Source: Xenophilus azovorans DSM 13620
Lineage (GTDB): Bacteria > Pseudomonadota > Gammaproteobacteria > Burkholderiales > Burkholderiaceae_C
Direction: 5' to 3'
DNA length: 43,363 bases
Assembly (NCBI RefSeq): GCF_000745855.1
Contig: NZ_JQKD01000043.1
Location: forward strand, 1-43,363
How positions within the stretch are numbered: position 1 is the stretch's first letter; every line of letters starts with the position of its first letter. The notes under the pieces were generated by a model. The model saw only the letters and a list, made by a program, of their open reading frames with translations, was not told the DNA's origin and did not search any database. The position numbers were made by a program, and so were the translations under genes. Below are positions 1 through 43,363 of this stretch, piece after piece.

Positions 1-1
1 A

Positions 2-16
2 AATACTGTTCAGATA
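2..16 (+). repeat. Left terminal inverted repeat of the IS4-family element
   Basis: AATACTGTTCAGATA is the exact reverse complement of 1440-1454. The minus-strand TGA that would end the full-length transposase frame lies inside it at 10-12. Confidence 0.8.
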
Positions 17-189
17 CGAAGCACCGGCACTGGCTGATGCCGCAAATGGAGCGCTGCGCCGCGATGCCGAACATTGAAGTTGCTCATCTTGCGCTTGACG
101 CCGCGCGGGTTCAGGCGCCCACGACTGCTCACGCAGCGCCCGCGCGCGATCTCGGCCAGCAGGGCCTCGCGCCAGGCAGGCAAACGCTC
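10..189 (-). pseudogene. Out-of-frame C-terminal tail of the IS4 transposase
   Basis: Read from 189 down to the TGA at 10-12, this frame is open and encodes a tail starting ERLPAWREALLAEI and containing NPRGVKRKMSNF, as I recall for full-length members of this transposase group. It lies +1 relative to the upstream frame. The switch falls at a TTTCCCCCTGA tract (about 188-198), so either a 1-base indel has inactivated the element or a CCC-TGA +1 slip allows some full-length product. Confidence 0.65.
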
Positions 190-1396
190 AGGGGGAAACG
201 GCCGCAGCTTGCGGCATCTTGCGCTTGATCACGCGCACGGCGTGCATGAAGCTCAGGCGATCCGGATCGAGTTCGCGCGCCCAGGCCGCCTGCGCCATCA
301 ACTGGCGAATCGCAAAGTGCGCCAGCAGCAGCCCCCACAGCTCCTGCTGCACCAGCTCGGGCGTCTTGCTGCGCAGCACCGTGCTGTTGGCGCGCAAATG
401 CGTCTTGAACTCATCGAACACCCCCTCGATCTCCCAGCGCTCGTGGTACAGCGCGGCCAGCTCCAGGGCCGGCGCCGCATCGGGGTCCAGGAGGTTGGTC
501 AGCAGCCGGTAGCTGCCCTGCGCCGGCGTGGCCGAGCCCTCGAGCGCGTAGTCGATCACACGCACCGTTTGCCCTGCGCGCCGCGCGCGGTCGTCGCTGT
601 CGAACACGCGGCTCAGGTACGAGCCATCGGGCAACATCTGCTCTACCGGCAGCTTGAGGTTGGATTTGACCCGCCAGGCCAGCTTGGCGCCCGTAGCGCA
701 GGCGGTCTGCCAGAGCTTGAAGCCGTAGAAGTTGCGGTCGGCCAGCACCAGCATCTCGGGCGTGAGCTTGGCGGGCAGCAACTGGGCGGCCATGACCTGC
801 TCGCTGTGGCCGTAGGGTGCGATGCCGGCTGCCACCACCGCGTGCGTGCCGCATTCCACCAGGCCCAGAACGCGCGCCTGCGGGAAGGCGCTTTGGCCGC
901 GCGAGGCGCCCGGGTAGCCGAAGAACTTGGCGTTGGCCGCCTCGTCGGCCACGTCCATGCAGCTGCCGTCCAGGGCCATCACGCGCAATCCCCGGTACCA
1001 CGCCCCTGGCGCCCCCGGCGCGGCCAGCGGGCGCAGCACCCGATCGGCCAATTGGCGCATGACCTCGGGGCCCAGCCGGCTGCGCGCCTGCGAGATCGCG
1101 GACTTGCTGGCCTGCACCGCCTCAGTGTGGCCGCCGCCGAGCCATTGCAGGCCTTCGCACACCACGCGCAGCACTTCCTCCAGCGGCGCTTCGCGCCACA
1201 GCGCCAGCGCCATCACGTAATACACCACTGCCGGCGCGGGCAGCAGCCGCTCCCGCTGGCTGGCCTTGCCGGTCTCGGCCAACACTTCTTCGATCAACGT
1301 CCGTGGACACACGCTGGCCAGCACCCCGGCGCTGATCAAATGCGCAACGTCAACTCTCGACGGCAGCGTCTTGCGTGTTCTGGCCATCACCCTCAT
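188..1396 (-). CDS. IS4-family transposase, DDE type, C-terminus lost by a frame change
   Basis: Cut-and-paste DDE transposase of 402 aa. The N-terminal part resembles the IS4 transposase N-terminal domain; the DDE core follows, with Asp in MALDGSC, Asp in LVLADRN, and the YHERWEIEGVFDEFK stretch that fits the IS4 signature Y-2-R-3-E-6-K exactly. A start at 1387 (MARTRK) is also possible. The frame ends early at 188-190 after KRKMPQAAAVSP. The usual family tail, recognisable by a VSSRGR..NPRGVKRKMSNF-like sequence, continues in another frame down to position 10. Unless the frame change is bypassed by +1 slippage, the protein is truncated by about 60 residues. Confidence 0.85.
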   Translation of the reverse strand: MRVMARTRKTLPSRVDVAHLISAGVLASVCPRTLIEEVLAETGKASQRERLLPAPAVVYYVMALALWREAPLEEVLRVVCEGLQWLGGGHTEAVQASKSAISQARSRLGPEVMRQLADRVLRPLAAPGAPGAWYRGLRVMALDGSCMDVADEAANAKFFGYPGASRGQSAFPQARVLGLVECGTHAVVAAGIAPYGHSEQVMAAQLLPAKLTPEMLVLADRNFYGFKLWQTACATGAKLAWRVKSNLKLPVEQMLPDGSYLSRVFDSDDRARRAGQTVRVIDYALEGSATPAQGSYRLLTNLLDPDAAPALELAALYHERWEIEGVFDEFKTHLRANSTVLRSKTPELVQQELWGLLLAHFAIRQLMAQAAWARELDPDRLSFMHAVRVIKRKMPQAAAVSP

Positions 1397-1423
1397 CCAT
1401 TGAAGCTTCGATGGATGAGGATT

Positions 1424-2470
1424 ATGGCTTTAAAAATACTATCTGAACAGTATTGGGGCAAGGAGTCGATCGCGTTGGAGATACGCACGCCGGCCGGGCG
1501 CGCGGTGCTGGAGCGGCTGATTTCAAAAGCCCAGGTGCTGGTGCACAATTTTCGCCCCGACTTTGCCGAGGCCCATGCGCTGAACTACGACGCGGTGCGG
1601 CGCATCAACCCGACGCTGGTGTATTACATGGTCAGCGCCTTCGGTGAGCAGAGCGACTACCGGCTCAGGCCCTCGGTCGACAGCGTGGTGCAGGGCATGA
1701 CGGGGGCCTTTTATGCCAGTGGCGAGGCCGGGGACCCACCGGTCCGCATCGGCTTGCCGATCATCGATGTGGCGTCCGGCATGTGCGGCGCTTTGGGCGT
1801 GCTGGCCGCGGTGATGCACCGGCAGCAGACCGGCCTGGGGCAGCGCGTGGAGCTGTCGCTGGTGGACACCATGTTCAATTTCATGGCGAGCAAGGTGGGT
1901 GAATATGCGATTGAGCAGCGCGAGCCGATTCGCTCGGTGAACCTGCCGATTGCCGTGCCGAGCCGGCACTTTCGCGGCACCGACGGTGCCTGGTTCAGCG
2001 TGTCGGTGGTCAATGAAGCGGCGTTCAAGCGGTTTTGTGGCGTCATCGAGCGGCCCGAGTGGCTCACCGATCCGCGTTACCAGCGCAACGCCGCGCGCAT
2101 TGCCAACCGGCCGGCGCTGCTGGCCGAACTGGAGTCGATTTTCATCACCCGTCCGGCGGCCACCTGGTTGGCCGCCTTCGCGACGGCCGACGTTCCCTGT
2201 GGCCCGGTGAACACGGTGTCCCAGGCCATGGCCGACCCGGTGCTGGCCGCCCGCTTTGTCGAGCATCCGGCGCTGCCGGGCCTGCCGCTGATCCCCTTTC
2301 CAGCGCAGCTCGCCGCGGGCATGCGCCGACCCGACGCCATGGCGCCACCGCCCAAGCTGGGCGAGCACAGCCGGAACATTCTCGGCGAGCTGGGTTACAG
2401 CCCGGCCGAGGTGGATCAATTCGTGAAAGACGGCGTGGTGGCACCCGAATTGAACCATCGTCATCAGTAG
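1424..2470 (+). pseudogene. CaiB/BaiF family (class III) CoA-transferase, 5' end removed by IS insertion
   Basis: Family III CoA-transferases move CoA between carboxylic acids through an aspartyl-CoA thioester. Family similarity starts at 1451 and runs to the natural C-terminus (HSRNILGELGYS). Roughly the first 60-70 residues, which carry the usual V.DL....AGP / DLGA.VIKVE region, are missing compared with the normal ~400 aa. The catalytic Asp is present (SLVDTMFNF, codon 1865-1867). ATGs at 1415 and 1424 inside the IS end are in frame, so a hybrid protein of about 350 aa could be made, but without the N-terminal part of the fold it is unlikely to be active. It was probably the first or an early gene of the acyl-CoA operon that follows. 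Confidence 0.75.
1440..1454 (-). repeat. Right terminal inverted repeat of the IS4-family element
   Basis: TATCTGAACAGTATT pairs perfectly with the left repeat. The interrupted CoA-transferase reading frame starts to match its family immediately after it (YWGKES...). Confidence 0.8.
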
Positions 2471-2499
2471 ATCCCCCAACTTTTACAGGAGCGCCAGGC

Positions 2500-3282
2500 A
2501 TGTCGGACCAGGAAGTCATTTACGAAGTCAAGAACTTCGTCGCCACCATCACCATCAACCGGCCCAAGACGCTCAATGCCTTCACCGGTGACACGATCAA
2601 GGACATGGAGCGGCTGCTGGCCCAGGCCGGCAACGACCCGAAGGTCGGCGTGATCGTGCTGACCGGCACCGGCGAGCGCGCCTTTTGCGTCGGCGGCGAT
2701 GTCAACTGGGAAAAGGGCGAAGGCGGCAAGAGCGGCCTGCAGGACCTGGAGTTCAACTTCAACCGCCAGATCGCCGAATGCCCCAAGCCGGTGATCGCGC
2801 GGGTCAACGGCTATGCCATTGGCGCCGGCCACCACATCGCCTACTTTTGTGACTTCACGATTGCCGCCGAGCACGCGATCTTCGGTCAGAACGGGCCCCG
2901 CGTCGGCTCGCCGGCGGGTGGCTACATCGTCGCGCACGCGGCCAACGTGCTGGGCCACAAGCGGGCGCGCGAGCTGTGGATGCTGTGCCGCCGCTACAGC
3001 GCGCAGCAAGCCTTTGACTGGGGTCTGGCCAACGCGGTGGTGCCGATGGCTCAGCTCGACGCGGAGGTGCGGAAGTATTGCGACGAACTGCTGTCGCTCT
3101 CCCCCACCTGCCTGAAGATTGTCAAGCGTTCGTTCTACCACCACATGGCCCCGATCATGGGCCGGGACATGAACGACCTGATCCAGGAAGTGGCGCCCAA
3201 CTATTTCAACACCGGCGAGCAACAGGAAGGGGCCAGCGCTTTTCTGGAAAAACGCAAGCCCGATTTCAGCAAATTCCGTTGA
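2500..3282 (+). CDS. Crotonase-superfamily enzyme, MenB/BadI-like
   Basis: A 260-aa acyl-CoA-transforming enzyme. The whole sequence follows the MenB (dihydroxynaphthoyl-CoA synthase) and BadI (2-ketocyclohexanecarboxyl-CoA hydrolase) pattern: RAFCVGGDV for the oxyanion hole, FGQNGPRVGS, a KRARELW.LCRRYSAQQA.DWGLAN stretch, and the typical KRKPDFSKFR end. The Asp of the conserved GSFDGGY/GSVDPGY motif is replaced by Ala (GSPAGGY, Ala139), so it is probably neither a standard MenB nor BadI. Start at 2500 with AGGAGCG upstream. It lies 29 nt after the truncated CoA-transferase and before an acyl-CoA dehydrogenase, which fits hydration or ring-opening hydrolysis of an unsaturated or beta-keto acyl-CoA. 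Substrate unknown. Confidence 0.8.
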   Translation: MSDQEVIYEVKNFVATITINRPKTLNAFTGDTIKDMERLLAQAGNDPKVGVIVLTGTGERAFCVGGDVNWEKGEGGKSGLQDLEFNFNRQIAECPKPVIARVNGYAIGAGHHIAYFCDFTIAAEHAIFGQNGPRVGSPAGGYIVAHAANVLGHKRARELWMLCRRYSAQQAFDWGLANAVVPMAQLDAEVRKYCDELLSLSPTCLKIVKRSFYHHMAPIMGRDMNDLIQEVAPNYFNTGEQQEGASAFLEKRKPDFSKFR

Positions 3283-3335
3283 AGGATATGCGCACTCCAG
3301 CCGGCGCTGCCCGGCTGGATCTCTAGAGATTGAAC

Positions 3336-4493
3336 ATGACGAACCAAGAACGCCATCCCGAGTTGCGCCAGGCACTGCGCGATCTCTTCAAACGCTTCCC
3401 CGATGAGTATTTTCGCAAGATAGACGACGCCCGTGCCTACCCCGAGGCGTGTGTCGACGCGCTGACCCGGGCCGGCTGGCTGGCGGTGATGATTCCGCAG
3501 GAATACGGCGGCGCCGGCCTGGGTCTGGCCGAAGCCTCGGTGGTGATGGAAGAGGTCAACCGCTGCGGCGGCAACGCCGGCGCCTGCCACGGCCAGATGT
3601 ACAACATGGGCACCTTGCTGCGCCACGGCTCGGAAGCACAAAAGCGCCTCTACCTGCCCAGAATCGCCAGCGGCGATCTGCGGCTGCAGTCCATGGGCGT
3701 GACCGAGCCGACCACGGGCACCGACACCACCAAGATCAAGACCACCGCCGTCAAGCGGGGCGACCGCTATGTGGTCAATGGCCAGAAAGTCTGGATCTCG
3801 CGCATCCAGCACTCCGACCTGATGATTTTGCTGGCGCGCACCACCCCGCTGGCCGAGGTCAAGCGCAAATCCGAAGGCATGTCGATCTTCATCGTTGACC
3901 TGCACCAGGCGATTGGCAAAGGCATGACGGTGAACCCAATCCGCAATATGGTCAACCACGAGACCAATGAGCTGTTTTTCGACAACCTCGAAATCCCGGC
4001 CGAGAACCTGATCGGCGAGGAGGGCAAAGGTTTCAAGTACATCCTGGACGGCCTCAACGCCGAGCGCACCCTGATCGCCGCCGAGTGCATCGGCGACGCC
4101 CGCTGGTTCGTCGAGCGCAGTGCCCGCTATGCCCGCGAGCGCCGCGTGTTTGACCGCCCGATCGGGCAGAACCAGGGCGTGCAGTTCCCGCTGGCCGAAG
4201 CCCACATCGAGACCGAAGCCGCCGACCTGATGCGCTGGCGTGCCTGCGAACTGTTCGACGCCCACCAACCCTGCGGGGCCGAGGCCAATATGGCCAAGTA
4301 CCTGGCAGCCAAAGCCTCCTGGGAGGCGGCCAACACCGCCATTCAGACACACGGCGGTTTTGGCTTTGCCTGCGAATTTGACGTCGAGCGCAAGTTCCGC
4401 GAAACCCGGCTGTACCAGGTGGCGCCGATCTCCACCAACCTGATCCTGAGCTACGTGGCCGAGCACGTGCTCGGGCTGCCACGTTCATTCTGA
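3336..4493 (+). CDS. Acyl-CoA dehydrogenase family protein
   Basis: FAD-dependent alpha,beta-dehydrogenation of an acyl-CoA, 385 aa, full family length. N-terminal helical domain, middle beta domain (GVTEPTTGTDT, VNGQKVWIS), and C-terminal helical domain (RRVFDRPIGQNQGVQF, QTHGGFGF). The usual catalytic-Glu motif YEGT is replaced by YQVAPIST near the C-terminus. A Glu sits in helix G (LNAERTL, Glu243) at the position used as base by isovaleryl-CoA-type dehydrogenases, so that residue may act instead. Start taken as ATG 3336; a TTG at 3330 is also in frame. It is followed 5 nt later by the next CoA-transferase. Confidence 0.88.
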   Translation: MTNQERHPELRQALRDLFKRFPDEYFRKIDDARAYPEACVDALTRAGWLAVMIPQEYGGAGLGLAEASVVMEEVNRCGGNAGACHGQMYNMGTLLRHGSEAQKRLYLPRIASGDLRLQSMGVTEPTTGTDTTKIKTTAVKRGDRYVVNGQKVWISRIQHSDLMILLARTTPLAEVKRKSEGMSIFIVDLHQAIGKGMTVNPIRNMVNHETNELFFDNLEIPAENLIGEEGKGFKYILDGLNAERTLIAAECIGDARWFVERSARYARERRVFDRPIGQNQGVQFPLAEAHIETEAADLMRWRACELFDAHQPCGAEANMAKYLAAKASWEAANTAIQTHGGFGFACEFDVERKFRETRLYQVAPISTNLILSYVAEHVLGLPRSF

Positions 4494-4498
4494 AAGCC

Positions 4499-5680
4499 AT
4501 GACCATGCGCCCATTGGAAGGAATGTTGATCGTCACGCTGGAGCACGCGATTGCCGCGCCGTTCTGCACCCGTCAGCTCGCGGACCTCGGCGCGCGGGTC
4601 ATCAAGGTCGAGCGCCCGGGTGAAGGCGACTTCGCCCGCGCCTACGACACCCGGGCCCACGGCCTGGCCTCGCACTTCGTCTGGTGCAACCGCTCCAAGG
4701 AAAGCCTGACACTCGACCTCAAGCATCCCGGCGCCCGTGCCGTGTTGCAAAAGCTGGTCGAGCGGGCCGACGTGCTGGTGCAGAACCTGGCGCCCGGCGC
4801 CGCCACGCGCATGGGACTGGACCACGCCAGCCTGGCGCCGGTCCATCCGCGCATCGTGGTGTGCGACATTTCGGGCTACGGCGACGGCGGGCCCTACACC
4901 GAGAAAAAAGCCTACGACCTGCTGATCCAGAGCGAAGCCGGTTTCGTGTCGGTGACCGGCACGCCGGAGCAGCCGTCCAAGGCCGGCCTGTCGATTGCCG
5001 ACATCGCCGCCGGCATGTACGCCTACAGCAGTGTTCTGGCCGCCCTGCTGGAGCGCGGCCGCACCGGTCGTGGCCAACGGCTCGAAATCTCCATGCTCGA
5101 AGCCATGTCCGAATGGATGGGCTTCCCGCTCTACTACACGCTGGACGGCCAGCCGCCGCCGCCGCGCGCTGGCGCCTCGCACGCCGCCATTTACCCCTAC
5201 GGCCCCTTTACCTGCGGCGACGGCAAGCAGGTGGTGCTGGCGGTGCAGCACGACCGCGAATGGGCCACTTTCTGCAACCAGGTGCTGCAACTGCCCGATC
5301 TGGCCACCCGGTACCTGGGCAACGCCAAGCGACTGGCCCAACGCGAGACATTGCGCGGCATCATCGAAGGCGTGTGCACCACCTTGACGGCGGCGCAATT
5401 GGTCGAACGGCTCGATGCGGCGCAAATCGCCAATGGCCAGCTCAATGAGCTGGCTGACCTGTGGAAGCACCCGCAATTGGCGGCGCGCGGGCGCTGGACC
5501 GGGATTGACTCGCCCGGCGGCCCATTGCCGGCGCTGTACCCGCCACACCATCTCAGCCACGGCGAGCCACCGCCCATGGGGCCGGTGCCCGCCCTGGGAG
5601 AACACACCGAAGCCATCCTCACCGAACTCGGCTACGGCGCGCCCGACATCGCCCGGCTGCGAGCGGACAAGGCCATCTGA
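4499..5680 (+). CDS. CaiB/BaiF family CoA-transferase
   Basis: A 393-aa, full-length class III CoA-transferase, expected to activate a (di)carboxylic acid by CoA transfer. It begins PLEGMLIVTLEHAIAAP and has the DLGARVIKVERP strand, the SGYG..GPY loop, and the C-terminal HTEAILTELGYG. Where the truncated upstream homologue has the catalytic Asp (SLVDTM), this protein has Glu201 (SMLEAMSEWM); an SMLEAxxEWM motif is what I recall from a subgroup found next to CitE and MmgE/PrpD genes. It lies between the acyl-CoA dehydrogenase and MmgE/PrpD with short gaps, so it is clearly in the same operon. The acid it activates is not predictable from sequence. Confidence 0.85.
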   Translation: MTMRPLEGMLIVTLEHAIAAPFCTRQLADLGARVIKVERPGEGDFARAYDTRAHGLASHFVWCNRSKESLTLDLKHPGARAVLQKLVERADVLVQNLAPGAATRMGLDHASLAPVHPRIVVCDISGYGDGGPYTEKKAYDLLIQSEAGFVSVTGTPEQPSKAGLSIADIAAGMYAYSSVLAALLERGRTGRGQRLEISMLEAMSEWMGFPLYYTLDGQPPPPRAGASHAAIYPYGPFTCGDGKQVVLAVQHDREWATFCNQVLQLPDLATRYLGNAKRLAQRETLRGIIEGVCTTLTAAQLVERLDAAQIANGQLNELADLWKHPQLAARGRWTGIDSPGGPLPALYPPHHLSHGEPPPMGPVPALGEHTEAILTELGYGAPDIARLRADKAI

Positions 5681-5699
5681 GAAGAGGTGTGAACGAATC

Positions 5700-7070
5700 A
5701 TGACCCAAGACAAAACCCCGAGCGCGACGCTGGCCGCCTTTGCCGCCGGTCTGCAATTTGACGCGATCCCGACGCCGGTGCTGCGCCGCGCCGAAGACCT
5801 GTTCCTCGACTGGTACGCCTCGGCACTGGCCGGCAAGGGCGCGCGGCCGGTCGAGGCCATCGAGGCTTACGCCCGCGCCATGGGACCGGACTCGGGCCGC
5901 GCCGAAGTGTTGATCTCGCGCCGCGCCACCTCGCCCCATTTCGCCGCGATGGTCAACGCGGCCGCCTCGCACTTCGCCGAGCAGGACGACGTGCACAACG
6001 GCTCGGTGTTCCATCCCGCGGCCGTCGTGTTCCCGGCGGCGCTGGCCATGGCGCAAGACATCGGCGCGAGTGGCCGTGAGTTTCTGGCCGCCGTGGTGGC
6101 GGGCTATGAGGTCGGCATCCGCGTGGGCGAGTTCCTCGGCCGCTCGCACTACCGCATCTTTCACACCACCGCCACCGCAGGCACCCTGGCCGCCGCTGCG
6201 GCCGCCGGGCGGCTGCTCAGACTGGACGCGCCGACCATGCTGCATGCCTTCGGCAGCGCCGGCACACAAGCCGCCGGCCTGTGGGAGTTCCTGCGCGACG
6301 CGGCCGACTCCAAGCCACTGCACACCGCGCATGCGGCGTCCAGCGGTTTGGCCTGCGCCTGCCTGGCACGAAGTGGCTTGACCGGCGCGCGCCAGATTCT
6401 GGAAGGGCCGCAAGGCATGGCCGCGGGCATGTCCAGCGATGCCGATCCGGCGCGGCTCACCGACCGGCTGGGGCAGCGCTGGGCCACGGCGGATACCTCG
6501 TTCAAGTACCACGCCTCGTGCCGTCATACCCACCCCAGCGCCGACGCGCTGCTCGCGCTGATGCAAACGCATGGGCTCAAGGCCGACGATATCGCCGCGG
6601 TGACCACCCATGTGCATCAGGGCGCCATCGACGTGCTGGGCCGCGTCACCGTGCCCGCCACCGTGCACCAGGCCAAGTTTTCGATGGGCACGGTGCTTGC
6701 GCTGGCGGTCGAGTACGGCCACGCCGGGCTGAACGAATTCGAGCAGCATTTCCTCGCGCCGCGCGTGGCGGCCCTGCGCGATAGGGTCACGATGCAGCTG
6801 GACGCCGAGGTGGACCGGGCCTATCCGCAGCGCTGGATTGGCAAGGTGAGCGTGGCGACGCGCGATGGCCGCACGCTGAGCGCGCGCGTCGACGAGCCCA
6901 AGGGCGATCCCGGCAACACCCTGACACGCGGCGAACTGGAAGACAAGGCACAGCGCCTGGCGGCCTACGGCAAGGGCGCCACGCCGCAAGAAATGGAGGC
7001 GCTGATCGCGCGCGTCTGGACCGTGGCCGAGGCGCCGCGCATGGGCCGCTGGCTGGAAGCGCGCGCATGA
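5700..7070 (+). CDS. MmgE/PrpD family protein
   Basis: A 456-aa member of the family that includes 2-methylcitrate dehydratase PrpD, MmgE and cis-aconitate decarboxylase. Family landmarks are the helical N-terminus (LFLDWYASALAG), the HFAEQDDVHNGSVFHPAAVVFPAALA region that corresponds to the active-site strip, and FKYHASCRHTHPSADA. Start at 5700 after GAAGAGGTG. Its stop overlaps the next ATG (ATGA, 7067-7070), indicating translational coupling with the CitE-like lyase. Likely role is dehydration, or occasionally decarboxylation, of a branched polycarboxylic acid; which one is unknown. Confidence 0.85.
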   Translation: MTQDKTPSATLAAFAAGLQFDAIPTPVLRRAEDLFLDWYASALAGKGARPVEAIEAYARAMGPDSGRAEVLISRRATSPHFAAMVNAAASHFAEQDDVHNGSVFHPAAVVFPAALAMAQDIGASGREFLAAVVAGYEVGIRVGEFLGRSHYRIFHTTATAGTLAAAAAAGRLLRLDAPTMLHAFGSAGTQAAGLWEFLRDAADSKPLHTAHAASSGLACACLARSGLTGARQILEGPQGMAAGMSSDADPARLTDRLGQRWATADTSFKYHASCRHTHPSADALLALMQTHGLKADDIAAVTTHVHQGAIDVLGRVTVPATVHQAKFSMGTVLALAVEYGHAGLNEFEQHFLAPRVAALRDRVTMQLDAEVDRAYPQRWIGKVSVATRDGRTLSARVDEPKGDPGNTLTRGELEDKAQRLAAYGKGATPQEMEALIARVWTVAEAPRMGRWLEARA

Positions 7071-7906
7071 CAGCCAACACCGCCGCCCCGCGCGCCGTGC
7101 CACGCGCCTACCTCTTCGTGCCCGCCGATCGACCCGAGCGCCATGCCAAAGCCCGTGCCAGCGGAGCGGACGTGGTCATCGTCGATCTGGAAGACGCCGT
7201 GCCCCCCGAGGCCAAGGTGCGCGCGCGCGAGGCGCTGGCGGCGCAACTGGACGAAGCCACGCCGCTGGTGGTTCGCATCAATGCCGCTGGCACCCCCTGG
7301 TTTGAGGACGACCTCGAACTGTGTCGTCATCCTGGCGTGGCGGCGGTGATGCTGCCCAAGGCCGAGGGCATCGACGCCGCCTGCACCGTGGTCGAGGCCA
7401 CCTACAAGGACGTGTTGCCGATCATCGAGTCGGCGCGCGGTCTGCAGGACATGCACAGCATTGCGCGCGTGCCGGGCGTGATTCGCCTGACTTTTGGAAG
7501 CGTCGATCTGGCGCTCGATCTGGGCATCGACTGCGCGCCCGATGGCGGGGAGACCGAGCTGCTGGCTTTCCGCTCCCAAATGGTGCTGGCTTCGCGGCTG
7601 GCCGGGCTGGCCGCGCCGGTCGATGGCGTCAGCACCGCGATCGACGACCTGCACCGCTTGCAGGCCGACACCGAACGCGCGCGGCGACTCGGCTTTGGCG
7701 CCAAGCTGTGCATCCACCCGAAGCAGGTGCTTGCCGTTCAGGCGGTGTTCACGCCCACCCCCGAGCGGCTGGACTGGGCGCGCCGCGTCTGCGAAGCATT
7801 TGCATCGGCTGGCGGCGCCGCCGTGGCCGTGGACGGCCAGATGGTGGACCTGCCGGTGGTCCAGCGCGCGCGCGCCGTGCTGCGCAGCGCCGGCTTGAAA
7901 GCCTGA
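7067..7906 (+). CDS. CitE/HpcH-HpaI family acyl-CoA lyase
   Basis: A 279-aa TIM-barrel lyase of the CitE-like group (citryl-, malyl- and citramalyl-CoA lyases), which splits beta-hydroxyacyl-CoAs to acetyl-CoA plus a 2-oxo acid with Mg2+. Visible motifs are YLFVPADRPER at the CoA-binding strand, VIVDLEDAVPP, LVVRINAAG, PIIESARGL with the metal-binding Glu, FGSVDLALDLG, and GAKLCIHPKQV. The length fits single-domain lyases rather than malate synthase. It overlaps the MmgE/PrpD stop and precedes a second lyase-type gene, so the operon seems to end with C-C cleavage of a hydroxy-diacyl-CoA. Confidence 0.87.
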   Translation: MTANTAAPRAVPRAYLFVPADRPERHAKARASGADVVIVDLEDAVPPEAKVRAREALAAQLDEATPLVVRINAAGTPWFEDDLELCRHPGVAAVMLPKAEGIDAACTVVEATYKDVLPIIESARGLQDMHSIARVPGVIRLTFGSVDLALDLGIDCAPDGGETELLAFRSQMVLASRLAGLAAPVDGVSTAIDDLHRLQADTERARRLGFGAKLCIHPKQVLAVQAVFTPTPERLDWARRVCEAFASAGGAAVAVDGQMVDLPVVQRARAVLRSAGLKA

Positions 7907-7933
7907 TTTTCATTGACCCGACTGGAGCCCCTC

Positions 7934-8722
7934 ATGGCCCGCAAAAACAAGCCCATCCGCTCCGACATCGCCTGGAGCACCCCCGACCGCATCGAAGTGC
8001 ACGGCAAGAGCCTGCCCGACGAGATCCTCGGCCATCTCAACCTGGGTGACATGGCCTTCCTGCAGATCCTCGGGCGCATGCCGACGCCGCAGGAATCAAA
8101 CGTGTTCAACGCCATTGCGGTGACGCTGGTCGAGCACGGCATCACGCCGAGCGCATTGGCCGCGCGTCTGACCTACGCCGGTGCGCCCGAATCGCTGCAG
8201 GCGGCGGTGGCGGCCGGCTTGTGCGGCCTGGGCAGCGTGTTCGTCGGCAGCACCGAAGGCACCGCCAAAATGCTGTACGAGGCACTTCCGCCGGGCACCC
8301 AGGGCGCCGATCTGGAACGCATCGCCCGCGACACCGTGGCCGCCTTTCGTGCCCGCGGCCAGATCATTCCCGGGCTCGGCCATCCCTTGCACAAGCCGGT
8401 CGATCCGCGTGCCCCGCGCCTGTTCCAGATCGCCGCCGACAACGGCTTTTCTGGGGACTACATCCGGCTCGAACAACTGATCTGCGCCGAGGCCGAACGC
8501 GTCGCTGGCAAGTCGCTTCCCGTCAATGCGACCGGCGCCATCGGCGCCATCAGCTGCGAACTCGGGCTGCCATGGAAAATCGTGCGCGGCATCGGCGTCT
8601 TCGCGCGCGCCATCGGGCTGGTGGGCCATATCCTCGAAGAGAGCCACAACCCGATCGCGGTCGAGATCTGGCAACGTGTCGAAGACGAGGCCACCCAGCA
8701 CATCAGGCCACAAGGCGCCTGA
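7934..8722 (+). CDS. Citryl-CoA lyase-like protein (citrate synthase fold)
   Basis: A 262-aa protein resembling stand-alone citryl-CoA lyase and the C-terminal domain of ATP-citrate lyase, which share the citrate synthase small core. Visible are VEHGITPSALAARLTYAG with a catalytic-type His, GLGSVFVGSTEGTAKML, and the GLGHPLHKP motif typical of this group. It is too short for citrate synthase (~430 aa). ATG 7934 is preferred over an upstream TTG at 7913. It would cleave or form a citryl-CoA-like thioester. Having it directly after a CitE-like lyase is unusual, because both families do similar chemistry; they may act on different intermediates. Confidence 0.8.
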   Translation: MARKNKPIRSDIAWSTPDRIEVHGKSLPDEILGHLNLGDMAFLQILGRMPTPQESNVFNAIAVTLVEHGITPSALAARLTYAGAPESLQAAVAAGLCGLGSVFVGSTEGTAKMLYEALPPGTQGADLERIARDTVAAFRARGQIIPGLGHPLHKPVDPRAPRLFQIAADNGFSGDYIRLEQLICAEAERVAGKSLPVNATGAIGAISCELGLPWKIVRGIGVFARAIGLVGHILEESHNPIAVEIWQRVEDEATQHIRPQGA

Positions 8723-8732
8723 AGCGCCGCGG

Positions 8733-8957
8733 CTAGCGGCCGCGCTTGCCCTGCGTGGGGCGTACCACTGCATGCCACGGTCCAGCAAGATGGTCAGTGA
8801 CTCTCGGGATTTGAATGCGGCGTTGTACTCGCTCCAGTTGGTGGTCTTGTCGTGGGGCTGGACTCGATTGGGCTGAAGTGACACTCAACCACAGATCAAG
8901 CGGATTCAACGTGGACGGTGTACCTGCCTTGGGCTGGGGATTTGTTCAACAAAACCC
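8733..8957 (-). mobile_element. IS5-family insertion sequence remnant
   Basis: On the minus strand from about 8884 (GTG) the reading frame gives HDKTTNWSEYNAA.KSRESLTI, the N-terminus of IS5-family transposases. A one-base frame change follows MQWYAP, and the next frame reads TQGKRGR before a TAG at 8735-8733; the remainder of the IS is gone. Beyond the start, GGGGATTTGTTCAACAAAACCC (8936-8957) looks like a terminal IS end. The remnant abuts the stop of the citryl-CoA lyase-like gene on one side and that of a LysR gene on the other, marking a recombination boundary. Confidence 0.6.
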
Positions 8958-8959
8958 TT

Positions 8960-9877
8960 TCACAAAAAAAAGTTAGATCCCGGCCCGAACAGCGCGGCGA
9001 TTCTGTCTCTGAACCAACGATGACGGGGGTCCTTGTCATAGCGACGGTGCCAATGTTGCTGGATCGGAAATTGAGGGATGTCGTAGGGCGGAGGGACGAG
9101 TTCAACCTGACCAAGCTTTGCAAAGTGTGCGCCGACTGCGGTCGGGACTGTCGCGACAAGATCCGTGGCGGCAACAATTGCTGGAAGTGTGAGATAGTGC
9201 GTGGTGCGCATGCGAATTCTCCGGACAACGCCGCGACGATCCAGAAAATTGTCCACGAGTTCCTGACTCCTGATCGGTGTATCGACCAGCACGTGGTCGA
9301 GTTCCGAGTACCTGGACTTGCTCATTTGTTGAGCCGCAGGATGTCCTTTGCGCAGCATGCATGAGAAGCCGTGCATCCTCAGCCGCTGCTTGAAAAAGCG
9401 GTTGCTTTTGAGGTCAGGAAAATAGCCGAGCGCAATGTCCACCTGCCCCGACTCCATAGCCTGTTCCAGACTTTGCGGATCGTACGAAGAGGTGCGCATT
9501 GAGGCATGAGGTGTTAGCTGCTGCAAGGCTTGGATGAGCCCTGGCGCAAAGATCATTTCGGCCACGTCTGGCATCGCTAGGCAAAACTCCGTGGTCGTCT
9601 CGGCCGGCGTGAATCGCGGGGCGTCCAGTACGTTCTCATAGACGCGCTGCAGGATGTGGCGAGCCTCCTTTGCTGCTGCCACACCGCGTGGAGTCGGCTG
9701 CATACCTTCCGGAGTGCGAACGAACATCGGGTCGTCGAAGTGCTTACGAAGGCGCCCGAGCGCCGTACTGAGGCCCGGCTGACTCATGCCTAAACGCAGC
9801 GCGGCGCGGGTAACGCTGCGGCAGTCGTCCAAAGCGACCAAAAGAGACAGCAGATTCAAGTCGAAGGTCTTGGTCAT
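8960..9877 (-). CDS. LysR-family transcriptional regulator, NahR/NodD-like subgroup
   Basis: A 305-aa regulator with the winged HTH at residues ~5-65 (FDLNLLSLLVALDD, SVTRAALRLGMSQPGLSTALGRLRKHF) and a C-terminal effector-binding domain. The C-terminal WHRRYDKDP.HRWFR pattern matches the WHAKYxxDxxxxWLR of NahR, suggesting an aromatic-acid inducer. ATG 9877 is chosen because the HTH begins there; an ATG at 9979 would add 34 atypical residues. It is divergent from the P450 operon across 134 nt and is the obvious candidate activator of it. Its last few codons lie next to an IS remnant, so the extreme C-terminus may be altered. Confidence 0.88.
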   Translation of the reverse strand: MTKTFDLNLLSLLVALDDCRSVTRAALRLGMSQPGLSTALGRLRKHFDDPMFVRTPEGMQPTPRGVAAAKEARHILQRVYENVLDAPRFTPAETTTEFCLAMPDVAEMIFAPGLIQALQQLTPHASMRTSSYDPQSLEQAMESGQVDIALGYFPDLKSNRFFKQRLRMHGFSCMLRKGHPAAQQMSKSRYSELDHVLVDTPIRSQELVDNFLDRRGVVRRIRMRTTHYLTLPAIVAATDLVATVPTAVGAHFAKLGQVELVPPPYDIPQFPIQQHWHRRYDKDPRHRWFRDRIAALFGPGSNFFL

Positions 9878-9910
9878 AAGCCCAGCAAAAGCATCCTCAT
9901 CTGTAGAAAC

Positions 9911-9932
9911 AATACTTGAAATTCTTCGTATT
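9911..9932 (+). promoter_or_regulatory. Candidate LysR-type operator in the LysR/P450 intergenic region
   Basis: AATAC (9911-9915) and GTATT (9928-9932) form an inverted repeat with a 12-bp spacer, followed by a second GTATT (9933-9937). The region is AT-rich compared with both flanking genes and lies between the divergent regulator start and the P450 start. The spacing is compatible with a LysR recognition dyad, but no experimental consensus is available to test it. Confidence 0.4.
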
Positions 9933-10011
9933 GTATTGGCGGATAAAGCAACGAATCCTACACTGCTTCCAATCAGCATGCGACAGACGCTGCAGATGCC
10001 AGGAGACTACG

Positions 10012-11250
10012 ATGAGTACAACTGAAATGATGGCCAGACCCACTGCGCCCGGTAGCAGGTTCGACCTATTCAACCTGCCGGACGCGTATTACCGCGACCC
10101 GGCCCCGTTCTATAAAGCCTTGCGTGATAACGAACCGCTTCTCTGGAACAGCGATGGCTCGGTATTGCTGACGCGCTACGACGACGTCAAGGCGGTGTGG
10201 CGCGACCTGAGCGGTCGGGTGAACCGCGCCGAAGCCTATGCGAAGAAGTTCGGCGAGGGGCCGCTTCTTGAGCATCACACCTCGTCGATGCTGTTCCGCG
10301 ACCCGCCCGATCACGACCGGTTGCGCGACATCGTCAATCCGTTCTTCACGCCGTCATCGATAGAGCGGCTGCGCACGGCGGTTCGAGAGATCGTCGAACG
10401 GCTCATCGAGGAGGTGCGCGAGAAGCGCGAGATCGACTTCGTCGCCGAGTTCTCGTCACGTATCCCGATCCAAGTGATCTGCGACATCTTCGGTGTGCCG
10501 CGCAGCGACGGCCCATTGATCCGGGACCTCGGCGCGCAGGTACTGTTTCCCCTCAATCCAGCCGTCAGCGCCGAAGCGATCGCCGCCGGCCACGAAGCGA
10601 CTCGCAAGTTCAAAGACTACCTGTCCGAGCACTTTAACTATTGGCGCCGACAGCCAGTGGAAGACATGCCGACGAACATTATCAGTGCACTGGTCGCCGC
10701 CGAGAAGCGCGGCAACCCGCCAATCAGTGAAGTGGAAATGGCACACATGTGCATCCTCGTTCTCAATGGAGGGCACGAGACCACGACCAACCTGATCGGG
10801 CTTTCTACTCTGGCATTGATGAAGCATCCCGACCAAATGGCCCTGCTGGCCAAGGAGCCGTCCGTCATTGGCCCGGGGGTGGAGGAGTGCCTGCGCTACA
10901 CCACGCCGCTGCAGTTGCAGGGGCGGCGCACGACGCAAGAGGTACAGGTGCCTTCTGGGACGATCCCTGCCGACACTGAAGTCATCTTCGCGCAAGTGTC
11001 CGCCAATCGCGACGAGCGTGTGTTCGCCGATCCGGACCGCCTGCAACTCACGCGGCAACCCAACGCCCACTTGGCCTTCGGTGCGGGTATCCATGTGTGC
11101 CTCGGCCGACCGCTCGCCCGCATGGAGGCGGCCGAGGCATTGCCGGCGCTCGCACGGCACTTCCCGAGCATGCAGCTCATCGATGAGCCCGTCTTCGCCC
11201 GAAGCGCGCGGTTCCGCGGCATCCAGTCGATGCGCGTGCGACTCTATTGA
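10012..11250 (+). CDS. Cytochrome P450 monooxygenase (class I)
   Basis: A 412-aa soluble bacterial P450. Landmarks are the I-helix oxygen-activating motif GGHETT, the ExxR pair in EECLRYTTP, and the heme-binding loop HLAFGAGIHVCLGRPLAR with the axial Cys. AGGAG at 10001-10005 supports the start. Ferredoxin reductase and [2Fe-2S] ferredoxin genes follow directly, giving a complete three-component system. Downstream FAH and gentisate-dioxygenase-like genes suggest that the product is a gentisate-type diphenol, so a likely reaction is 5-hydroxylation of a substituted salicylate. P450 systems doing this on 3,6-dichlorosalicylate have, as I recall, been described in a dicamba degrader. The actual substrate is inference. 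Confidence 0.92.
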   Translation: MSTTEMMARPTAPGSRFDLFNLPDAYYRDPAPFYKALRDNEPLLWNSDGSVLLTRYDDVKAVWRDLSGRVNRAEAYAKKFGEGPLLEHHTSSMLFRDPPDHDRLRDIVNPFFTPSSIERLRTAVREIVERLIEEVREKREIDFVAEFSSRIPIQVICDIFGVPRSDGPLIRDLGAQVLFPLNPAVSAEAIAAGHEATRKFKDYLSEHFNYWRRQPVEDMPTNIISALVAAEKRGNPPISEVEMAHMCILVLNGGHETTTNLIGLSTLALMKHPDQMALLAKEPSVIGPGVEECLRYTTPLQLQGRRTTQEVQVPSGTIPADTEVIFAQVSANRDERVFADPDRLQLTRQPNAHLAFGAGIHVCLGRPLARMEAAEALPALARHFPSMQLIDEPVFARSARFRGIQSMRVRLY

Positions 11251-11257
11251 CTGCGCC

Positions 11258-12496
11258 ATGAGTGCCGGGATAGTGGTGGTGGGCGCAGGGCAGGCAGCCT
11301 GCCAGTTGATCGCATCGCTGCGGCAGCTGGGCCATGCCGAGCCGCTGACCCTCGTGGGGGCCGAGCCTTATTTGCCGTACCAGCGGCCGCCTTTGAGCAA
11401 GGACTGTTTGCGCCGCGGAGCGACCTTGGCGGATCTGTTGCTGCGGCCCACGTCCTTCTACGATTCGCAGCGGTGCCGGCAGATTCTCGGCCGCCGCGCT
11501 ATCGAACTGGACCGCGCCGCGCGCGTTCTGCGACTCGACGATGGTCAGGCTATCGAATATGAGCACTTGGTGCTGGCGACGGGTGCGCGCGCGCGTCGCT
11601 GGCCGGGCTTGGCCGACGTTTCGCCACACGTGTTCACACTGAGGAGTTGGGACGATGCGCAGGCCCTCGGCGAGCGGCTCACGAACGTGCGGCGACTTGC
11701 CGTGCTCGGTGCGGGTTATGTTGGACTGGAGGTGGCGGCATCAGCGGCGCAGCGGGGCATTGAGGTAGCTGTCTTCGAAGCCGCTCCACGCGTGCTCCAG
11801 CGGTCGGTCGGGACAGCCATGTCTGTGGCCGTGCAGCGGCTGCACGCGCAGCATGGCGTGCGGCTGTGCCTGGGGGCCACCGTGCGGGCCGTCGAGGTCT
11901 CCGCTGCGACCAATGCCAGGAACCCTGTCCGTTTGACGACCACCGACGAAAGCTTCACCGCCGATGCGCTCGTGGTGGGTATAGGCGCCGCGCCGCGCAT
12001 TGAACTGGCGCAGCAGGCAGGAATTGCATGTGGGCAAGGAATACGCATCGACGCTGCGTGCCGTACGAGTGATCCGCATGTCTGGGCCATCGGTGACTGC
12101 ACCGAGCAGGTTCTTGGTGATGGCGAGCCTCCGATAAGGCTGGAATCCGTGCAAAACGCGACGGATCAGGCCAAGTGCGCTGCCGCTGTATTGGCCGGCA
12201 AGCCGATTCCCCCAGCCCCGGTGCCATGGTTCTGGTCGGATCAGTTCGGCTGCCGGATCCAAGTAGCAGGCCGCTCGGCTGCCGGCGACGAGATCATTCT
12301 TCGATCCGTCGCAGAAAAGCGGTTGGCGTTTGCGGCTTGGCACCTTCGGGATGGGCGCGTCACCGCGGTCGAGACACTTGACGCGCCGGAAGACTTCATG
12401 GCCGCTCGACAGCTCATCCGCAGCGGCCGTTTCATCGAACGCGCGACCCTGTGCGACGACCGTGTGTCGCTGCGCGAGCTCGTTACTCAAACTTGA
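11258..12496 (+). CDS. NADH:ferredoxin reductase, putidaredoxin reductase type
   Basis: A 412-aa FAD flavoprotein that passes electrons from NAD(P)H to the ferredoxin encoded next door. It has an N-terminal FAD-binding GxGxxA motif (VVGAGQAACQL), YLPYQRPPLSK typical of the PdR/rhodocoxin reductase group, a second nucleotide-binding GAGYVGLEVA, VWAIGDCTE near the flavin, and a C-terminal reductase domain starting around WFWSDQFG. ATG 11258 is 7 nt after the P450 stop, so the two are co-transcribed. Confidence 0.92.
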   Translation: MSAGIVVVGAGQAACQLIASLRQLGHAEPLTLVGAEPYLPYQRPPLSKDCLRRGATLADLLLRPTSFYDSQRCRQILGRRAIELDRAARVLRLDDGQAIEYEHLVLATGARARRWPGLADVSPHVFTLRSWDDAQALGERLTNVRRLAVLGAGYVGLEVAASAAQRGIEVAVFEAAPRVLQRSVGTAMSVAVQRLHAQHGVRLCLGATVRAVEVSAATNARNPVRLTTTDESFTADALVVGIGAAPRIELAQQAGIACGQGIRIDAACRTSDPHVWAIGDCTEQVLGDGEPPIRLESVQNATDQAKCAAAVLAGKPIPPAPVPWFWSDQFGCRIQVAGRSAAGDEIILRSVAEKRLAFAAWHLRDGRVTAVETLDAPEDFMAARQLIRSGRFIERATLCDDRVSLRELVTQT

Positions 12497-12514
12497 CAAG
12501 GATCATCCACTCAC

Positions 12515-12835
12515 ATGACGACTCTTTACTTTCAAACGGCCGAGGGCGAGACCATTGAGTTGCAGGCCAAGGACGGCGCTTCGGTGATGGAGGCTGCCGT
12601 AGCCGCGAATGTGCCGGGCATCGACGCCGAGTGCGGCGGCGCCTGCGCCTGCGCCACCTGCCATGTCTACGTTGACGAAGCGTGGACCGAACGTCTGCCG
12701 GCCAAAACAGAACTTGAAATCAAGATGCTTGATTTCGCGGTCATGGTCAAGCCCACCAGCCGTCTGAGCTGTCGTCTCATCGTTGGCCCCGAGATCGACG
12801 GCCTTTCGATGTCTATTCCTGAATCGCAACATTGA
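12515..12835 (+). CDS. [2Fe-2S] ferredoxin, putidaredoxin/adrenodoxin type
   Basis: A 106-aa electron carrier. Four Cys ligands are visible: C-x5-C-x2-C in [11 protein letters not shown] and a fourth in RLSCRL, the spacing of the putidaredoxin group rather than the plant type. It sits between the reductase and the FAH-family hydrolase, completing the P450 electron-transfer chain. Confidence 0.93.
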
Positions 12836-12845
12836 CACACATCCC

Positions 12846-13715
12846 ATGAAGATTTGCCGCTTCGATAACGACCGCCTGGGCTTGGTAGACGGGGACACAG
12901 TGCGCGACGTCACTGCCGCGCTCGACGTTCTGCCAAATCACCGCTATCCGCTGCCCATTTTCGATCCCCTGATCGCGCACCTGCCCGAGGTACTCCAAGC
13001 AATTCGCCGAATCGCCCCGTCGTCGCCCACGCTGCCGCTCGCGGGGCGCCGGCTGCTGGCTCCGGTTGCGAATCCCGGGAAAGTCATCGCGGCGCCCGTC
13101 AACTACAAAAAGCATCTCGAAGAAGCCCGCGAGCAGGCCGAGATCCACCACAACGGCCAGGTCGCCGAAATCCAGAAGATCGGACTCTTCCTCAAGGCGA
13201 CAAGCTCCGTTGTGGGGCCGGGTCACGGCATCGAGATCCAGCATCCTGACCGCCGAAACGACCACGAGGCCGAACTCGTCGCTGTCATTGGCAAGGCCGG
13301 ACGCAACATTCCGCGCGAGCACGCGTTCGATCACATTGCGGCCTACATGATCGGCCTGGACATGACAGTTCGCGGCCCGCAGGAGCGCAGTCTGCGCAAG
13401 TCCATCGACACGTATTCCGTGGTGGGGCCCTGGCTCGTCACTGCTGACGAGATTGACGACCCGCAGGCGCTCGATTTCTGGCTCACTGTCCAAGGCGAGC
13501 CGCGCCAAAAGGCCAACACGCGCGATCTCGTGCTGGACATCCCAGCGTTGATCGAAATGGCCTCGTCCTATTACACGTTGCAACCAGGTGATCTGCTGTT
13601 CACCGGCACGCCCGAAGGCGTTGGGCCGGTGGTGCACGGTGACGTGATCACGGTCGATATCGAAGGCATCGGTCGCATGACGGTCGACGTCCGCAACGCC
13701 AGGAGAGACACGTGA
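12846..13715 (+). CDS. Fumarylacetoacetate hydrolase family protein, probable maleylpyruvate-type hydrolase
   Basis: A 289-aa FAH-fold hydrolase that cleaves a C-C bond in a diketo acid. It has VIAAPVNYKKHL, the metal-ligand region NDHEAELVAVIGK, AYMIGLDMTVRGPQ, and the family hallmark LQPGDLLFTGTPEGVGPV. Gentisate pathways use FAH proteins either as fumarylpyruvate hydrolase after isomerisation or as maleylpyruvate hydrolase acting directly. No maleylpyruvate isomerase gene lies in this operon, while LeuCD-type hydratase genes do, so direct hydrolysis to pyruvate plus maleate or citraconate is the better prediction. Its stop overlaps the next start (GTGA). Confidence 0.85.
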   Translation: MKICRFDNDRLGLVDGDTVRDVTAALDVLPNHRYPLPIFDPLIAHLPEVLQAIRRIAPSSPTLPLAGRRLLAPVANPGKVIAAPVNYKKHLEEAREQAEIHHNGQVAEIQKIGLFLKATSSVVGPGHGIEIQHPDRRNDHEAELVAVIGKAGRNIPREHAFDHIAAYMIGLDMTVRGPQERSLRKSIDTYSVVGPWLVTADEIDDPQALDFWLTVQGEPRQKANTRDLVLDIPALIEMASSYYTLQPGDLLFTGTPEGVGPVVHGDVITVDIEGIGRMTVDVRNARRDT

Positions 13716-14788
13716 ACACACTAAACCTCCCGACGTCTGCTTATGCAGGCGGCGCAGCAACAGCCGACGTCGCTACCCAGCGCGAGGCCTTCTACGAACG
13801 CATCGGACGGGCCCATTGCACGCCGCTGTGGGAAGTTCTGCATGACATCGTCACCAAGGAGCCGATCACGCCGTGCTTGCCCCACCTGTGGCAATGGAAG
13901 CAAGTTTGGCCGTGGCTGCAGGAAAGCGGCCAGTTGATTTCAGCCCTGGAAGCGGAACGCCGCGTACTCGTGCTGGAAAACCCAGGCCTTCGCGGAAAAA
14001 CGCGCATCACGCACAGCCTCTATGCCGGTCTGCAGTTCATCCTACCGGGCGAGATCGCACCGTCGCACCGTCACTCGCAATCGGCCCTGCGTTTTATCAT
14101 GCACGGCGCGGGTGCCTACACGTCCGTGGATGGCGAGCGCGTCACGATGAACGTAGGCGATTTTGTGATCACGCCATCGTGGACATTCCACGAGCACGGC
14201 AACGACAGTGGCGAGCCGATGGTATGGATGGATGGACTCGATCTGCCTATTGTAGAGTTGCTTGATGCCCAGTTCCGTGAGGACGGCCCGCGCACCACCG
14301 TGCAGGCGGTTGACCGCGAGGCGGGCCTCACGCTGTCCCGCTTCGGCAACACGATGAAGCCTGTAGGCTATAAGAGCCGGACACGCACGTCACCGCTGTT
14401 CTGGTATCCCTACGAACGCACGCGAGGGGCGTTGGAGACGCTGCGCCGCAGCGAAGCACCGCACCCGTGCTGGGGTCACAAGTTGCAATACACCAACCCG
14501 GTGACGGGCGACTGGGCGATGCCCACCATTGGCACCTTTATGCAGCTGCTGCCCGCAGGCTTCGTGGGCGAATCCTATCGCGCCACGGACGCCACGGTCT
14601 ATACCGTAGTGGAGGGCTCTGGCCGCTGTGTGGCCGGTGACAAGGTGCTGACGTTCGGACCGAAGGACGTGTTCGTCTGCCCCTCCTGGCTGCCTTACCG
14701 GCTGGAGGCATCGGCCGATACCGTGCTCTTTAGTTTCTCGGATCGTCCCGTCCAGGAGGCGCTGGACCTCTGGCGCGAGCGGTTTTGA
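13712..14788 (+). CDS. Gentisate 1,2-dioxygenase-like bicupin
   Basis: A 358-aa Fe(II) ring-cleavage dioxygenase of the gentisate/salicylate 1,2-dioxygenase cupin family. The N-terminal cupin has two His ligands in PSHRHSQSALRF and the third in TFHEHGND. A second cupin domain (GTFMQLLPAGF, GSGRCVAGDKVL) lacks an obvious metal set, as usual. GTG 13712 overlaps the upstream stop and is preceded by AGGAGAG. It is a distant paralogue of nagI at 38734 in this same window. It should open a gentisate-type ring between C1 and C2, giving (methyl)maleylpyruvate for the upstream hydrolase. Confidence 0.88.
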   Translation: MNTLNLPTSAYAGGAATADVATQREAFYERIGRAHCTPLWEVLHDIVTKEPITPCLPHLWQWKQVWPWLQESGQLISALEAERRVLVLENPGLRGKTRITHSLYAGLQFILPGEIAPSHRHSQSALRFIMHGAGAYTSVDGERVTMNVGDFVITPSWTFHEHGNDSGEPMVWMDGLDLPIVELLDAQFREDGPRTTVQAVDREAGLTLSRFGNTMKPVGYKSRTRTSPLFWYPYERTRGALETLRRSEAPHPCWGHKLQYTNPVTGDWAMPTIGTFMQLLPAGFVGESYRATDATVYTVVEGSGRCVAGDKVLTFGPKDVFVCPSWLPYRLEASADTVLFSFSDRPVQEALDLWRERF

Positions 14789-14831
14789 TTCTTGATCGAA
14801 CCACCAACACAAACACACCAGGAGACACCAA

Positions 14832-16010
14832 ATGACTTTCACGATGACTTCGGTCAAGACCGTGCTGCTATGCGCCAGCCTGGCCGTCGGCCCCTCCCTG
14901 CAAGCACAAACTCCCATCAAGATCGGCTTCCTGGCCGAACTGTCGGGCCCACAAAGTGCGCTGGGGCAAGACCAATATGACGGATTCATGATGGTCGTGC
15001 AGCGCAACGGCGGGAAGCTTGGCGGCGTGCCGGTGGAGTTGTTCAAGGAGGATTCGCAACTCAAACCCGACGTGGCGGTGCAGGCCACGCGCAAGCTGAT
15101 CGATAAAGACAAGGTGTCGATCATCACCGGCATCACCTTCTCGAACATCATGATGGCCGTCCACAAACCCATCACCGAAAAGGGCGTCTTCTTGGTCGGC
15201 TCCAATGCGGGACCAGCGCCCATCGCTGGCGCGCAGTGTTCGCCCTATCAATTCATAGTCTCGTGGCAGAACGATATGTTGTCGGAGGTGGTGGGCAAAT
15301 ATGCCGCCGACAAGGGCTACAAGCGGGTCGTCGCGCTGGCACCTAACTACCAGGCCGGCAAGGACTACATCGCCGGCTTCAAGCGCTTTTACAAATCTGA
15401 ACTTGCCGACGAAGTCTATACGCCGCTGAACCAGCTGGACTTCTCGGCCGAACTCACGAAGCTTGAAGCTATTCGGCCCGATGCCGTGTTCGTGTTCTAC
15501 CCAGGCGGACTCGGCGTCAACTTCGTACGCCAGTACCAACAGGCGGGCCTCATGGGCAAGATACCTTTGCTGTCCACGGGCACCACCGACGGGGCAACTC
15601 TGCCAGCGCTGCGCGACACTGCGCTCGGCGCGATCTCCGGCTCGTTCTGGGGGCCCGATTTCGACAACGCCGAAAGCCGGCGCTTTGTCGAGGAGTTCGA
15701 GGCCAGCTACAAGCGCATCCCATCGCAGTACGCGGCGCAAAGCTACGACGCCGCCATGCTGCTCGACGCGGCAATCGCCAAGGTGCGAGGCGACGTAGCC
15801 GATAAACCGGCATTCATGGCGGCCCTCAAGAACGCGGATTTCAAATCAGTACGAGGAGCGTTTCGGTTCAACAACAACAACTTCCCGATCCAGGACATAC
15901 CCGTTTTCGAGATCGCGAAGGATGCAAAAGGCCGCGTCAGCATGCGGACGCTGACGTTTCCCTTGCGCAATCACAAGGATGCGTACCACCAGCAGTGCCC
16001 ACTGAAGTAG
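14832..16010 (+). CDS. Periplasmic substrate-binding protein of a LIV-type ABC transporter
   Basis: A 392-aa type I periplasmic binding protein, LivK-like. It has a Sec signal peptide of about 25 aa ending SLQAQ, then IKIGFLAELSGPQSALGQDQYDGFMM and a second lobe with RVVALAPNYQAGKDY and FSAELTKLEAIRPDAVFVF. AGGAGACACC precedes the start. In Burkholderiales, binding proteins of this family inside aromatic operons often take up aromatic or organic acids. Here it heads a five-gene transporter embedded between ring-cleavage and CoA-dependent steps, so the ligand is probably the growth substrate. Confidence 0.9.
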   Translation: MTFTMTSVKTVLLCASLAVGPSLQAQTPIKIGFLAELSGPQSALGQDQYDGFMMVVQRNGGKLGGVPVELFKEDSQLKPDVAVQATRKLIDKDKVSIITGITFSNIMMAVHKPITEKGVFLVGSNAGPAPIAGAQCSPYQFIVSWQNDMLSEVVGKYAADKGYKRVVALAPNYQAGKDYIAGFKRFYKSELADEVYTPLNQLDFSAELTKLEAIRPDAVFVFYPGGLGVNFVRQYQQAGLMGKIPLLSTGTTDGATLPALRDTALGAISGSFWGPDFDNAESRRFVEEFEASYKRIPSQYAAQSYDAAMLLDAAIAKVRGDVADKPAFMAALKNADFKSVRGAFRFNNNNFPIQDIPVFEIAKDAKGRVSMRTLTFPLRNHKDAYHQQCPLK

Positions 16011-16020
16011 GAGTGATGCG

Positions 16021-16941
16021 ATGAGTGTAAACCTGCTGCTCGCGCAGTTGCTCAATGGGTTGCAGTACGGCGTCCTGCTCTTCCTGCTGGCTGCCGGACT
16101 CACGCTCGTGTTCGGAATCATGAGTTTCGTTAATTTGGCCCACGGTTCGCTTTACATGTTGGGCGCCTACTTCTCTGCGACCGTATACAACGCGACGGGC
16201 TCGTTCGCGCTGGGTCTGATCGCAGGGTTGGCCGGCACACTTCTCCTGGGCCTTGTGCTCGAGTGGGTGGCCGTCTCGCGGCTCTATCTGCGTGACCACC
16301 TAGACCATGTTCTGGCCACCTTCGGCCTGGTACTCTTCTTCAACGAAATCGTGCAGATCATCTGGGGCGCACAACCCTATTTCACGCAGGTCCCCGAAAC
16401 ACTCGACCGTACGATCAACCTGTTCGGTTTTTCCTATCCGGCCTATCGCTTCGCAATCATTGTGGTTGGCGTTTCGGTTGCGGTCGGCGCCTACCTTCTG
16501 ATCCACAAGACGCGAATCGGCATGTTGATCCGCGCCGGCACAGTGAACCCCAAAATGGTCGCGGCGCTCGGCGTGAACATCAAGCTGCTCAACGCCATGC
16601 TGTTCGGACTCGGCGCCATGCTCGCGGGTCTAGCGGGTGTGATGGCCGGCCCGATCCTGTCCGTGCAGTCCGGCATGGGCGAGCCGGTGCTGATAACGAC
16701 ACTTGTCGTGATCGTCATCGGGGGGATTGGATCGGTCGGCGGCGCATTCTATTCGGCACTCATCGTGGGCACAGTCGACACACTCGGGCGCGCGTTCCTG
16801 CCAAGCGTTTTGCGCCTCGTGACCGAGCGCTCTTTCGCTGACGCCGCAGGGCCAGCACTTGCATCGATGCTCATTTACGTGCTCATGGCCGCAGTGCTCG
16901 CCTGGCGCCCGCAAGGCCTCTTCCCTTCCAAGGGGGGCTGA
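16021..16941 (+). CDS. LIV-type ABC transporter permease, LivH-like
   Basis: A 306-aa inner-membrane permease with about eight hydrophobic segments. It has LivH features: an N-terminal LLAQLLNGLQYGVLLFLLAAGLT-like region, the FVNLAHGSLYMLGAY motif, and VIVIGGIGSVGGAF near the end. It pairs with the LivM-like permease that starts 2 nt after its stop, forming the transmembrane channel of the importer. Confidence 0.9.
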   Translation: MSVNLLLAQLLNGLQYGVLLFLLAAGLTLVFGIMSFVNLAHGSLYMLGAYFSATVYNATGSFALGLIAGLAGTLLLGLVLEWVAVSRLYLRDHLDHVLATFGLVLFFNEIVQIIWGAQPYFTQVPETLDRTINLFGFSYPAYRFAIIVVGVSVAVGAYLLIHKTRIGMLIRAGTVNPKMVAALGVNIKLLNAMLFGLGAMLAGLAGVMAGPILSVQSGMGEPVLITTLVVIVIGGIGSVGGAFYSALIVGTVDTLGRAFLPSVLRLVTERSFADAAGPALASMLIYVLMAAVLAWRPQGLFPSKGG

Positions 16942-16943
16942 CC

Positions 16944-17960
16944 ATGTTGCAACATCCTCTGGCTCGACCGAGCGCACTGGTGCCGCTCGTCCTTTTCGCA
17001 GTGCTGGCCCTGGTGCCCTTCATCGCGCAGGCGATCGGCGAGCCCTTCTATATTGCGCTGTTCGCGCGGATCATCATCTATGCAATCGCGGCAAGCGCGC
17101 TGAACCTCGTGCTGGGCTATGGCGGGCTGGTCAGCTTCGGCCATGCGCTCTTCTTTGGCATAGGCGCATACGGCGTCGCGCTGCCGGTCTTTCACGGAAT
17201 CGACAACGGCTGGGTCCACTTGATCCTCGTGTTTGGAGTATGCGGTGTTGCCGCGGCGGTGACCGGCGCGATAAGCTTGCGCACCTCCGGCATAGCGTTC
17301 ATCATGATCACGCTTGCCTTTGCTCAGATGGGCTTCTTCCTCTTCGTGAGCCTGAAACGCTACGGCGGTGATGACGGCCTCTCGATAGCCCAAGCCAGTC
17401 GATTTGGGCCGCTGAACCTTGGCGACACCGGCGCTGTATACGCTTGCGCCTTCTTGGTGCTGGCACTTGCGACCTGGTGCCTCGCTCAATTGCGCGCAGC
17501 ACCCTTCGGAATGGTGCTGCGCGCCGCGCGACAAAACCCTCGTCGCGTCGCCACTGTCGGACTGCCGGTCTCGCAGTATCGGCTCACGGCTTACGTGATG
17601 TCCGGGATGCTGTGCGGCTTGGCAGGTTTCCTGCTTGCCAACCTGAACGCCTTCGCTTCGCCGAGCACGATGGCATGGACCGTGTCGGGCGAACTCATAG
17701 TCATCGTCGTGCTGGGCGGCATGGGCACCGTCTTCGGCCCTTTGCTCGGTGCTTTCGTGCTGCTAGGGCTTGAGGAGATCATCAAGGGGTACACCGACCA
17801 CTCCATGGTCGTCCTGGGCCCCATGATCCTGTTGATTGCCCTGGCAGGCAAATCCGGCATCATCGGCCTGCTGCAGAAGCTCGACCACGCCGCCGCGCGG
17901 CCAGCCCCCGTACCTGCGAAACCCACAAGGGCGACGCACGCAAACGGCGGGGAGGGTTGA
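16944..17960 (+). CDS. LIV-type ABC transporter permease, LivM-like
   Basis: A 338-aa polytopic membrane protein. LivM-type motifs are ALNLVLGYGGLVSFGHALFFGIGAY, RTSGIAFIMITLAFAQM, and VVLGGMGTVFGPLLGAF. The C-terminus ends with a hydrophilic Pro/Ala-rich tail. It sits between LivH-like and LivG-like genes with almost no spacing. Confidence 0.9.
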   Translation: MLQHPLARPSALVPLVLFAVLALVPFIAQAIGEPFYIALFARIIIYAIAASALNLVLGYGGLVSFGHALFFGIGAYGVALPVFHGIDNGWVHLILVFGVCGVAAAVTGAISLRTSGIAFIMITLAFAQMGFFLFVSLKRYGGDDGLSIAQASRFGPLNLGDTGAVYACAFLVLALATWCLAQLRAAPFGMVLRAARQNPRRVATVGLPVSQYRLTAYVMSGMLCGLAGFLLANLNAFASPSTMAWTVSGELIVIVVLGGMGTVFGPLLGAFVLLGLEEIIKGYTDHSMVVLGPMILLIALAGKSGIIGLLQKLDHAAARPAPVPAKPTRATHANGGEG

Positions 17961-17961
17961 C

Positions 17962-18711
17962 ATGGCCACCATGCTTCAGACCGAGTCTCTGGTCAAGCGC
18001 TACGGCGGCCTGCTGGTGACAGACGCCGTCTCTCTGGACGTCGAGGAGGGCGAGATCCACGCGGTGATCGGCCCCAACGGCGCGGGCAAGACCACCCTGA
18101 TCAACCAACTCTCTGGCGAACTGGCCTCGAACAGCGGACGCATCGTGTTTGGAGGCTTCGACATCACCAACCTGCCCTGCCACGAGCGAGCCCGCGCGGG
18201 ACTGGTGCGCTCCTATCAGATCACTTCGGTCTTCGAGGAGTTCACCGTGCTCGAGAACACGGTGCTTTCCGCCCTCGGCGCGCGCGAGCACGCGTTCCGG
18301 TTGTGGCGACCCATGCTGTCGCGCACCGAGGCGTGCGGCGCTGCGGAAGAAGCGCTCGAATCCGCTGGTCTCGGTGACCGCGCCAATGTCTGTGCAGGCG
18401 ACCTGGGCTACGGCGAGCGCCGTCAGCTCGAGCTGGCGATGAGCCTCGCAGCCCGTCCAAAGCTGTTGTTGCTCGACGAACCGATGGCGGGCATGAGCCC
18501 GCAGGAATCGTCTTCAGTGATTGCGTTGCTGAAGCGGTTCAAGCGACGCTACTCGATTCTTCTCATCGAGCACGACATGGACGCGGTCTTCGTACTCGCG
18601 GATCGCATCACCGTGCTCGTCTACGGCAAGGTCATGTTCACTGGGAGCCCTGCCGAGATTCGCTGCCATCCCGAGGTGCGCGCGGTGTATCTCGGCGAGG
18701 AAGCGGTTTGA
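17962..18711 (+). CDS. LIV-type ABC transporter ATPase, LivG-like
   Basis: A 249-aa nucleotide-binding protein. It has a canonical Walker A (GPNGAGKTT), Q-loop, signature region LGYGERRQLELAM, Walker B LLLLDEPMAGMSP and switch His (IEHDMD). ATG 17962 follows the LivM stop directly. It energises import together with the LivF-like protein encoded next. Confidence 0.91.
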   Translation: MATMLQTESLVKRYGGLLVTDAVSLDVEEGEIHAVIGPNGAGKTTLINQLSGELASNSGRIVFGGFDITNLPCHERARAGLVRSYQITSVFEEFTVLENTVLSALGAREHAFRLWRPMLSRTEACGAAEEALESAGLGDRANVCAGDLGYGERRQLELAMSLAARPKLLLLDEPMAGMSPQESSSVIALLKRFKRRYSILLIEHDMDAVFVLADRITVLVYGKVMFTGSPAEIRCHPEVRAVYLGEEAV

Positions 18712-18728
18712 CGGCGCGGGACAACGAT

Positions 18729-19445
18729 ATGAGCACTTTCTTCTCCGTCCTTGGGCTGCAGGCCTCCTACGGCCACGCCCAAGCCCTCTTTGACATCTCT
18801 TTTGACGTACGAAAGGGGCAGGTAGTCACGCTGCTCGGCCGCAACGGCATGGGTCGGTCGACGACAGTCAAGTGCATCTTCGGGCTGTTGCCCGTCTCGG
18901 CCGGCACGGTGTCGATTGACGGCATTCGACTCGACCGACTGCCCATCCACCGCGTGGCGCGCAAAGGTCTCGCATTGGTGCCCGAAGGCCGGCAGGTCTT
19001 CCCGAACCTCACTGTAGAGGAGAACCTCGTCGCGACAGCCCGAGTCGGTGAGTCGGCGCCCTTGCCACATTGGACGCTCAGCCGCGTCTACGACCTCTTT
19101 CCCCGGCTCCGGGAGCGCCGGCGGAACCTTGCCTCGCAGCTATCGGGCGGCGAACAGCAGATGCTCGCGATTGGCCGCGCGCTGATGACCAACCCACGCC
19201 TGCTCGTGCTTGACGAGGCCACCGAGGGCCTGGCACCTCTCATCCGCCAAGAGATCTGGCGTGCGCTCGGCGAATTGAAGGCCAATGGACTCTCGCAGAT
19301 CGTTATCGATAAGAACGTCGGTGCACTGCTTGATCTGGCAGATCACCACTACGTGATTCAAAAAGGTTGCGTTGTTTGGCAGGGCGGGTCCGAGGCACTT
19401 CGCCGCACGCCTGATGTCATCCATCAATACCTGGGAGTGAGCTGA
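18729..19445 (+). CDS. LIV-type ABC transporter ATPase, LivF-like, with Lys-to-Arg in Walker A
   Basis: A 238-aa nucleotide-binding protein. The signature LSGGEQQMLAIGRALM and Walker B LLVLDEATEGLAP are intact. Walker A reads GRNGMGRST, with Arg where the family has the nucleotide-binding Lys, and the region around the switch His reads IVIDKNVGALL. If the substitution is real, this half-site may bind or hydrolyse ATP poorly and the transporter would rely on the LivG-like subunit. ATG 18729 is preferred over a TTG at 18708. Confidence 0.88.
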   Translation: MSTFFSVLGLQASYGHAQALFDISFDVRKGQVVTLLGRNGMGRSTTVKCIFGLLPVSAGTVSIDGIRLDRLPIHRVARKGLALVPEGRQVFPNLTVEENLVATARVGESAPLPHWTLSRVYDLFPRLRERRRNLASQLSGGEQQMLAIGRALMTNPRLLVLDEATEGLAPLIRQEIWRALGELKANGLSQIVIDKNVGALLDLADHHYVIQKGCVVWQGGSEALRRTPDVIHQYLGVS

Positions 19446-19524
19446 TGAGTGCGACCATGAAGACTGCGCTCCCCGCTTGCACATCCACGGAGTTTCGACT
19501 CGGGATGGGTTCTAAGGAGCAATC

Positions 19525-20847
19525 ATGAATACACACCGTAAAGACAGCGCACGGTCAAACCTTTCGAAGGATGCTGAGCGAACTGACGGTTCGGATGACA
19601 CAACCATGAAGAAAAAATCGACCTCTCAGGAGAACGATGAGAGCAAACCTACGTCGGATGTAATGCCGCTTGCGGGCGTCAAGGTACTTGAACTCGGCTC
19701 GCTGGTAGCGGGGCCTTACGCCAGCGCGCTGCTGGCTCAGTTCGGCGCGGAAGTGATCAAGATCGAGCCGCCGAAGGACGGGGATCCGTTGCGCAAATGG
19801 CGCAAGCTCCACGAGGGTACCTCGCTGTGGTGGTACACGCAAAGTCGCAACAAGAAGTCGGTCACGCTCGACCTCAAGCGCGACGAGGCGCGCGAGATCG
19901 TACGTCGCCTGGCCGGCGAAGTCGACATCGTGATCGAGAATTTCCGTCCCGGGACGCTGGAGAAGTGGGGGCTGGGCTGGGAGCAATTGTCGGCCCTCAA
20001 TCCGCAACTTGTCATGGTCCGCATCTCCGGCTACGGGCAATCGGGCCCGTACAGCCAGCGACCGGGCTTTGCGGCCATCGCCGAGTGCATGGGCGGGCTG
20101 CGTCACGTGACCGGATTTGCCGATCGTCCGCCCGTACGGGTGGGTGTAAGCTTGGGCGACACGCTGGCCTCGCTGTACGGCACGATTGGTGCCCTGGTGG
20201 CGATGCACCATCTCAAGGCCAACGCGGGCAAGGGTCAGTTCATCGATGTCGCGTTGTACGAGTCGGTATTCGCGGTGATGGAAAGCCTGATTCCAGAGTA
20301 CGCGGAGTTCGGCTTCGTGCGGGAGCGGTCCGGCGCCAGTCTCCCGGGCATTTCACCATCGAATACCTACCGTTGCGGCGATGGCCACTACGTGGTTATC
20401 GCAGGCAACGGCGACGCCATCTTTAAGCGGTTGATGCACGCGATCGGGCGCGACGATCTCGGCGCTGACCCCGCGTTGGTGCGTAATGACGGCCGTGTCA
20501 GACACAATGATCGGCTGGATGCCGCTATATCCGATTGGACCGGACTGCACCCGCTTGACGAGGTCTTGAAGGTCCTGGAGGCGGCCGAAGTGCCCAGCGG
20601 GCGCATCTACACCGCAGCCGACATCGCGGAAGACCCGCACTTCCACGCGCGCGACATGATCGAGCGCCACGCGCTACCCGACAGCACACCAATCGACTTT
20701 CCGGGCATCGTGCCCAAGTTGAGCGCGACTCCCGGGCGCACGAAATGGGTCGGCCCCGAGCTCGGCGCGCACACGCAGGAAGTGCTGGCCTCCCTGGGCA
20801 TTGATGCCGACGAGCTCGCCCGACTGCGCGCCGATGGCGTGGTTTGA
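19525..20847 (+). CDS. CaiB/BaiF family CoA-transferase, candidate succinyl-CoA:(R)-citramalate CoA-transferase
   Basis: A 440-aa class III CoA-transferase. The conserved part starts at about residue 47 (MPLAGVKVLELGSLVAGPYA) and includes FGAEVIKIEPP, RNKKSVTLDLK, SGYGQSGPY and SNTYRCGDGHYVVIAGNGDAIF. Glu246 (VALYESVF) stands where many members have the catalytic Asp. The first ~46 residues are charged and low-complexity, unusual for the family; AAGGAGCAATC supports the long start, but ATG 19663 could be the real one. The lyase and LeuCD genes downstream fit a role in making (R)-citramalyl-CoA; the Chloroflexus enzyme for this reaction belongs to the same family. Confidence 0.8.
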   Translation: MNTHRKDSARSNLSKDAERTDGSDDTTMKKKSTSQENDESKPTSDVMPLAGVKVLELGSLVAGPYASALLAQFGAEVIKIEPPKDGDPLRKWRKLHEGTSLWWYTQSRNKKSVTLDLKRDEAREIVRRLAGEVDIVIENFRPGTLEKWGLGWEQLSALNPQLVMVRISGYGQSGPYSQRPGFAAIAECMGGLRHVTGFADRPPVRVGVSLGDTLASLYGTIGALVAMHHLKANAGKGQFIDVALYESVFAVMESLIPEYAEFGFVRERSGASLPGISPSNTYRCGDGHYVVIAGNGDAIFKRLMHAIGRDDLGADPALVRNDGRVRHNDRLDAAISDWTGLHPLDEVLKVLEAAEVPSGRIYTAADIAEDPHFHARDMIERHALPDSTPIDFPGIVPKLSATPGRTKWVGPELGAHTQEVLASLGIDADELARLRADGVV

Positions 20848-20857
20848 GGGGCAACTC

Positions 20858-21868
20858 ATGCAAAAGGCTAACGGCCAGCGGCTGTACATCCAGGAAGTTT
20901 CTGTGCGCGACGGATTCCAGATCGAGTCTCGCTTCGTGCCCACCGAACAGAAAATTGACCTGATCAATGGCTTGAGCCGCACAGGACTGGCCAAGATAGA
21001 GGTCACATCGTTCACCTCGCCCAAGGCCATCCCGGCGCTGGCGGATGCCGAAGCCGTGATGCGAGGGATCGAACGGATTCCCGGCGTTGAATACGCCGCA
21101 CTGGTGCCCAACATTCGCGGCGCTGAGCGCGCGCTCGACTGCGGCGTCGACGAACTGAATCTCGTAATGTCTGCGAGTGAGACACACAACGCCGCCAACC
21201 TGCGGATGACCCCTGCGCAGTCGTTGGCGCAGTTTGCCGAAATCGTGAGGCTGGTGGACGGCCGTAAGCAGGTCAACGCCTCGTTGTCCACGGCCTTCGG
21301 CTGTCCGTTCGAAGGTGACGTGCCGGACGCGGTCCTGCTGGCGCTCGTAGAGCGCATCGCAGGGCTGGGCATCGCGCGCGTGACGCTGTGCGATACGACC
21401 GGCATGGCCCATCCGGGGCAGGTGGAGCGCCTCTGCCGGGCGGTGAAGACTGGTTGGCCGCAACTGACCTTGACGGCGCATTTTCATGACACCCGTGCCA
21501 TGGGACTGGCGAATGCGTTGGCGGCGCTCGAGGCCGGCATCGACCGCTTCGATGCCTCCCTCGGCGGGCTGGGGGGCTGTCCCTTCGCGCCGGGCGCCAG
21601 CGGGAACGTCTGCACCGAAGACTTGGTTCACATGTTCGAGGCCATGGGCTATCGCACCGGCGTCAATCTGGAAGCGCTGCTGGCGCAGGCGCGCCGCATG
21701 CCTGAGATCGTCGGCCACGATGTGCCCGGGCAGGTCATGAAGGCGGGTCCATCGAGTCGGCGGTATCCCGTACCGGATGGCGTGCACTCACGCGAACCGC
21801 AGCAGCGCCTGGCCGGCGTGGGTTGCCTTGCCGGAAGCCCGGCCAGTCCGGTCCTGAGGGGAACGTAA
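20858..21868 (+). CDS. HMG-CoA lyase-family enzyme, candidate (R)-citramalyl-CoA lyase
   Basis: A 336-aa TIM-barrel lyase of the HMG-CoA lyase/DRE-TIM family. Key parts are EVSVRDGFQ with catalytic Arg/Asp, [10 protein letters not shown] with metal-binding His residues, and the hallmark [16 protein letters not shown] with the active-site Cys. It would cleave a branched beta-hydroxyacyl-CoA to acetyl-CoA plus an oxo acid. The Chloroflexus (R)-citramalyl-CoA lyase belongs to this family, and the genes around it supply that substrate; ordinary HMG-CoA lyase for leucine breakdown is the alternative. ATG 20858 has GAGGGG upstream (ATG 20834 also in frame). The last ~40 residues are Pro/Arg/Ser-rich and unlike the family. 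The stop overlaps the next start (TAATG). Confidence 0.83.
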
Positions 21869-23277
21869 TGGCCGCCGCGACACTTTTCGAAAAGCTGTGG
21901 CAACGGCATGTGGTGCACGAGCCCGAGGCCGGCCCTCCGCTGCTGTACATGGACCGCCATCTGGTCTACGAGGTCACCAGCCCGCAGGCGTTTGAGGGGT
22001 TGCGCATGGGCAAGCGCAGGCTGTGGCGTCCGCAAACGGTACTGGCGACCGCGGACCACAACGTGCCGACGACATCGCGCTCCGTGGGCATCATAGATCC
22101 CTTGTCGCGTATCCAGGTCGAACAGCTCAGCCGCAACTGCAAGGAGTTCGGTGTCACCGAGTTCGGACTCTCGGACCCCCGTCAGGGCATCATCCATGTC
22201 GTCGGTCCGGAACAGGGCGCAACCTTGCCGGGAATGACCGTTGTCGCCGGCGACTCGCATACCAGCACGCATGGCGCCTTCGCCGCCCTGGCCTTTGGTG
22301 TCGGTACTTCCGAGGTCGAGCATGTGCTCGCGACGCAGTGCCTGTCCGTCAACCCGATGAAGCCCATGCTCGTGCGCATTGAGGGAGCACTGGCGCCTGG
22401 CGTAACGGCCAAGGACTTGATCTTGGACGTGATCGGCCGCATCGGCACGGCAGGCGGAACCGGCTACGCCATCGAGTTTGGCGGTGGCGCGGTTCGCGCC
22501 TTGTCCATGGAAGGCCGAATGACTTTGTGCAACATGGCGATCGAAGCAGGCGCTCGCGTTGGATTGGTCGCGGTCGATCAAAAAACGATCGACTACCTGA
22601 AAGGGCGTCCGTACGCGCCGCGCGGCGAGCGATGGGAGCAGGCGGTGGCGTACTGGCGCACACTGGTCAGCGACGAGGGTGCGCACTTCGACAGAACGCT
22701 TGAGATCGATGCGGCTCTTGTGCAACCCATGGTGACTTGGGGCACATCGCCCGAAATGGTGCAGCCGATCGGCGGCCAGGTGCCCGATCCTGCGCGTGAA
22801 CCGGACCCTGTCAAGCGCTCCGGAATGGCCAATGCGCTGGCGTACATGGCAATCGAGCCGGGCATGCCAATCAAGGCCATTCAGCCGGACAAGGTGTTCA
22901 TCGGATCGTGCACCAATGCCCGCATCGAGGATCTGCGCGCTGCGGCCGCCGTGCTGAAGGGCGGACATATTGCTCCCACGATCAAGCTAGCCCTCGCGGT
23001 CCCGGGCTCGGGGTTGGTCAAGGCGCAGGCCGAAGCCGAAGGCCTTGACCGCGTGTTCACCGACGCGGGTTTCGAATGGCGTGAACCGGGCTGTTCGATG
23101 TGCTTGGGTATGAACGAAGACCGGCTGGCGCCCGGAGAGCGCTGTGCCTCCACCTCGAACCGCAATTTCGAGGGCCGTCAGGGGGCGGGAGGGCGTAGCC
23201 ATCTCGTGAGTCCGGCAATGGCGGCGGCGGCCGCAGTTGCGGGCCACTTCGTTGATGTCCGTAAGGAGTTCAGCTGA
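21868..23277 (+). CDS. LeuC-like aconitase-superfamily hydratase, large subunit
   Basis: A 469-aa [4Fe-4S] hydratase large subunit like 3-isopropylmalate dehydratase LeuC. It has [38 protein letters not shown] and [18 protein letters not shown] with cluster Cys residues, and [12 protein letters not shown]. LeuCD-type enzymes hydrate citraconate to (R)-citramalate, and related two-subunit enzymes serve as maleate hydratase in gentisate degraders. Its place at the end of a catabolic operon, translationally coupled on both sides, argues for such a role rather than leucine synthesis, for which no leuB or leuA is nearby. Confidence 0.88.
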
Positions 23278-23921
23278 TGGAACCTTTTACGTTTCTCGAC
23301 GGCATCGTGGTGCCGCTGAATCGCGCCAACGTCGACACGGACGCCATCATCCCGAAGCAGTTCATGAAGTCGATACGACGCACAGGCTTCGGGGGCAATC
23401 TGTTCGACGAATGGCGCTATTTGGACAAGGGCGAGCCCGGGCAGGATTGCGCCGCGCGGCCGACGAACCCGGCTTTCGTGCTGAACCAGCCCCGCTACCA
23501 AGGTTCCTCCATCCTGTTGGCGCGAGCGAACTTCGGCTGCGGCTCCAGCCGCGAACACGCGCCGTGGGCGCTGCACGACTATGGCATTCGTGCGCTCATC
23601 GCCCCCAGCTTTGCCGACATCTTCTACGGCAACTGCTTGAAGAACGGCATGTTGCCCATCGTGCTGCCCGAGGTTGAGGTGCAGTATCTGTTCGAACAGG
23701 TAAAGAGCCAGCCTGGTTACCGCCTGCGCATCAACCTCGAGAGACAGTCTATCGAAGCACCGATCGGCCCTGCTCTCGGCTTCGAGTTCGATCCGTTTCG
23801 CAAACGCTGTCTGCTCAACGGCATCGACGACATCAGCCTGACGCTGGAGCATGACGCGGAGATTCGCCGCTACGAGGCTAGGCGGCAATTGGCGGAGCCA
23901 TGGGTATTTGGAGGGGCTTGA
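23277..23921 (+). CDS. LeuD-like hydratase, small subunit
   Basis: A 214-aa small subunit carrying the swivel domain. Typical LeuD stretches are [40 protein letters not shown] with the substrate-recognition loop, and [24 protein letters not shown] overlaps the LeuC-like stop (TGATG at 23275-23279), so the two subunits are coupled. It is the last intact gene of the P450 operon; only a broken receptor gene follows. Confidence 0.9.
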
Positions 23922-23982
23922 AAAAGCTGGCAATTTCATTCATCAAGCCCAAGAGGATCAACCGTGACCATCGTTCTTCAAA

Positions 23983-24004
23983 TTCAGAGCTCGTTCAGAG
24001 CTCG
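23983..24004 (+). repeat. Tandem 11-bp duplication
   Basis: TTCAGAGCTCG occurs twice in direct succession (23983-23993 and 23994-24004), immediately before the start of the broken Bug/TctC gene. It is probably a small duplication associated with decay of that gene. Confidence 0.7.
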
Positions 24005-24176
24005 TGCGCAATGTGCTGCGGCACCTTACCAGCATAACCGTCTTACTGGCGACAGTCGTCATCACGGTGCCTGCGGACTCGGCAGAACAGTTTCCCACCA
24101 AACCGATCAAGATCCTGGTCGGCAGCCCGGCAGGCAACCTTTCTGACGTGCCTGCTCGTTTCATCGTGCAGAAGGT
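24004..24176 (+). pseudogene. Bug/TctC-family periplasmic receptor, N-terminal fragment only
   Basis: From GTG 24004 the frame gives a signal peptide (RNVLRHLTSITVLLATVVITVPADSA) and then FPTKPIKILVGSPAGNLSDVPARFIVQK, the opening strand of tripartite tricarboxylate receptors (~320 aa). Family similarity stops near 24176, where upstream DNA of the chemotaxis gene begins. About 80% of the gene is missing. It may once have been the last gene of the P450 operon. Confidence 0.7.
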
Positions 24177-24203
24177 ACCCTTTCCACTGAAGGAACACAA
24201 CCC

Positions 24204-25850
24204 ATGCCCCAATTCACCCTGCGCCAGAAATTCTTGTTCGGCATAGTCGCCGTGCTCACGGTGTCGCTGCTGGTGATGCTGGGGGGGCGATTCCTCGGCA
24301 AGGCCGCGCGCTTCCACCACCTGGAGCGAGACCATCTCAACGTGGTCATGCAGATAGAGCTCGCCATGCAGCGGGCGAGTTCGGGTGACACGGCCCCGGC
24401 GGTTGGCAAGGACCTGCTGCTCAAGCCGATCGAGCACGGGCAGTGGCTTGCCGCGCAGGTCGATGTGGAGTTGTTCAAGGTCGAACAGGGGCTGTTCCGC
24501 CTGCTCGGCTTCAATGACGTCATTGACTTGCCGCGCAAGGGCATTGACGATCTGGAGCGCATGAAGAAAATCATCGAGCTCGAGCCTGGCAGCACCGTGA
24601 GCCCGGCGCTGGTCGAGCGGCTGCGGCCCGACATGGCGGTGGTACAGGAAAACGCCGACCGTTTCGCCCCGCTGGTGGCCGAGGCGGTCGGCTTCATCAA
24701 GGCGCTTGTCTTCAGCATCAACCTGCTGGGCGGTCTGGTGCTGCTGGCCTCCTTTTGGGCTATCCGCAAAGCGGTGCTCGGGCCGCTGGAGGAGGCGCTG
24801 CGGCTGGCGGGCCAGATTGCCCAGGGCGACCTCACGGGGCAGATCGTGACGCGTTCGAACGACGAAGTCGGCCAATTGATAACCGCCCTGGCGGACATGC
24901 AGGGCAGCCTGTCCAGCATGGTGGCCCATGTGCGCCAGAACGCCGAGAGCCTGGAGGCGGCCAGTTCCGAGATTGCCCAGGGCAACCACGACCTGTCGGC
25001 GCGCACCGAAAGCCAGGCCAGCTCCCTGGAAGAAACCGCCGCCAGCATGGAGGAGTTGGGCTCCACTGTGCGCCAGAACGCCGACAACGCGCGCCATGCG
25101 AACCAGCTCGCGCAAAGCGCCAGCACCGTGGCCGTCCAAGGCGGTGAAGCCGTGGCCCAGGTGGTCAACACCATGACAGGCATCAACGAAAGCTCCCGCA
25201 AGATCGCCGACATCATCAGCGTCATTGACGGCATCGCCTTCCAGACCAACATTCTGGCCCTGAATGCCGCCGTCGAGGCCGCCCGAGCGGGCGAACACGG
25301 TCGCGGCTTTGCCGTGGTGGCCACCGAAGTGCGCAGCCTGGCCCAGCGCAGCGCCGAGGCCGCCAAGGAAATCAAGACCCTGATCAACGACAGCGTGGGC
25401 CGGGTCGAGCAAGGCAGCGCCTTGGTGGACCAGGCCGGCACCACTATGAGAGAGGTCGTGGACAGCATTCGGCGCGTGACCGACATCATGGGCGAGATCA
25501 GCGCGGCCAGCACCGAGCAGAGCCAGGGAGTAGCGCAGGTGGGCGAGGCCGTCACCAATATGGACCAGGCAACGCAACAGAACGCGGCGCTGGTCGAGCA
25601 GATGGCCGCCGCGGCCTCCAGACTGAAGGGTCAGTCCGAAGAGCTGGTGCAGACGGTGGCGGTGTTCAAACTGGCGGACGATGGCAGTTCCGACCCGGCT
25701 GCCTACGCACAAGACCAGTCGCATGGGAGAACTGCGCCGCACCGGTTGGCAGACCACCGACATCCTGATCCTCAGCTATGGCCGCCCGCGGCAGTCAATA
25801 TGGGCTTGCTGGACGCTTATGCTTCAGAGAAAAGCTCGACGAACAACTGA
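24204..25850 (+). CDS. Methyl-accepting chemotaxis protein
   Basis: A 548-aa transmembrane chemoreceptor. TM1 is at about residues 11-29, followed by a periplasmic sensor of ~140 residues resembling a helical bundle, TM2 at ~172-192 (SINLLGGLVLLASFWAI), a HAMP domain to ~245, and a full signalling domain whose hairpin tip reads DGIAFQTNILALNAAVEAARAGEHGRGFAVVA. It resembles Tsr/Tar-type receptors. The last ~45 residues (His/Pro-rich, after VAVFKLADDG) look unnatural, and the 3' end overlaps nagR by 34 nt, suggesting the original C-terminus was replaced by recombination. Between two aromatic operons it may sense an aromatic substrate, as NahY does in Pseudomonas; this is inference. Confidence 0.9.
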   Translation: MPQFTLRQKFLFGIVAVLTVSLLVMLGGRFLGKAARFHHLERDHLNVVMQIELAMQRASSGDTAPAVGKDLLLKPIEHGQWLAAQVDVELFKVEQGLFRLLGFNDVIDLPRKGIDDLERMKKIIELEPGSTVSPALVERLRPDMAVVQENADRFAPLVAEAVGFIKALVFSINLLGGLVLLASFWAIRKAVLGPLEEALRLAGQIAQGDLTGQIVTRSNDEVGQLITALADMQGSLSSMVAHVRQNAESLEAASSEIAQGNHDLSARTESQASSLEETAASMEELGSTVRQNADNARHANQLAQSASTVAVQGGEAVAQVVNTMTGINESSRKIADIISVIDGIAFQTNILALNAAVEAARAGEHGRGFAVVATEVRSLAQRSAEAAKEIKTLINDSVGRVEQGSALVDQAGTTMREVVDSIRRVTDIMGEISAASTEQSQGVAQVGEAVTNMDQATQQNAALVEQMAAAASRLKGQSEELVQTVAVFKLADDGSSDPAAYAQDQSHGRTAPHRLADHRHPDPQLWPPAAVNMGLLDAYASEKSSTNN

Positions 25851-26722
25851 CGTAGCCACATGTTGCCCGGATCCCGGTTGTACTTGGCATGCCAAAACAG
25901 GTTGATGGCGATGTCAGGCAGCTTGGCCGGGTGCGGGGATGTCGTCAGACCAAAAGGCACTTCGCAGCGAACGGCAAAACGTTGCGGCACGGTCGCGATA
26001 AGGTCGGTGCTGTGCAGAATGGGGCCGACCGCAATGAAATGCGGCACCACCAGTCGCATGCGCCTTTTGATGCCTGCGCGTTCAAGCAGGCCATCGACCT
26101 CACCGTGTCCGGTGTTGAGTGCGACCACGCCGACATGCTCCAATTCACTGAACTGCCTCAGGCTCATGGGGGATTTGGCGCTTGGATGGTCCTTGCGGAA
26201 CATGCATACGTAGCGGTGGCGAAAGAGGCGCCGCTGAAAGAATCCGGTCTGTAGCTCTGGCAGAAGACCCAAGGCAAGATCGACCGCACCCGACTCCATA
26301 TCCTCCTTCAGATTGCCTGCATTCGGGCGCAGCGTGCTGATCTGGATATGAGGAGCTCGTTGCGCAAGCGCTTCCATCAGTGGAGGCATGAAGTACATCT
26401 CGCCGATGTCGGTCATGGCCAAGTTGAAGGTGCGCGTGCTGATAAGCGGGTCGAACGAGTCACGGGTCGTCAGCGCCGTCTGCAGCGTGTTGAGCGCATA
26501 GACCACGGGCTCCGCAAGATGCAGTGCATACGGTGTCGGCTCCATGCCTTTTGACGTGCGCAAGAACAAATCGTCCTTTAGCGCCGCACGCAGCCGTTTA
26601 AGTGAATTACTGACGGCAGGCTGCGTCAGCCCCAGTTTTTCGCCGACCGTCGATACGCTCCGGTCGAGCAGTAGCTGTTTGAAGACCACCAGCAGATTCA
26701 AGTCGATGTCGCGCAGATCCAT
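25817..26722 (-). CDS. nagR: NagR, LysR-family activator of the nag operon
   Basis: A 301-aa LysR regulator very close in pattern to NahR/NagR, the salicylate-responsive activator: MDLRDIDLNLLVVFKQLLLDRSV, LTQPAVSNSLKRLR, TSKGMEPTPYALHLAEPV, AMTDIGEMYFMPPLMEAL, GLLPELQTGFFQRRL, and the C-terminal INLFWHAKYNRDP..MWLRQL. It is transcribed divergently from nagAa, as in Ralstonia sp. U2, with a NahR-type site between them. It probably activates the whole nag operon when salicylate builds up. The 3' end overlaps the convergent chemotaxis gene. Confidence 0.95.
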   Translation of the reverse strand: MDLRDIDLNLLVVFKQLLLDRSVSTVGEKLGLTQPAVSNSLKRLRAALKDDLFLRTSKGMEPTPYALHLAEPVVYALNTLQTALTTRDSFDPLISTRTFNLAMTDIGEMYFMPPLMEALAQRAPHIQISTLRPNAGNLKEDMESGAVDLALGLLPELQTGFFQRRLFRHRYVCMFRKDHPSAKSPMSLRQFSELEHVGVVALNTGHGEVDGLLERAGIKRRMRLVVPHFIAVGPILHSTDLIATVPQRFAVRCEVPFGLTTSPHPAKLPDIAINLFWHAKYNRDPGNMWLRQLFVELFSEA

Positions 26723-26736
26723 GATGTCTCACCATT

Positions 26737-26751
26737 ATTCATGCTGGTGAT
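26737..26751 (+). promoter_or_regulatory. NahR/NagR-type binding site upstream of nagAa
   Basis: ATTCATGCTGGTGAT matches the NahR consensus as I recall it (ATTCACGCT-N2-TGAT) with one C-to-T difference. It lies in the 115-nt gap between divergent nagR and nagAa, about 85 nt before the nagAa start. A TATACC at 26780-26785 could be the -10 element. Confidence 0.7.
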
Positions 26752-26837
26752 TTTAACTATCAGATTTGATCTATGGCGCTATACCGCTCGACGGGCCAGA
26801 ATCGCAGCCATTCGGAGACAACTGAAAAAGAGCTTGC

Positions 26838-27824
26838 ATGGAACTGGTAGTAGAACCCCTCAATTTGCATCTGAACGCGGAGACCGGCAGCACCCTGCTT
26901 GACGTGCTCAGGTCCAACGAGGTCCCCATTTCTTATAGCTGCATGTCGGGCCGCTGCGGCACTTGCCGTTGCCGTGTGATTGCCGGCCATCTTCGCGATA
27001 ACGGCCCCGAGACAGGGCGCCCGCAGGCAGGAAAGGGAACCTACGTTCTGGCCTGTCAGGCGGTACTGATCGAAAACTGCACGATTGAGATCCCTGAATC
27101 TGACGAGATCGTGGTTCACCCGGCGCGCATCGTCAAGGGGACGGTCACAGCGATAGACGAGGCCACCCATGACATCCGGCGCCTGCGCATCAAACTGGCC
27201 AAGCCGCTTGAGTTCAGCCCCGGCCAGTACGCAACGGTGCAGTTTACGCCCGAATGCGTCCGCCCCTATTCGATGGCCGGGCTGCCTGGCGATGCAGAAA
27301 TGGAGTTTCAGATTCGCGAGGTTCCGGGCGGGCACGTCAGCAACTACGTTTTCAATGAACTGTCCGTAGGCGCTTCGGTGCGGATCAGCGGCCCCCTCGG
27401 AACGGCCTATCTGCGGCGCACGCACACGGGCCCCATGCTTTGTGTGGGGGGTGGAACCGGTCTGGCGCCCGTCCTTTCGATCATTCGAGGCGCACTGGAG
27501 GGAGGGATGAGCAACCCCATCCATCTGTACTTCGGTGTGCGGAGCGAGCAGGACATCTATGACGAGGAACGCCTTCACGCATTGGCTGCAAGGTTTCCGA
27601 ATCTCAAGGTGAATGTCGTTGTTGCAACAGGCCCTGCCGGCCCTGGTCATCGATCCGGCCTGGTCACCGATCTGATCGAACGTGACCTGCCCAATTTGGC
27701 GGGATGGCGCGCCTACCTGTGTGGCGCTCCGGCCATGGTAGAGGCCCTGAACCTGCTCGTTGCTCGCCTGGGCATAGCACCCGGGCATATCCATGCCGAT
27801 GCGTTCTATCCCAGCGGTGTCTGA
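26838..27824 (+). CDS. nagAa: NagAa, ferredoxin reductase of naphthalene dioxygenase and salicylate 5-hydroxylase
   Basis: A 328-aa iron-sulfur flavoprotein that takes electrons from NAD(P)H and reduces NagAb. An N-terminal plant-type [2Fe-2S] domain carries C-x4-C-x2-C ([12 protein letters not shown]) and a fourth Cys in LACQA; the FAD domain includes [11 protein letters not shown], and the NAD domain [12 protein letters not shown] and [11 protein letters not shown]. In strain U2 this reductase serves both the dioxygenase and the salicylate hydroxylase. First gene of the operon, start supported by its match to the known N-terminus. Confidence 0.95.
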
Positions 27825-27869
27825 GCGAAGGCGCCATGCGAGCCCAATTTAATCCAAGGAAACCATGCC

Positions 27870-29132
27870 ATGAATGAACCCCAACCCGTGTTTCCCCAAG
27901 ATCCGAAGTGGCCGGGCGACGGCAGCAGCCGCGTTCCCTTCTGGGCCTACACCCGCGAAGACCTGTACAAGCGCGAATTGGAGCGCCTGTTCTATGCAAA
28001 CCACTGGTGCTATGTAGGCCTGGAAGCCGAGATTCCGAATCCAGGCGACTTCAAGCGAACGGTGATCGGTGAGCGCTCGGTCATCATGGTGCGTGATCCG
28101 GATGGCGGCATCAACGTGGTGGAGAACGTCTGCGCCCACCGTGGCATGCGCTTTTGCCGCGAGCGCCACGGCAACGCCAAGGACTTCTTCTGCCCCTACC
28201 ACCAGTGGAACTACAGCCTCAAGGGTGACCTGCAGGGCGTGCCCTTCCGCCGTGGCGTCAAGCAGGACGGCAAGGTCAACGGCGGCATGCCCAAGGACTT
28301 CAAACTCGAAGAACACGGCCTGACCAAGCTCAAGGTGGCCGCCCGAGGCGGTGCAGTGTTTGCCTCTTTCGACCACGATGTCGAGCCTTTCGAGGACTTC
28401 CTGGGCCCAACCATCCTGCACTACTTCGATCGCGTCTTCAATGGCCGCAAGCTCAAGATCCTGGGCTACCGCCGCCAGCGCATCCCGGGCAACTGGAAGC
28501 TGATGCAGGAGAACATCAAGGACCCCTACCACCCGGGCCTGCTGCACACCTGGTTCTCGACCTTCGGGCTCTGGCGCGCCGACAACAAGTCGGAACTGAA
28601 GATGGACGCCAAGTTCCGCCACGCCGCAATGATCTCCACGCGCGGTCAGGGCGGCAAGAACGAGGAGGTCGTGTCCGGCGTGGACAGCTTCAAGGAACAG
28701 ATGAAGGTGAACGACCCGCGCCTGCTCGACATCGTGCCCGAGCCCTGGTGGGGCGGTCCGACTGCGGTGATGACCACGATCTTCCCCAGCGTGATCATCC
28801 AGCAGCAGGTCAACAGCGTATCGACCCGCCACATCCAGCCCAACGGTCACGGCTCCTTCGATTTCGTCTGGACCCACTTCGGCTTCGAGGACGACAACGA
28901 GGAGTGGACCCAGCGCCGCCTGATCCAGGCCAACCTGTTCGGGCCGGCGGGCTTCGTGTCGGCCGATGACGGCGAGGTGATCGAGTGGTCGCAGGAAGGC
29001 TTTGAGCAAAAACCGACGCACCGCACCGTGATCGAGATGGGCGGTCACGAAATCGGCGACACGGACCACATGGTCACCGAGACGCTGATCCGCGGCATGT
29101 ACGACTACTGGCGCAAGGTGATGGGGGAATAA
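27870..29132 (+). CDS. nagG: NagG, salicylate 5-hydroxylase large subunit
   Basis: A 420-aa Rieske oxygenase alpha subunit that with NagH, NagAa and NagAb converts salicylate to gentisate. The Rieske centre is C-x-H ... C-x2-H (CAHRG and CPYHQW), and the mononuclear Fe site DPYHPGLLH gives the D-x2-H-x4-H pattern. The nagAa-nagG-nagH-nagAb order is the signature of nag operons and differs from nah operons, where these hydroxylase genes are absent. Confidence 0.94.
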
Positions 29133-29134
29133 AC

Positions 29135-29620
29135 ATGGTCGACTTCAAAACCTATTTCGAACTGCTGAACCTGTACAGCGACTACGCCATGGTGTGCGAC
29201 TCCGCCAATTGGGAGAAGTGGCCTGATTTCTTCATCGAGACCGGCACCTACCGCCTGCAGCCGCGCGAGAACTTTGAGCAGGGCCTGCCGCTGTGCCTGC
29301 TGGCGCTGGAGAGCAAGGCAATGATCCGCGACCGGGTGTACGGCGTCAAGGAAACCATGTACCACGACCCCTACTACCAGCGCCACATCGTGGGCACGCC
29401 GCGCGTGCTGTCAGTGGAGCGTGACGCGGATGGCGAGCGCATCACCGCCGAAGCCAGCTATGCCGTGATTCGCACCAAGTACGACGGCGATTCCACGATT
29501 TTCAACGCCGGCTATTACCGAGACGTGATCGTGCGCACGCCCGAGGGCCTCAAGCTGAAGTCGCGCCTGTGCGTTTACGACAGCGAAATGATCCCCAACT
29601 CTGTGATCTATCCAATCTGA
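29135..29620 (+). CDS. nagH: NagH, salicylate 5-hydroxylase small subunit
   Basis: A 161-aa beta subunit with the NTF2-like fold of ring-hydroxylating dioxygenase small subunits ([27 protein letters not shown], and [24 protein letters not shown]). It starts 2 nt after the nagG stop. Structural partner of NagG; it carries no metal centre. Confidence 0.93.
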
Positions 29621-29631
29621 GAACGAATCCA

Positions 29632-29946
29632 ATGAGCGAGAACTGGATCGACGCCGCCGCCCGCGACGAGGTGCCCGAGGGCGACGTGATCGGCATCAAT
29701 ATCGTCGGCAAGGAGATTGCCCTCTACGAGGTGGCGGGCGAGATCTACGCCACCGACAACACCTGCACTCACGGCGCCGCCCGCATGAGCGATGGCTTTC
29801 TCGAAGGCCGGGAAATTGAATGTCCTTTGCATCAAGGCCGATTCGATGTTTGCACGGGTAAAGCCTTGTGCACACCCCTGACACAGGACATCAAAACCTA
29901 CCCCGTAAAAATCGAAAACATGCGCGTGATGCTCAAGCTGGACTAA
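29632..29946 (+). CDS. nagAb: NagAb, Rieske-type ferredoxin
   Basis: A 104-aa electron carrier shared by naphthalene dioxygenase and salicylate 5-hydroxylase. The Rieske motif is C-x-H (NTCTHGAA) plus C-x2-H (CPLHQGRFD). The first half of the gene uses the GC-rich codons of nagGH, while from about 29800 codon use becomes more AT-rich like nagAc, suggesting a recombination joint inside the gene. Confidence 0.95.
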
Positions 29947-30034
29947 AACTCTTTGCAGGAGGAAAGCCAAATCCGGAAATCACCCCACCCAACCCAATCA
30001 CTACCCGTTTTCAAACAAGAGGAGACAAGCAATT

Positions 30035-31378
30035 ATGAGTTACCAAAACTTAGTGAGTGAAGCAGGGCTGACGCAAAAGCACCTGATTCATGGTGACAAA
30101 GAACTTTTCCAGCATGAGATGAAGACCATCTTCGCGCGGAACTGGCTTTTTTTGACCCATGACAGTCTGATTCCCTCCCCCGGCGACTATGTCACAGCAA
30201 AAATGGGCGTCGATGAAGTCATCGTCTCCCGTCAGAACGATGGCTCCGTGCGAGCCTTTTTGAATGTTTGCCGCCACCGGGGCAAGACACTGGTGAACGC
30301 AGAAGCCGGAAATGCGAAAGGCTTTGTGTGCAGTTACCACGGCTGGGGTTTCGGCTCCAACGGTGAACTTCAAAGCGTTCCCTTTGAAAAAGAATTGTAC
30401 GGAGATGCGATCAAAAAGAAGTGCTTGGGCTTGAAAGAAGTCCCGCGCGTCGAGAGCTTTCATGGCTTTATTTACGGCTGTTTTGATGCAGAGGCTCCCC
30501 CGCTCATGGATTATCTGGGTGATGCAGCCTGGTACCTGGAGCCCATCTTCAAGCACTCAGGCGGTCTGGAACTTGTAGGCCCCCCGGGCAAAGTGGTGAT
30601 CAAGGCCAACTGGAAGGCGCCCTCGGAAAACTTTGTGGGTGACGCATACCACGTGGGCTGGACGCACGCATCGTCTTTGCGCTCAGGTCAGTCGATATTT
30701 ACCCCTCTCGCGGGCAACGCCATGCTGCCGCCCGAAGGCGCGGGCTTGCAAATGACCAGCAAATACGGCAGCGGCATGGGGGTGTTGTGGGACGCTTATT
30801 CCGGCGTTCACAGCGCCGACCTGGTGCCGGACATGATGGCATTCGGCGGCGCAAAACAGGAAAAGCTCGCCAAAGAAATCGGTGATGTTCGGGCGCGGAT
30901 TTACCGCAGCCATCTGAACTGCACGGTTTTCCCGAACAACAGCATTTTGACCTGCTCCGGCGTTTTCAAGGTCTGGAACCCGATCGACGAGAACACGACC
31001 GAAGTTTGGACGTATGCGATCGTGGAAAAAGACATGCCGGAGGAATTGAAAATCCGCTTAGCCGACGCGGTTCAGCGCACGTTCGGACCTGCAGGCTTCT
31101 GGGAAAGCGACGACAACGACAACATGGAAACCGAGTCGCAAAATGCCAAGAAATACCAATCCAGCAACAGCGATCTGCTTGCCAACCTGGGTTTCGGCAA
31201 GGACGTCTACGGTGATGAAGTATATCCCGGCGTCGTTGGCAAGTCGTCCATCGGTGAAACCAGCTATCGCGGCTTCTACCGCGCCTACCAAGCGCACATC
31301 AGCAGCTCCAATTGGGCCGAGTTCGAAAACAGCTCACGCAGTTGGCATGCCGAACTCACCAAGACGACTGATCGCTAA
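30035..31378 (+). CDS. nagAc: NagAc, naphthalene 1,2-dioxygenase large subunit
   Basis: A 447-aa catalytic subunit that dihydroxylates naphthalene to the cis-1,2-dihydrodiol. The sequence follows NahAc closely throughout. Rieske ligands are CRHRG and CSYHGW; the mononuclear iron lies in NFVGDAYHVGWTH with the bridging Asp and two His. The region SGVFKVWNP, which holds the Phe that steers regioselectivity in NahAc (Phe352), is conserved, so naphthalene-type selectivity is expected. AGAGGAGAC precedes the start. DNA is lower in GC than nagGH. Confidence 0.96.
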   Translation: MSYQNLVSEAGLTQKHLIHGDKELFQHEMKTIFARNWLFLTHDSLIPSPGDYVTAKMGVDEVIVSRQNDGSVRAFLNVCRHRGKTLVNAEAGNAKGFVCSYHGWGFGSNGELQSVPFEKELYGDAIKKKCLGLKEVPRVESFHGFIYGCFDAEAPPLMDYLGDAAWYLEPIFKHSGGLELVGPPGKVVIKANWKAPSENFVGDAYHVGWTHASSLRSGQSIFTPLAGNAMLPPEGAGLQMTSKYGSGMGVLWDAYSGVHSADLVPDMMAFGGAKQEKLAKEIGDVRARIYRSHLNCTVFPNNSILTCSGVFKVWNPIDENTTEVWTYAIVEKDMPEELKIRLADAVQRTFGPAGFWESDDNDNMETESQNAKKYQSSNSDLLANLGFGKDVYGDEVYPGVVGKSSIGETSYRGFYRAYQAHISSSNWAEFENSSRSWHAELTKTTDR

Positions 31379-31392
31379 TCCAGGAGTCAACC

Positions 31393-31977
31393 ATGATGAT
31401 CAACACCCAGGAAGACAAGCTGGTCTCCGCGCACGACGCTGAAGAATTTCATCGCTACTTCATCGGACACGATAGCGCTTTGCTGCAAGAAGTCAACACG
31501 CTCCTAGCCAGGGAAGCACATCTGTTGGACATTCAGGCCTACAACGCCTGGCTTGAACACTGCGTTGCCCCCGAGATCAAATACCAGGTGATCTCGAGAG
31601 AACTGCGTTCCACCTCTGAACGCCGGTACAAGCTGAATGACGCAGTGAACATCTACAACGAGAACTATCAGCAACTGAAAGTTCGAGTTGAGCATCAGCT
31701 CGACCCGCAGAATTGGGCCAACAGCCCGAAGATGCGTTTCACTCGCTTCGTCACCAATGTCATGGCAGCCAAGGACACGGGTGCACCGGATCTGCTGCAT
31801 GTCCGCTCCAACCTCATTCTCCACCGCGCCAGGCGCGGAAACCAGGTTGACGTGTTCTATGCAACGCGAGAAGACAAATGGAAACGTAACGAAGGTGGTG
31901 GCATCAAATTGGTCGAACGCTTTGTGGACTACCCTGAGCGCATTCTCCAAACCCACAACCTGATGATCTTCCTGTGA
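31393..31977 (+). CDS. nagAd: NagAd, naphthalene 1,2-dioxygenase small subunit
   Basis: A 194-aa beta subunit of the alpha3beta3 dioxygenase, NTF2-like fold, matching the NahAd pattern (LLAREAHLLDIQAYNAWLEHCV, YNENYQQLKVRVEHQLDPQNWANSPK). The start may be 31393 or the next Met codon at 31396. It follows nagAc after 14 nt. Confidence 0.95.
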   Translation: MMINTQEDKLVSAHDAEEFHRYFIGHDSALLQEVNTLLAREAHLLDIQAYNAWLEHCVAPEIKYQVISRELRSTSERRYKLNDAVNIYNENYQQLKVRVEHQLDPQNWANSPKMRFTRFVTNVMAAKDTGAPDLLHVRSNLILHRARRGNQVDVFYATREDKWKRNEGGGIKLVERFVDYPERILQTHNLMIFL

Positions 31978-32040
31978 GCCCTGGGGATGCCTGCCTGGAT
32001 GGCGGGCATTCGTGATTATTTTTAACAGAAATTTATTGCC

Positions 32041-32820
32041 ATGAACACACAGCAAGTTGTTGCCATCACTGGCGCCGGCACGGGCATTGGTTTCGAGTTG
32101 GTTCGCTCTTTTAAGGCAGCCGGTTATCGCGTATCTGCACTCGTTCGCAACGAGGAGCAAGAGGCGGGTCTTCGCAGTGAATTCAAAGACGACATTGAGA
32201 TCGTGGCGGGCGATGTCCGTGATCACGCCACCAATGAGAAGCTGGTTAAACAGACGGTTGCCAAGTTCGGGCGCCTGGATTGCTTCATCGGAAATGCCGG
32301 GATATGGGATTACATGCTGAGCATCGATGAGCCTTGGGAGAAATTCTCGGGCAGTTTCGACGAGATATTTGACATCAACGTCAAAAGCTATTTCAGCGGC
32401 ATCAGCGCGGCCTTGCCGGAGCTCAAAAAGACGAACGGATCGGTGGTGGTGACGGCTTCCGTTTCTTCCTATGCGGTCGGTGGCGGCGGTTCTTGCTACA
32501 TTGCCAGCAAACATGCGGTGCTGGGCATGGTCAAGGCTTTGGCCTACGAATTGGCTCCGCACATCCGGGTCAATGGCGTTGCGCCAGGTGGCACGGTCAC
32601 TTCTTTGGCTGGCCCGGCAAGCGCTGGCTTCGACAAAACCAAAATGAAAGACATGCCCGGCATCGATGACATGATCAAAGGCCTGACTCCCCTGGGGTTC
32701 GCGGCAAGGCCCGAGGACGTGGTGGCACCGTACCTTTTGCTGGCCTCCCGAGAACAAGGGAAGTTCATCACTGGCACGGTGATCAGCATTGATGGCGGCA
32801 TGGCGCTCGGCCGAAAGTGA
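32041..32820 (+). CDS. nagB: NagB, cis-naphthalene dihydrodiol dehydrogenase
   Basis: A 259-aa short-chain dehydrogenase that oxidises the cis-dihydrodiol to 1,2-dihydroxynaphthalene with NAD+. It has a Rossmann GxGxG motif (TGAGTGIGFEL), NAG in GNAGIWD, and the catalytic Ser plus Y-x3-K (SVSSYA, CYIASKHA). Position between the dioxygenase and the aldehyde dehydrogenase matches the U2 order. Confidence 0.94.
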   Translation: MNTQQVVAITGAGTGIGFELVRSFKAAGYRVSALVRNEEQEAGLRSEFKDDIEIVAGDVRDHATNEKLVKQTVAKFGRLDCFIGNAGIWDYMLSIDEPWEKFSGSFDEIFDINVKSYFSGISAALPELKKTNGSVVVTASVSSYAVGGGGSCYIASKHAVLGMVKALAYELAPHIRVNGVAPGGTVTSLAGPASAGFDKTKMKDMPGIDDMIKGLTPLGFAARPEDVVAPYLLLASREQGKFITGTVISIDGGMALGRK

Positions 32821-32868
32821 ATTTTCAATCAAATCAGATTTTTCAACCCCATTCCCAGGAGACAACCC

Positions 32869-34320
32869 ATGAAGACGAAATTGTTCATCAACAACACCTG
32901 GAGCGCTTCGAGTGACAAAAAGTCATTCGATCGCAAGCACCCTGTCAGTGGCGAGGTCGTGACCCAATGCGCGAACGCCACGGTGGACGATGCGGTCAAT
33001 GCGGCTCGAGCCGCTCAAGAGGCGTTCAAGTCCTGGAAGGCCGTCGGACCCTCGGAGCGGCGGCGCCTTCTTTTGAAGGTGGCAGACGTCATGGAGAGCA
33101 AAACGCCCGAGTTCATCGAAGTGATGGCCAAGGAAGTGGGCGCCTCCGCGCTATGGGCGGGGTTCAACGTGCACCTGTCGGCCAATGTGTTCCGGGAAGC
33201 CGCCTCACTGGCCACGCAAATACAAGGTGAAACCATTCCGACGGACAAGGCTGACACCCTGTCGATGACGCTGCGTCAACCGGTCGGCCCCATCTTGAGT
33301 ATCGCGCCATGGAACGGCACCGCAGTGCTCGCGGCGCGGGCCATCGCGTATCCGTTGGTCTGCGGCAATACCGTGGTGTTCAAAGGCTCCGAGTTCAGCC
33401 CCGGCACGCACGCGTTGATCGCGAAGTGCGTACAGGAGGCCGGCCTGCCCGCTGGCGTGCTCAATTATCTGAACTCGTCCCCGGACCGCTCGCCCGATAT
33501 CGCCGATGCGCTGATTTCGTCTAAAGAGATTCGTCGCATCAACTTTACGGGCTCCACTCGCGTGGGGCGCATCATCGCCCAGAAAGCGGCCCAACATCTC
33601 AAGCGCTGCTTGCTGGAGTTGGGTGGCAAGTCCCCGCTGATCGTTCTGGACGACGCGGACATCGACGCGGCGGTCAAGGCAGCGGTGTTTGGCAGTTTCC
33701 TGTTCCAAGGCCAGATCTGCATGTCCACCGAACGCCTGGTGGTCGACGAGAAGATCGCGGACGAATTTGTCGCGAAGTTCGTCGAGAAAACCAAGAAGTT
33801 GAGTGCAGGCGATCCGTGCGTGACCGGGGACTGCGTCATTGGTCCGATGGTGTCGTCCAACTCGGGGGACCGGATCAATGGCCTGTTGAAAGATGCCATC
33901 GACAAGGGTGCCAAGGTCGTGTGCGGTGGTATGGCCGAGGGTGCGGTCATGCCCGCCACGATCCTGGACCACGTGACAGCCGACATGCAGATCTACGATG
34001 AGGAAACCTTTGGTCCCATCACTGTGGTTGTTCGTTGCAAGGGCGAAGCCGATGCCATCCGTATTGCCAACGACAGTGCATATGGCCTGTCATCGGGCGT
34101 GTTTGGCCGGGACGTGAACCGGGCCCTGCGCGTGGGCATGGCGATCGAATACGGCTCGGTCCATATCAACGGGTCCACCGTACAGACCGAGGCGCAGGCG
34201 CCTTATGGCGGCACAAAGGCCACCGGTTATGGTCGCTTCGACGGACGCGCGGTGATTGACGAGTTCACGGAGATCAAATGGCTAACCATTGAACCGTTCG
34301 AGCAGCAGTATCCCTTCTAA
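32869..34320 (+). CDS. nagF: NagF, salicylaldehyde dehydrogenase
   Basis: A 483-aa NAD+-dependent aldehyde dehydrogenase that oxidises salicylaldehyde to salicylate. Catalytic Glu lies in LELGGKSP and the nucleophilic Cys in FQGQICMST; the cofactor-binding FTGSTRVG is present. CAGGAGACAACCC supports the start. Last step of the upper pathway. Confidence 0.94.
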   Translation: MKTKLFINNTWSASSDKKSFDRKHPVSGEVVTQCANATVDDAVNAARAAQEAFKSWKAVGPSERRRLLLKVADVMESKTPEFIEVMAKEVGASALWAGFNVHLSANVFREAASLATQIQGETIPTDKADTLSMTLRQPVGPILSIAPWNGTAVLAARAIAYPLVCGNTVVFKGSEFSPGTHALIAKCVQEAGLPAGVLNYLNSSPDRSPDIADALISSKEIRRINFTGSTRVGRIIAQKAAQHLKRCLLELGGKSPLIVLDDADIDAAVKAAVFGSFLFQGQICMSTERLVVDEKIADEFVAKFVEKTKKLSAGDPCVTGDCVIGPMVSSNSGDRINGLLKDAIDKGAKVVCGGMAEGAVMPATILDHVTADMQIYDEETFGPITVVVRCKGEADAIRIANDSAYGLSSGVFGRDVNRALRVGMAIEYGSVHINGSTVQTEAQAPYGGTKATGYGRFDGRAVIDEFTEIKWLTIEPFEQQYPF

Positions 34321-34345
34321 GCCGAAGCAACAAAGGAGTTAAACC

Positions 34346-35254
34346 ATGAACAAGCCGGCAGCAGTCATTGAATTGGGGTACATGGGCATTTCGGTCAAGG
34401 ATCCTGCAGCGTGGAAATCCTTTGCCGCAAACATGCTGGGACTTCAAGTCCTCGATGAGGGTGACAAGGATCGCTTCTATCTGCGAATGGACAATTGGCA
34501 CCATCGGATCGTGGTTCATCACAACGGTCAAGATGACCTTGAATACCTGGGCTGGCGTGTCGCCGGTCAACCGGAATTCGAGGCATTGGGTCAAAAGCTC
34601 GTGGACGCAGGCTACAAAGTCCGCGTGTGCGACAAAGCCGAAGCACAAGAACGGATGGTACTGGGCCTGATGAAGACAGAAGATCCGGGGGGCAACCCGA
34701 CCGAGATTTTCTGGGGACCTCGGATTGACCTGAACAATCCCTTCCACCCCGGTCGTCCCTTGCACGGAAAATTTCTAACCGGCGATCAGGGCCTAGGCCA
34801 CTGCATCGTGCGTCAGAATGATGTTGAAGCGGCGCGTAAGTTCTATAGCTTGCTGGGATTTCGTGGAGATGTCGAGTACCGCCTTCCTTTGCCCAACGGC
34901 ATGACGGCTGAGTTGACGTTCATGCATTGCAATGCTCGCGATCATTCCATCGGTTTCGGTTCAATGCCTGCGGCCAAGCGCCTCAATCATCTGATGATTG
35001 AATACACTCATATCGAAGATTTGGGTTACACACACCAGCTTTTCACGAAGGAAAAGATTGACATTGCCTTGCAATTGGGCATCCATTCCAACGATAAGGC
35101 GCTGACGTTCTACGGGGCAACACCTTCCGGCTGGCTGATCGAACCTGGGTGGCGAGGCGCCCCCGCCATTGCTGAATCGGAATATTACGTCGGCGACATT
35201 TTCGGTCACGCCATCGAGGCCACCGGTTATGGATTGGACGTCAAACTGAGCTAG
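34346..35254 (+). CDS. nagC: NagC, 1,2-dihydroxynaphthalene dioxygenase
   Basis: A 302-aa type I extradiol dioxygenase of the vicinal-oxygen-chelate family. Two VOC domains: the N-terminal one begins [15 protein letters not shown], and the C-terminal one supplies the Fe(II) ligands His (GHCIVRQND), His ([12 protein letters not shown]) and Glu (SGWLIEPGW). It cleaves 1,2-dihydroxynaphthalene to 2-hydroxychromene-2-carboxylate. Confidence 0.94.
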
Positions 35255-35322
35255 CCATGCAAAAGATGCGAAATCGATCGCATCTGTTTTTCCCATTCTG
35301 TTCCATATAACAAAAGGAGACA

Positions 35323-35961
35323 ATGATGATCAAAGAAGCCATTTCCCTCGCAGGACTTGGGATGCTGATGCTCAGCACCGCATATGCCGAGGATTCCCGT
35401 TGGTCATATCGCATCGGCGCCACCAACGTAGCCTTCGATGCGAGCGCCAAAGTTTCGATTGACGGAACAAGGGTTCCGGGTGGAAGCGCTGACGCTAGTG
35501 ACAACAACGCTTTGACATTTGACTTCGGCTACATCATTAACGATAACTGGAACGCGCGATTAATTTTTGGCATTCCACCCACCACAAAAGTGACAGGCGC
35601 AGGCACGCTGCCTCCGATTTTGCTCGGTCGTGTTCAATATGCTCCTGCGGTTTTGTCGGCGACCTACAACCTGCCGCAGATGGGATTGATTCGCCCGTAC
35701 GTGGGGGCGGGGATCAACTACACCCGAATTCTGAAAAGCAAAGATGCCAATCTGACCTCATTCGATGCAGATCATGCGTGGGCACCTGTGCTCCACATCG
35801 GCGCGGAAGCCGACATCAACCGCGACTGGTTTGTCAGCTTTGATCTCCGCAAACTTTATTTGAAAACAGATGCATCTGGGTTTCTTGGCCCGCAAGTCGC
35901 CACGGCCCGCGTAACATTGAATCCGTTGTTGACCTCGATTGCGATTGGTCGGAGATTTTGA
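35323..35961 (+). CDS. nagQ: NagQ, OmpW-family outer-membrane protein
   Basis: A 212-aa protein with a signal peptide (ISLAGLGMLMLSTAYA, cleavage near residue 22) and an eight-stranded OmpW-type beta-barrel with alternating hydrophobic residues and the GRRF terminus typical of outer-membrane proteins. The position matches nagQ/nahQ. Probable role is passage of naphthalene through the outer membrane, which is inferred rather than shown. AAGGAGACA precedes the start. Confidence 0.88.
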   Translation: MMIKEAISLAGLGMLMLSTAYAEDSRWSYRIGATNVAFDASAKVSIDGTRVPGGSADASDNNALTFDFGYIINDNWNARLIFGIPPTTKVTGAGTLPPILLGRVQYAPAVLSATYNLPQMGLIRPYVGAGINYTRILKSKDANLTSFDADHAWAPVLHIGAEADINRDWFVSFDLRKLYLKTDASGFLGPQVATARVTLNPLLTSIAIGRRF

Positions 35962-36018
35962 TCGGCCCACTTTGATTCCCAAGTTCTATTTACACCACCA
36001 TTTTTAAAGGATATTTGA

Positions 36019-37056
36019 ATGACAAGAAAGACCAGCAAAGCGACGCGCCTGACTGCAGAGGATATTCAAGGCGCATGGGTCATTATGCCGACCCCGTCCA
36101 CGCCGGATGCCTCGGACTGGCGCAGCACGCACACGGTTGATCTCGACGAGACGGCCCGGATTGTCGAGGAGTTGATTGCGGCCGGCGTCAATGGCATTCT
36201 GAGCCACGGCACCTTTGGCGAATGCGCGACGCTGACGTGGGAGGAGAAGCGGGATTTTGTTTCAACGGTCGTCGAAACCGCCCGTGGTCGAGTGCCCTAC
36301 TTCTGCGGCACAACAGCCTTGAATACCCGTGAAGTTATACGCCAGACCCGCGAAGTGATGGACATTGGTGCCCAAGGAACCATGCTCGGCGTGCCGATGT
36401 GGGTGAAGATGGATCTGCCCACCGCCGTGCAGTTTTATCGCGATGTGGCGGAAGCGGTGCCAGATGCTGCCATCGCTGTTTATGCCAACCCGGAGGCTTT
36501 CAAATTTGATTTTCCTCGCCCGTTTTGGGCCGAAATGTCCAAAATCCCGCAAGTTGTTACAGCCAAGTACTTGGGCATCGGAATGCTGGACTTGGATCTG
36601 AAATTGGCTCCAAATATTCGCTTCCTTCCGCATGAGGATGACTATTACGCTGCGGCCCGAATCAATCCTGAGCGCATGACCGCCTTCTGGTCCAGCGGCT
36701 CCATGTGCGGTCCAGCGACTGCCCTCATGCTTCGTGATGCGGTGACACAGGCCAAGACGACCGGTGACTGGACCAAGGCCAAGGCCATTTCAGATGACAT
36801 GCGCGCTGCCGACGCCACACTGTTTCCACGCGGCGATTTCTCGGAATTCTCGAAATACAACATTGGTCTCGAAAAAGCACGAATGGACGAGGCGGGTTGG
36901 CTCAAAGCGGGGCCGTGCCGGCCACCCTATACGCTGGTACCAGATGAATACCTTGCAGGTGCTCGAAAATCAGGCAACGCCTGGGCCGCACTGCATACCA
37001 AGTACGCCGAGGAATTGAAGAAAACCAAAACGGCAACCGGCTCGAAAAAGAAGTGA
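36019..37056 (+). CDS. nagE: NagE, trans-o-hydroxybenzylidenepyruvate hydratase-aldolase
   Basis: A 345-aa class I aldolase of the dihydrodipicolinate synthase/N-acetylneuraminate lyase family. It splits trans-o-hydroxybenzylidenepyruvate to salicylaldehyde and pyruvate. The Schiff-base Lys is in VTAKYLGIG, with [11 protein letters not shown] as the pyruvate-binding loop. Start preceded by AAAGGATA. The C-terminus is Lys-rich (SKKK). Two hairpins lie in the gap after it. Confidence 0.93.
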
Positions 37057-37087
37057 GGCGAGGCCAGGTCCTGAGTCAGATATCTCC

Positions 37088-37108
37088 GATCAGCAAAGCT
37101 GGCTGATC
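37088..37108 (+). other. Hairpin 1 in the nagE-nagD gap
   Basis: GATCAGC (37088-37094) and GCTGATC (37102-37108) form a perfect 7-bp stem with a 7-nt loop. No T-run follows, so it is not a standard Rho-independent terminator. It may stabilise or process the polycistronic mRNA. Confidence 0.5.
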
Positions 37109-37165
37109 TGGGCGTCCTCTGGATTGGAGGAATCGGCGAGTATCAAATATGCGAGTACGCCGTAA

Positions 37166-37194
37166 AAGCGCCAAGAGCGCGGGATGTGGCGCTT
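37166..37194 (+). other. Hairpin 2 in the nagE-nagD gap
   Basis: AAGCGCC (37166-37172) and GGCGCTT (37188-37194) form a perfect 7-bp stem with a 15-nt loop, about 50 nt before the nagD start. A T7 run lies at 37224-37230, too far away for a typical terminator. Confidence 0.45.
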
Positions 37195-37245
37195 GCCCTG
37201 AAGCAGCTCCACATTTCTGCCGTCTTTTTTTGGGAGAGCCTGAGC

Positions 37246-37839
37246 ATGATGGTTGATTTTTATTTCGATTTTTTGAGCCCCTTTTCGTACCTGGCAAACC
37301 ACCGTTTGTCGGTGCTAGCGGGGCGTTATGGATTCCCCATCCAGTATCACGCCATTGATTTGGCGCGAGCAAAGACGGCCATTGGCAACATCGGGCCGTC
37401 CAATCGGGATCTCAAGGTCAAGCTTGACTACTTAAAGGTGGATTTGCAGCGATGGGCCGATCTCTATAGGATTCCGTTGGTTTTCCCCCCTAACTTCAAC
37501 AGCCGCCGGGTGAATGCCGGACTGTATTACCCGGCAGCCAGGGAGCGAGCCGCTGAATATGTTCGCCTTGTTTTCGATTCGGCTTGGGGGAAAGGGTGGG
37601 CACTGGATGCTGATAGCTTGCTGGCTGAGGTATGCGACAAGCTAAACTGGGATCTCGGTGAATTTGAAGATTTTTTGAACAGCGAAAATGCCGCCAAGGC
37701 ATACGACGAAGAGACGCAGGCGGCCATTGACCGAAAGGTTTTCGGGGTTCCCACCGTGTTTTGGGATGATCAAATGTGGTGGGGAAATGACCGCCTTTTC
37801 ATGCTTGAGAGCAGGTTGCAAAAGGAAACGCAACCATAA
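37246..37839 (+). CDS. nagD: NagD, 2-hydroxychromene-2-carboxylate isomerase
   Basis: A 197-aa kappa-class GST-like (DsbA-fold) isomerase that uses glutathione to convert 2-hydroxychromene-2-carboxylate to trans-o-hydroxybenzylidenepyruvate. It has the FYFDFLSPFSYLAN motif with the catalytic Ser and the late FGVPTVFWDDQMWWGNDRL motif typical of the family. GGGAGAG precedes ATG 37246; 37249 is also possible. It follows nagE after a gap of about 190 nt that holds two hairpins. Confidence 0.93.
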   Translation: MMVDFYFDFLSPFSYLANHRLSVLAGRYGFPIQYHAIDLARAKTAIGNIGPSNRDLKVKLDYLKVDLQRWADLYRIPLVFPPNFNSRRVNAGLYYPAARERAAEYVRLVFDSAWGKGWALDADSLLAEVCDKLNWDLGEFEDFLNSENAAKAYDEETQAAIDRKVFGVPTVFWDDQMWWGNDRLFMLESRLQKETQP

Positions 37840-37897
37840 ATTCTCAGTGCATCGATTTTTCTGATTTTTCAACCACGCCTTGATTTTAAGGAGTCTC

Positions 37898-38503
37898 ATG
37901 AAGCTTTATTACAGCCCCGGCGCATGTTCATTGTCGCCTCACATCATCCTTCGTGAAGGTGGATTTGACTTTCAGCTAGAAAAGGTTGATCTCGGCACCA
38001 AGGTGACTGAGACTGGTGTTGATTACAAGACCGTCAATCCCGTGGGCAGTGTCCCCGCTTTGCAAATGGATGATGGGCAGGTGCTCACCGAAGGGCCGGC
38101 CATCGTTCAATACCTCGCTGACCGTGTGCCAGAAAAATGCCTGGCACCGGCAGCTGGCTCGCTGGAGCGTTACCGACTGATGGAATGGCTGAATTTCATC
38201 TCCACCGAATTGCATAAAAGCTTCGGAGCGCTGTTCAGCCCGGTGTTTCCACAGGATGCCAAGCCAGTCATCAAGGCCCAATTGGAAAGCCGTCTTGCCC
38301 ATACCGAGCAGATGCTCGGTGACAAGGTTTGGGCCATGGGGAACGACTTTTCCGTGGTGGACGCCTACTTGTTTACTGTGCTTGGCTGGGGGGCTTACGT
38401 GAATGTGGACCTTTCGCCTTGGCCCGGCCTGCAAGGCTACCTCAACCGCGTGGCTGAACGTCCAGCAGTCCGGGCCACATTGTCGGCTGAAGGTTTGATC
38501 TGA
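37898..38503 (+). CDS. nagJ: NagJ, glutathione S-transferase-like protein
   Basis: A 201-aa beta-class GST with the N-terminal thioredoxin fold (MKLYYSPGACSLSPHI, Cys10 probably binding glutathione), NPVGSVPAL, and a helical C-terminal domain (DFSVVDAYLFTVL). It occupies the position of nagJ in strain U2. Its role is not settled; it may support glutathione-dependent steps or detoxify naphthalene oxides. AAGGAGTCTC precedes ATG 37898. Confidence 0.9.
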   Translation: MKLYYSPGACSLSPHIILREGGFDFQLEKVDLGTKVTETGVDYKTVNPVGSVPALQMDDGQVLTEGPAIVQYLADRVPEKCLAPAAGSLERYRLMEWLNFISTELHKSFGALFSPVFPQDAKPVIKAQLESRLAHTEQMLGDKVWAMGNDFSVVDAYLFTVLGWGAYVNVDLSPWPGLQGYLNRVAERPAVRATLSAEGLI

Positions 38504-38624
38504 TTTTTTTAGAGAAATAAATAAAGCATGGCCAGCCTCCATGAGCGGCCAGCCATGCCGCGGGGCAGCCGTGGGCAGCGGCCTCGATCAAATTTCGATG
38601 CACACAGATTACGAGCCCCTTTTT

Positions 38625-38638
38625 CCGACTGCGGTCGG
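38625..38638 (+). other. Small hairpin between nagJ and nagI
   Basis: CCGAC and GTCGG pair around a TGCG loop in the 230-nt gap between nagJ and nagI. A T5 run lies just before it on the plus strand. It could terminate transcription from the opposite strand or be chance. The rest of this gap holds no gene that I recognise. Confidence 0.3.
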
Positions 38639-38733
38639 ATTCAGAAATTGCCGATACTTGCTTTGGTCTGATCGAAGCGTGAGGGATATCGGCTTCCCCT
38701 ATCCACATGCTTGATGAAGAGGAGCGTATCACC

Positions 38734-39774
38734 ATGAGTCACGAACTTGGCCGACTGGAAGACCTGCCGCAGGACTACCGAGACGAACTCAAACAACTTA
38801 ACCTGGTGCCGCTATGGCCCAGCCTACGCGCGGTGCTGCCGCCCAATGTCCCGACCCGCCAGACGCAGCCGACTTACTGGTCCTACCAGACGCTCAAGCC
38901 GCTGCTGCTCAAGGCCGGTGAGCTGACCCCCATTGAGAAGGCCGAGCGCCGCGTGCTGGTGCTGGCCAACCCCGGCCACGGCCTGGAGAAGATGCAAGCC
39001 AGCGCCGCCATATACCTGGGCATGCAGTTGCTGCTGCCCGGCGAGTGGGCGCCCAGCCACCGCCACACCCCCAACGCGGTGCGCATGATCGTGGAGGGCG
39101 AGGGCGCCTACACCACCGTGGATGGCGAGAAGTGCCCCATGAGCCGGGGTGACCTCATCCTCACGCCCACCGGCCTGTGGCACGAGCACGGCCACGACGG
39201 CAACGAGCCCGTGGTGTGGCTCGATGTGCTGGACCTGCCGCTGGTGTACTACATGGAGGCCAGCTACCACATCGACGGCGAGCGCCAGCAGGTCGACCCC
39301 GGCCGGGGCGACTGCGCCTGGACCCGTGCGGGCGTGGTGCCAACCCCCGTGTTCCAGCGCAGCGACAAGCGCTATCCTCTCTTGCGCTACCCTTGGGCCG
39401 ACACCCGTGCCGCCCTGCTGTCGCTGGCGGCCGACCAGCCTGAGCAGGAATGCGTGCAGGTCACCTACGTCAACCCCGAAACGGGTGACGACGCCGAGAA
39501 CATCCTGGGCTTCTACGCCCTGATGCTCAAGCCCGGCCAGACCCTGCGCCTGCCCGTGCGTTCGCCCGCCGTGGTGTTCCACCAGATCGAAGGCCGCAGC
39601 GAGGCGCGCATCGCCGAGTCCACCTTCGCCCTGAGGGAAGCCGATACCTGCTGCGCCCCCGGCTACACCGAGGTGACGCTGAAAAACCTCTCAGCCGACC
39701 AGCCGTCCTTCATCTTCATGGCCGACGAATCGCCCCTGCACCGCAAGCTGGGCGTCTTTGAAAACCGCGGCTGA
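38734..39774 (+). CDS. nagI: NagI, gentisate 1,2-dioxygenase
   Basis: A 346-aa Fe(II) bicupin that opens gentisate to maleylpyruvate. Ligands are the His pair in PSHRHTPNAVR and the third His in LWHEHGHDG. ATG 38734 has GAGGAG upstream; an ATG at 38707 would add nine residues. DNA from here to nagL is much richer in GC than nagB-nagJ, so the nagIKL block was probably joined to the upper-pathway genes. Second gentisate dioxygenase-type gene in the window. Confidence 0.95.
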   Translation: MSHELGRLEDLPQDYRDELKQLNLVPLWPSLRAVLPPNVPTRQTQPTYWSYQTLKPLLLKAGELTPIEKAERRVLVLANPGHGLEKMQASAAIYLGMQLLLPGEWAPSHRHTPNAVRMIVEGEGAYTTVDGEKCPMSRGDLILTPTGLWHEHGHDGNEPVVWLDVLDLPLVYYMEASYHIDGERQQVDPGRGDCAWTRAGVVPTPVFQRSDKRYPLLRYPWADTRAALLSLAADQPEQECVQVTYVNPETGDDAENILGFYALMLKPGQTLRLPVRSPAVVFHQIEGRSEARIAESTFALREADTCCAPGYTEVTLKNLSADQPSFIFMADESPLHRKLGVFENRG

Positions 39775-39807
39775 GCCGCCGCGAAGCACCACACAACAGG
39801 AAAGCAA

Positions 39808-40509
39808 GTGAGCAACTACCTCTGGAACCCGCCTCCCGTCCAGTCTCTGCCCGTTCGTGGCAAGACCGAGCGCTTCCCCATCAACCGCATCTTCTGCGTC
39901 GGCCGCAACTACCACGCCCACGCGGTGGAAATGGGCCGTCCGGTCGACAAAAGCGTCGAACAAGCGTTCTACTTCACCAAATCGCCACAAACCCTGGTGG
40001 AAAGTGGTGCGACCGTGGCCTACCCGCCGCGCACCAGCAACTACCACTACGAGATGGAGCTGGTGCTGGCGATCGGCAAGCCCGGCTTCCGCGTCAGCGA
40101 AGACCAGGCGCACGAGTTGATTTACGGCTACGCCGCCGGCCTGGACATGACCCGGCGCGACCTGCAACTGGTGGCACGCGACAAGGGCCGCCCCTGGGAC
40201 ACCGGCAAGGACATCGAGGAAGGCTCGGTCTGCTCCGAGATCGTGCCGATGCAAGGCGTGGTGGTGGAGCAGGGCGCGATCGCCCTGGAAGTCAACGGCC
40301 AGACCAAACAGTCGTCCAACGTGGACAAGCTGATCTGGAACGTCCGCGAGATCATTGCCGACCTCTCCACCTACTACCACTTGCAACCCGGCGACCTGAT
40401 TTACACCGGCACGCCCGAAGGCGTGGGCGCCGTGGTGGCGGGTGACAAGATCATCGGCCGTGTGGAAGGCATTGCCGAGATCAGCCTGACCGTCGGCCCG
40501 GCCGAGTGA
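39808..40509 (+). CDS. nagK: NagK, fumarylpyruvate hydrolase
   Basis: A 233-aa FAH-family hydrolase that splits fumarylpyruvate into fumarate and pyruvate. It shows VGRNYHAHAVEMG, the metal-ligand stretch YHYEMELVLAIGK, GYAAGLDMTRRDLQ, and LQPGDLIYTGTPEGVG. GTG 39808 has CAGGAAAG upstream. It is shorter than the FAH-family paralogue in the P450 operon (289 aa). Its stop overlaps a possible GTG start of nagL. Confidence 0.93.
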   Translation: MSNYLWNPPPVQSLPVRGKTERFPINRIFCVGRNYHAHAVEMGRPVDKSVEQAFYFTKSPQTLVESGATVAYPPRTSNYHYEMELVLAIGKPGFRVSEDQAHELIYGYAAGLDMTRRDLQLVARDKGRPWDTGKDIEEGSVCSEIVPMQGVVVEQGAIALEVNGQTKQSSNVDKLIWNVREIIADLSTYYHLQPGDLIYTGTPEGVGAVVAGDKIIGRVEGIAEISLTVGPAE

Positions 40510-40520
40510 GCCTGCACGCG

Positions 40521-41159
40521 ATGAAGCTGTACAACTTCTGGCGCAGCGGCACGTCACACCGGCTGCGCATCGCGCTCAACCTCAAGGGCGTGCCCTACGA
40601 GTACCTGGCCGTGCACCTGGGCAAGGAAGAGCACCTAAAGGACGCCTTCAAGGCGCTGAACCCACAGCAGTTGGTGCCCGCGCTGGACACGGGCGCGCAA
40701 GTGCTGATCCAGTCGCCGGCCATCATCGAATGGCTGGAGGAACAGTACCCCACGCCCGCGCTGCTGCCGGCCGACGCCGACGGCCGCCAACGGGTGCGCG
40801 CGCTGGCCGCCATCGTGGGCTGCGACATCCACCCCATCAACAACCGCCGCATTCTGGAGTACCTGCGCAAGACGTTCGGCGCCGACGAGGCCGCCATCAA
40901 CGCCTGGTGTGGCACCTGGATCAGCGCCGGTTTCGATGCCTACGAAGCACTGCTGGCGGTCGACCCGAAGCGCGGCCGCTACAGCTTTGGCGACACACCC
41001 ACGCTGGCCGACTGCTACCTGGTGCCGCAGGTGGAAAGCGCCCGCCGCTTCCAGGTGGACCTGACGCCCTACCCCCTGATCCGCGCAGTGGACGCGGCCT
41101 GCGGCGAGTTGGACGCATTTCGGCGCGCCGCGCCAGCTGCTCAACCTGATTCGGCTTGA
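40521..41159 (+). CDS. nagL: NagL, glutathione-dependent maleylpyruvate isomerase
   Basis: A 212-aa zeta-class GST that isomerises maleylpyruvate to fumarylpyruvate. It has the SGTSHRLRIALNLKG motif with the active-site Ser, QLVPALDTG and LIQSPAIIEWLEEQYP. ATG 40521 gives the 212-aa length I recall for the crystallised U2 NagL and an apparently near-identical sequence. GTG 40506, which overlaps nagK, is the alternative start. Last recognised enzyme of the nag pathway. Confidence 0.95.
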   Translation: MKLYNFWRSGTSHRLRIALNLKGVPYEYLAVHLGKEEHLKDAFKALNPQQLVPALDTGAQVLIQSPAIIEWLEEQYPTPALLPADADGRQRVRALAAIVGCDIHPINNRRILEYLRKTFGADEAAINAWCGTWISAGFDAYEALLAVDPKRGRYSFGDTPTLADCYLVPQVESARRFQVDLTPYPLIRAVDAACGELDAFRRAAPAAQPDSA

Positions 41160-41254
41160 CGAAAAATACGCCGCCTTCGCCCTAATAAACAGTTCGTAGC
41201 CCTGCCCAGTGACAAGTATCAATGAGCAATAGTGAAAATGTAAGGGGAAAGATT

Positions 41255-42247
41255 ATGAAACATATTCTGACCCGACGAGCAGCCCTGAGCACTTTGGGCT
41301 CCCTTGGAATCGGGGGCCTTCCGGGCATGAGCTTGGCGCAATCCGGCCCTGGCGTGGCCACGATCGTGATTGGACTCGCCGCAGGCGGAGCGACCGATAT
41401 GGCTGCCCGCCGGTTGTCTGAGGGAATGCGCGGTGCCTATGCTTCCAGTGTGCTCGTCGACAACCGCACGGGGGCGGGTGGTCGAATTGCGATCCAGCAT
41501 GTTAAGGCCGCGGCACCAAACGGCGCGACACTTCTGCTGACGCCTGCATCCATGATGACGCTATACCCTCACACGTACAAAGATCTGGGATATGACCCGG
41601 TCAAGGACTTTGTGCCGGTCGGTATGGTTTCGACAAGCGAGGTTGGGTTTGCGATCGGGCCCGCTGTCCCGGAATCGGTTGGTAGCCTCAACGACTACTT
41701 GGCCTGGATCAAGAGTAACCCTGATTCTGCCACGTTTGGCCATGGTGCCACCGGCTCTGGACCGCATTTCTTGGGCGAGCTGCTCGGGCGGCTTTTGGGC
41801 GTGAAAATGGTGCAGACAGGCTTCCGCGGTTCCCAGCCTGCGATTGTGGACCTGTTGGGGGGGCACATCCCGGCGGTGGCCGCGCCCTTGGGTGAGTTCC
41901 TCCCTCACATGAAGACCGGCAAGATCCGGGTGCTGGGCGTGACTGGCGCCAACCGCTCTCGTTTCCTGACCAACGTCCCGACCTTCAAGGAGCTCCACAT
42001 CGCCTTGAGTGAGATGACCGAGTGGTTCGGGGTATTCATGCCCGCAGGCACGCCCGCGCAAGCGGTCCAGCAAGCCAGCGCTGCCATGAAGTCGGCTGTT
42101 GCAAACCCGGAACTGGTCAAGGCCTACGCCATGATGGGCATGGAGGCTGGTTGGAGTTCGCCTGAAGGCTTGTCCGATCGATTGAAAAACGACATCAAAC
42201 GCTGGCAAGCAGTCGCTGAGAAAATTGGTTTTACCGCGCAGTCTTGA
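41255..42247 (+). CDS. Bug/TctC-family periplasmic receptor
   Basis: A 330-aa tripartite tricarboxylate transporter-type receptor. The signal region holds twin arginines (LTRRAALSTLG) and ends near LAQ, so Tat export is possible. Family stretches are GLAAGGATDMAARRLSEG, VDNRTGAGGRIAIQHV, YDPVKDFVPVG and PTFKEL. AAGGGGAAAG supports ATG 41255. It follows nagL by about 95 nt, in the place of the uncharacterised nagM/nagN genes of U2, but I cannot say whether it is the same gene. Likely binds an aromatic or organic acid. Confidence 0.85.
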   Translation: MKHILTRRAALSTLGSLGIGGLPGMSLAQSGPGVATIVIGLAAGGATDMAARRLSEGMRGAYASSVLVDNRTGAGGRIAIQHVKAAAPNGATLLLTPASMMTLYPHTYKDLGYDPVKDFVPVGMVSTSEVGFAIGPAVPESVGSLNDYLAWIKSNPDSATFGHGATGSGPHFLGELLGRLLGVKMVQTGFRGSQPAIVDLLGGHIPAVAAPLGEFLPHMKTGKIRVLGVTGANRSRFLTNVPTFKELHIALSEMTEWFGVFMPAGTPAQAVQQASAAMKSAVANPELVKAYAMMGMEAGWSSPEGLSDRLKNDIKRWQAVAEKIGFTAQS

Positions 42248-42263
42248 GCAGAGGGGGGGCACC

Positions 42264-43022
42264 ATGATCAAACGCCGTGAGTGGATGAAAGCCGCGGGAT
42301 TTGCCACCTTATCGCTCGGCACTGTAAGAAGCGTCAAAGCCCAACCGGTACCAAAATTACTCAAGATCATCAACGGCTTCCCACCCGGAGGAGTCGTCGA
42401 TGCGGTTGCACGCCGGGTGGCAGAAGGATTGGCGGTGACGGAACCCGGGGTTAACGTGATCGTTGACAACCGTGTCGGAGCGGGTGGGCGGATAGCTGTG
42501 TCCGCCGTCAAGGCAGCCGTCGACGATGGCAGCACCTTGTTGTTCACACCAGACGCCGTGCTGTCCTTGTACCCTTTCGTCTACAGCAAGTTGGACTACG
42601 ATCCGTTCGCGGATCTGGCTCCCGTAGCCACCGTAGCCACTACGACTGACGCCCTTGCGCTGGGTCCCTTGGTACCGCCTTCCGTGCGTGGGCTCCGGGA
42701 TTTCCTGGCCTGGGCCAAGGAGCACCCTGAACACGCAAGTTTCGGATCTCCCGGTACCGGTACACCATTGCATCTCTTGGGGGCGCTGGTAGCCAAGGAG
42801 GCTGGCGTCTATCTCAGGCACGTGGCTTATCGTGGCGCCGCGCCTGGAGTTACCGATCTGATCGGTGGGCAGATTGCATGCATGGCTGCGCCTACGGGGA
42901 CGTTCTTGTCTTTCCAAAAGGCGGGGAAATTGCGCATCATCGCAACCTCTGGGCCGCAGCGAACACCCTTCACGCCCGACACTCCCACATTTGCAGAGCA
43001 AAAGTTCGGTGCAGACTACTGA
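42264..43022 (+). CDS. Bug/TctC-family periplasmic receptor, 3' end cut by IS3-family element
   Basis: A 252-aa reading frame with a twin-arginine-like signal (IKRREWMKAAGFAT, cleavage near VKAQ) and Bug-family sequence NGFPPGGVVDAVARRVAEG, VDNRVGAGGRIAVSAV, YDPFADLAPVA and TPTFAEQ. The family is normally about 320 aa; the last ~65-70 residues are gone, and the stop TGA (43020-43022) is the first triplet of the IS end. The product probably lacks part of the second lobe and is not functional. It is a close paralogue of the preceding gene. Confidence 0.8.
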   Translation: MIKRREWMKAAGFATLSLGTVRSVKAQPVPKLLKIINGFPPGGVVDAVARRVAEGLAVTEPGVNVIVDNRVGAGGRIAVSAVKAAVDDGSTLLFTPDAVLSLYPFVYSKLDYDPFADLAPVATVATTTDALALGPLVPPSVRGLRDFLAWAKEHPEHASFGSPGTGTPLHLLGALVAKEAGVYLRHVAYRGAAPGVTDLIGGQIACMAAPTGTFLSFQKAGKLRIIATSGPQRTPFTPDTPTFAEQKFGADY

Positions 43023-43083
43023 GGTTACCCCTGAAAAGTGGAGTTCTTAACCCTTGTTGAAAATACCGACGAGGAGTTGAGCA

Positions 43084-43363
43084 ATGAGTGACAAGCAGGT
43101 GCGTGCGCAGTACACGCGTGAATTCAAGCTGGAGGCGGTTCGACAGGTCCGCTCGGGTCGGGCGATTGCGGTAGTGGCCAAGGTGCTGGGCATTCCCAAG
43201 GCCAGTCTGGGGAACTGGGTGAGGCTGGCGGCCAAGGGCGAGCTCGGCGGCGCTGATGGCGGTGACAAGGTCGCCAAGGTGTCTGCCGAGCAGATGGAGA
43301 TAGCGCGGCTGCGCGCTGAGAATGCTCGCCTTCGCATGGAGCGCGACATCGCAAAAAAAGCCG
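43084..43363 (+). CDS. IS3-family transposase OrfA, partial (runs off the end)
   Basis: At least 93 residues of the HTH protein OrfA: YTREFKLEAVRQVRSGRAIAVVAKVLGIPKASLGNW is the helix-turn-helix and AEQMEIARLRAENARLRMERDIAKKA the leucine-zipper-like coiled coil. GAGGAG at 43070-43075 precedes ATG 43084. The frame is still open at the window end, where an A7 slippery run occurs; OrfB would follow in the -1 frame. Confidence 0.88.
   Translation, partial: MSDKQVRAQYTREFKLEAVRQVRSGRAIAVVAKVLGIPKASLGNWVRLAAKGELGGADGGDKVAKVSAEQMEIARLRAENARLRMERDIAKKA
43353..43359 (+). promoter_or_regulatory. Candidate programmed -1 frameshift site (A7) of the IS3 element
   Basis: The A AAA AAA G heptamer follows the OrfA coiled coil (RDIAKKA), the usual place where IS3-family elements shift -1 to make the OrfAB transposase. 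The downstream stimulatory structure lies beyond the window. Confidence 0.6.

Follow-up and report, generated by a model that had tools for sequence, protein, structure and literature searches.

The DNA analysed here (the window) comprises 43,363 nucleotides from Xenophilus azovorans DSM 13620 and carries an operon that probably encodes a second, methyl-tolerant gentisate branch, with a full scheme leading from methylsalicylate to two pyruvates and acetyl-CoA. Comparison with other gene clusters lends this reading of the pathway good support; the activities are predicted (Table 1). The upper pathway of the adjacent nag operon would convert 1- or 2-methylnaphthalene to 3- or 4-methylsalicylate, and the LIV-type importer may also bring in acids of the methylsalicylate type. 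The P450, its reductase and its ferredoxin would then hydroxylate C5 to yield methylgentisate, the dioxygenase would open the ring, and the FAH-family protein would hydrolyse methylmaleylpyruvate directly to pyruvate and citraconate. Finally, the LeuCD pair would hydrate citraconate to (R)-citramalate, the CaiB-family enzyme would form (R)-citramalyl-CoA, likely with succinyl-CoA as the CoA donor, and the HMGL-type lyase would release acetyl-CoA and pyruvate, giving a net carbon balance of C8 = 3 + 3 + 2. Plain gentisate would be routed via NagI, NagL and NagK.

Table 1. Features of the operon and its neighbourhood (positions in the window)
Feature	Position	Strand	Evidence and proposed role
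LysR-type regulator	8960..9877	-	Divergent from the operon; translation; true start likely near 9877 (by inspection)
Cytochrome P450	10012..11250	+	PF00067, 110.6 bits; proposed methylsalicylate 5-hydroxylase
Ferredoxin reductase	11258..12496	+	Pfam/NCBIfam
2Fe-2S ferredoxin	12515..12835	+	Pfam/NCBIfam
FAH-family hydrolase	12846..13715	+	FAA_hydrolase, 179 bits; proposed maleylpyruvate/methylmaleylpyruvate hydrolase (HbzF-like)
Gentisate 1,2-dioxygenase (second GDO)	13712..14788	+	TIGR02272, 501.3 bits (cut-off 442.1)
Five-gene LIV-type ABC importer (SBP, two permeases, two ATPases)	14832..19445	+	Proposed aromatic-acid importer
CaiB-family CoA-transferase	19525..20847	+	PF02515 (CoA_transf_3), 416.5 bits; proposed succinyl-CoA:(R)-citramalate CoA-transferase
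HMGL-family lyase	20858..21868	+	PF00682 (HMGL-like), 158.6; NF004283, 330 bits (cut-off 246); proposed (R)-citramalyl-CoA lyase
LeuC-type subunit	21868..23277	+	TIGR00170, 748.1 (cut-off 560.25); proposed citraconate hydratase large subunit
LeuD-type subunit	23277..23921	+	TIGR00171, 264 (cut-off 116.25)
nag operon (naphthalene via salicylate to gentisate; NagI/NagK/NagL)	26838..42247	+	Translations; organisation in strain U2 described in passages of PMC10146988

The 14 genes (10012-23921) run in one direction with gaps of -4 to 79 bp, which bears out the overlaps or very short gaps described for most junctions in the original prediction; Pfam and NCBIfam scans and translations likewise recovered every gene that it had named, in the same order and at the same coordinates. 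With the preferred starts the 13 junctions measure 7, 18, 10, -4, 43, 10, 2, 1, 17, 79, 10, -1 and -1 bp, these starts being our choice over mechanically called TTG codons for the reductase (11258), FAH protein (12846), lyase (20858) and LeuC (21868). A consensus scan of both strands from 9800 to 24300 gave 7 terminator-like sites compared to 10.5 +/- 3.8 in shuffled sequences, and thus no excess. In the importer, the SBP alone was profile-scanned (Peripla_BP_6), and the remaining four genes were identified by reading their translations. The divergent LysR protein is 37% identical to the LysR protein on the nag side (25817-26722).

The operon resides on a mobile naphthalene-degradation segment. 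A plasmid of strain U2 carries it at 99.99% identity, likewise beside the nag operon, and in Extensimonas H3M7-6 the identity is 99.74-100%. This sharing, together with the recurrence of its parts in distant bacteria, indicates that the operon is not a product of chance, and a chance neighbourhood of the gene set was ruled out. The complete nag operon next door, which the original prediction left aside, is the best clue to the substrate. Translations show that the same segment carries NagG/H, NagI, NagL and NagK for plain salicylate. Since the nag operon already handles plain gentisate, the second branch most likely serves 3-/4-methylsalicylate derived from methylnaphthalene; on this reading strain U2 would presumably grow on methylnaphthalene. 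The same enzymes might instead process unsubstituted salicylate via gentisate and maleylpyruvate to maleate, with LeuCD forming D-malate, and CaiB and the lyase yielding acetyl-CoA and glyoxylate. This is unlikely, although one locus (L141) lends it some weight, as LeuCD lies near FAH and GDO genes with no CaiB or HMGL gene in the stretch, an arrangement that we take to resemble the P. alcaligenes route, in which hydrolysis is direct (HbzIJ). Not only does the segment already possess the plain-salicylate genes, but NagK/NagL also accompany CaiB-HMGL and FAH in Pusillimonas and in clusters of the Sagittula type. Moreover, HMGL-type lyases act on tertiary alcohols.

Parts of the region have been described before. 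In Delftia tsuruhatensis ULwDis3 and on pWWU2 of Cupriavidus (Ralstonia) sp. U2, a GDO2 cluster is linked to nag within a region of ~33 kb that is 99-100% identical between the two and arranged as in the window: LysR, P450, reductase, ferredoxin, “FPH2”, GDO2, ABC genes and then nag (passages of PMC10146988). There, the FAH protein is labelled a fumarylpyruvate hydrolase and the set is assigned to gentisate in general, whereas the window protein reads as maleylpyruvate-hydrolase-like; a search of the paper's main text gave no matches for CoA transferase, hydroxymethylglutaryl or isopropylmalate. A plasmid-borne PAH cluster of Sagittula sp. MA-2 shares with the window a P450, an HbzF-like FAH protein, a CoA-transferase, an HMG-CoA-lyase-like protein, GDO, ferredoxin, nah-type genes, NagK and NagL (PMC11705938, in part). 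Unlike the window, it shows no LeuCD over the 31 kb inspected, and its lyase belongs to another lineage (44%). The accessible passages of PMC11705938 list the P450, transferase and lyase as unrelated to known aromatic-degrading enzymes, and those of both papers give no role to the transferase, lyase or LeuCD. The earlier statement that no described operon joining these parts was known has to be qualified: parts of this and of a parallel operon were published there, though the citramalate reading is absent from these passages. A literature search for citramalyl-CoA lyase together with gentisate gave no match.

The gentisate/xylenol route of P. alcaligenes NCIMB 9867 (HbzF, HbzIJ, XlnD/E; in part PMC5658364) shares with the window a GDO, an FAH-type maleylpyruvate hydrolase and a LeuCD-type hydratase. 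It uses XlnD where the window has a P450. By sequence, the Hbz-type features of the window are its GDO, an FAH protein of the HbzF kind and a LeuC distinct from that on C19, and the likeness to HbzF/HbzIJ is drawn by description. To our knowledge, the P. alcaligenes route includes no CaiB-HMGL pair.

Judged by its sequence, the FAH protein is maleylpyruvate-hydrolase-like, of the HbzF kind, rather than NagK-like. Its best PDB match is the maleylpyruvate hydrolase 6jvv (213 bits), it is 62% identical to the Sagittula protein labelled HbzF in passages of PMC11705938 and 30% identical to the window's own NagK, and the FAH tree sets it apart from NagK with a support of 100/100. Among 300 genomes of the order, 9 had a match, including the own genome; ten stretches were retrieved from the remaining eight genomes, none with a recognised CaiB-HMGL pair and one with both GDO and LeuCD. 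The operon GDO is 34% identical to NagI.

The P450 reaction is the weakest link of the pathway reading. The protein carries heme-loop, ExxR and I-helix motifs, it adjoins gentisate genes together with its ferredoxin and reductase, and it is 51-53% identical to P450s in gentisate-type clusters of Sagittula, Actibacterium, Neorhizobium and Pseudonocardia. A search of 369 genomes of the class returned 10 matches at E <= 1e-60, the own protein and nine at 34-40%, and at E <= 1e-95 just 1 of 398 genomes of the phylum, its own, so that orthologs are too few to indicate a substrate. It is rather doubtful that the scheme is right but starts from a different ring substituent, e.g., chloro- or ethyl-salicylates, or from another P450 reaction, such as O-demethylation or methyl hydroxylation. 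The DsmABC P450 system, likened by description alone, also hydroxylates a salicylate, yet its substrate is chlorinated (3,6-dichlorosalicylate; title cited in PMC9404685), which speaks for such a variant. On chemical grounds, however, the substrate of the lyase step should be a methyl carbinol (citramalyl equals HMG less one CH2); no dehalogenase gene was noticed in the translations of the window genes, and in otherwise similar clusters the place of the P450 is taken by 3-hydroxybenzoate 6-monooxygenase (3HB6MO), which makes gentisates.

The window LeuC falls into a starred clade (100/99) of LeuC proteins adjoining HMGL-type genes, apart from the other LeuC of the genome on C19. The separate clade and the second copy led us to reject the view that LeuCD is the plain leucine enzyme. 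The Sphingobium LeuC proteins were likely recruited separately, a grade that reflects a second LeuC tree containing no alphaproteobacterial leucine LeuC.

(R)-citramalate CoA-transferase and (R)-citramalyl-CoA lyase are known from Chloroflexus. These enzymes (EC 2.8.3.20/4.1.3.46) belong to the families of the window CaiB and HMGL proteins and catalyse the reactions proposed here; the likeness is one of family, and their known settings differ from the window operon. The CaiB protein lies below the cut-off of all 7 NCBIfam models listed, and its best PDB match is 4ed9 (240.7 bits). Those catalytic residues that were checked are conserved in the lyase, which belongs to a starred 27-row clade (97/96), apart from the HMG-CoA lyases of human, Brucella, P. 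aeruginosa and B. subtilis, although the PDB entry 6nds, deposited under the name HMG-CoA lyase, falls within that clade. Of the four, the first three group with the other lyase of the genome, on C73 (100/97, starred), and B. subtilis joins them at 92/82.

The CaiB-HMGL pair could also degrade 3-hydroxy-3-methylglutarate or another acid and be unrelated to the aromatic genes, which we regard as very improbable. In keeping with such a role, the lyase exceeds the cut-off of the HMG-CoA lyase model, its clade includes 6nds, the third PDB match of CaiB is the succinate-HMG CoA-transferase 9br7 (192.6 bits), and a TctC-like gene occurs in 17 of 80 CaiB-HMGL loci, with TctABC in two (L195, L198). 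Yet this would leave LeuCD without a part, even though it accompanies lyases from three lineages, and the C73 lyase scores 437 bits on the same model as opposed to 330 for the window lyase.

Tyr167 of human HMG-CoA lyase, which presumably plays a role in binding, is also Tyr in 1ydn, 1ydo and 2ftp, but Ser in the window lyase, and it is Tyr in 0 of 88 window-type rows (some not beside CaiB) and in 0 of 3 Sagittula-type rows. Two exceptions keep this position from being a clean marker, Thr in 6nds and Ala in L092, which is probably the HMG-CoA lyase of this genome. The five reading frames scanned around L092 included one glycosyltransferase and no recognised leucine-breakdown gene. Across the lyase tree the LeuCD link changes 4 times, at least 3 of them forced, and these may be gains or losses; one locus labelled as linked (L008) reads HMGL-LeuC-LeuD, and its 8.7 kb, of which 1.6 kb lie upstream, gave no match to CaiB. 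Eight close lyase relatives (L011, L013, L015-L019, L060) had no CaiB match. The two inspected, L011 and L015, both lie beside a large histidine kinase, and L015 also lies by a chemoreceptor.

With regard to stereochemistry, S-citramalyl matches R at C3 of HMG-CoA, and PA2011 is called an (S)-HMG-CoA lyase (passages of PMC6689899); an HMGL-type lyase should therefore take the R-citramalyl ester, in agreement with the stereochemical consistency claimed at the outset. P. putida KT2440 uses neither (R)-citramalate nor citraconate, and the S-specific cluster of P. aeruginosa gave P. putida no use of either (PMC9875883, in part), so a separate R-route would be needed. The itaconate/methylsuccinate cluster ich-mcd-mmgE-ict-ccl, a C5-dicarboxylate system, resembles the operon in that a CoA-transferase precedes a C-C lyase converting a C5 acid to acetyl-CoA and pyruvate (passages of PMC12290011), but it differs in its S-stereochemistry and CitE-type lyase. 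Such a cluster is also found upstream in the window; CaiB-HMGL adjoins one in 9 of the 80 loci, all of Pseudomonas-type and related bacteria.

The modules of the operon recur in other genomes. The CaiB-HMGL-LeuCD block occurs in Beta- and Alphaproteobacteria and in Firmicutes, including Sphingobium AntQ-1, TKS and MI1205, Cupriavidus necator N-1, Alkalibacillus, a MAG locus (L038), G414 and G430 (both with an MFS gene) and three Peribacillus plasmids, whose LeuCD is shorter (420/165 aa); no gentisate genes were recognised in the Sphingobium, Cupriavidus, G414, G430 and Peribacillus stretches. Gentisate genes also recur together with CaiB and an HMGL-type lyase of a different lineage; a different ring hydroxylase, 3HB6MO, then occurs in the orders FAH-CaiB-HMGL-3HB6MO-GDO (Antarctobacter) and CaiB-HMGL-FAH-NagK-NagL-3HB6MO-LIV (Pusillimonas T2, no GDO within the stretch). 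In Sagittula, Actibacterium and Neorhizobium they are accompanied by P450, FAH, GDO and nah-type genes; these three alphaproteobacterial clusters have no LeuCD in the stretches viewed, which counts against the methylsalicylate scheme. With the Sagittula lyase as a query, gentisate genes or LeuCD were nearby in 10 of 11 plasmid records, viewed over 6 to 15 kb per side (less at record ends), and the unannotated eleventh showed CaiB only. Among the 80 CaiB-HMGL loci, LeuCD was present in 5 and gentisate-type genes in 4; the pair is thus common without either, which also counts against the scheme.

With some reserve, we favour the view that CaiB-HMGL-LeuCD forms a recurrent cassette, so far unrecognised, for the catabolism of citraconate/(R)-citramalate; joined by bacteria to aromatic pathways, it would allow rings that bear methyl groups (methylnaphthalenes, cresols/xylenols) to be mineralised via gentisate. 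Lyases of three lineages and two LeuCD lengths suggest that it was probably assembled more than once. As to the operon itself, the FAH, LeuC and lyase comparisons and the recurrence of the modules support the original reading from methylsalicylate to two pyruvates and acetyl-CoA, with substrate and activities as predictions. The P450-to-dioxygenase part (ULwDis3/pWWU2) and the parallel Sagittula cluster were known from the published passages, and the alkylgentisate chemistry was known as well; the proposed assignment of transferase, lyase and LeuCD goes beyond these passages.

Ralstonia/Cupriavidus sp. U2 is a classic strain for naphthalene degradation via gentisate, and the operon adjoins its nag genes. 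A review (passages of PMC8006333) takes methylsalicylate to methylcatechol in both places found, with no match for methylgentisate. If correct, the proposed pathway would supply genes for methylsalicylate breakdown via the gentisate route, account for the retention of two gentisate branches in such strains and correct the labels “fumarylpyruvate hydrolase” and “HMG-CoA lyase” in published clusters. It would also put a name to a portable cassette that serves the use of citraconate/(R)-citramalate. Alkylgentisate chemistry, including the alkylmaleate and alkylmalate steps, was reportedly described by Hopper in 1971, and the cassette, if real, would provide the genes for these steps.

The operon is read in a single direction, and the gene row of the original prediction was recovered complete and in the same order, with intergenic gaps of -4 to 79 bp. 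In the proposed route a methylsalicylate would be converted to a methylgentisate and on to methylmaleylpyruvate, which would yield pyruvate and citraconate; the latter would give (R)-citramalate, (R)-citramalyl-CoA and finally acetyl-CoA and pyruvate. Cleavage of the ring at C1-C2 and hydrolysis at C5-C6 leave a C3 or C4 methyl group on the maleate half, and thus citraconate would arise from either isomer. The ring substituent could also be other than methyl. The adjacent naphthalene/gentisate (nag) operon would convert methylnaphthalenes to methylsalicylates, and it handles plain gentisate. Conversion of methylnaphthalene to methylsalicylate is described for other strains (PMC8006333), and the nag organisation for Cupriavidus (Ralstonia) sp. 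U2 and Delftia (PMC10146988).

Features of the window
Feature	Position	Remarks
IS4-family transposase	188-1396	also in Extensimonas
Itaconate/methylsuccinate-type cluster	2560-8722	acyl-CoA dehydrogenase, CaiB, MmgE/PrpD, CitE-like, citryl-CoA-lyase-like and crotonase genes
LysR gene	upstream of operon	divergent; 37% identity with nag-side LysR
Operon	10012-23921	P450, ferredoxin reductase, ferredoxin, FAH-family hydrolase (FAH), gentisate 1,2-dioxygenase (GDO), five LIV-importer genes, CoA-transferase (CaiB), HMG-CoA-lyase-family lyase (HMGL), LeuC, LeuD
MCP gene	3' of operon	
nag-side LysR gene	3' of MCP gene	
nag operon	26838-42247	from translations

The P450 carries the expected motifs, and orthologs of 51-53% identity are clustered with gentisate genes in three Alphaproteobacteria; LeuC and LeuD (LeuCD) were not found in the stretches viewed there. 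The best hint at its product is that 3-hydroxybenzoate 6-monooxygenase (3HB6MO), which makes gentisates, occupies its place in similar clusters. GDO scores 501 bits, above the curated cut-off of 442, and NagI scores 262, below it. FAH has the maleylpyruvate hydrolase 6jvv as its closest PDB relative, is separated from NagK (30% identity) at a branch support of 100/100, and groups with the remaining gentisate-linked copies on an unstarred branch (94/90). It shares 62% identity with a Sagittula protein listed as HbzF in PMC11705938, where that protein is given as 57% to HbzF. A Pseudonocardia plasmid (L101, 7670-13165) carries a P450 (53%), a gentisate-dioxygenase-like cupin (272 bits, under the cut-off of 442), and VanB-type reductase, FAH and aromatic-acid MFS genes, with no CaiB-HMGL among the annotated genes of this stretch; it is a possible actinobacterial salicylate P450 route.

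LeuC forms a clade (100/99) with four copies adjoining HMGL-type genes; CaiB accompanies three of these, and the fourth, L008, has no CaiB match. The clade excludes 28 LeuCs found in relatives, as well as the LeuC on contig C19 of the same genome, which is adjoined by LeuD. A rerun with two extra rows gave the same clade, and one genome, G430, carries both kinds. The lyase retains the catalytic residues Arg41, Asp42, Glu72, Asp204, His233, His235, Cys266 and Asn275 (human numbering). One starred clade (100/97) unites the C73 copy of the same genome with the HMG-CoA lyases of human, Brucella and P. aeruginosa, joined by that of B. subtilis at 92/82; the window lyase sits in a different starred clade (97/96). 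This clade also includes 6nds, an HMG-CoA lyase by its depositors' naming, which counts against a citramalyl-CoA substrate. LeuCD-type enzymes yield the R hand. PMC6689899 equates S-citramalyl with the R configuration at HMG-CoA C3 and describes PA2011 as (S)-HMG-specific, so that an HMGL-type lyase would suit the R ester of citramalyl-CoA. An S-specific P. aeruginosa cluster gave P. putida no use of (R)-citramalate or citraconate (PMC9875883). Near relatives of the lyase (73-76%; L011, L013, L015-L019, L060) have no adjoining CaiB match; those of L011 and L015 each adjoin a large hybrid histidine kinase, and a chemoreceptor lies near L015 as well. Further HMGL/CaiB-like pairs occur in the same genome (L188-L190), adjoining an MmgE/PrpD gene at L188 and LIV-like genes at L190.

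Among the 80 loci of the nearest lyases, CaiB (at least 50% identity, same strand) is present in 65, together with an itaconate/methylsuccinate cluster in nine; LeuCD occurs in five and gentisate-type genes in four, the near-identical L006 and L007 accounting for two of each. The CaiB-HMGL pair by itself is no proof of citramalate, since a TctC-like gene occurs in 17 of the 80 loci and most lack both LeuCD and gentisate genes. Two more genomes show MFS-CaiB-HMGL-LeuC-LeuD, with no gentisate gene recognised within the stretch. In plasmid records, the Sagittula lyase matched 11 (E <= 1e-60; gentisate genes in four, LeuCD in six, CaiB alone in one) and the window lyase 23 (E <= 1e-80); nine of the latter were viewed, with CaiB in eight, LeuCD in one (Cupriavidus necator N-1) and recognised gentisate genes in none. 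Antarctobacter has FAH-CaiB-HMGL-3HB6MO-GDO, and Pusillimonas T2 CaiB-HMGL-FAH-NagK-NagL-3HB6MO-LIV, with GDO not found inside the stretch; L010 resembles the latter arrangement without FAH. Lyases linked to LeuCD fall into three lineages, that of the window, Sphingobium (96/91, starred) and Peribacillus, the last on a long branch of unsure placement. This linkage requires four changes on the tree, at least three forced by starred branches, as gains or losses. Peribacillus has the order CaiB-LeuC-LeuD-HMGL, with a shorter form of LeuCD (420 and 165 aa).

In Sphingobium AntQ-1 (L192) and three Peribacillus plasmids (L201-L203) CaiB-HMGL-LeuCD lies near RibB-like and LLM flavin-dependent oxidoreductase genes, in Peribacillus also near a riboflavin kinase gene, perhaps as part of a different ring-degrading route ending in citraconate. 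Sphingobium TKS and MI1205 (L194, L199) have P450, Gfo/Idh/MocA and NTF2-like genes followed by CaiB-HMGL-LeuCD, with an acetyl-CoA acetyltransferase nearby.

The segment is mobile. Near-identical operons are present in U2 (99.99%; its contig bears a plasmid title) and Extensimonas sp. H3M7-6 (99.74-100%), and parts of the set recur in other taxa. Beyond the operon, window 1149-17148 and 10864-31858 are 99.98% and 98.3% identical to U2, and 1-15893 is 99.99% identical to Extensimonas. The U2 match starts at the beginning of its contig and inside the transposase, which is also present in Extensimonas and may therefore mark the left border. The itaconate/methylsuccinate-type cluster travels along in both; its transferase, MmgE/PrpD and dehydrogenase share 61-85% identity, and its CitE 47-51%, with nine Pseudomonas-type clusters, and it would deal with S-C5 acids.

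The original prediction knew of no described operon that joins these parts, yet a 33-kb region of Delftia ULwDis3 and pWWU2 is already published (PMC10146988), in which the P450, reductase, ferredoxin, “FPH2” and GDO2 are interpreted as gentisate genes. The operon itself is therefore not novel. The main text of that paper has no matches for CoA transferase, hydroxymethylglutaryl or isopropylmalate, and gives neither a role for the last steps nor a reason for a second gentisate branch. The enzyme kinds and the chemistry are likewise known. In literature mostly outside subscription journals, we found no account of a single operon that combines a P450 with direct hydrolysis, a LeuCD hydratase and CoA-dependent cleavage of citramalate, nor of the recurrence of the CaiB-HMGL-LeuCD cassette. 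Judged from sequence, the operon probably encodes a route from methylsalicylate to acetyl-CoA and pyruvates through these predicted activities.
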